A stretch of 39,491 nt of DNA from Hydrogenophilales bacterium (GTDB lineage Bacteria; Pseudomonadota; Gammaproteobacteria; Burkholderiales; Thiobacillaceae), in the NCBI GenBank assembly GCA_024636775.1, contig JAGXGP010000038.1, forward strand, positions 1 to 39,491. Reading direction: 5' to 3'. Each line of letters begins with the position of its first letter. Within the stretch, counting starts at the first letter, position 1. Below the pieces are notes generated by a model that was not told the DNA's origin, did not search any database, and saw nothing but the letters and a program-made list of their open reading frames with translations. The translations under genes were made by a program, and so were the position numbers. Shown here piece by piece: positions 1 to 39,491 of the stretch.

Positions 1-13
1 AGGCTGATACCCC

Positions 14-697
14 ATGGCTAAATTAATCGTCAGTCAAAACGGTGAAGTCATCGAAAACCGATTCCTCGACGAATCCAGCTTCACCATCGGCAGCCTGGCC
101 GACAGTGATCTAAGCCTGGTCGGCGAGGGCATCAGCCGCACCCATGCACGCATCACCTCAGTCGGCAATGACGACATCATCGAAGACCAGGGCAGCACCA
201 ATGGCACACTGGTAAATGGCCGGACGATTACCCGGCATATCCTGCAAAACGACGATGTCATTGAAATTGCCCATTTCCAGATTCGTTACCGCAACCATAA
301 AGCCATTGACGGTCCCAGTTTTGACCGGACGATGATCATTCAGCCCTCTGGCCAGGAGCTCGGGGCTCCCGCCCAGGCGATGGGGGCCTATGCGCTGGCA
401 ACGGCCAAAAAGGAGCGTCGTTTCAGGACAGGCGCCCGCATGGGCCTGGTCCGGGTTTTCAGTGGCGGCCCGTCAGCGCAGGAAATTGAACTGTCCGAAG
501 TGCTGCATACCTTTGGTATACCCGGCACGCAACTGGCAGTAATCAATTCCCGTCCGCAGGGTTACTTCATCACTCACGTTGAAGGAAAAAAGCCGGCACG
601 ATTGAATGGCAAATCCATCGGCCATGAGCCGCGCCCCTTAGCGCCCAACGATACGATCGAAGTGGGAAACGAGAAGCTGCTGTTCCTACTCAAATAA
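14..697 (+). CDS. FHA-domain protein (two FHA-like modules)
   Basis: A 227-residue soluble protein with no signal peptide or membrane segment. The first forkhead-associated domain spans about residues 22-92 and shows the family landmarks: SRTHA (S41, H44), then GSTNGT (S61, N63, G64). FHA domains bind phosphothreonine peptides. The usual Arg of the 'GR' motif is replaced (IGS, S27), so phosphopeptide binding may be weak or altered. The C-terminal part, about residues 140-227, looks like a second, degenerate FHA module (LNGKSI followed by NDTIEVGNEKL). An AGG lies about 10 bases before the ATG. The gene converges on the allophanate hydrolase gene, and its own upstream context lies outside the window. 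The partner kinase and process are unknown. Confidence 0.85.
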   Translation: MAKLIVSQNGEVIENRFLDESSFTIGSLADSDLSLVGEGISRTHARITSVGNDDIIEDQGSTNGTLVNGRTITRHILQNDDVIEIAHFQIRYRNHKAIDGPSFDRTMIIQPSGQELGAPAQAMGAYALATAKKERRFRTGARMGLVRVFSGGPSAQEIELSEVLHTFGIPGTQLAVINSRPQGYFITHVEGKKPARLNGKSIGHEPRPLAPNDTIEVGNEKLLFLLK

Positions 698-717
698 GAC
701 TTATCCGATTGTTTGAC

Positions 718-751
718 TGCCGCTTGGCACATAACAATGCGCCAAGCGGCA
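718..751. terminator. Inverted repeat between convergent genes, possible terminator
   Basis: An 11-bp perfect stem (TGCCGCTTGGC at 718-728 with GCCAAGCGGCA at 741-751) encloses a 12-nt loop in the gap between the FHA gene and atzF. Neither strand has a T tract directly after the hairpin, so it is not a textbook intrinsic terminator. Its position between two converging stop codons is the main reason for the call. Confidence 0.4.
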
Positions 752-764
752 AAAACGGGGCCAT

Positions 765-2579
765 TCAGTCACTCATACTCGCCAGCCAAGCCCGCCAGCC
801 CCCGTACGCCGTTATATCCTGCGCATCGGCCACACCAATACCTTCGCAAATAAAGCCATTCACGATTGATCCATTGGTTAGCTCCAGCTTGCCGATGCCA
901 AGCGGCGCCGGGATGCCTGCCACGAAAGAGCCGAACTGGCTTGCGGGCATCTCCCAGACTTCGCAGGCGATCGCCGCTCCGTCTGTCGGGACCTTTACGA
1001 GACCGGGGCGCTTGCCATCGGGTAGCGCGTAGAAGCGGTAGTTCGACGCAGTTTGCGTTGAGTCGACCAGCCGCGCGTTGCGGTCGGTCAACTGGCTGTT
1101 GAGCGGAAGCCCACTCAAGTGAGCGCCGACAACGGCGACACGGATCTGGCCGTCGGCAAGCAGGTTCAAGGACTCAGCAGCGGGCAGCGCATGATCGGTA
1201 GCACCCAGCCTTGCGCCAAGCGTCTGCTGCATGCGCGACGCCAGATGCAACAGCGGGCCGTCCTGATGCAATGGCGCGATCAGGGTGATGCCAAATGGCA
1301 AAGCGTCGTTCTGGAACCCGGCCGGAACGGCGGTGGCGGCGAGGTCGAGCAGGTTCATGAAGTTGGTGTAGTAGCCGAGGTTGGAATTAAGGTGGATGGG
1401 GTCCGCTTCCATTTCCTCCACGCGATAGATCGTCCCGGCGGTGGGCGTGAGCATCACATCGATGTCGTTCCATGCAGCATCGCAGATCCGCTTGGCCGCG
1501 CGTAATTTGTACAGATGAGCAAAGGTGTCGGCGGCGCTGTAGTTGCGGCCACCAGCGATGATTTCACGTACCGGCGGAAAAACCTTATCGGAGTGCGCGT
1601 CGAAGAAATCACGGATGGCGAGGTAGCGCTCGGCCACCCAGGGGCCACCGTAAAGCAGGCGAGCAGTTTCCAGAAAGGGAGCGAGATCGATTGCTACCGG
1701 CGTGCCGCCCAGCGCCTTCAACCGCTCCACCGCTTGACCGAACAGGCGTTCGCCGTCGGCATTACCAAAAAATTCCAGGTCTTTCTCCAGCGGCACACCA
1801 AAACGAAAACTGCCTGCGCGGCCGAAGTCAAAACCATGCGGCTCCAGCGTCCGCGAATATTCATCCGCGGCATCGAAACCGGCAGCGACCGCCAGCACGC
1901 GCTCGGCATCTTCAGCCGTCAGCGCAAAGATCGACACCGCATCGAGTGAGCGGCAGGCAGGCACCACGCCGCGGGTAGACAGCGCACCGCAGCTTGGCTT
2001 GTGGCCGACGAGGTTGTTGAACGCGGCGGGCACGCGACCGGAGCCGGCGGTATCGGTGCCGAGCGAGAAGCTCGCCAAGCCGAGCGCCACGGCGACCGCC
2101 GAGCCGGCGCTGGAGCCACCGGAAATATAGTCTGAATTGAATGCGTTGCGGCAGGCGCCGTAGGGCGAGCGGGTGCCGTTGAGCCCCGTTGCAAACTGGT
2201 CGAGGTTGGTTTTGCCGAGCGGAATCGCACCGGCGTCAATCAGGCGCTGCACAACCGTGGCGGTCTGAGTTGGCGAATAGGCATATTCCGGACAGCCCGC
2301 AGTGGTGGGCAGACCGGCGAGGTCGATGTTGTCCTTGATGGCGAAGGGAATGCCGTAGAGCGGCAGGCTCTCGGGGTTCTTGCCATGCAGGGCACTGGCG
2401 TAAGCACGCAAGGCATCGGCGTCGAGGCAACTGATCCAAATGTGATGGGTGTCTTCACCGGCCAACCGTTCGAGCAGGGCTTCCACCAGATCCTGCGGGG
2501 TGAAGCTGCCGGACTGATAACGTTGGCGCAAGGTGGAAATATCGAGACTGAATGGTGTGTTCATAATTTTGGCGCTCAT
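765..2579 (-). CDS. atzF: Allophanate hydrolase
   Basis: Hydrolyses allophanate to ammonia and CO2, the last step of the carboxylase route for urea or guanidine. It is a 604-residue cytoplasmic protein with an N-terminal amidase-signature domain, residues about 10-460. The catalytic triad is visible: Lys82 (FAIKDN), cis-Ser156 in GGSSAGS, and nucleophile Ser180 in GTDTAGSGR. The 24-residue spacing between the two serines matches the family. The C-terminal domain, about 470-604, corresponds to the usual small extra domain of allophanate hydrolases. The ATG overlaps the carboxylase stop codon by four bases (ATGA), so translation is probably coupled. A second in-frame Met lies at codon 6. It is the last gene of the minus-strand operon. 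Confidence 0.95.
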   Translation of the reverse strand: MSAKIMNTPFSLDISTLRQRYQSGSFTPQDLVEALLERLAGEDTHHIWISCLDADALRAYASALHGKNPESLPLYGIPFAIKDNIDLAGLPTTAGCPEYAYSPTQTATVVQRLIDAGAIPLGKTNLDQFATGLNGTRSPYGACRNAFNSDYISGGSSAGSAVAVALGLASFSLGTDTAGSGRVPAAFNNLVGHKPSCGALSTRGVVPACRSLDAVSIFALTAEDAERVLAVAAGFDAADEYSRTLEPHGFDFGRAGSFRFGVPLEKDLEFFGNADGERLFGQAVERLKALGGTPVAIDLAPFLETARLLYGGPWVAERYLAIRDFFDAHSDKVFPPVREIIAGGRNYSAADTFAHLYKLRAAKRICDAAWNDIDVMLTPTAGTIYRVEEMEADPIHLNSNLGYYTNFMNLLDLAATAVPAGFQNDALPFGITLIAPLHQDGPLLHLASRMQQTLGARLGATDHALPAAESLNLLADGQIRVAVVGAHLSGLPLNSQLTDRNARLVDSTQTASNYRFYALPDGKRPGLVKVPTDGAAIACEVWEMPASQFGSFVAGIPAPLGIGKLELTNGSIVNGFICEGIGVADAQDITAYGGWRAWLASMSD

Positions 2580-5500
2580 TCGCTGACCAGCACCAGCAGG
2601 TCCTGGCCGGCTGATACCTGACCGCCTTCGCGGCAGAAAACTGTGTGGATGCGCCCATCACACGGCGCCATCACAGAAAACTCCATCTTCATGGATTCGA
2701 TGACGAGAAGGGTGTCGCCCTGCTTCACCTCTGCTCCAGCCTCCACGTCCACCTTCCACACGTTGCCGGCGACAGGGCTGGCGATGGCGCGGCCATTCTC
2801 GGGTAGGTCGAGTTCGCTGTCAGGCGCGGCTTCGGCCACCGTCAGATCACTGGCGTAGTCGGCCTGACCACTCGCACGCCAGCGTTCGCGCTCGGCATCG
2901 AACGAGGCTTGCTGCTGTGTTTTGAAGGCGACGATGGATTCGTTATTGTCGCTGAGAAACTGGTTGTACTCGCGCAGGCTGAAGGTGGTTTCCTCGATCT
3001 TCAGATGGTAGCGGCCGAGCGGGAAGTCTTCGCGAATTTTCAATAATTCATCCGCGCTGACCGGGAAGAAACGCACCTGGTCGAAGAAGCGCAGCAGCCA
3101 CGGCTTGCCGTCGGTGAAGTTGGCGGTCTGGCGCCAGCGGTTCCACATCTGCAGCGTACGGCCGACAAACTGGTAGCCGCCGGGGCCTTCCATGCCGTAC
3201 ACGCACATGTAGGCGCCGCCGATGCCGACGGCATTTTCCGGGGTCCAGGTGCGGGCGGGGTTGTACTTGGTGGTGACCAGGCGATGGCGCGGATCGACCG
3301 GCGTCGCCACCGGCGCGCCGAGGTAGACGTCGCCCAGGCCCATCACCAGATAGCTGGCCTCGAACACGATGCGCTTCACCTCTTCAATCGATTCGAGCCC
3401 GTTGATACGGCGGATGAATTCGATGTTGCTCGGGCACCAGGGCGCGTCCTTGCGCACCGACTGCATGTATTTCTCGATGGCAAGTTTCGTGGCGGCATCG
3501 TCCCACGACAGCGGAATGTGCACGATCCGGGTCGGCACCTGCATGTCCTCGATAGCGGGCAGCATCTTTTCCGCCGCCAGCAGCAGTTCCATCAGTTTTG
3601 CCAGCGGCAGCACGCGCGAATCGTAGTGAACCTGCAGCGAGCGGATGCCGGGGGTGAGATCGAGGATGCCGGCTACGGCGTCGGCCTGCAGCTTTGTCAT
3701 CAACGCGTGCACGCGGAAGCGCAGATTGAGATCGAGCACCAGCGGGCCGTATTCGACCAGCAGGTACTTGTCTCCGGCACGGCGATAAACCACGGCGACG
3801 GGGTTGTCGGTGTCGGGCGTGCGATGCAGGACGGGTTCGGCGAGTTCTCCGGCATCGACAATCAACGAAGGCGCAGCCGGGGCGGCGAGGCTGGCGATGG
3901 CAGCATCCTGTGCTGCCTCCATGCGCTCGGCCTGTACTTGCGAAAGGCGCTTGAAACGCACGGTGTCGCCGGGACGCAGCTGGCCCATCTTCCACAGCTC
4001 AGCCTGCACGATGGTGGCCGGGCAAACGAAGCCGCCGAGGCTGGGGCCGTCCGGACCGAGGATCACCGGCATGTCGCCGGTGAAGTCGACCGCGCCGATG
4101 GCGTAGGCGTTGTCGTGGATGTTAGACGGATGCAGGCCGGCCTCGCCGCCGTCCTTGCGCGCCCATTCGGGGCGCGGTCCGATCAGGCGCACGCCGGTGC
4201 GGCTGGAGTTGTAATGCACCTCCCAGTCGGTAGCAAAGAACATCTCGATGTCGGCGTCGGTGAAGAAATCCGGCGCGCCGTGCGGACCGTAGAGCACGCC
4301 GACATCCCAGGCGTGGGTGTAGGCAGGAACCAGCGCGGCAGGCAATGCGCTGCCGTCGCTAAACGCATCGGCGACCGTGACGTGCAGCACGTCACCGACT
4401 CGCAGCGTGCGCCCGGCGTGACCGCCGAACTGGCCGAGCGTGAAGGTGGCTTTACTACCAAGGTAATCCGGCACGTCGAAGCCACCGCGCACCGCAAGGT
4501 AGGCGCGGCAGCCGGCATCCTTGATTGCGCCGAGCTTCAACATCGAGCCGGATTTCACACTGTGCGCCGCCCAGTTGGCCAGCGGCTGTCCGTCGAGTTC
4601 GGCAGCCATGTCGGCGCCGGCCAGTGCGATCACGCTGTCGCAGTTGAAGCGTAGCGTCGGACCCGCCACCGTCAGTTCGAGTCCGGCCGTGCCTTCGGCA
4701 TTGCCGGCGAGTCGGTTGGCGAGGCGCAAGGCCAGCGCGTCCATCGGCCCCGACGGCGGCACGCCGACGTCCCAGTAGCCGGTGCGGCCCGGCCAGTCCT
4801 GGATGCTGCTCTGCACGCCGGGCTCGATGACGTCGATCGTCGCCGGCCGGTAGTGGAAGGCGTTGAGGTAGCGCGTGGTCTGACGCCCTTCCATGAACAC
4901 GCTGTCGCGCACGATCTGCGCGAGGTAGCCGAGGTTGGTTTCAATGCCGGCGACACGGGTATGCGCGAGCACCTGCTGCATTTTTTTCAAAGCGTCTGCA
5001 CGGTCGCTGCCCTTGACGATGATCTTCGCCACCATCGGATCGTAGAACGGCGGCACATCGCTGCCGCGTTCGACCCAGGTTTCGATGCGCGCATCCGGCG
5101 AGAACACCACTTCAGTCAGCACGCCGGCAGCTGGCTGGAAATCCTTGCCCGGGTCTTCGGCATACAAACGCACCTGCATCGACGCGCCCTTGGGCTCTGC
5201 CTTGAAGCCGGCGAGATCCAGTTCGCCGGCGGCTTCCTTGACCATCCACTCGACCAGATCAACGCCGGTCACTTCCTCGGTGACACCGTGCTCGACCTGC
5301 AGGCGGGTGTTCACTTCGAGGAAATAAAACTCACCGTTTAGCGTGTTGTAAACAAACTCGACCGTGCCGGCGGAACGGTAGCCGACCGCTTCGCCCAGAC
5401 GCACCGCGGTGGCGAGCAGGCTGCTGCGTTGCGTGTCGGTGAGGCCGGGCGCCGGGGTTTCTTCAATCACTTTTTGATTGCGCCGCTGCACCGAGCAGTC

Positions 5501-6178
5501 GCGCTCGCCGAGCGCAACCACGTGGCCTTTGCCGTCACCGAAAATCTGCACCTCGATGTGGCGCGCGTGCTCGACATACTTCTCGAGGAAGATGCCGGCC
5601 TCCTTGAAGTTGGCGCGCGCGAGACGCTCCACCGACTGAAAGGCTTCGACCAGTTCGTCGGCACTCCAGATCAGGCGCATGCCGATACCGCCGCCGCCCG
5701 CAGTGCTTTTGAGCATCACCGGGTAGCCGATGCGCGCAGCTTCGGCCTGGGCATGGCCGGCGTCAGTGAGCAGGCCGGAACCCGGCAGCAGCGGCACCTT
5801 GTTGTGTTCGGCGAGGTCGCGCGCGGTGTGCTTGAGACCGAAGGCGCGCATCTGATCCGGGCTGGGCCCGATGAAAGCGATGCCAGCCGCGGCGCAGTCC
5901 TCGGTAAAGCCAGGGTTCTCGGACAGGAAGCCATAGCCGGGATGGATCGCCTGAGCGCCAGTGGCCTGCGCCACTTCGAGGATTTTCTCACCGCGCAGGT
6001 AGCTTTGCGCGGCCGGCGCCGGGCCGATCTCCACCGCTTCGTCGGCCAGCCGCACGTGCAGCGAATGGCGATCCGCCTCGGAATAGACGGCGACCGATTT
6101 CACCCCCATGGTGCGCAGGGTGCGGATGATGCGGCAAGCAATGGCGCCGCGGTTGGCGATCAGGACTTTGTTAAACAT
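2576..6178 (-). CDS. Guanidine carboxylase (biotin-dependent, urea-carboxylase family)
   Basis: ATP- and biotin-dependent carboxylase of 1200 residues. Domain order: biotin carboxylase (about 1-450, Gly-rich STAGGGGIGMR and EVNTRLQVEHGVTE), carboxyltransferase halves resembling allophanate hydrolase subunit 2/KipA (from about 455, SIQDWPGRTGYWDVG) and subunit 1/KipI (from about 810), then a biotin carrier domain whose ESMKME carries biotinyl-Lys1164. The family is annotated as urea carboxylase. Many bacterial members next to two DUF1989 genes use guanidine, making carboxyguanidine. The guanidine-II riboswitch-like element immediately upstream supports that substrate here. I chose ATG 6178, which has AAGAG about 6 bases upstream. 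The in-frame GTG at 6205 falls inside the riboswitch. The substrate assignment is inference; family membership is certain. Confidence 0.9.
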   Translation of the reverse strand: MFNKVLIANRGAIACRIIRTLRTMGVKSVAVYSEADRHSLHVRLADEAVEIGPAPAAQSYLRGEKILEVAQATGAQAIHPGYGFLSENPGFTEDCAAAGIAFIGPSPDQMRAFGLKHTARDLAEHNKVPLLPGSGLLTDAGHAQAEAARIGYPVMLKSTAGGGGIGMRLIWSADELVEAFQSVERLARANFKEAGIFLEKYVEHARHIEVQIFGDGKGHVVALGERDCSVQRRNQKVIEETPAPGLTDTQRSSLLATAVRLGEAVGYRSAGTVEFVYNTLNGEFYFLEVNTRLQVEHGVTEEVTGVDLVEWMVKEAAGELDLAGFKAEPKGASMQVRLYAEDPGKDFQPAAGVLTEVVFSPDARIETWVERGSDVPPFYDPMVAKIIVKGSDRADALKKMQQVLAHTRVAGIETNLGYLAQIVRDSVFMEGRQTTRYLNAFHYRPATIDVIEPGVQSSIQDWPGRTGYWDVGVPPSGPMDALALRLANRLAGNAEGTAGLELTVAGPTLRFNCDSVIALAGADMAAELDGQPLANWAAHSVKSGSMLKLGAIKDAGCRAYLAVRGGFDVPDYLGSKATFTLGQFGGHAGRTLRVGDVLHVTVADAFSDGSALPAALVPAYTHAWDVGVLYGPHGAPDFFTDADIEMFFATDWEVHYNSSRTGVRLIGPRPEWARKDGGEAGLHPSNIHDNAYAIGAVDFTGDMPVILGPDGPSLGGFVCPATIVQAELWKMGQLRPGDTVRFKRLSQVQAERMEAAQDAAIASLAAPAAPSLIVDAGELAEPVLHRTPDTDNPVAVVYRRAGDKYLLVEYGPLVLDLNLRFRVHALMTKLQADAVAGILDLTPGIRSLQVHYDSRVLPLAKLMELLLAAEKMLPAIEDMQVPTRIVHIPLSWDDAATKLAIEKYMQSVRKDAPWCPSNIEFIRRINGLESIEEVKRIVFEASYLVMGLGDVYLGAPVATPVDPRHRLVTTKYNPARTWTPENAVGIGGAYMCVYGMEGPGGYQFVGRTLQMWNRWRQTANFTDGKPWLLRFFDQVRFFPVSADELLKIREDFPLGRYHLKIEETTFSLREYNQFLSDNNESIVAFKTQQQASFDAERERWRASGQADYASDLTVAEAAPDSELDLPENGRAIASPVAGNVWKVDVEAGAEVKQGDTLLVIESMKMEFSVMAPCDGRIHTVFCREGGQVSAGQDLLVLVSE

Positions 6179-6188
6179 GTTTTTCTCT

Positions 6189-6239
6189 TGCAGGCCGTCC
6201 TGCACTTTTCATGCGCTGCACGGGCCGTCCCGTGCAGCG
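6189..6239 (-). promoter_or_regulatory. Guanidine-II (mini-ykkC) riboswitch candidate
   Basis: On the minus-strand RNA there are two consecutive perfect hairpins. P1 (6239-6214) has an 11-bp stem and P2 (6204-6189) a 6-bp stem. Each is capped by the tetraloop ACGG closed by a G-C pair, and a 9-nt linker separates them. Paired hairpins with ACGR loops just before a start codon define guanidine-II riboswitches. P2 ends at the AAGAG ribosome binding region, ten bases before the carboxylase ATG, so control of translation initiation is the likely mode. P1 begins five bases after the stop codon of the preceding gene. No T tract follows either hairpin, so a terminator is excluded. Two identical ACGG loops by chance in a 66-base gap of a guanidine-type operon is improbable. 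Confidence 0.85.
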
Positions 6240-6244
6240 GTACT

Positions 6245-6904
6245 TCATTGCGGGTTCCAGAGGAGGAACCGGGCCGGGGTCGGATTGTAGGCATTGCAGG
6301 GGTTGTTGAGCTGAGGGCAGTTGGATACCAGCATCCACAGATTCATTTCGGCGCGCAGTTCGACGTATTTTCCAGGCGCCGAGACACCATCGGCGAAGGT
6401 CAGCTCGCCCGATTCGGTCACCGGCACGTTCATGAAGAAGTTGATGTTGGGCACCAGGTCGCGCTTGCCCAGCCCGATGTCGGCATGCTGCAGCGCGGTC
6501 AGGTAGTTGTCGCGGCAGCTGTGCATGAACTTCTTCTGCAGCGCGTAGCGCACCGTGTTGCTCTCGGCCGCGCAAGCGCCGCCGAGCGTGTCGTGGCGGC
6601 CACAGGTGTCAGCGACGATGGTCAGCATGGGATGGCCGTCATCGCTGAACAGCACCGAGCCGGTGGTCAGGTAGATGCCGCCCTGGCGCAGGATGGTTTC
6701 GGTTGCGCTGTAGTGCTCGGCGCCGTCGTCGCGGTTGTAGAAGATGACGTCAACGGCCTGATTGCCTTCAAGGTCGACGATGCGCAAGGTCTGGCCCTTG
6801 TCGATCGCCAGCAGATAGGGTTCGCCCGCGGGTAGGGTGTGGTCGAGCACGGCAGCCTCGGGGGCGAGCGTGCTTTCCTGGATGCGAATGGCGGCAGCAG
6901 TCAT
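6245..6904 (-). CDS. cgdB: DUF1989 protein, carboxyguanidine deiminase subunit (UAAP2-type)
   Basis: A 219-residue DUF1989 protein of the 'urea carboxylase-associated protein 2' type, often misannotated as an aminomethyltransferase. In characterised guanidine clusters two such proteins form the heteromeric carboxyguanidine deiminase CgdAB, which turns carboxyguanidine into allophanate plus ammonia. Visible features include DLEGNQAVDVIFYN, ADTCGRHDTLGGACAAESN (Cys and His rich, likely metal or active site) and GLGKRDLVPNINFFMNV. The start at 6904 is chosen because GAGGAAA lies about 6-12 bases upstream. The longer open frame to 7015 would run into the preceding gene. It starts 11 bases after cgdA ends. 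Which of the two paralogues is A or B is assigned from size and order, not proven. Confidence 0.85.
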   Translation of the reverse strand: MTAAAIRIQESTLAPEAAVLDHTLPAGEPYLLAIDKGQTLRIVDLEGNQAVDVIFYNRDDGAEHYSATETILRQGGIYLTTGSVLFSDDGHPMLTIVADTCGRHDTLGGACAAESNTVRYALQKKFMHSCRDNYLTALQHADIGLGKRDLVPNINFFMNVPVTESGELTFADGVSAPGKYVELRAEMNLWMLVSNCPQLNNPCNAYNPTPARFLLWNPQ

Positions 6905-6915
6905 GGCCAGTTTCC

Positions 6916-7722
6916 TCAGGTCAGGTAGAGCATGTCGGTATTGTGTAGCGCGCGCGCGCTTTCCGGGCGGAAGGCGCGGCAATAGTCGTCCGCTGGCGCC
7001 GGGCCGGAACGCCACACCGCGAGGCCCACCTTGCAGGCCGGATAAACCGGCGCCGGGTTGAGCGGATGCGGCGCAGCGGAAAACGCGACCAGCACGTCCA
7101 TGTCCATGCGCAGATCGATGAAATCCCCGGCCTTGGCATGATCGGGCACATAGCGGAAGCGGCCTTCGTCGTCGACCGTGATCTTACTGAAGACATTCAC
7201 CGGCGCCACCAAGTCGCGTTTGGCCAGGCCGTATTTGCCGATCTCGATCAAGAGGCCGTCGCGGCCGGAACGCGTCATGCCGTTGCGGTTGGCCTGGTAG
7301 GCGTGATCGCCATACTTCTCGTGCATCAGGCGGTTGTCGAGCAACAGACCGAGTGGGTCGTGCCAGCCCAGGCTGTCGGCGGTGATCGAGGCCATGGCGC
7401 GGCCCATGTCGCTCATCAGCACGTGACCGCGCGTGTAGTGGGCGGTGTGCTGGGCCTTGAGCGAATCGGGCATGTTGTAGCGCTCGAGCTTTTCCTGCGC
7501 CGAATAGAGCACCAGCGACAGGTTGGCGCCAGCGTCGAGCGCGGTGATGCGCAAGGTAGCGCCACGCGGCAGCCGGTAGGACCAGTGGCCGCCGCCAGGT
7601 ACCAATTCGGAGAACAGCACCGTTTCGGCTGCCAGATCAGGGGCGAAGCGGTGCCAGTGTTCGGGGGCGTCGACCGGCGCCGTGGCCGGCGGATTGTTGA
7701 GCGTAAGTTCGGGATGGTCCAT
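6916..7722 (-). CDS. cgdA: DUF1989 protein, carboxyguanidine deiminase subunit (UAAP1-type)
   Basis: A 268-residue paralogue of the downstream DUF1989 protein, corresponding to 'urea carboxylase-associated protein 1'. It has the same layout: a lid-like ADSLGWHDPLG segment in place of the partner's ADTCGRHDTLGG, and KRDLVAPVNVFSKITVD matching KRDLVPNINFFMNV. The Cys residues in the partner's segment are absent here, consistent with one active and one structural or complementary subunit. Its ATG shares one base with the stop codon of the NikR-like gene (TAATG), so translation is coupled. The expected role, with its partner, is deimination of carboxyguanidine to allophanate in the cytoplasm. Confidence 0.85.
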   Translation of the reverse strand: MDHPELTLNNPPATAPVDAPEHWHRFAPDLAAETVLFSELVPGGGHWSYRLPRGATLRITALDAGANLSLVLYSAQEKLERYNMPDSLKAQHTAHYTRGHVLMSDMGRAMASITADSLGWHDPLGLLLDNRLMHEKYGDHAYQANRNGMTRSGRDGLLIEIGKYGLAKRDLVAPVNVFSKITVDDEGRFRYVPDHAKAGDFIDLRMDMDVLVAFSAAPHPLNPAPVYPACKVGLAVWRSGPAPADDYCRAFRPESARALHNTDMLYLT

Positions 7723-8192
7723 TACATTTCCTTTTCGTCTGCCGGCGCGTGCAGCGGGGGAATCACTGCCGTCAGCAATTGCAGCCGGCCGGTGATGACG
7801 CCGCGCTGGGCGATCATGTCATTGGCGATGGCCTGCAGCTTGACGGCCGGCCCCTGGACCAGAATCACTTCCAGCATCTGGTCCTCGGTCAGGTGCACAT
7901 GCAGCGAGCTGATGACCTCGGCAACATGCTGATACTGGATGTCGGCCAGCCTGCCCTGCAGGCCGCGCGTGGCCCGGTTGTACAGCAACGTGAGTGTACC
8001 CGCCATGACTTCGTTACCGAGACTGCGCTTGTGCTCGGCCAACTGGTAATTGACCATGTCGCCGATCGCCTGCGAGCGACTGTCGTAGCCGCGGCTCTCG
8101 ACCATGCCATCCAGTTCGGCCAGCAGGTCAGGCGGCAGCGAGACGCTGATGCGGCTGACCAGCGTCGAGACCTTGTCCTGTTTCGTCGTCAT
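7722..8192 (-). CDS. NikR-like ribbon-helix-helix regulator with altered nickel site
   Basis: A 156-residue regulator: an N-terminal ribbon-helix-helix DNA-binding domain (about 13-50, RISVSLPPDLLAELDGM) and a C-terminal ACT-like NikR domain (about 60-140, LHVHL, AQRGVITGRLQLL). Aligned by eye to E. coli NikR, the two histidines of LHVH remain (H98, H100). The third ligand His76 is Tyr87 and Cys95 is Met106, so the high-affinity nickel site is broken. The start at 8192 is preferred because AGGA sits six bases ahead. The alternative ATG at 8198 abuts that AGGA. The gene lies inside the guanidine operon, so it may autoregulate it or sense a pathway metabolite. The ligand is unknown. Confidence 0.85.
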   Translation of the reverse strand: MTTKQDKVSTLVSRISVSLPPDLLAELDGMVESRGYDSRSQAIGDMVNYQLAEHKRSLGNEVMAGTLTLLYNRATRGLQGRLADIQYQHVAEVISSLHVHLTEDQMLEVILVQGPAVKLQAIANDMIAQRGVITGRLQLLTAVIPPLHAPADEKEM

Positions 8193-8210
8193 GGGCATTC
8201 CTGTCGGGGG

Positions 8211-9572
8211 TTAGAACATGTAGCTGTAGCGTTCAACTTCCCACTTGCTTACGGTCAGGTGGTACGCCTCCCATTCCTCGGTTTTATAGCGGATGAATTC
8301 GTCGCGCAGCCCCTTGCCCAGCGTGGCTTCCACCAGCGGGTCTTCGGCGAAGGCGGCGACCGCTTCCTGCAGGGTCTGTGGCAGGAACTCGATGCCGCGC
8401 GCGCGCCGCTCGTCGTCGCTGATGGCGTAGAGGTTGTCTTCGTTGGGGTTGCCCGGATCGAGGCCTTCGCGGATGCCTTCGAGGCCGGCGGCCAGCGCCA
8501 GCGTGGCCGCCAGATAGGGATTGACCGCGCCATCAGCGTTGCGCGATTCGCAGCGTCCGCCGCCGGCCGGAATACGGACCGAGTTGGTGCGGTTGTTGGA
8601 GCCCCAGGAATTGAACACCGGCGCCCAGGAAAAATAACTCATCGCACCGCGCCGGACCAGCCGCTTGTAGCTGTTTACCGTGGGGGCAAACACCGCGCAC
8701 AGGGCGCGGCCGTGCTTGAGGATGCCGGAGACGAACTGGTAGCCCAGCGGGGTCAGGCCGATGCCGTACGGGTCGTCCTTCGGATCGCAGGCGAACAGGT
8801 TCTTGCCGGTCTCCAGGTCGTAGATCGACATGTTGAAGTGGGCGCCGTTGCCGGTCTTGTCGGCAAACGGCTTGGGCATCATGGTGGCGAGCAGGCCTTC
8901 TTCCTTGGCGTAGTGCTTGGCCATGAAACGGAAAAAGGTGAGGCGGTCGCAGGTGGTCAGCGCGTCGGCGTAATTGAAGTCGAATTCGAACTGGCCGTTG
9001 GCATCTTCGTGGTCGAAGGAATACAGGTCCCAGCCCAGGTCATTGATGGTGGTCGCCACCTTGTCGAGCCACGAGAAGTTGTCGACAAAGCCGCGCACGT
9101 CGTAGCAGGGCTTGGTCAGCTTGTCGTCGGCAACCGGCACCGACAGGCTGCCGTCGGCGTTCTGTTTGAGCAGGAAGATTTCGCACTCGATACCGAGGTT
9201 CATGCCATAGCCCAGCTTGGCCGCTTCGGCGAGCTGGTTCTTCAGCGCGACGCGCGTGTTGAGGGCATAAGGCTGGCCCTGAAAATGGTTGTCGGACGGA
9301 ATCCAGGCAATCTTCGGTTCCCACGGCAGCTGGATGGCACGGTCCAGATCAGGCACCGAAGTCAGTTCGTCGTCGTTGGGCGCCTGACCGAGGCCATCCA
9401 GGGCATAGCCGGTGTAGCGTTCCGATCCATTGGCCATTTGGCGCAGGTGATCGATGGGAACCACCTTGGCCTTGGGCACGCCGTGGATGTCGACATAGGC
9501 GCCGATACAATATTTCACGCCCTTGTCGGTCAACTCTTTTTGCTGCTTGGCGATTGCTTCGTTCGAATACAT
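8211..9572 (-). CDS. Type III (GlnT) glutamine synthetase-family ligase
   Basis: A 453-residue GlnT-type member of the glutamine synthetase superfamily, which joins an amine to the gamma-carboxyl of glutamate using ATP. The N-terminal beta-grasp ([14 protein letters not shown]) and the catalytic domain motifs ([46 protein letters not shown]) are intact. It resembles gmaS at 16590-17918 in length and motifs but is clearly a separate paralogue. AAGGA lies 7 bases before the ATG. Its place between the creatininase-like and NikR-like genes suggests it captures the ammonia, or a substituted amine, released by the pathway. Whether it is a true glutamine synthetase or a gamma-glutamylamide synthetase cannot be told from sequence. 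Confidence 0.85.
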
Positions 9573-9606
9573 GGTGGGTCCTTGTTGCGTGGATAAGCGG
9601 GACGGC

Positions 9607-10368
9607 TCAGTCGCCGTCGCCGAAATAGGAATGAGGGAGCGGAGCTTCCTCGGTACACCCTTTCAAAATCAGCTCGGCGAGGTCGGCCACCAGCCAGTCG
9701 AACCAGCGCGCGCCCTTCTCCACCGTGGCCAGACTGGGCGTACCGGTGACGCCGTTGAGGCTGGTTCGGTTGACCGGATGCGCGAAGACGCAACCGCAGG
9801 TGCGGTCCGGATCATCGGCCTCGGCCAGCTTGTCGGGACGCACGCCCTCGGGCGCGATGGCCAGCATGATCGAGGCCTCGGCGTCGTTGGCATGCCAGTC
9901 GTCGGCGTCGGCGAAATGGAACTGGCGCACCCGTTCGCTGATGGTCGCGGTATTGATCACCGCGACCATCAGGTCGTCGTGTTCGGCGCGCAGCATTTCC
10001 AGCGCGCAGCGCAACGGCGCGGCATTGGTGACGTGCGCGTTGACGATGAACAGGCGGCGAATGCCGCTGTGATACGCCCAGTCGCCGATTTCCTTGACCA
10101 GCTGAATCAGCGTGACCGGCTGCAGCGCGATCGTGCCGGGCCAGCGCCGGCTGTGGCCAAGCGAACAGCCATATGGCATGGTCGGCAGCATCGGCACGCC
10201 TGTCTGCGCGGCTACGGCTGCACATAATTGCTCGGCGATCACGAAGTCAACACCACAACCCAGATGCGGGCCGTGCTGCTCGGTGGCACCCACCGGCAGG
10301 ATGGCAGCCTGGCCGCAGCGGGCCAGCACATCGGGGATTTCGGACCAGGTGAGATCAGACCATTGCAT
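9607..10368 (-). CDS. Creatininase-family amidohydrolase
   Basis: A 253-residue metal-dependent hydrolase of the creatininase family, whose members open cyclic or linear amides. Putative metal ligands are visible: E30 and H32 in GATEQHG, D41, H112 in NAHVTN, and E164 in HANDAEAS. The usual NGHGGN or NGHYEN motif is altered to NAHVTN, so the catalytic Glu used by true creatininase at this position is a Thr. That argues against simple creatinine hydrolysis. AAGG lies nine bases before the ATG. It sits between the ABC ATPase gene (12-base gap) and the GlnT-type ligase. It could release guanidine or a guanidino compound from an imported precursor; this is inference. Confidence 0.85.
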
Positions 10369-10379
10369 AAGATAAAGCC

Positions 10380-11291
10380 TTACTCGACGTTGTCGGCTAC
10401 GTTGGTGAAGCGGATCATTTGCGGCTGCGCCGCCTGCTCGTCTTCCGGCTCAGACGCCGGTGCGGGATGAATCAATTGCTCCAGTCGCGCCTTGGTGGCC
10501 AGGAATTCAGGCGTGTTGAACTGGCCCGGCGAACGCGGACGCGGCACCGGCACTTCGATCACTTCCTGCACCTCGCCGGGATGCGCCTTGAGCACCAGAA
10601 TGCGGTCAGCCAGATAGATCGCTTCGTCGAGATCGTGGGTGATGAACAACACCGTGATGTCGATGTTTTTCCAGATATCGATCAGATGCGACTGCATCTT
10701 CGAGCGGGTCTGGGCATCGAGCGCGCCGAAAGGTTCGTCCATGAGCAGGATGCGCGGCTGGTTGACCAGGGCGCGGGCGATGGCGACGCGCTGGCGCATG
10801 CCGCCGGACAACTGGTGCGGATACGCGTCGGCGAATTTTTCCAGGCCGACCAGTTCCAGCCAGGTACGGGCATCGCGTTCGGCCTCGTCCTTGCCATGGC
10901 CTTTGATTTTCGGCCCGAACATCACGTTTTGTTTCACCGTCAGCCAGGGGAACAGGGAATATCCCTGAAACACCATGCCGCGATCCTGGCCGGGGCCTTT
11001 GACCGGTTTGTCGTCCAGCAGCACGTCACCGGAGCTGTGGTTTTCCAGCCCCGCTAGAATCCGGATCAGCGTCGACTTGCCACAGCCGGAGGGGCCGATA
11101 ACGCAGACGAATTCGCGGCGGCGGACACTGAAGTTGATGCCACGCAGCGCCTCGACCTCGCCCTGCGGCGTGCGGAAGCGCTTACCGAGGTCGCGCACTT
11201 CAAGAATGGTTTCGCGCTGGTTGATCTTGTCGAAGCGCGCCTTCACGGGCTCCGACTGGTCCAGGTAGCTGGGCAGGGTGTTCGGGTTCAT
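10380..11291 (-). CDS. ABC importer ATPase (TauB/SsuB-like)
   Basis: A 303-residue ATPase energising the adjacent importer. Walker [10 protein letters not shown] is at residues 66-73, followed by the Q-loop ([14 protein letters not shown]), signature LSGGMRQR, Walker B ILLMDEP, D-loop GALDAQT and switch His in FITHDLDEA. It belongs to the nitrate/sulfonate/taurine group. N- and C-terminal tails of roughly 25 and 45 residues extend beyond the core; the C-terminal tail is acidic. GAGGA is 7 bases before the ATG, and the permease gene ends ten bases upstream. Given its operon partners the likely cargo is guanidine or a guanidine precursor. Confidence 0.92.
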
Positions 11292-11301
11292 GACTGCATC
11301 C

Positions 11302-12264
11302 TCAGCGACGATCCTGGGTGCGATCCCAGGGGAACAGGCTGCGGCTGAGCCGGCCCAGGATCAGGTCGGTGCCGAAGCCGATGATGCCGATGATCATGAT
11401 GGCGGCGTAGACGTTGTCGAAATGCTGGTAGCGCGCCTGCTGGGTGATGTAGAACGTGATGCCGGAACTGGTACCGATCAGTTCGGCCACGATCAGATAG
11501 GTCCAGGCCCAGCCCAGCAGAATGCGCTGGTCGCGGTACAGATCGGGCAGGATGCCCGGCACCACCACCTTGGTCAGCAGCTTCACGCCTCGCGTGCCCA
11601 GCGTGCGCGCCGCCTCGATAATGGTGGCCTCCAACTTGCGCGTAGTGTTGGCGATGATCAGCACCTGCTGGAACAGCGTGCCGATGACGATGATCGCGAT
11701 CTTGGGTCCGTCGTAGATGCCCAGGATGGCCACCGCCAGCGCGCCAAACGCCGGCGCCGGCAGGTAGCGAAAGTATTCGATGAAGGGTTCGCTCAGGCGG
11801 GCAAAGGTGGAATAGGTTCCAGCCAGGATGCCGAGCGGTACGCCAATGAGCGAGGAAATCAGGAAGCCCCAGAAGATGATCTGGATACTGTGCCACAGGC
11901 TTTCGTGCAGCCAGGGCGCGTCCTTCTGCACCGGTTGCTTGGCGAATCCGGTGTAGAACGCCTTCGCCACTTCATGCGGCGCCGGCAGGTAAATGGGGTT
12001 GGCCGGCTTGCCGGCCGGGGGGGGCAGCCTCTCCTCCCGCGTGAAGGCAGTCTCATCCTCGAATTGGGACTTGTCCACCAGCATGCCGACCTGGAAGTAG
12101 TCGACGCCGCCGGGATCGGTGACCTCGACCTTGGGATGCCAGATGAACGGCACATAGCTCACCAGGCACCACACCAACAACGGCAGCAGAAACGAACCGA
12201 TTGCCAGCAGGGTGCGCTTGCGCATCTCGCTATCCACGCTGGGCAGGTTGGCAATCAGACTCAT
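11302..12264 (-). CDS. ABC importer permease (TauC/SsuC-like)
   Basis: A 320-residue inner-membrane permease of the binding-protein-dependent transport family. The first membrane helix is at about residues 18-40. It is followed by an unusually long hydrophilic stretch (about 42-115) before the core helices. The EAA loop that docks on the ATPase reads [24 protein letters not shown] lies five bases before the ATG. It is co-transcribed with the binding protein (22-base gap) and the ATPase. The long first periplasmic loop is larger than in TauC or SsuC and is a possible lineage marker for this transporter. Confidence 0.9.
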
Positions 12265-12286
12265 TTCAGCTCCGTCTCAGTTCAGC

Positions 12287-13285
12287 TTACTTGGCGAAGG
12301 TAAAGGACGCGTCCAGATAGCTGTTCAGGTCCTGAGGCGTCTTGTATACGTCGTTGGCAACATTGAACTCATCCGCAATCTTGGAAGAGCCGTACAGCGT
12401 CTTGAAGCCTTCGCCTTTGACGTAGATCTTCTTCGCGTCATCCAGACTCAGCAGCTTGGTGCCCTTGAGCAACGGCAGGTAGGTTTCGGGGGAAACGCCG
12501 ACGCGAGCAGCCATGATCTTCACGGCATCGGGCTGGGTCTTGGGATCGTTGATGTATTTCACTACACGGTCCCACACCTTCACGACCTTGATCCACTCAG
12601 CCTTGCGCTGCTTGGCGCTGCCGGGATTCACCGCGAGCACGTCGTAGATCAGGCCGGGTTCGTCAGCAGACGTGTAGATGGGCCTGGCACCCGGTACCGA
12701 CTTCATGGTCTGACCGGCGATGGGCTGCCAGGCACCGACCGCGGCGACATCACCCGAGGCCAGCATCTGCGGCATCTCGTTGGTCTTGGCGTTGACCAGC
12801 GTGACATCGGATTCCTTCATGCCGGCTTTTTTCAAGCCGTTGAGCAGCAGCAGGTGCTCAACGAAGCCCAATTCCACTGCCACCTTCTTGCCCTTGAGGG
12901 CCTTGAGGGAACGCACACCCGGCTTGCCGATGATCATGTCGTTGCCGTTGGAATAATCGGTCAGCATCACCATGACGCTCTTGCCGCCTGCAGCGCCGGT
13001 GACCAGCGCATCGCCGTTGGTCATGGTGACCGCGTCGATCTTGCCAGCCGAGAAGGCATCCATCGAGGCCGAGTAGTCGAACCACTCGAAGGTAACAGGC
13101 ACGCCCGCCTCCTTGAACCACCCCTTGTCGATGGCAACCTGCCACGCCACCCAGCCCGGCCAGTCGCTGTAACCAATCTTGAGGGGCTGGGCCGCCTGAG
13201 CGGAAAAGGAAACGGCCGCGGCAACGGGGATCACCAGCCGCGTCAATAGTGTTTTCAGGGTGCTTCTGATGTGCTTCACGTTCAT
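12287..13285 (-). CDS. Periplasmic substrate-binding protein (NMT1/SsuA-like)
   Basis: A 332-residue periplasmic binding protein and first gene of the guanidine operon. The Sec signal peptide runs from residue 1 to about 31 (basic start, hydrophobic core, AQA at the cleavage site). The mature part begins QPLKIGYSDWPGW and follows the NMT1/TauA-type fold. The start at 13285 is supported by AAGGAG about 6 bases upstream. The longer frame to 13363 overlaps the sigma-54 promoter and is rejected. Its likely ligand is guanidine or a guanidino compound, inferred from the operon. Related binding proteins are common beside carboxylase/CgdAB genes. Confidence 0.9.
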   Translation of the reverse strand: MNVKHIRSTLKTLLTRLVIPVAAAVSFSAQAAQPLKIGYSDWPGWVAWQVAIDKGWFKEAGVPVTFEWFDYSASMDAFSAGKIDAVTMTNGDALVTGAAGGKSVMVMLTDYSNGNDMIIGKPGVRSLKALKGKKVAVELGFVEHLLLLNGLKKAGMKESDVTLVNAKTNEMPQMLASGDVAAVGAWQPIAGQTMKSVPGARPIYTSADEPGLIYDVLAVNPGSAKQRKAEWIKVVKVWDRVVKYINDPKTQPDAVKIMAARVGVSPETYLPLLKGTKLLSLDDAKKIYVKGEGFKTLYGSSKIADEFNVANDVYKTPQDLNSYLDASFTFAK

Positions 13286-13346
13286 GGACAGCTCCTTGAT
13301 AAGTGGTATTACCAAAATGAATATTCGTAATATTCGACTAACGATA

Positions 13347-13362
13347 AGCAACCTCTGTGCCA
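13347..13362 (-). promoter_or_regulatory. Sigma-54 promoter of the guanidine operon
   Basis: On the minus strand the sequence reads TGGCACAGAGGTTGCT. The conserved GG (13361-13360) and GC (13349-13348) dinucleotides are separated by exactly ten bases, matching the consensus TGGCAC-N5-TTGCW. Transcription would start near 13336, giving a leader of about 50 nt before the binding-protein ATG. Confidence 0.88.
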
Positions 13363-13437
13363 CACCACTTCAATATTGTATCTACATGAATACAAAGTAA
13401 TATTTATTCACGCCCCCAACGCACGAGGCGTGGGATC

Positions 13438-13454
13438 GGTATTATTTTGGTGCA
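13438..13454 (-). promoter_or_regulatory. Candidate NtrC site 1, guanidine operon
   Basis: Minus strand TGCACCAAAATAATACC keeps the full left half of the E. coli-type NtrC palindrome (TGCACCA-N3-TGGTGCA) but has a poor right half. It is about 75-95 bases upstream of the sigma-54 -24 element, a normal enhancer position. Confidence 0.5.
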
Positions 13455-13458
13455 CAAT

Positions 13459-13475
13459 CGCACCGTTTTGGCAAA
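13459..13475 (-). promoter_or_regulatory. Candidate NtrC site 2, guanidine operon
   Basis: Minus strand TTTGCCAAAACGGTGCG keeps a good right half (CGGTGC) and a partial left half. Its centre is 21 bp from that of the neighbouring candidate site, two helical turns, as expected for paired activator sites. Confidence 0.45.
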
Positions 13476-13520
13476 AAACAGATGGGCCGGGCGCGAGAAT
13501 GCTTCACGCGCGGCAATCAA

Positions 13521-13545
13521 TAAAAAGGGCGCCCGCAAGGCGCCC
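13521..13545 (-). terminator. Intrinsic terminator of the methylamine operon
   Basis: GGGCGCC and GGCGCCC (13527-13533 and 13539-13545) form a 7-bp GC stem with a 5-nt loop. On the minus strand this is followed directly by TTTTTA. It lies 31 bases after the mgsC stop codon and separates the methylamine operon from the guanidine operon. Confidence 0.88.
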
Positions 13546-13575
13546 TGCAAAATATTGCCGGCTATGGCGAATGCA

Positions 13576-14940
13576 TCAGTACCCGGTCACGCCCGGAATC
13601 CAGTTCGTGCCGGCCAGCGGCAGGCGCGCCATGGCGGCCGCTTCAATGGTGAGCGCAACCAGATCCTCGCGCTCCAGATGGTGCACGTTCTGCTTGCCGC
13701 ACGCGCGCGCAATGGTGGTGAGTTCCATGTTGAGCGTCTTCAGATAGTTGCGCAGACGCTTGGCGCCGACTTCCGGTTGCAGGCGCTGTTCCAGAATGAC
13801 ATCCTGGGTCGTGATGCCGACCGGACACTTGCCGGTGTGGCAGTGGTGACAGAAACCGGCGGCGGTACCCAGCGCCGCGTAGCCTGCGTCCGCCGGGTGA
13901 TGCATGCCATCCTGGATGTAGCTTTCGCTGTTGCAGCCCAGCGCGACCAGCACGCCCTGGCCAATCGATACGGCATCGGCACCCATGGCGAGCGCCTTGG
14001 CCACATCCGCGCCGGTGCGAATGCCGCCCGACACGATGAGCTGGACCTGATCCTTCATGTTCAGGTCCTCCAGCGCATCGACCGCCTGCCGCACGGCGGC
14101 GAGGGTCGGGATGCCGACGTGTTCGATAAAGCAGGTCTGGGTCGCTGCAGTGCCGCCCTGCATGCCATCGACCACCACCACATCGGCGCCCGAATGCACC
14201 GCGAGCTTGACGTCGTTGAAGGTACGCGTGGCACCGACCTTGACGTAGATCGGCTTCTCCCAGTCGGTCAGCTCGCGTAGTTCGTGAATCTTGATCGCCA
14301 GGTCGTCCGGCCCGGTCCAGTCGGGATGGCGGCTGGCCGAACGCTGGTCGATGCCTTCCGGCAGCGTGCGCATGCCGGCCACCCGCGGCGAGACTTTCTG
14401 CCCGAGCAGCATGCCGCCGCCGCCGGGTTTGGCGCCCTGCCCGATCACCATCTCGATGGCATCGGCACGGCGCACGTCATCCGGGTTGAAGCCATAGCGC
14501 GACGGCAGGCACTGATACACCAGGGTCTTCGAGGACAAGCGCTCTTCCTGCGTCATGCCGCCGTCGCCGGTCGTGGTGGAAGTGCCCATTTCGGAGGCGG
14601 CGCGTCCCAGCGCTTCCTTCACGTTGGCCGACAGCGAACCGAAACTCATGCCGGCAATGGTGATCGGAATTTCCAGTTCGATCGGCTTGGTGGCAAAGCG
14701 GGTGCCGAGCACGGTTTTGGTGGAACACTTTTCCCGATAACCCTCCAGCGGATAGCGCGACAGTGAAGCGCCCAAAAATACCAGGTCGTCGAAGCTGGGA
14801 AGCTTGCGCTTGGCGCCGAGGCCACGAATTTCATACAAGCCGTGGGCAGCGGCATTGCGGATGTAGTCGAGGGTCTTGCGATCGTAGCCGGCCGACTCCT
14901 CACGGGAGACAGGCTTCAACTGTTCGGGTTTGGTTTCCAT
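13576..14940 (-). CDS. mgsC: N-methylglutamate synthase subunit C (GltB/GlxD-like FMN domain)
   Basis: A 454-residue protein homologous to the FMN-binding synthase domain of glutamate synthase. In N-methylglutamate synthase it makes N-methylglutamate, probably from gamma-glutamylmethylamide. It has the glycine-rich TTTGDGGMTQEER and GQGAKPGGGGML segments, the flavin-barrel SGGIRTGADVAKALAMGAD, and a cysteine cluster C364-x2-C367-x4-C372 for an iron-sulfur centre. The start at 14940 follows GAGGA by about 8 bases. The frame extension to 14955 would use TTG and overlap mgsB. Last gene of the operon, followed by a strong terminator. Databases may name it GlxD or glutamate synthase-like; the neighbours decide the assignment. 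Confidence 0.88.
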   Translation of the reverse strand: METKPEQLKPVSREESAGYDRKTLDYIRNAAAHGLYEIRGLGAKRKLPSFDDLVFLGASLSRYPLEGYREKCSTKTVLGTRFATKPIELEIPITIAGMSFGSLSANVKEALGRAASEMGTSTTTGDGGMTQEERLSSKTLVYQCLPSRYGFNPDDVRRADAIEMVIGQGAKPGGGGMLLGQKVSPRVAGMRTLPEGIDQRSASRHPDWTGPDDLAIKIHELRELTDWEKPIYVKVGATRTFNDVKLAVHSGADVVVVDGMQGGTAATQTCFIEHVGIPTLAAVRQAVDALEDLNMKDQVQLIVSGGIRTGADVAKALAMGADAVSIGQGVLVALGCNSESYIQDGMHHPADAGYAALGTAAGFCHHCHTGKCPVGITTQDVILEQRLQPEVGAKRLRNYLKTLNMELTTIARACGKQNVHHLEREDLVALTIEAAAMARLPLAGTNWIPGVTGY

Positions 14941-14951
14941 GGCTCGGGTCC

Positions 14952-15641
14952 TCAATATTCCTGATTGGCGTCGGCGTTCCAGTGATACAGCTCGCGCCTG
15001 GAAGCGATGCGTTTGAATTCTGCGGGATCGTGATTCATGCCAGCCTGGCTCAGCAGATCGGCGACCGTGGCCAGATCAGTCTCGCCCATCGGCTCGACCT
15101 GCGCGTCGGCACCCAGTGACTTGATGCTGCCACGCACATACAGCACGGCTTCGTATAGCGAATCGCCCAGCGCATCGCCGGCATCACCACAGATCACCAT
15201 GCGACCGGCCTGCGCCATGAAGGCGGAGAAGCTGCCGACCGAACCGCCCACCACGACGTCGCCGCCTTTGAGCGAAATGCCGCAGCGCAGGCCGGCGTCG
15301 CCGTCGATCACCAGCAGGCCGCCATGCGCGGACGCACCGGCACTGTTAGAGGCGAAGCCTTTGACATGCACTCGGCCGCTCATCATGTTCTCGGCCACGC
15401 CGGTGCCGGCGCTGCCGAGGATCGTGACCGTGCCCGTTTTGTTCATGCCGCCGGCGTAGTAGCCGGCGTGGCCATGTACCTCGACCTCGACCGGGCAGTC
15501 CAGGCCAACGGCGATGTTGTGCGCGCCGTCCGGATTGAGCACGGTGACCTGTTTCACCTGGCCGGTTTTGGCTTCGTGGTGAAGGAATTGATTCAGTTCA
15601 CGCAACGGGGTTGTTGCCAGATCGAAACTCAGACTGTCCAT
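14952..15641 (-). CDS. mgsB: N-methylglutamate synthase subunit B (GlxC-like)
   Basis: A 229-residue homologue of the C-terminal beta-helix (GXGXG) domain of glutamate synthase. Repeating glycine-rich turns run through the middle: AGYYAGGMNKTGTVTILG, GTGVAENMMSGRVHVKG, GDAGLRCGISLKGGDVVVGG. This subunit is structural and helps connect the amidotransferase and FMN synthase parts. The ATG overlaps the end of mgsA by 13 bases and has GAGGAG upstream, so the two are translationally coupled. It is followed after 11 bases by mgsC. Confidence 0.87.
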   Translation of the reverse strand: MDSLSFDLATTPLRELNQFLHHEAKTGQVKQVTVLNPDGAHNIAVGLDCPVEVEVHGHAGYYAGGMNKTGTVTILGSAGTGVAENMMSGRVHVKGFASNSAGASAHGGLLVIDGDAGLRCGISLKGGDVVVGGSVGSFSAFMAQAGRMVICGDAGDALGDSLYEAVLYVRGSIKSLGADAQVEPMGETDLATVADLLSQAGMNHDPAEFKRIASRRELYHWNADANQEY

Positions 15642-16537
15642 ACGTACATCTCCTCGGGCGCAGGCTCAAAAACATGGGCGTGCTTGATATCCGGCAGGTG
15701 GGCCAGCGATCGGAACTCGGATGCGATCGCCACGTAGTCATCGGTTTCCGCCACCACCGCCGGCTTGCAGGCGAAGGGATCGCGGATCAACGCCAGCTTG
15801 TCCGGCGTACCCATCAGGAAGGTGTAAAAGCCGTCGAGTTCCTCAAAGCCCTTCTGCAGCGCGGCCTCGAGGTCGTCGCCCTCGCGCAGGCGCCATTCCA
15901 GAAAACGGCAAGCCGCCTCGGTGTCGTTGTCGGTTTCAAAATGGATGCCGCGCGGTTCCAGCATGCGGCGGATGCCGTTCGGGTTGGACAGCGAGCCGTT
16001 GTGCACCAGGCAGAAATCCTCGCCGGCAGTAAACGGATGAGCGCGCTCGGGGGTGACGGCCGACTCGGTCGCCATCCGGGTGTGGCCCACCAGATGGGTG
16101 CCCTTCATGTGCCTGAAGTCGTAACGCGCAGCGACGTCCGCCGGCGTGCCGATATCCTTGTACAGATCGATGCTGCGTCCGGTCGAAAGAAGGTACAGCC
16201 GCGGATGATGTTCCTTGATCCAGCGCTTGATCACGTCCGGGTCGAGTCCGGCAGTAAGAATGGCGTGATTGCCCTTGGCCTCGACCTTGACCGATACACC
16301 GAGATGCGCCTTCATGTCATGCGCGAGCCCCAGCCAGTTGAAGTCCGCGCCTGCTTCGGTGAGGCCGGAATAGACACTGATTTTGCGTTCATTGTCCGGC
16401 AGCGCGGCAGTGAACACCGCCAGGCCGGCCGAATCGGGGCCGCGTTCCGTCATCCCGATCAGCATCGGCACCATGAGCTCGCCCAGACGCTCGGTGAGCG
16501 CCGGCGTCTTGACCAGCAAACCAACAATTCCACACAT
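15629..16537 (-). CDS. mgsA: N-methylglutamate synthase subunit A (class II amidotransferase, GlxB-like)
   Basis: A 302-residue class II glutamine amidotransferase-type subunit. The N-terminal nucleophile Cys2 is exposed directly after Met1 (MCGIVGLL). The other family marks are ERGPDSAGLAVF, GHTRMATESAV and VHNGSLSNPNGIRR. In N-methylglutamate synthase this part hydrolyses gamma-glutamylmethylamide and passes methylamine to the synthase subunits. GGGAG lies about 8 bases before the ATG. A 52-base gap separates it from gmaS, and it overlaps mgsB. Confidence 0.88.
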   Translation of the reverse strand: MCGIVGLLVKTPALTERLGELMVPMLIGMTERGPDSAGLAVFTAALPDNERKISVYSGLTEAGADFNWLGLAHDMKAHLGVSVKVEAKGNHAILTAGLDPDVIKRWIKEHHPRLYLLSTGRSIDLYKDIGTPADVAARYDFRHMKGTHLVGHTRMATESAVTPERAHPFTAGEDFCLVHNGSLSNPNGIRRMLEPRGIHFETDNDTEAACRFLEWRLREGDDLEAALQKGFEELDGFYTFLMGTPDKLALIRDPFACKPAVVAETDDYVAIASEFRSLAHLPDIKHAHVFEPAPEEMYVWTV

Positions 16538-16589
16538 CGTATTTCTCCCGTTACAGGCTTCGGACCCGGGGGCCGCGCCAGGGCATCAA

Positions 16590-17918
16590 TCAAAAAAATT
16601 CCAGATAACTTTTCAGTTCCCAGTCGGAAACATGGCGCATGTACTCCACCCATTCCCGGTGTTTCAGACTCAGGAATTCGCCGGCGACCGGACCCAGGGC
16701 CTCACACAGCAGCGTGTCCTGCTCCAGCGCCAGCAGCGCTTCGTGCAGGTTCTGCGGCAGAATCTCGATGCCCTCGGCCTTGAGTTCTTCCGGCGAGAGT
16801 TCGTACAGATTCATGTTGTGGGGCGCGCCCGGATCCAGTTCGTTTTCGATCCCGTCGAGGCCGGCGGCAATGACGGCAGCCGTGGCCAGATAGGGATTGC
16901 AGGCCCCATCCGGCAAACGCAGTTCGAGGCGGCCGCCGGGAATGCGCACCATGGAGGAACGGTTGTTGTCGCCGTAGCTGATGTAGGCCGGCGCCCAGGT
17001 CGCGCCCGTCAGCGAGCGGCCGACGACCAGGCGCTTGTAGGAGTTCACCGTCGGCGCGCAGAGGGCAGCCAGAGCCGGCGCATGTTTGAGGATGCCGGCC
17101 ATGAACTGGTAAGCCAGCTTCGACAAATCCATGCCGTTGGGATCGCTCTTGTCCATGAACAGGTTGGTTTTGCCGTCGCCCAGCGACATGTGCATGTGCA
17201 TGCCGTTGCCCGGCCGATTGGCGAATGGCTTGGGCATGAAGGAGCAGATCAGGCCCATGTCGTTGGCGATTTCCGAGGCGGCCATCTTGAAGAAGGTGTA
17301 GTGGTCGCAGGAACTCAGACAGTCCTCGAAGGTGTAGTTGATCTCGAACTGGCCGTTGGCGTCTTCGTGGTCGATCTGGTAAACGTCGATGCCCACTGCC
17401 TTGATGCTGTCCGTGAGTTTTTCGAGAAATCCCCGGGCGCGGGAGAGGCCCTTGTAGTCGTAGCAGGGCTTGGCCAGCGCATCGGTATCGTCGCAGGGAA
17501 CGATCTGGCCATCGGCGGTTTTTTTCAGCAGCGAGAACTCCGGTTCGAGGCCGGTGTAAAAGGTCAGGCCCTTGGCCTCCAGGCGCTTGAGCTGTTTCTT
17601 CAGCGTCACCCGGGCATCGATGTCCCAGGGTTTGCCGTGTACATGTCCATCGCAGACGATGCGGGCGTAACCGGGCTGCCAGGGCACGAGCGTCAGCGTC
17701 TCCAGGTCTCCGACGGCCATGTAATCCGGGCCATGCGGGTCGATGCCCATGCCCCAGATGGCGAAACCAGCGAAGCCTGCACCATTGGTGATGATGTCTT
17801 CGAAGTGATCGGCGGGAACGGACTTGGCTTTGGCGGTTCCGTGGATATCCACGAACTGGGCAAGCACGTATTTGACGTTGTTGTCCGTTAAAAATGTCTT
17901 GGCTTCAGCTGGGGTCAT
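16590..17918 (-). CDS. gmaS: Gamma-glutamylmethylamide synthetase (GlnT family)
   Basis: A 442-residue type III glutamine synthetase-family enzyme. In this context it ligates methylamine to glutamate with ATP, the entry step of the N-methylglutamate pathway. Visible motifs are [13 protein letters not shown] (N-terminal beta-grasp), [40 protein letters not shown] and [17 protein letters not shown] is 7 bases before the ATG. It lies between mgdD and mgsA, the order found in methylotroph clusters. Sequence alone does not separate it from a glutamine synthetase; the location among mgd and mgs genes does. A second GlnT-type paralogue is present at 8211-9572. Confidence 0.87.
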
Positions 17919-17964
17919 GATGGCGCTCCAAAAAGACGGTTGCGTGAGTAAGGGCTACGAATAG

Positions 17965-18618
17965 TCATCGCAGGGCATTCAACCCGATACAGCCACCGCC
18001 GAGTTCTTCGGCGATTCCGACCAGGGTGTCCCATAGATAAAGACCATAGGTGCCGTCGCACCAGAGTCGATAGCAGGGATGCGTGAACGTCCGGGTGTAC
18101 AGGATCGTGACGCCCACGCCAGCCATCGAGGTCAGGATCAGCTTCGATGGCTCGGCATCCAGCGTTCTGAAATCGACATTGCACGTCTGCAGCAGCAGTT
18201 CGTTTACCCGGGCGCCGCACAGCGCGAAGGACGCATCCTGGCGCAGTACTGGATACACGCCGGCCGCACGGTCGGTCTGCATGAGGGTGTCTGTGATTGA
18301 GGCGTCGCCCTCGACCAGAAATTCGGTGAGCCCCAGGCGCGCAATCAGTCCGCCATCCGGCAGCTGATTCCAGCTGTTCGGCTGGAGCGGCACAGGCAGG
18401 CCCATCGCGGCCAGCCAGTCTGCCGTGCCCGGTCCTTTGGCGCCGGCGCGCGGCAGATGGGACAGATCGGCGATGCCCACGGCTGCCGCCCGTTGCGCGT
18501 CGTTGCCATCGAAGCCGAGCACGGCCGGCGGCGTCACCCCCGCTTCCGACCAGACCGGATTGCGAGCGAGCAGGGCAGCGTGAACCGGACTCAGCAAGAC
18601 GGGTGCATTCACATTCAT
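17965..18618 (-). CDS. mgdD: N-methylglutamate dehydrogenase subunit D (SoxG-like)
   Basis: A 217-residue homologue of the gamma subunit of heterotetrameric sarcosine oxidase, distantly related to the aminomethyltransferase (GcvT) fold. It carries the family's GIADLSHLPRAGAKGPG segment near residue 50, with a C-terminal part ending around YGLYLWDTLVGIAEELGGG. Its ATG overlaps the mgdC stop by four bases. It forms the fourth subunit of N-methylglutamate dehydrogenase. The 46-base gap to gmaS holds only that gene's ribosome binding site. Confidence 0.85.
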   Translation of the reverse strand: MNVNAPVLLSPVHAALLARNPVWSEAGVTPPAVLGFDGNDAQRAAAVGIADLSHLPRAGAKGPGTADWLAAMGLPVPLQPNSWNQLPDGGLIARLGLTEFLVEGDASITDTLMQTDRAAGVYPVLRQDASFALCGARVNELLLQTCNVDFRTLDAEPSKLILTSMAGVGVTILYTRTFTHPCYRLWCDGTYGLYLWDTLVGIAEELGGGCIGLNALR

Positions 18619-21518
18619 ACGGCCTCCTTCTGCTTGAGGTTGTCAGGATCGAAGAAGGGCGTGCGCGTGACCGTGGCCGGAACCTGGCTGCCATCACTCA
18701 GACGAATCGAGATGGCATTGCCTACTTCAGCCAGTTCCGGTGCAACGAAAGCCATGCCGATGGTTTGGCCCACCGCCGCACTGAACGCGATGCTGGTCAC
18801 CCGGCCCGCCATCTCGCCCTGATGAATCACCAGATGGCATTCCAGCGGCACGGTCCCCGCATATCCCGGCTCGAGCACGAAACCGACCAGTTTCTGCTTG
18901 CGCGGCTGTTGCGCGATGACCCGCAGGCTGCGCTGGCCGACGAAGAAAGGCTTGTCCATTTTCAGCGCCCAGTCGAGACCGACGTCGAAGGGGTTAGTCA
19001 AACCATCCGTGTCCTGGCTGATGATGATGTGGCCTTTTTCGAGACGCAACAGGCGCTGGGCTTCTACCCCAAAAGGACGCATCCCATGGCCACCACCAGC
19101 TTGCATCAGGGCATCCCACAGGGCTGCCCCCTGGTTGGCCGGCACATGGATTTCATAACCCCATTCGCCGACGAAGCCGACCCGCATCAGGCGCGCCGGA
19201 ATACCGGCGACGCTGGCTTCGCGCAGCGCCAGGTAGGGGAAAGCGCTAGCGGATAGATCGGCGTCGGTGAGGCCGGCCAGCACCTCGCGCGATCTCGGTC
19301 CGGCCAGGTTGACTGCGGCGAAGGCGCCGGTGTGGTTGACGATGCCGCAGTCGAGTTGCCACAGCGTGTTGAGGCGGGACAGTTCACGGTAAATGGTGGC
19401 GGCGCCGGAGGTGGTGGTGGTGAAATAGAAGTGATCTTCGGCCAGCCGTCCCACCACGCCGTCGTCGATGACCACGCCGGTTTCGTCGCACATCACGGCG
19501 TAACGGGTCATGCCAAGCTTGAGGTTGGCGTAACGCGAAATATAGACACGCTCAAGAAATTCCGCCGCCTGCGGACCGATCACCTCCAGCTTGCCGAGGG
19601 TGCCGACATCGATGATGCCCACGCCGTTGCGCACGGCGGCGACTTCCCCCTGGATACAATCACTGCGCGACTTGTCGGCCACCTGGTAATACTCGGGGCG
19701 TTGCCAGACGCCGGCCGGCATCCATTGGGCGCCCAGTGCATCATGACGTGAATGCAGCGGCGTCCGCCGTTCCGGCGTGAAGCCGCGCCCGCCCAGCAGC
19801 GACATCGGTACCGGATGGAAGAAAGGCCGTGCAGTGGTGGTGCCCACCTGCTGGGGCTCCTTGCCTACAAGACGGGCCAGGATGCGCAGCGCATTCATGT
19901 TGGAATGCTTGCCTTGGCTGGGCCCCATGCCGACCGTCGAAAACCGCTTCATCAGTTCGATGTTGTCGAAGCCTTCCTGCACGGCATTTTCAAAATCCTT
20001 GAGCTGCAGGTCCTCGTCAAAATCGACGAAGTTCTTCCCCTTGGGATGCGCAATGATCGGCCAGGAGTGAGTCGGACATTCCGTTTCATTCGGGACAGCG
20101 ACGCCCATGGCAATACCGAATCCGGCATGGGCCGCCGCGGCGCTGCCGGCGCGCTGACCGTCAAGCAGCCGCGCCGCATAGCTATGCACGCCGTTGACCC
20201 GGCCGCAGGCGAAGACACCGGCCGGCAGGACATCAGGGACGAATTGCTCGAGGGATTTTTCGTAGCGCATGCGGGTGCCGGCCTGGTACAGCAGATTGCC
20301 GGCGGGCGCCCAACCGACGCTCATCAGGATGCCGTCGCAGGGGATCTGTTCACGCCCCAAACCGATTGCCTCGTTGGGTTGCGTCACGGGAACCACGACG
20401 GCGGCGGCCACCCCCTTGCCGTCGCTTGCCGGGACGGCCTCGGTGATGCACGCATTGAGCACGATGCGGATGCCCTGGTGGATGACGGCCGTCTCGGCCT
20501 CGCCGTCGCCGATCACCGAGCGTAGGTCCACGACTGCCGCCACCTCGATGCCGTGGGCCACCAGGTCCAGGGCTGCGCGGTAGCCGTCGGCATTGGCCGC
20601 CAGCACCACCGCGCGCCGCATGGGGCTCACGGCGTAGCGGTAGATCAAGCGCTGGGCAGCCGAGGCCAGCATGATGCCAGGCAGGTCGTTGTAGCGGAAC
20701 ACGGCAGGTTGTTCGTAAGCGCCGCTGGCGACGATCACGCTCCTGGCCCGCATCTTGGTCATCACATCGGCAGTGACCAGCGGAATCCAGTGGTCAGTGT
20801 AATAGCCGGCCGCGCAGGTCGACGTCATGATCCGGACAAGCGAGTGAGACTCGGCGCGTTGCAGCAGGTCATTGTGGGTCGCGGCAAGAACCTCATCGGC
20901 ACCGCGTGCGTAGCCGCCACTGCCACCAGCGCGAGCGTTTTCATCGACCACCACCACATCGGCGCCCTGGTCGGCCGCGGCGAGGGCGGCGGCCAGTCCG
21001 GAGGGGCCGGACCCGATCACCAGCACATCGCAAAAGCCATAGCACTTGGCTGTGCACAGATGGGGCGCGGTGAAATCCACCTTGCCGAGACCGGTGAGCC
21101 TGCGGAACATGCGCTCCCACAACGGGAACAGTTTCTTGCTGTAGAACGATTTGTAATAGAAGCCGACCGGCAGAAAACGGGAGAAGGCGCCGAGGATGCT
21201 CGCCTTGTCGGCACGCAGTCCGCCGAAGGTATTGACCGCAGTGAGCGCCATGCCGTCGGTCAGCGGGGTCACGTCAGCACGCACGTTGGGCCGCTCCGCC
21301 CACTGCACCATGGCGTTGATATCGTGATTGGCCATCGACAGCACACTGCGCGGCCGGTGGTACTTGAAACTGCGTCCAAGCATGCTGGCACCCGACGCCA
21401 ACAGGGCGCTACTGATACTGTCGCCGGGATGCCCGCGGTAAGACTTGCCCTCGAAGACGAAGGAAATTTCCCGGGTGCGGTCGATCCACTCGCCGGCAAC
21501 GGGCGGCAGGCGTTTCAT
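18615..21518 (-). CDS. mgdC: N-methylglutamate dehydrogenase subunit C (SoxA-like)
   Basis: A 967-residue homologue of the alpha subunit of sarcosine oxidase. The N-terminal region (about 1-100) is the ferredoxin-like segment with SSALLASGASMLGRS. A dinucleotide-binding domain follows with GSGPSG near residues 169-174, and the C-terminal third is a GcvT-like aminomethyltransferase domain that binds tetrahydrofolate. In N-methylglutamate dehydrogenase this subunit passes the released C1 unit to tetrahydrofolate as methylene-tetrahydrofolate. The start at 21518 is supported by its four-base ATGA overlap with mgdB; the open frame upstream to 21665 is a shadow of mgdB. Confidence 0.9.
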   Translation of the reverse strand: MKRLPPVAGEWIDRTREISFVFEGKSYRGHPGDSISSALLASGASMLGRSFKYHRPRSVLSMANHDINAMVQWAERPNVRADVTPLTDGMALTAVNTFGGLRADKASILGAFSRFLPVGFYYKSFYSKKLFPLWERMFRRLTGLGKVDFTAPHLCTAKCYGFCDVLVIGSGPSGLAAALAAADQGADVVVVDENARAGGSGGYARGADEVLAATHNDLLQRAESHSLVRIMTSTCAAGYYTDHWIPLVTADVMTKMRARSVIVASGAYEQPAVFRYNDLPGIMLASAAQRLIYRYAVSPMRRAVVLAANADGYRAALDLVAHGIEVAAVVDLRSVIGDGEAETAVIHQGIRIVLNACITEAVPASDGKGVAAAVVVPVTQPNEAIGLGREQIPCDGILMSVGWAPAGNLLYQAGTRMRYEKSLEQFVPDVLPAGVFACGRVNGVHSYAARLLDGQRAGSAAAAHAGFGIAMGVAVPNETECPTHSWPIIAHPKGKNFVDFDEDLQLKDFENAVQEGFDNIELMKRFSTVGMGPSQGKHSNMNALRILARLVGKEPQQVGTTTARPFFHPVPMSLLGGRGFTPERRTPLHSRHDALGAQWMPAGVWQRPEYYQVADKSRSDCIQGEVAAVRNGVGIIDVGTLGKLEVIGPQAAEFLERVYISRYANLKLGMTRYAVMCDETGVVIDDGVVGRLAEDHFYFTTTTSGAATIYRELSRLNTLWQLDCGIVNHTGAFAAVNLAGPRSREVLAGLTDADLSASAFPYLALREASVAGIPARLMRVGFVGEWGYEIHVPANQGAALWDALMQAGGGHGMRPFGVEAQRLLRLEKGHIIISQDTDGLTNPFDVGLDWALKMDKPFFVGQRSLRVIAQQPRKQKLVGFVLEPGYAGTVPLECHLVIHQGEMAGRVTSIAFSAAVGQTIGMAFVAPELAEVGNAISIRLSDGSQVPATVTRTPFFDPDNLKQKEAV

Positions 21519-21772
21519 GCGGCTTCTCCGTACAAATAGGTGCGCAGCACCACGTCTTTTTCCGTATCGCGTTCGACGATGAACCAGGTGTTGCTGGCGC
21601 TGTGGCACCACCACTCTTTCTTCACGCCAGGGGCACCGTTGCGGTTGAACACGTAATCGGCCCACTCGTCGTCGCTGCAGGTATCGGGATCGGGCATCGG
21701 GCGAATCTCGCCCCAGCAGAAAAACTCCGAGACCGGGCGTGGGCCATTGACGGGGCAGATCATGATTTTCAT
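21515..21772 (-). CDS. mgdB: N-methylglutamate dehydrogenase subunit B (SoxD-like)
   Basis: An 85-residue homologue of the delta subunit of sarcosine oxidase, which normally binds zinc through three Cys and one His. Here the start reads MICPVNGPRPVSEF, so Cys6 is kept but the second Cys (CPxCG) is Asn9. Near the C-terminus the His is kept (WWCHSASNTW), but the Cys four residues on is also Asn. Thus two of four zinc ligands are missing. Nearby Cys20 and the Cys before the His could compensate. AGGAGG is 6 bases before the ATG. It overlaps mgdC by four bases and follows mgdA by ten. Confidence 0.87.
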   Translation of the reverse strand: MKIMICPVNGPRPVSEFFCWGEIRPMPDPDTCSDDEWADYVFNRNGAPGVKKEWWCHSASNTWFIVERDTEKDVVLRTYLYGEAA

Positions 21773-21782
21773 GGCATGCCTC

Positions 21783-23024
21783 CTAATGGCCCACCGATGC
21801 CGCGCCCTTCTCGCCGGTGAGCGAGAAGTTGCGGAAACGGTCGAGGGAAAAGCCGGTGATCAGCGGATGCGGAGTATCGGTCGCCACCGTATGGGCCATG
21901 GTCTTGCCGCATACCGGCGTGGCCTTGAAACCCCAGGTTCCCCAGCCGCCATCGAGATAAAATCCTTCCACCGGCGTCTTGCCCATGATGGGCGCGAAGT
22001 CCGGCGTCATGTCGGCCATGCCGGCCCACTGGCGCATGACTTTCACATTCGACAGAAAGGGGAACATGTCCAGCATGTGACTCGACAGGCCTTCCACGAA
22101 ATCCAGCGTGGAGCGCGTCGACTGCACCTCATAAGGATCGAGCGAGGCACCCATGACCAGTTCGCCGCGCGCCGACTGACTGACATAAATATGCAAACTG
22201 CCGGACACCAGAATGGGATCGAGCCAGGGCTTGAGCGGCTCGCTGACCATCGCCTGCAGCGGGTGAATGTAGATGGGGGATTGAATGCCGACCATGTCGA
22301 GGATGCGCGGGGTGAAGCCGGCCACCGCGCACAGCACCTTGTTGGTGGCGATATAGCCGCGCGAGGTCTGGACGCCGCGCACCTTGCCGCCCTGCACGTC
22401 GATCCCCAGCACTTCGGTTTGCTGGTGGATCTCGGCGCCGCGCATGTCGGCGCCGCGTCCATAGCCCCAGGCCACGGCATCATGGCGAGCCACCGAACCC
22501 GGCGCATGATAGAGCGCACCCATAATCGGCGCATGGCCGCCACACGACAGGTCGATCATCGGCGCCGCGCGCTTGACGAAGTCCGGTCCCACCACCTCGG
22601 AATCGATGCCGAGATGCTTGTTGACTTCAGCGCGCCAGCGCATGGTGCGCATCGCGGAATCGGTATGGGCGAGCGTGAAATGACCGCGGTTGGCGTAGAA
22701 CAGGTTGAGGTCGAATTCCTCGGACAGGTCCTGCCACAGATGCACCGACTCGTCATAGAACTTGACGCCCTCGGGAGTCAGGTAGTTGGAACGGATGATG
22801 CTGGTGTTGCGTCCGGTGTTGCCGCCGCCGATATAGCCCTTTTCCAGTACGGCCACATTGGTGATGCCATGGTCGCGCGCCAGATAGTAGGCAGCGGCCA
22901 GGCCGTGTCCGCCACCGCCGATGATCACGACGTCGTAACTCGATTTGAGTTGTGGGTGGTCGCTGAACATCCGGGGTTCGGGATGTTTCTTGGAAAGAGC
23001 AAAACGCAGCAGTCGCCAGGGCAT
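21783..23024 (-). CDS. mgdA: N-methylglutamate dehydrogenase subunit A (SoxB-like FAD oxidoreductase)
   Basis: A 413-residue FAD-dependent oxidoreductase homologous to sarcosine oxidase beta. The FAD-binding Rossmann motif VVIIGGGGHGLAAAYYLA is near residues 32-49, followed by GGGNTGRNTSIIRSNY, where the flavin is attached or contacted in the family. A second flavin-contact region reads GGWGTWGFKATPVCGK near the C-terminus. It oxidises N-methylglutamate, releasing glutamate. AAGGAG is 7 bases before the ATG. It starts 11 bases after purU. A sarcosine oxidase annotation is the expected database hit; linkage to gmaS and mgsABC favours N-methylglutamate. Confidence 0.9.
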   Translation of the reverse strand: MPWRLLRFALSKKHPEPRMFSDHPQLKSSYDVVIIGGGGHGLAAAYYLARDHGITNVAVLEKGYIGGGNTGRNTSIIRSNYLTPEGVKFYDESVHLWQDLSEEFDLNLFYANRGHFTLAHTDSAMRTMRWRAEVNKHLGIDSEVVGPDFVKRAAPMIDLSCGGHAPIMGALYHAPGSVARHDAVAWGYGRGADMRGAEIHQQTEVLGIDVQGGKVRGVQTSRGYIATNKVLCAVAGFTPRILDMVGIQSPIYIHPLQAMVSEPLKPWLDPILVSGSLHIYVSQSARGELVMGASLDPYEVQSTRSTLDFVEGLSSHMLDMFPFLSNVKVMRQWAGMADMTPDFAPIMGKTPVEGFYLDGGWGTWGFKATPVCGKTMAHTVATDTPHPLITGFSLDRFRNFSLTGEKGAASVGH

Positions 23025-23035
23025 GTTTGATCTCC

Positions 23036-23896
23036 TTACCGGAAAACGACGGTCTTGTTGCCGTGCGTGATCACCCGGTCTTCGAGGTGATAGCGCAGAC
23101 CGCGGGCAAGCACGGCCTTCTCGATATCCTTGCCGTAGCGAACCAGATCATCCGGTTCATCCGAGTGATCCACCCGGATGACATCCTGCTCGATGATCGG
23201 GCCCTGATCGAGCTCGGACGTGACGTAGTGGCAGGTCGCGCCGATCAGCTTGACCCCCCGGGTGAAAGCCTGGTGGTAAGGCTTGGCACCGACGAAGCTG
23301 GGCAGAAAACTGTGATGAATGTTGATGATTTTCCCCGGATAGCGATCGCATAGTTCGGGCGAAAGAATCTGCATGTAGCGGGCAAGCACCATAACGTCGC
23401 CCGCCGCGGCCTCAAACAGTTCCACCACCTTGCGGTAGGCATCGGCCTTGTTCTCCGATGTCACCGGCACGTGGTGGAACGGAATGCCGTGCCATTCCAC
23501 AAAGCCCCTGAAGGTTTCGTGATTGGAGATCACGCAGGGAATATCGATGTTCAGTTCCTGAGCATGCCAACGCGCCAGCAGGTCATACAGGCAATGCTCC
23601 TGTTTCGACACCAGTATGACCACCCGTTTTTTTCGTGCGCTGTCCGAAATACTCCAGTCCATGCCGAACTCGTTTGCAATGGGGGCAAAGCGCTCGATCA
23701 GTTCGTCAATACCGAACACCAGCGAGTCGGCCAAGATTTCCTGCCGCATGAAAAAACGCTTGCCCTCGGCATCGGCGTGGTAGTTGGATTCGGTGATCCA
23801 GCCGTTGTGCTCGGCGAGAAACGTACTCACCCTGGCAACGATGCCGACCCGGTCAGGGCAGGAAATCTTCAAGGTAAAGTGATGGGCGGCAGGCAT
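23036..23896 (-). CDS. purU: Formyltetrahydrofolate deformylase
   Basis: A 286-residue cytoplasmic enzyme hydrolysing 10-formyl-tetrahydrofolate to formate and tetrahydrofolate. An N-terminal ACT domain (about 5-85) precedes the formyl-hydrolase domain with NIHHSFLPSF and the GATCHYVTSELDQGPI segment containing the catalytic His and Asp. ATG 23896 is preferred; an in-frame GTG lies two codons upstream and neither has a strong Shine-Dalgarno sequence. It leads the methylamine operon, where it would regenerate tetrahydrofolate and drain C1 units made by N-methylglutamate dehydrogenase. Its promoter must lie in 23897-24037, which holds paired direct repeats. Confidence 0.92.
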   Translation of the reverse strand: MPAAHHFTLKISCPDRVGIVARVSTFLAEHNGWITESNYHADAEGKRFFMRQEILADSLVFGIDELIERFAPIANEFGMDWSISDSARKKRVVILVSKQEHCLYDLLARWHAQELNIDIPCVISNHETFRGFVEWHGIPFHHVPVTSENKADAYRKVVELFEAAAGDVMVLARYMQILSPELCDRYPGKIINIHHSFLPSFVGAKPYHQAFTRGVKLIGATCHYVTSELDQGPIIEQDVIRVDHSDEPDDLVRYGKDIEKAVLARGLRYHLEDRVITHGNKTVVFR

Positions 23897-23914
23897 AAAC
23901 ACTCAGTTGAAAGA

Positions 23915-23944
23915 TTCACAGTGTTAAACAATAGTTCACAGTGT
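23915..23944. repeat. Paired direct repeat, candidate operator
   Basis: TTCACAGTGT occurs exactly at 23915-23924 and again at 23935-23944, 20 bp apart (two helical turns). It lies between purU and the divergent XRE-cupin regulator gene. This arrangement suits a dimeric helix-turn-helix regulator, most simply the product of the adjacent gene at 24038, acting on the methylamine operon. Confidence 0.6.
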
Positions 23945-23996
23945 GCGCTGCCCCGAACAACAAGTCAACTTTTATTCACCACAAGAAACACTCTGG

Positions 23997-24005
23997 TGCG
24001 ATAAT
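23997..24005 (+). promoter_or_regulatory. Extended -10 promoter of the XRE-cupin gene
   Basis: TGCGATAAT matches an extended -10 element (TGN followed by a near-consensus hexamer). No good -35 is seen. Transcription would start near 24012, about 25 bases before the ATG. Confidence 0.5.
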
Positions 24006-24037
24006 CCCGGAACTGATTGTTATAAAAGGAGTTATCC

Positions 24038-24637
24038 ATGCCTGAGCCCAGCGCGGGAGGCGGCCTGGAACGTTATCTGGGCAACACCATCCGGGACATT
24101 CGCCTCAAGCACGGCCTGACCATTGCTGACGTGGCCAACCTCGCCGGCATCAGCCGTGGCATGTTGTCGAAGATCGAAAACGCGCAGACCGCAACCAGTC
24201 TCGAAGTGCTGTCCCGCCTGGCCCAGGCGCTGGGCGTGTCGCTGACCACGCTATTCCGCAGTTACGACGTGCGCGCCGGCAGCGCCCAACTGGTCAAGGA
24301 TGGCGAGGGAATGGAAGTGGTGCGGCGTGGCACCAAGCGCGGGCACACCTACCACCTGCTGGCTTACGACCAGGGGCCGAAAAAAACATTTGAACCCTTT
24401 TTGATCACCATCGACCACGAGTCCGAGTCTTTCCCGATCTTTGAGCACCCCGGCACCGAATTCATCTACATGCTGGAGGGGTGCATCGAATACCGGCATG
24501 GGCAGAGTACCTATGTGCTCAACCCCGGTGATGCCCTGACCTTTGAGGGTGAGGTCCCGCATGGTCCAGAGAAACTGATCAAGTGCCCGATCCGATTCCT
24601 GACCGTGCTCATGTACCCGGATTCCCACGATACCTGA
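24038..24637 (+). CDS. XRE-family regulator with C-terminal cupin domain
   Basis: A 199-residue transcription factor. A helix-turn-helix domain at about residues 14-70 (TIADVANLAGISRGMLSKIE) is joined to a cupin sensor domain at about 110-195 (FEHPGTEFIYMLEGCIEY, LNPGDALTFEGEVPH). Such proteins often control amine or amino-acid catabolic genes and sense a small molecule in the cupin barrel. AAAGGAG is 6 bases before the ATG. It is divergent from the purU-mgd-gmaS-mgs operon and shares its control region, so it is the best candidate local regulator of methylamine use. Confidence 0.9.
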   Translation: MPEPSAGGGLERYLGNTIRDIRLKHGLTIADVANLAGISRGMLSKIENAQTATSLEVLSRLAQALGVSLTTLFRSYDVRAGSAQLVKDGEGMEVVRRGTKRGHTYHLLAYDQGPKKTFEPFLITIDHESESFPIFEHPGTEFIYMLEGCIEYRHGQSTYVLNPGDALTFEGEVPHGPEKLIKCPIRFLTVLMYPDSHDT

Positions 24638-24647
24638 AGCGCTTGCC

Positions 24648-25103
24648 ATGCCCATAACCATCGACCCTGCCCATACCGGCGATATCGATTCGCTGGTCAA
24701 TCTGCTCAACGTTCTTTTTTCAATCGAACAAGATTTCACCCCAAACGAAGCTGCGCAACGACGGGGCCTCGAACTGCTGCTCGCAAGTCCAGATCGGGGA
24801 CAGATCTTTGTTGCCCGTCACCCGGCCGAAAAGGTGGTCGGCATGGTCAGTGCGCAACTGGTGATATCTACGGCCATCGGGGCACCGTCAGCATGGATTG
24901 AAGACATGGTCGTGCGCGAGCCGTTTCGCGGTCAGGGTATAGGCAAGTTATTGCTCGAAAAGGCGCATTTCTGGGCTTGTTCAAAAGGAGCCGGTCGAAT
25001 TCAACTGCTCGCTGATGCCGATAACGCACCCGCTCTCGCGTTTTATCGACACCAAGACTGGCAGCCAACCCGGCTTTTTGCCTGGAAAAAAGGCCTTCTC
25101 TAA
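24648..25103 (+). CDS. GNAT-family N-acetyltransferase
   Basis: A 151-residue acetyltransferase of the GNAT fold. The acetyl-CoA binding motif A reads VREPFRGQGIGKLLLEKA (about 93-110), followed by a motif B stretch NAPALAFYRHQDW. It begins ten bases after the XRE-cupin gene and is likely co-transcribed with it. The acceptor substrate cannot be deduced; a small amine or amino acid is plausible from the setting. Confidence 0.87.
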   Translation: MPITIDPAHTGDIDSLVNLLNVLFSIEQDFTPNEAAQRRGLELLLASPDRGQIFVARHPAEKVVGMVSAQLVISTAIGAPSAWIEDMVVREPFRGQGIGKLLLEKAHFWACSKGAGRIQLLADADNAPALAFYRHQDWQPTRLFAWKKGLL

Positions 25104-25260
25104 CGCCAGGGTTCAGTCCGGGCAACCCGTAGCCATTCAGCACCTGCATTCAGCCGTCCATCCACGACATCGCCGGGTTCTTCGGCATGTAACGTATCGA
25201 GTGACCATTGAGCCGACAACGCAAGACAACTCGGCAAAGACAGGCCCATTGAGGGCGCGC
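25104..25260. other. Intergenic spacer between convergent genes
   Basis: About 160 bases between the GNAT gene and the amtB terminator. I see no coding frame with supporting signals, no clear promoter and no repeat here. Confidence 0.5.
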
Positions 25261-25289
25261 AAAAAAAGGGGCGCTCTGCAGAGCGCCCC
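25261..25289 (-). terminator. Intrinsic terminator of porin-glnK-amtB
   Basis: A perfect palindrome at 25268-25289 gives a 9-bp GC-rich stem (GGGGCGCTC with GAGCGCCCC) and a TGCA loop. On the minus strand seven T residues follow (25267-25261). It lies 26 bases after the amtB stop codon. Confidence 0.92.
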
Positions 25290-25315
25290 AGCATCCTTCG
25301 GAGAAAGGTTACGGC

Positions 25316-26740
25316 TTAGGGGTTATAAGCCCGTTCGCCGTGGCTAGCAGTGTCCAGACCTTCGCGTTCCTGTTCTTCAGTCACGCGCAGACCCATGGTC
25401 ATGTCAACCAGCTTGAATGCCACGAAGGCGACCACGCCCGACCACACGAGAGTGACGAGCACCCCGGTAGCCTGCGTCAACACTTGGCTGCCCATCGAGT
25501 AGCCATCCACACCAACGCCGCCCAAAGCCGTCGAGACGAAAACGCCGGTGCCGAGAGCGCCGACAATGCCGCCGACACAGTGGATACCGAACACGTCCAG
25601 ACTGTCGTCGAAGCCATGCAGCTTCTTCAGACCAGTGACACCCCACAGGCAAACCACGCCGCCAATCAGGCCAAGAATGATCGCACCCATCGGCCCAACC
25701 AGTCCTGCAGCCGGTGTAATGACGACCAGACCCGCCACCACGCCGGATGCAAGACCCAGCATGGAAGGCTTGCCACGCAGCATCCACTCGGCCAGCATCC
25801 ACGACATACCAGCCGCAGCAGGCGCCAGAATGGTGTTGATGAAGGCAAGTGTGGTTCCGCCGTTGGCTTCGAGGTTGGAGCCGGCATTGAAGCCGAACCA
25901 GCCCACCCACAGCAGCGAGGCACCGATCATGGTCATCGGCAGGTTATGCGGCGGCATGGCATCGCGGCCATAGCCAATCCGCTTGCCCAGCACGATGGCA
26001 CCCACCAGCGCGGCAATACCGGAGTTGATGTGCACCACCGTGCCACCCGCGAAGTCCAGCGCGCCGTGCTCGAACAGGTAACCACCCGTTGCCCACACCA
26101 TGTGCGTAATCGGCAAGTAGGAGAAGGTGAACCACAGCACACCAAACACCATCAGGGCGGAGAACTTCACCCGCTCGGCCAGGCCGCCGAAGATCAGTGC
26201 CACGGTAATAGCGGCAAAGGTCAACTGGAAGGCAACAAAGACAAACTCGGGAATCACCACGCCATCGGTAAAGGTCGCCACTGTGCTATCGGGCGTAATA
26301 CCCGCCAAAAACAGCTTGGACAAGTCACCGATCGCCCAATTCATCCCACCGCCATCACCAAACGCCAGCGAGTAGCCATACACCGCCCACAGGATCGAGA
26401 TCAGACAGAAAGTGGCCAGAACCTGGGTCAGAACCGACAGCATGTTCTTGGTGCGCGTCAGGCCACCATAGAACAATGCCAGACCGGGAATGGTCATCAT
26501 GATAACAATCAGAGTGGAGACCATCATCCAGGTTGTGTCGCCCTTGTCAGGGATGGGCGCTGCTGTCTCTGTCGCGGCAACCGCGGCAACTTCAACCGTA
26601 ACCGCAACCGGCGCCGTTTCCTCGATTGACATGGTCTCAACCACAGCGGCTTCCGACGGAGTCGTTGCATCTTGAGCAAACGTCATGCCGGGGGCCAGCA
26701 GTACGCACATCAAGCCCAGAGAAGTAAGTAGCTTTTTCAT
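25316..26740 (-). CDS. amtB: Ammonium transporter
   Basis: A 474-residue inner-membrane ammonium channel. The signal peptide is at about 1-24 (MKKLLTSLGLMCVLL, then TFAQ). It is followed by an Ala/Glu/Val-rich stretch of some 40 residues before the first transmembrane helix, longer than usual. The twin pore histidines are seen in GGTVVHINSG and GIHCVGGIVGAL, the selectivity region in the usual helices, and a cytoplasmic tail ends in ERAYNP, typical of GlnK-binding Amt proteins. The ATG at 26740 is preferred over that at 26746 because AAGGAG is 7 bases upstream of it. It lies 11 bases after glnK and probably forms a complex with it. Confidence 0.95.
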   Translation of the reverse strand: MKKLLTSLGLMCVLLAPGMTFAQDATTPSEAAVVETMSIEETAPVAVTVEVAAVAATETAAPIPDKGDTTWMMVSTLIVIMMTIPGLALFYGGLTRTKNMLSVLTQVLATFCLISILWAVYGYSLAFGDGGGMNWAIGDLSKLFLAGITPDSTVATFTDGVVIPEFVFVAFQLTFAAITVALIFGGLAERVKFSALMVFGVLWFTFSYLPITHMVWATGGYLFEHGALDFAGGTVVHINSGIAALVGAIVLGKRIGYGRDAMPPHNLPMTMIGASLLWVGWFGFNAGSNLEANGGTTLAFINTILAPAAAGMSWMLAEWMLRGKPSMLGLASGVVAGLVVITPAAGLVGPMGAIILGLIGGVVCLWGVTGLKKLHGFDDSLDVFGIHCVGGIVGALGTGVFVSTALGGVGVDGYSMGSQVLTQATGVLVTLVWSGVVAFVAFKLVDMTMGLRVTEEQEREGLDTASHGERAYNP

Positions 26741-26751
26741 CGTCATACTCC

Positions 26752-27105
<354 letters not shown>

Positions 27106-27117
27106 TTAAGCAAGGGG

Positions 27118-27145
27118 AAAATGGAGCGGACGCATGCGCCGCTCC
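27118..27145 (-). terminator. Hairpin with short T run, possible attenuator between porin and glnK
   Basis: GGAGCGG (27123-27129) pairs with CCGCTCC (27139-27145), and the inner bases CGCATGCG extend the stem with one bulged A. On the minus strand ATTTT follows. The T run is short, so partial read-through from the porin into glnK-amtB is expected rather than full termination. Confidence 0.5.
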
Positions 27146-27159
27146 GGTAAGTCAGTGCA

Positions 27160-27936
27160 TCAGAAAGAGAATGATTTGGAAACCCACACGGTAGTCGTGT
27201 CTTTACCCAGGTATTCATTCTTGGTGTCGGTCCAAACAGATTTTTTGGCATTGGTATCGGTATACGCCACACCAATCGTTGCATCAGTCAATACATTGCT
27301 CAGCTTGCCCAGGTCATAGGACAGGCTGAGTTTCCAGTCGTCGTAATCCTGAGCGCCGTTGTTCTGGAATTTGAACGTACCCCAATGCGCATCAGCGGTC
27401 AGGCCGGTCTCGCCGATAGGCACGCTCGCGGAAAGGTCCAGATAGTCGGATCCGTCGGCATTGGCAAAGCCGAACACTTCATCGCTGACATAGTAGGAAT
27501 ACTTGGCTTTGAACCAATTCCAGCCCACGGAGGCATAAAGTTCGGTGGTATCGGCCCGGGTCACGTTTGCCGGTTTGTTACCGGTGTACATGTACTGAAT
27601 GGCACCCAGGTCATAAGTCAAACCCGTTTTGCCGATATCGCCGCCAAAACCGGCATAGACATCAATTTCTGCCTTGCCAGAGGTGTATCCCTGATAATCT
27701 TTTAGCCAACCCACGTTGGAAGCCCATGTGCCCACATAGAGGCCACTGCTGTGCGAATAATCGAGACCCCCCTGAATGGCGGCATCCCCACCGGTTTGCG
27801 AGATGCCACGGAAAACATAGTTGCTGGTTACACCAAGATTGGCACTGAAGCTGTGCGGGCTTTCCTCTGCAGCCATCACCAAGGCAGGCGCCCCTACCAA
27901 ACCAACCAAGACTAATGCGTGTACAAGTTTCTTCAT
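27160..27936 (-). CDS. TorF-family putative outer-membrane porin
   Basis: A 258-residue protein with a clear Sec signal peptide (MKKLVHALVLVGLVG to about residue 23). It is followed by alternating aromatic and polar beta-strands such as LGVTSNYVFRGISQTGGDAAIQ and ends in Phe (WVSKSFSF), the usual C-terminal signature of outer-membrane barrels. This matches the proteobacterial family often called TorF-like or TIGR02001. GGAG is 7 bases before the ATG. It is the first gene of a sigma-54-type operon with glnK and amtB, which points to outer-membrane passage of ammonium or small nitrogen compounds under nitrogen limitation. Confidence 0.88.
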   Translation of the reverse strand: MKKLVHALVLVGLVGAPALVMAAEESPHSFSANLGVTSNYVFRGISQTGGDAAIQGGLDYSHSSGLYVGTWASNVGWLKDYQGYTSGKAEIDVYAGFGGDIGKTGLTYDLGAIQYMYTGNKPANVTRADTTELYASVGWNWFKAKYSYYVSDEVFGFANADGSDYLDLSASVPIGETGLTADAHWGTFKFQNNGAQDYDDWKLSLSYDLGKLSNVLTDATIGVAYTDTNAKKSVWTDTKNEYLGKDTTTVWVSKSFSF

Positions 27937-27982
27937 GAATATTCTCCGAATGTGAAGACTCGCAAAATTGCAATTTCAATTT

Positions 27983-27998
27983 AGCATGAGGCGTGCCA
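27983..27998 (-). promoter_or_regulatory. Sigma-54 promoter of porin-glnK-amtB
   Basis: Minus strand CTGGCACGCCTCATGCTA holds the -24 TGGCACG box and a -12 ATGCT box. GG and GC are separated by ten bases. Only one position departs from TGGCACG-N4-TTGCW. The predicted start is near 27972, about 35 bases before the porin ATG. Confidence 0.88.
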
Positions 27999-28059
27999 GT
28001 TATTTTTTGTATAAAAAACAAGCAGATACCATCTACACCCCTCTAACCAACACACTGTT

Positions 28060-28076
28060 CGCACTTTAGTGGTGCA
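28060..28076 (-). promoter_or_regulatory. NtrC binding site, promoter-proximal
   Basis: Minus strand TGCACCACTAAAGTGCG matches 11 of 14 fixed positions of TGCACCA-N3-TGGTGCA. It lies about 65-80 bases upstream of the -24 box. Confidence 0.72.
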
Positions 28077-28090
28077 CAACAAAATCACAA

Positions 28091-28107
28091 TGCACCCTAT
28101 TTGTGCC
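28091..28107. promoter_or_regulatory. NtrC binding site, promoter-distal
   Basis: TGCACCCTATTTGTGCC (plus strand) also matches 11 of 14 fixed positions. Its centre is 31 bp from that of the proximal site, three helical turns, as in paired NtrC enhancers. Confidence 0.72.
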
Positions 28108-28126
28108 GCCCCCTGTTGCAGGGGGC
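28108..28126. repeat. Perfect GC-rich palindrome upstream of ubiK
   Basis: GCCCCCTG and CAGGGGGC form 8-bp arms around a TTG spacer. It lies directly upstream of the probable ubiK -10 element (28131) and adjoins the distal NtrC site. There is no T tract, so an operator is more likely than a terminator. Confidence 0.5.
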
Positions 28127-28127
28127 T

Positions 28128-28136
28128 TGCTACACT
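28128..28136 (+). promoter_or_regulatory. Extended -10 promoter of ubiK-yifB
   Basis: TGCTACACT fits an extended -10 element. The predicted start is about 15 bases before the ubiK ATG. No -35 box is recognisable; the palindrome occupies that region. Confidence 0.45.
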
Positions 28137-28157
28137 CTCGCGAAACTGGAGATTTAC

Positions 28158-28454
28158 ATGAATACAAATCCGAGATTTCCCAACTCCGCTTTTCTTAATG
28201 ACGCAATGGGCAAACTGGGCGAGTTGTTGAAACAGTCTCCTGCAAAAGACATCGAACAAAACCTTAAGGCCGGGTTCACTTCGATGCTCGGCAAGCTCGA
28301 CATGGTGAGCCGCGAAGAATTCGACGTGCAGACTGAAGTGCTGGCGCGAACCCGCGCCAGGCTCGAGCAACTTGAAGCGCGCCTGCTTCAACTGGAAAAA
28401 CCAGGCGCGCCTGAAGCGCGCACGACCGAACCGGAAAAGCAGCGCTCCGAATAA
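28158..28454 (+). CDS. ubiK: Ubiquinone biosynthesis accessory factor UbiK (YqiC/BMFP family)
   Basis: A 98-residue helical protein of the BMFP/YqiC family, known to assist assembly of the late ubiquinone biosynthesis complex. The N-terminal half contains FLNDAMGKLGELLKQSPAKD, and the C-terminal half is a coiled coil (REEFDVQTEVLARTRARLEQL) that drives trimerisation. The C-terminal tail is charged. The start at 28158 is supported by GGAG six bases upstream; the longer frame from 28101 has no such site. The stop codon is immediately followed by the yifB start. Confidence 0.88.
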   Translation: MNTNPRFPNSAFLNDAMGKLGELLKQSPAKDIEQNLKAGFTSMLGKLDMVSREEFDVQTEVLARTRARLEQLEARLLQLEKPGAPEARTTEPEKQRSE

Positions 28455-29945
28455 GTGGCCGTCGCTGTCGTCAAAAGCCGAGCGTTAAACGGCATGAACG
28501 CGCCCGAGGTGGTGGTCGAGGCGCATCTGGCCAATGGTTTGCCGGCATTCACCCTGGTGGGACTGCCTGAAACCGAAGTGAAAGAAGCGCGCGACCGCGT
28601 ACGCGCCGCGATCCAGAATTCGCGCTACGAATTCCCGGCGCGCCGCATCACCGTCAATCTCGCGCCGGCCGACTTACCCAAGGAATCCGGGCGTTTCGAT
28701 CTGCCGATCGCGCTGGCCATCCTCGCTGCCTCTGGGCAAATTCCCGCTGACAAATTCAAGCATGCCGAATTCGCCGGCGAACTGGCGTTAACCGGCGAAT
28801 TGCGCCCGGTGCGCGGCGCGCTGGCGATGGCGCTGGCGACGCGCGCGGCGAGTCGACAATTGATTTTGCCGGTCCATTCTGCCGCCGAGGCATCGCTTGC
28901 CAGCGGCGTCGACACACTCGGCGCGTCCAGCCTGCTCGATGTCTGCGCCTGGCTGGCGGGGCAAACTTCACTTATCGCACCTGAAGTTAACGCACCGCGC
29001 AATGCGCCGGACTACCCCGACTTCCTCGACGTCAAAGGCCAGACCGCCACCAAGCGCGCGCTGGAAGTGGCTGCAGCAGGCGGCCATTCAGTCCTGATGG
29101 CAGGGCCGCCCGGTACCGGCAAGTCGATGCTGGCGGCGCGCTTTCCCGGCATTCTGCCTGCGATGAATGAGACTGAAGCGCTGGAAGCCGCGGCGGTGCA
29201 GTCGCTCAATGGCGGGTTTCGTCACGAACACTGGCAACGCCGTCCGTTCCGTTCCCCTCACCACACTGCATCAGCGGTGGCGCTAGTGGGTGGAGGAGGT
29301 AATCCACGGCCGGGTGAAATTTCACTGGCACATCACGGCGTGCTGTTTCTCGACGAGCTACCGGAGTTTTCACGGCAGGTGCTGGAAGTCTTGCGAGAAC
29401 CGCTGGAAACCGGGCACATCACGATTTCGCGCGCGGCGCGGCAGGCCGATTTCCCCGCCCGGTTTCAGCTGGTTGCAGCAATGAACCCTTGCCCCTGCGG
29501 TTTTCTCGGCCACCCTACCCAGGCGTGTCGCGACACCCCCGATCAAATTGCCCGCTATCGCGCCCGGATTTCCGGCCCGCTGCTCGACCGCATCGACATC
29601 CAGATCAGCGTACCGACGCTGACGCAGGATGAATTGATGCAGGTGAGTACGGGCGAACCCAGTTCGGTCATCCGTGCCCGCGTGCAGTTAGCACGCGACC
29701 GTCAAATCGCGCGCCAGGGCAAACCCAATGCCGCACTGGGGACACAGGAAATCGACGAGCTGTGCCAGTTGGATGCAGCCGGCGAAACCTTGCTCAAAAA
29801 AGCGATTGCGCAGCTCAACCTGTCTGCGCGCGCCTACCACCGCGTACTCAAACTGGCGCGTAGCGTGGCCGACCTGACAGGGAGCGACACCATCAGCATG
29901 GTGCATCTTGCCGAGGCGATCCAATATCGGCGACAAGCCGCATGA
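28455..29945 (+). CDS. comM: YifB/ComM-family Mg chelatase-like AAA+ ATPase
   Basis: A 496-residue AAA+ protein. An N-terminal domain (about 1-165, ANGLPAFTLVGLPETEVKEARDRV) is followed by the ATPase core with Walker A GPPGTGKS, Walker B VLFLDELPEF and the Cys-rich MNPCPCGFLG insert, and a C-terminal Mg_chelatase_C helical bundle. In naturally competent bacteria ComM promotes branch migration during integration of transforming DNA. The start is a GTG directly after the ubiK TAA, so expression probably depends on translational coupling. It overlaps the next gene by four bases. Confidence 0.93.
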   Translation: MAVAVVKSRALNGMNAPEVVVEAHLANGLPAFTLVGLPETEVKEARDRVRAAIQNSRYEFPARRITVNLAPADLPKESGRFDLPIALAILAASGQIPADKFKHAEFAGELALTGELRPVRGALAMALATRAASRQLILPVHSAAEASLASGVDTLGASSLLDVCAWLAGQTSLIAPEVNAPRNAPDYPDFLDVKGQTATKRALEVAAAGGHSVLMAGPPGTGKSMLAARFPGILPAMNETEALEAAAVQSLNGGFRHEHWQRRPFRSPHHTASAVALVGGGGNPRPGEISLAHHGVLFLDELPEFSRQVLEVLREPLETGHITISRAARQADFPARFQLVAAMNPCPCGFLGHPTQACRDTPDQIARYRARISGPLLDRIDIQISVPTLTQDELMQVSTGEPSSVIRARVQLARDRQIARQGKPNAALGTQEIDELCQLDAAGETLLKKAIAQLNLSARAYHRVLKLARSVADLTGSDTISMVHLAEAIQYRRQAA

Positions 29946-30973
29946 GTAACCCGCGCGAATCCTGGCAGGAAGAAAAGCGCTCGGCCTGGCTGTATCGGGT
30001 GGTCGCCCAATGCGAACACGGCTCAACTCGTGAATCGCTGTTCAACGAACTGGCACAGTCAGCCGATGAGCAGGCAGAGATCTGGCTGAAGGCGATCGTC
30101 CAACACGGCGCCCCACCCCCCCAAACCTACCGGCCCGACTTACGCACCCGCGTAGTAGCGCGACTCACCCGAACATTCACCCCGCGCACCATGCGAGGGG
30201 TACTGGCTGCGATGAAGGTGCGGGGGATGGCGCTCTATACGCAAACCCCTCCACACGCGACACCCACCCATATCGACGACGTTGGAAAACGTCACCACAA
30301 AGGCGTTTCAGGGAATGCCCTGCGCGCCGGCGTATTTGGCGTCAACGACGGTCTGGTATCGAATGCAGCACTCATTTATGGCATAGCCGGCGCGTCACAA
30401 GAGCCCACGATTATTGTTTTGACTGGCGTAGCAGGGCTATTGGCCGGTGCATTTTCGATGGCTTCGGGCGAGTACGTCTCGGTACGTGCGCAGCGCGAAA
30501 TGTTCGAATACCAAATCGGACTGGAACGCGACGAACTTGAAAAATATCCACAAGAAGAAGCGGCCGAACTGGCACTGATTTATGCCGCCAAGGGCATGCC
30601 CATGGACGAAGCCAAGCGAGTGGCCGAGAAACTAATGGAGGATCCGGAGCGTGCGCTGGATACGCTCACGCGCGAAGAACTCGGGCTTAACCCCGACGAG
30701 TTGGGCTCACCCTGGGTGGCCGCCATTTCGTCGTTTGCCGCCTTCACGACCGGTGCAGCCCTCCCGCTGTTGCCTTTTCTGTTTGGACACAGCAATGCAT
30801 TAGCTGTGTCCATCGCACTGACCGCATTGGGGCTTTTCGCCGTTGGCGCCAGCATGAGCCTGTTCACCGGGCGCCACGCCGTATTGAGCGGCCTGCGCAT
30901 GCTGGGCATCGGTGGCGCGGCCGGGCTGGCCACCTATTTCATCGGTGCCTGGCTGGGGGTCAAGCTGGCCTGA
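29942..30973 (+). CDS. VIT1/CCC1-family transporter with N-terminal helical domain
   Basis: A 343-residue inner-membrane protein. Residues 1 to about 110 form a soluble helical domain with acidic segments (SWQEEKRSAWLYR, SADEQAEIWLKAI) resembling the ferritin-like domains fused to some iron/manganese VIT transporters. The C-terminal part is the VIT transporter: RAGVFGVNDGLVSNAALIYG (first helix), ASGEYVSVRAQREMFE, a charged cytoplasmic segment with EEAAELALIYAAKGM, then three hydrophobic helices. It likely exports or stores Fe2+ or Mn2+. The ATG overlaps the yifB stop (ATGA). Whether the N-terminal domain keeps a metal centre is uncertain. Confidence 0.87.
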   Translation: MSNPRESWQEEKRSAWLYRVVAQCEHGSTRESLFNELAQSADEQAEIWLKAIVQHGAPPPQTYRPDLRTRVVARLTRTFTPRTMRGVLAAMKVRGMALYTQTPPHATPTHIDDVGKRHHKGVSGNALRAGVFGVNDGLVSNAALIYGIAGASQEPTIIVLTGVAGLLAGAFSMASGEYVSVRAQREMFEYQIGLERDELEKYPQEEAAELALIYAAKGMPMDEAKRVAEKLMEDPERALDTLTREELGLNPDELGSPWVAAISSFAAFTTGAALPLLPFLFGHSNALAVSIALTALGLFAVGASMSLFTGRHAVLSGLRMLGIGGAAGLATYFIGAWLGVKLA

Positions 30974-31001
30974 CGCATTGGCCAGCGCGCAGGGTCCGCT
31001 G

Positions 31002-31388
31002 TTACGTCTGTTCCCACGGCAGGCCATCAAAGCGCCAGCCGTTCTTGGTGCAGCGGTGACGTGTCTCGTCCATGTCGCCCTCGAAACCGTGGGTGACGTT
31101 GTACACCTCGGGAAAACCATATTTTTCCAGGTAACGCCCGGCTTCCATCGAGCGCCTACCCGAACGGCAAATCAGCACAACCGGCCGATTGACAGAAGCC
31201 GCCTTGCGAGAATGTCCAAGAAAGTCGGGATTCACGTCCCAGTCCGGACCGTCCTGCCAGGCGATGTGAATCGCACCAAGGGGATGCCCGACAAACAGGT
31301 ATTCGATCTCCGAACGGCAGTCGATGAATACGGCTTCGGGGCGAGACTGTACAAAGGCGTGGGCTTCAGCGGGTTCTAGATGTTTCAT
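31002..31388 (-). CDS. Single-domain rhodanese-like protein
   Basis: A 128-residue rhodanese-fold protein. The catalytic loop reads CRSGRRS with Cys74, preceded by FIDCRSEIEYLFVGH at the N-terminus and followed by VYNVTHGFEGDMD. It likely acts in sulfur transfer in the cytoplasm. The ATG at 31388 is chosen over an in-frame GTG three codons upstream. It converges on the VIT gene and diverges from metH. Confidence 0.88.
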   Translation of the reverse strand: MKHLEPAEAHAFVQSRPEAVFIDCRSEIEYLFVGHPLGAIHIAWQDGPDWDVNPDFLGHSRKAASVNRPVVLICRSGRRSMEAGRYLEKYGFPEVYNVTHGFEGDMDETRHRCTKNGWRFDGLPWEQT

Positions 31389-31453
31389 GGCAGTCACCGG
31401 TCAGACTCGATACCTCCACCATAGCACTGCCCGGATACCCGGCGCCAACCGAA

Positions 31454-31459
31454 TATAAT
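31454..31459 (+). promoter_or_regulatory. -10 element of metH
   Basis: A perfect TATAAT lies 27 bases before the metH ATG. No convincing -35 box was found 16-18 bases upstream. The leader would be only about 20 nt, too short for a cobalamin or SAM riboswitch. Confidence 0.45.
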
Positions 31460-31486
31460 AGGTGATTGTCCTGTTGACTTTCTGCC

Positions 31487-35168
<3,682 letters not shown>

Positions 35169-35173
<5 letters not shown>

Positions 35174-35235
35174 CTGTTGTGGATCGGGATTACCCACCCC
35201 GCTGACTTATTTCAAGATCGGGACTACCAACCCCG
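35169..35235. repeat. Two-copy imperfect tandem repeat spanning metH and Nudix stop codons
   Basis: GCTGACT followed by a 20-bp block occurs twice. Block one, 35182-35201, is GATCGGGATTACCCACCCCG; block two, 35216-35235, differs at two positions. The first copy contains the metH TGA and the second the stop of the Nudix gene. The second copy also makes a hairpin with GATCGGG/CCCGATC arms (35216-35238). Confidence 0.75.
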
Positions 35236-35838
35236 ATCGAGAATTTTCTCCAACCAGAACAGGCCAATGACGGTTTTGGTTTCACAAATCTTGCCATTGC
35301 GCACCCAATCCAACGCCTCGCCAAACGGCACCCGCAGGATTTCCAGAAATTCGTCGGGGTCGCGGCCGTGGTTGCCAGGCTCCAGGCCACGCGCGAGGTA
35401 AAACGCCAGCCGCTCGTCCGAATAACCGATGCAAGGATAAATCGTGGTGACTTCACGCCATTCGCTCGCGGTGTAGCCGGTTTCCTCTTCGAGTTCGCGC
35501 TTGGCACAGGTCAAATCGGCTTCGCCCGCGTCAATCTTGCCGGCCGGCAGTTCGATAAAGTCGCGATGCAGGGGATAGCGGTGCTGGCGCTCCAGCAGCA
35601 GGTCGCCATTCTCAAACACGGGAATAACGACAACGGCGCCGGGATGAACGATGTATTCACGCGTCGATTCGCCGCCGTCCGGCAGGCGAACCCGGTCAAG
35701 CTTGACGTGCATGAGCCGGCCTTTGAAGACGGTTTCGCTGGAAAGCTCGGTTTCGGTGAGCGTGGTTGTTGACACTTCAGTGTCTTTACAACCACGGCCT
35801 ACTCCTTGCGGGTGGAGGTCTGGGGGTTCGTTTTTCAT
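35224..35838 (-). CDS. nudF: Nudix hydrolase, ADP-ribose pyrophosphatase type
   Basis: A roughly 204-residue Nudix enzyme probably hydrolysing ADP-ribose. The Nudix box fits GX5EX7REUXEEXGU (G-KIDAG-E, then REL and EE-TGY), preceded by YIVHPGAVVVIPVFENGDLL and ELPAGK typical of the NudF group. The start is uncertain. ATG 35838 has no Shine-Dalgarno sequence, and a TATTAT -10-like element sits just 8-13 bases upstream, which would give a nearly leaderless message. An in-frame GTG at 35775 fits the family's usual N-terminus about equally well. A structured region ending in a terminator lies directly upstream. Confidence 0.85.
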   Translation of the reverse strand: MKNEPPDLHPQGVGRGCKDTEVSTTTLTETELSSETVFKGRLMHVKLDRVRLPDGGESTREYIVHPGAVVVIPVFENGDLLLERQHRYPLHRDFIELPAGKIDAGEADLTCAKRELEEETGYTASEWREVTTIYPCIGYSDERLAFYLARGLEPGNHGRDPDEFLEILRVPFGEALDWVRNGKICETKTVIGLFWLEKILDRGW

Positions 35839-35875
35839 GGCTAATATAATAGCCACGGCAAGCCAAATCGCAGGC

Positions 35876-35906
35876 AAAAAAATGCCGGATTCTTGCGAAT
35901 CCGGCA
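35876..35906 (-). terminator. Intrinsic terminator upstream of the Nudix gene
   Basis: TGCCGGATTC and GAATCCGGCA form a 10-bp stem with a 4-nt loop. On the minus strand seven T residues follow (35882-35876). It lies about 135 bases after the algR stop and 38 bases before the Nudix ATG, so it either ends algZR transcripts or attenuates the Nudix gene. Confidence 0.9.
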
Positions 35907-36039
35907 GGAAAGAGGAGTTTTGCCCCTCATTGCGGAGAACTTCCTTGCTTGCGGCGGAAACTGCAAGCAAGGCCATCCTACGAAGGGATGCAAAAAATGG
36001 CTATACAACTTTAGTTGTAGATAGATGTTAACCCACTGT
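35907..36039 (-). ncRNA. Candidate structured RNA between algR and the Nudix gene
   Basis: Several inverted repeats follow each other. CCTTGCTTGC pairs with GCAAGCAAGG (35943-35952 with 35963-35972, 10 bp). CATCC pairs with GGATG at about 35975-35990. Alternatively GCCAT pairs with ATGGC, which excludes the preceding pairing. ACAACT pairs with AGTTGT (36005-36018). On the minus strand the series ends in the terminator at 35876-35906. No coding frame with signals is present. It could be a small RNA, a long 3' leader of algR, or an attenuator leader of the Nudix gene. I could not match it to a known riboswitch class. Confidence 0.35.
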
Positions 36040-36804
36040 TTACATTGTCTTTATTTTTTCACGGAGGGCTGAATATTGCCGTCTGCTGACTAATAATCGC
36101 TCATTCAGACCGTCCAGCCGCAAAAAGTGGCCGTCCTCATCACCTGGCAAAATCCCTATTTCACGGATCCGCGCACGCGCGACCAGACAGTTTCGATGAA
36201 TCCGGATGAAGATCGGGTCAAACTCGGTTTCCAGCCGGGTAAGCGATTCCTCAATCAGGAATTCACGCTCGGGTGTGCGCACTGTCACATACTTGAGTTC
36301 AGCCTTCAGATACAGAATATCTGCCAGCGGAATCAACACGATGCGGCCTTTTTCGTTGACCGATAAATGCGTGCGGGCTTGCGGGAGCGCTTCGCGCAAC
36401 TGATCCAGCATGGCAGTACTTAAAGTGTGTGCCCGCGATAAGGCACGCACTAATCGGTCGGCGCGCACCGGCTTCAGCAAATAATCAACCGCATTCAAAT
36501 CAAATGCCTGGCAGGCATAAGCATCGTATGCGGTGCAGAAAATAATGGCGGGCGGGGGAATCAGGTGGTTGAGATGGCCCGCACATTCCAGCCCATCCAT
36601 CCCCGGCATGCGGATATCCAGCAGTACCGCATCCACTGAGTGTTGCTGAACCTGAGCCAGTGCATCCAGCCCATTGCCAGCCTCACCCACAATGTCGACG
36701 GGCAAGCGGTCCGCGCAATCTGCCAGCACATCGCGCAGACGGCGGCGCGCGGGGGCTTCGTCATCGACGATGAGAATGCGCAGGGGCGGGCTGGGTGCGT
36801 TCAC
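36040..36804 (-). CDS. algR: LytTR-family response regulator AlgR
   Basis: A 254-residue response regulator. The receiver domain (about 9-125) has the acidic pair in [13 protein letters not shown] and phospho-acceptor Asp63 in LLDIRMPGMDG. A LytTR DNA-binding domain follows at about 150-250 (KAELKYVTVRTPEREFLIEESL, IRIHRNCLVAR). It starts with GTG inside the end of algZ, a 44-base overlap, so translation of the two is linked. In Pseudomonas AlgR controls alginate, type IV pili and virulence; targets here are unknown. The hemC gene often found downstream is absent from this position. Confidence 0.92.
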   Translation of the reverse strand: MNAPSPPLRILIVDDEAPARRRLRDVLADCADRLPVDIVGEAGNGLDALAQVQQHSVDAVLLDIRMPGMDGLECAGHLNHLIPPPAIIFCTAYDAYACQAFDLNAVDYLLKPVRADRLVRALSRAHTLSTAMLDQLREALPQARTHLSVNEKGRIVLIPLADILYLKAELKYVTVRTPEREFLIEESLTRLETEFDPIFIRIHRNCLVARARIREIGILPGDEDGHFLRLDGLNERLLVSRRQYSALREKIKTM

Positions 36805-37807
36805 GGGTATAGGGGATAACGATATGCACTTGATAAACGGCGCCCAGGGGTTCCAACTTGAGCTGGGCGTCGAGGTCGAAATGCAGCATCAAGCGCTCGC
36901 GAATGTTGGCGAGCGCGATGCGATTGCCTTTGTGGTGGCTGACTTCCGTCGCGATAGGGTTGCGCACGAGGATATGCACCTTGTCTGCGCTGAGATAAAT
37001 GTTCAGGCTGATCTCGCCGCCGTCGGGTTGCGGCTCGATGCCATGGTAGACCGCATTTTCCACCAACGGCTGGATGACCAGCGGCGGAATCAGCGCGTCA
37101 CCCGGCATCTTGTTGATGTGCCAGGTCACCAAAAGTCGATCGCCCAGGCGCAGTTGTTCCAGTTCCAGGTAAGCGCGGGTAAGCGCGACTTCGTCCTCCA
37201 GGGGCGCCAACTGGCTGGCGTTATTCATCAAGGCGCGGAACAGATCCGCCATGTTTTCCAGTGCGTGCTCGGCCCGACGCGGGTCGCTGCGCACCAAGGA
37301 CAACACCGCATTAAGACTGTTAAACAGAAAATGAGGCCGAATCCGCGCCTGCAAGGCTTGCAGGCGCGCTTCGGTAATCGCAGGCGACAAGGCGCGCGCA
37401 CGCAGGTTGAAGTAAGCCAGCACCCCTGCGCCCAGCAGCAAGGAAAAAACGGCCACCCCCGTCAATGAAAAGTCACTTAACCCGGTCAGCACCGGGTGCA
37501 GCCACAGCGTCGCCAACACCGGCACCCCCACGCCGATCGCCAGAGTGAACCCGATGCCCAGTTGATAAGGCTGGTTGCGTAACCAATGCCCTGTTGCACA
37601 CAGTGCCAGCAAGGTGAGCAGCAAGGCGGGCTGTGCCAGCGCAGACAATTCAATAAACTCTGCCCCGAATGACAACGCATCCGAAGTCCGTGCCACCACC
37701 CCCGCAACCAGCGCGGCTTCCACCGTCAATGCGATGCGAAGGTTCACCCCCAGGTGACAGAAGTTCGGTAATTCGACCTGCCGGTTGTTATGATTCTTTC
37801 TTTTCAT
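36761..37807 (-). CDS. algZ: LytS-type sensor histidine kinase AlgZ
   Basis: A 348-residue membrane sensor kinase. Four to five hydrophobic helices lie between about residues 25 and 135. The His_kinase domain follows, with phospho-acceptor His159 in [10 protein letters not shown], and an ATPase domain with N box VENAVYHGI and ANIRERL. It would phosphorylate the adjacent AlgR. ATG 37807 is preferred (AGGG five bases upstream); upstream in-frame Met codons lie inside or beyond the divergent argH start. Only 16 bases separate the algZ and argH start codons, so their promoters must overlap the opposite gene. Confidence 0.9.
37786..37794 (+). promoter_or_regulatory. Extended -10 promoter of argH inside algZ
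   Basis: TGTTATGAT fits an extended -10 element. It lies in the first codons of divergent algZ, 29 bases before the argH ATG. No clear -35 was seen. Confidence 0.4.
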
Positions 37808-37823
37808 CCCCACCCTTTGCCCC

Positions 37824-39224
37824 ATGAGCACGCCATCGACACCTTCGGACGGCACACCTGCCGCTTGGTCCGGCCGGTTTTCCGAGCCCGTATCAGAAAT
37901 CGTCAAACGCTATACCGCGTCCATCCCTTTCGATTATCGGCTGGCCGAGTTCGATATTCAGGGCTCACTGGCACACGCCGCCATGTTGCACCACGTCGGC
38001 GTCCTCTCCAAGGACGACCTCACCGCGATCCAGGGCGGCATGGCCGAGTTGCAGACCGAAATCCGCGCTGGCCAGATCGTCTGGTCGCTCGACAAGGAAG
38101 ACGTACACCTCAACCTCGAAGCCGCACTGACCGCAAAAATCGGCGATGCCGGTAAGCGCTTGCACACTGGCCGCTCACGCAACGATCAGGTGGCCACCGA
38201 TATCCGGCTTTATCTGCGCGAAGCGATCGACCGCATTCTGGCGGGGCTTATGGCCTGCCAGACTTCACTTGTCGACCTGGCCGAGCAGCACACCGATACC
38301 GTGATGCCCGGCTTTACCCACCTGCAAGTGGCCCAACCGGTGACGTTTGGCCACCACCTGATGGCCTACGTCGAAATGCTGGTGCGCGATGTCGAGCGCA
38401 TGGCCGACTGCCGCCGCCGCGTCAACCGACTCCCTTTGGGTGCCGCCGCGCTGGCCGGCACCAGCTTCCCGATTGACCGCGCCTTTGTCGCGCGTGAACT
38501 GGGCTTTGATGGCATTTGCGAAAACTCGCTCGACGCCGTTTCCGACCGAGATTTCGCCATCGAATTTACCGCTGCTGCCTCGATATTGATGATGCATCTG
38601 TCGCGCCTGTCCGAAGAACTGATCCTGTGGATGAGTCCGCGCGTGGGTTTCATCGATCTGGCCGACCGCTTTTGCACCGGCTCTTCCATCATGCCGCAGA
38701 AGAAGAATCCCGACGTGCCCGAACTGGTGCGCGGTAAAACCGGTCGCGTAAACGGTCATCTGGTCGCCCTGCTCACCCTGATGAAAGGTCAGCCACTGGC
38801 CTACAACAAGGACAATCAGGAAGACAAGGAGCCGCTGTTCGACACCGTCGACACCTTGACCGACACGCTGGCGATCTACGCCGACATGATGCGTGGCGTC
38901 ACCGTCAAACCGGAAGCGATGCGCGCCGCAGTAATGCAGGGCTTCGCCACAGCGACCGACCTGGCCGATTATCTGGTGAAGAAGGGCATGCCCTTCCGCG
39001 ATGCCCATGAAGTGGTGGCACGTGCCGTGCGAGCGGCTGACAGCAGCGGGCGCGACCTCGCCGATCTGGCGCTTGGCGAGCTTCAGGAATTCAGCCAGAT
39101 GATTACGCAAGATGTGTATGACGTACTGACGCTGGAAGGCTCACTGGCCGCCCGCGATCATCTGGGTGGGACCGCACCAGCGCAGGTTCGCGCGGCTATC
39201 GCACGGGCCAGAAAACGGCTTTAA
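37824..39224 (+). CDS. argH: Argininosuccinate lyase
   Basis: A 466-residue lyase of the fumarase/aspartase superfamily, splitting argininosuccinate into arginine and fumarate. The signature [11 protein letters not shown] with its catalytic Ser loop is intact. The other conserved regions are [17 protein letters not shown] and [18 protein letters not shown], the latter containing the catalytic His. Full length for the family. No obvious Shine-Dalgarno sequence precedes the ATG. Divergent from algZ, an arrangement seen in several betaproteobacteria. Confidence 0.97.
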
Positions 39225-39234
39225 CCCGTCTGGT

Positions 39235-39491
39235 TCAATTCGAATCCGGCTGCGACGGCTGCGTGGGGGCTGAGTGCTCGCGGCAAATCCGTCGCACCTC
39301 CGGACTGCTGAGCTTTTCCTGCTTCAATCCGCAAAAATAGCTGCGCGGCCCCAGCCGCTGATTGTGGCGGCAGGTCGAACACACGCCAAAACTGCGTTTT
39401 CCGCTTTGCGCCTGCACCTGCGCCAGCACCTGCCGCAACACCACCATCGCCGAAGTCACACGCGCCGGGCTCGCGGTTTGCACGATATCGC
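39235..39491 (-). CDS. C-terminal part of a MarR-like regulator (cut by window edge)
   Basis: The frame is open to the window edge, so only the last 85 or so residues are visible. A helical stretch (ASPARVTSAMVVLRQVLAQV) is followed by a Cys-rich tail: CSTCRHNQ, then FCGLKQEKLSSPEVRRIC and EH. This resembles the C-terminal Cys extension of a group of MarR-type winged-helix regulators, possibly metal or redox responsive. The GTG at 39483 is not taken as a true start because coding sequence continues upstream. The DNA-binding part is outside the window, so the family call is tentative. Confidence 0.6.
   Translation of the reverse strand, partial: DIVQTASPARVTSAMVVLRQVLAQVQAQSGKRSFGVCSTCRHNQRLGPRSYFCGLKQEKLSSPEVRRICREHSAPTQPSQPDSN

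Follow-up and report, generated by a model that had tools for sequence, protein, structure and literature searches.

A predicted guanidine-II riboswitch within an operon that looks like guanidine use in a Thiobacillaceae bacterium, with the apparent site of a NikR-like protein at the operon head

The window analyzed here, that is the whole stretch of 39,491 nucleotides from a Hydrogenophilales bacterium of the Thiobacillaceae, carries an operon of ten genes that all lie on the minus strand (Table 1). The genes are closely spaced, with gaps of -4 to 34 nt, except for the 66 nt in front of the carboxylase gene, which form the longest gap of the operon and hold a pair of hairpins. Upstream of the operon, a set of genes at 13576-23024 encodes glutamate-synthase-like, glutamine-amidotransferase, glutamine-synthetase-like and sarcosine-oxidase-like proteins, and resembles the N-methylglutamate pathway of methylamine use; such mgs/gma-like genes also lie upstream of the operon in a related locus (L122/L171).

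Table 1. Features of the operon and of its head, with positions in the window.
Feature	Position	Strand	Remark
Terminator-like hairpin between operon and upstream genes	13526..13546	-	such matches occur at about shuffle frequency (15 found, 14.2 expected)
Sigma54-type promoter match, TGGCAC-N5-TTGCT	13347..13362	-	one occurrence, against 0.18 expected by chance
Palindrome of 28 bp, ATATTAC-N14-GTAATAC, putative operator for the NikR-like protein	13306..13333	-	conserved at NikR heads
ABC substrate-binding protein, encoded first in the operon	12287..13285	-	NCBIfam
ABC transporter permease	11302..12264	-	NCBIfam
ABC transporter ATPase	10380..11291	-	NCBIfam
Creatininase-family amidohydrolase	9607..10368	-	profile search
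Type III glutamine synthetase-like ligase	8211..9572	-	profile search
NikR-like ribbon-helix-helix regulator	7722..8198	-	profile search
UAAP1, DUF1989 (carboxyguanidine deiminase subunit-like)	6916..7722	-	profile search
UAAP2, DUF1989 (carboxyguanidine deiminase subunit-like)	6245..6904	-	profile search
Guanidine-II hairpin P1	6214..6239	-	11 bp, no mismatch, loop ACGG at 6228-6225; Rfam match and covariation in relatives
Guanidine-II hairpin P2	6189..6204	-	6 bp, no mismatch, loop ACGG at 6198-6195; Rfam match and covariation in relatives
Spacer from end of Rfam match (6190) to carboxylase ATG	6179..6189	-	11 nt, weak Shine-Dalgarno-like AAGAGA
Predicted guanidine carboxylase (would be annotated urea carboxylase)	2576..6178	-	1200 aa, Asp698; ATG at 6178-6176
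Allophanate hydrolase	765..2579	-	start overlaps carboxylase stop by 4 nt

A reading of the DNA made from the sequence alone had placed two perfect hairpins with ACGG loops at 6189-6239, between the second DUF1989 gene and the carboxylase gene, and had named them a guanidine-II (mini-ykkC) riboswitch. The coordinates are exact on the minus strand, and the gene annotation confirms the place. Scanning the whole window with cmscan, we found RF01068 (Guanidine-II) at 6236-6190 (-) with 37.1 bits against a gathering cut-off of 32 (E 0.00053), the sole Rfam match of the window at gathering threshold; the assembly as a whole (2.81 Mb in 159 contigs, 87% complete) yielded no second RF01068 match. Position 6189 is both the final base of the 6-bp P2 and part of the spacer. 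Both loops agree with the guanidine-II loop consensus ACGR (PMC5486947), and P1 and P2 are both present in the minimum-free-energy fold. An 86-nt piece containing the element folds with z = -3.84, none of 200 shuffles being equally stable; with more flank (133 nt) the value is only -1.59, and 16/200 shuffles are equally stable. The single terminator-like site between UAAP2 and the carboxylase gene is P2 read on the opposite strand, and we therefore rejected an intrinsic terminator at this place.

Annotation would assign the operon to urea degradation, as had been foreseen, given UAAP1/UAAP2, the allophanate hydrolase and a carboxylase that scores as TIGR02712 urea carboxylase; yet this carboxylase carries the residue of guanidine carboxylases. 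Their mark is an Asp at about position 701 of TIGR02712 (PMC11410670), where the window protein has Asp698 (Asp, not Asn), and UAAP1 and UAAP2 are encoded next to it. Thirty loci were read for this position, L029, L038, L055, L056 and L057 being dropped because their longest open reading frame was in the wrong frame: the diagnostic Asp occurs in 24/24 readable loci (window included), and Asn in one full-length paralogue (L058, which is the L143 carboxylase). By Asp698 and its DUF1989 partners, the window enzyme thus looks like a guanidine rather than a urea carboxylase. The paralogues in L143, L144 and L150, with 61-63% identity, were rejected as guanidine-type: no DUF1989 gene was seen beside them, and none of these three loci has a guanidine-II element beside the carboxylase. 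The carboxylase match comes in two pieces in L169, L170 and G019:C41, possibly broken genes or assembly errors; the last may alternatively be one open frame with an odd middle.

The position of the element inside an operon had been called unusual, a view that the wider sample does not bear out. Among 369 genomes sampled across the class we found 30 guanidine-II matches, 17 of which (window included) lie between UAAP2 and a same-strand carboxylase gene, the commonest position of all. Eight others precede a small exporter of about 105 aa (L059 and L067 were checked with Pfam as PF00893, the remaining six assigned by look), one precedes a carboxylase gene with no UAAP2 seen, one lies at a contig end, and three (L070, L078, L085) are immediately followed by a gene for a PF00487 desaturase-family protein (about 330 aa). 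The arrangement is also published. In Vreelandella boliviensis an internal guanidine-II between cgdB and gca, under a guanidine-I head, has been in-line probed (PMC12508155), and Raoultella, Erwinia and Klebsiella are reported to have the same order with an internal guanidine-II before the carboxylase (PMC12186494). A guanidine-I heads these published two-switch operons. Both the riboswitch and its mid-operon place are hence already known, and we discarded the idea of a mid-operon oddity on the class-sample counts and on PMC12508155. The window operon shares with these operons the pathway genes, the importer and a guanidine-II that follows the second DUF1989 gene and precedes the carboxylase. 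It differs from them in its head, where no guanidine-I was found and where a sigma54-type site and the 28-bp palindrome stand, together with a NikR-like gene in the operon, and in the additional creatininase-family and glutamine-synthetase-like genes.

The element is widely kept in relatives. With the Rfam model, under stricter filters that lose weak matches, 25 of 117 family genomes gave 28 guanidine-II matches at E <= 0.001; 16 of the 28 sit between UAAP2 and the carboxylase, 8 of these 16 above the cut-off. For closer inspection of the family we used the window and 34 fetched starts of guanidine-type carboxylases (35 loci, from at least that many matches), leaving uncounted the partial carboxylase matches without a start (G032:C73, G033:C88, G086:C176, G016:C26, G108:C171). 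UAAP2 is seen in 33/35 of these loci, the remaining two being short contigs. A local model, R1, trained on the 28 elements, 16 of them from the UAAP2-carboxylase position and so among the very loci scored, finds the full element in 29/35 at E < 0.01 and in L141 at E 0.016; the other five (L116, L121, L132, L138, L146) have P2 alone. In L132, the DNA replacing P1 overlaps a match to Rfam sX9 on the opposite strand (45.4 bits, cut-off 44), as if a repeat had been inserted. Base pairs have changed on both sides at 5/13 pairs among the 16 operon-internal elements, with 94.8% of cells paired, and at 9/13 among all 28 family elements, and slid-alignment controls reach at most 4 pairs in either set: the stems are maintained by compensatory change.

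A second set of loci, which is not additive to the first because many named and family loci come from the same genomes, was found via the NikR-like protein. This named-genome scan puts close relatives in Thiobacillus and its allies: a Thiobacillus MAG, Parasulfuritortus, and Thiobacillus thioparus DSM 505, whose locus L164 has an operon of the window's type. UAAP2 adjoins the carboxylase in 36 of the 46 named loci, and 30/36 of these have guanidine-II at E < 0.01. The six without a match at that threshold are L167 (E 0.021), L186 (E 0.29), L168, which has P2 only, as in L132, and L182, L188 and L193, which gave no guanidine-II match. In seven loci outside the family, chosen because R1 had already matched there, the Rfam model exceeds its cut-off in six and fails in L179. 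The hairpin pair of the window is supported as a guanidine-II (mini-ykkC) riboswitch by the covariance model and by the covariation in relatives. It resembles other RF01068 members in its two GC-rich hairpins, ACGR loops, spacing, model score and place before a guanidine gene.

The head of the operon is of another kind. The sigma54-type match alone arises in 15/100 shuffles of the window; rpoN is present in the assembly, and the palindrome, whose core has a single occurrence in the assembly when up to 3 mismatches are allowed, starts 13 nt past this site. Transcription starts about 12 nt past a sigma54 site, which would put the palindrome at the transcription start and make it a presumptive repressor site. 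A guanidine-I riboswitch was considered for this head and rejected: the Rfam model gives no match in the window, neither at gathering threshold nor with E relaxed to 5, the local model R2 gives none at E up to 1, and none was found in the assembly (2.81 Mb, 87% complete). A NikR-like gene is present in 21/35 family loci and absent from 10, four contigs ending too soon to tell. Where the head is visible, guanidine-I occurs in 0/19 loci with the NikR-like gene and in 8/8 without it, so that guanidine-II is the only recognized guanidine switch of the window operon. The palindrome behaves in the opposite way, scoring 10-14 (of 14) at 19/19 NikR family heads and at most 8 at 8/8 guanidine-I heads; the best scores in 400-nt pieces of the window, the site itself aside, are 7-10. 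Among 37 NikR-bearing heads (36/46 named loci and the window), the best 28-mer reaches at least 10/14 in 36 and at least 11/14 in 35. The p-values of these head motifs come from mononucleotide shuffles and, the loci being related, are not independent; L169 (p 0.09) and the sigma54 site of L193 (p 0.105) are not significant.

The sigma54-type site is found upstream in 5/7 of the guanidine-I heads looked at, and full guanidine-II elements exist under both head types, as do P2-only copies (L132; L138, L146). Guanidine-I-headed operons (L123, L127, L136 and others) have diverged versions of the creatininase-family (46-48%) and glutamine-synthetase-like (55-58%) genes, which indicates that this pair accompanies both heads; in L147, L148 and L151 neither gene is seen.

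By sequence, the regulator belongs to the NikR family and fold: it has the PF08753 and PF01402 domains, aligns to the solved NikR 2bj1 (E 2.9e-28), and scores above the NCBIfam cut-offs of PRK04460 and PRK02967 but below that of TIGR02793 nikR. Nickel in NikR is bound by His76, His87, His89 and Cys95, and the E. coli protein recognizes a 28-bp operator, GTATGA-N16-TCATAC (PMC7055735). In the window protein (E. coli numbering) His76 corresponds to Tyr89 and Cys95 to Met108, and His87 and His89 are kept, so that Tyr, His, His and Met stand in place of the four nickel ligands. This is general in the set made up of the window and those 43 named loci that exceed 60% identity: Cys95 is replaced in 44/44 (Met 28, Leu 8, Ile 3, Thr 3, Val 2) and His76 in 41/44 (Tyr 36, Phe 5), while His87 is kept in 44/44 and His89 in 43/44. 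The distant loci L199-L201 retain all four ligands. The gene shares its locus with carboxylase, hydrolase or DUF1989 genes in 40/43 named loci, the exceptions being L175, and L185 and L194, whose contigs end soon after. The system resembles NikR in its ribbon-helix-helix and NikR_C domains and in a palindrome of two half-sites with the 28-bp span of GTATGA-N16-TCATAC, and differs from it in lacking two of four nickel ligands, in its half-site and in the guanidine genes of the locus. The palindrome is apparently the operator of the NikR-like protein, and we treat it as a candidate. We found no guanidine operon headed by the site of a NikR-like protein among the best-ranked matches of a literature search that covered few subscription papers; PMC2667541 contains both NikR and urea carboxylase, the latter concerning yeast in the passages where it appears.

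A few loci hint at how such a head may have come about. L184 has the same cassette, including the NikR-like gene, with a guanidine-I (100 bits) between a sigma54-type site and the first gene, and the operator palindrome was not found there (best 9/14 in 300 nt, no 12/14 site in the 20-kb locus). In L190, L192 and L198 the cassette is apart from an operon of guanidine-I, DUF1989 genes, guanidine-II and carboxylase, the two being on opposite strands. From these arrangements we infer that the window operon may have arisen by the joining of two such units, with guanidine-I lost and the internal guanidine-II kept. In L186 and L193, a guanidine-I lies further downstream, beyond the carboxylase genes, and fits this picture less well. 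We put forward as a tentative idea, possible though not the expected outcome, that a NikR-family repressor with a rebuilt nickel site (Cys95 lost, His76 changed to Tyr or Phe) has replaced the guanidine-I of the head, and that it might sense guanidinium or a guanidine-derived compound at the 28-bp operator just downstream of the sigma54 promoter, the internal guanidine-II staying in place. The natural swap in L184, guanidine-I without operator, supports this replacement.

Taken together, the locus probably represents a ten-gene guanidine-import and carboxylase operon in which a guanidine-II riboswitch gates the start of the carboxylase, the whole transcript being gated at the head. Guanidine would most likely switch on the translation of the carboxylase and of the allophanate hydrolase. 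Guanidinium bound by both ACGG loops would join P1 and P2, and their joining would let ribosomes start at the carboxylase; the allophanate hydrolase would follow by translational coupling, which had been suggested before and which the 4-nt overlap of its start with the carboxylase stop makes plausible. The long mRNA would be made from the sigma54 promoter under nitrogen control, and the NikR-like protein would act at the palindrome near the transcription start. Two gates would result, one at the head for the whole transcript and one inside, where guanidine would control the ATP-spending step. Ligand binding, the ON direction, coupling, sigma54 use and operator binding are all predicted here from sequence. 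Sister operons have the same internal switch beneath a guanidine-I riboswitch head, and guanidine-dependent initiation is reported for guanidine-II of P. aeruginosa (PMC9561414).

The ligand in the cell could be wider than guanidine, namely methylguanidine or another small guanidino compound, which would fit a pathway for N-substituted guanidines. Both methylguanidine (83 uM) and guanidine (93 uM) are bound by the Vreelandella internal guanidine-II (PMC12508155), the guanidine-II pocket is open on one side (PMC5486947), and the window operon includes a creatininase-family hydrolase and a glutamine-synthetase-like ligase, with N-methylglutamate-pathway-like genes just upstream. The ten operon proteins, however, gave no match to a dioxygenase family, that of MgdH for instance (for the three ABC proteins the search used NCBIfam only), and guanidine itself is also bound in the known cases that the cited sources describe. 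We regard the wider ligand as unlikely, though worth keeping in mind, and retain guanidine as the signal.

The loops of relatives raise the question of whether the element responds to a ligand at all. A C or T occupies the fourth loop position in 20/76 parsed hairpins of operon-internal elements from the family and named relatives, affecting one hairpin per element except in L141, where both are concerned. The same change is seen in 1/32 hairpins of the operon-internal elements of the class sample and in 0/32 of exporter-type ones (Fisher p 0.0007 for 20/76 versus 0/32, kinship not corrected), which suggests that the relaxed loop belongs to this bacterial group and not to mid-operon elements generally. 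The parser requires AC followed by A or G, and the counts therefore speak to the fourth base alone; L147 and L148 (of 40 distinct elements) and L061 (of 17 in the class sample) could not be parsed and were left out, all six of their loops having A or G at the fourth base by eye. An exporter-type element, L005, has the loop ACAA. The sequence-only reading had held that unconserved loops in homologous operons would speak against a riboswitch; relaxation of this kind does exist in the relatives, but it does not extend to the window. The crystal structure shows this base flipped out of the loop and stacking with its partner away from the pocket (PMC5486947), so that a C or T there may be tolerated. 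Relaxed loops, the five family loci with P2 only and the three named loci without any match would suit a vestige, or a hairpin pair that serves mRNA stability without responding to a ligand; we consider this very improbable, as the window copy has ACGR in both loops, perfect stems and a score above the cut-off, and as relatives show pair changes on both sides and keep the element under two different heads.

The direction of the switch is best discussed from its spacing. In 30/36 elements 10-13 nt separate the end of the match from the start codon (11 nt in the window). This distance is 14-24 nt for 16 exporter-type elements, and for the carboxylase elements of the class sample it is mostly 19-25 nt. 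Standing so close, a folded P2 might hinder the ribosome. We looked for an anti-Shine-Dalgarno in the linker or in the 40 upstream nt, and over the 36 elements the longest pairing with the spacer was on average no better than in shuffled sequences (mean p 0.74 and 0.69, respectively; single values fell below 0.05 in three cases). In the minimum-free-energy fold a CAUG of the linker pairs with the CAUG of the start codon over 4 bp, and no such pairing stands out in relatives. The window thus differs from exporter-type RF01068 elements in a P2 nearer to the start codon and in the lack of a visible anti-Shine-Dalgarno. Both traits would also suit an OFF-switch or roadblock, in which a ligand-stabilized P2 beside the Shine-Dalgarno lowers carboxylase initiation, but this is the least probable of the readings weighed here, since the guanidine-II cases in PMC12186494 and PMC9561414 are ON, the proteins of the Vreelandella operon rise on guanidine, with guanidine-I contributing (PMC12508155), and a substrate that shuts off its own degrading enzyme makes little sense.

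In sum, the riboswitch adds one more member to an established class, at a position already described, and the annotation of its operon is corrected: it looks like guanidine use, not urea use, in Thiobacillus-like bacteria. Nature seems to provide operons with like genes that have at their head either a guanidine-I RNA or the apparent site of a NikR-like protein, the internal RNA switch being unchanged. This contrast makes it testable whether an RNA and a protein that sense one small cation are interchangeable, and which signal a NikR protein lacking the nickel cysteine responds to. The five family operons with P2 only would serve as natural tests of the need for both hairpins.
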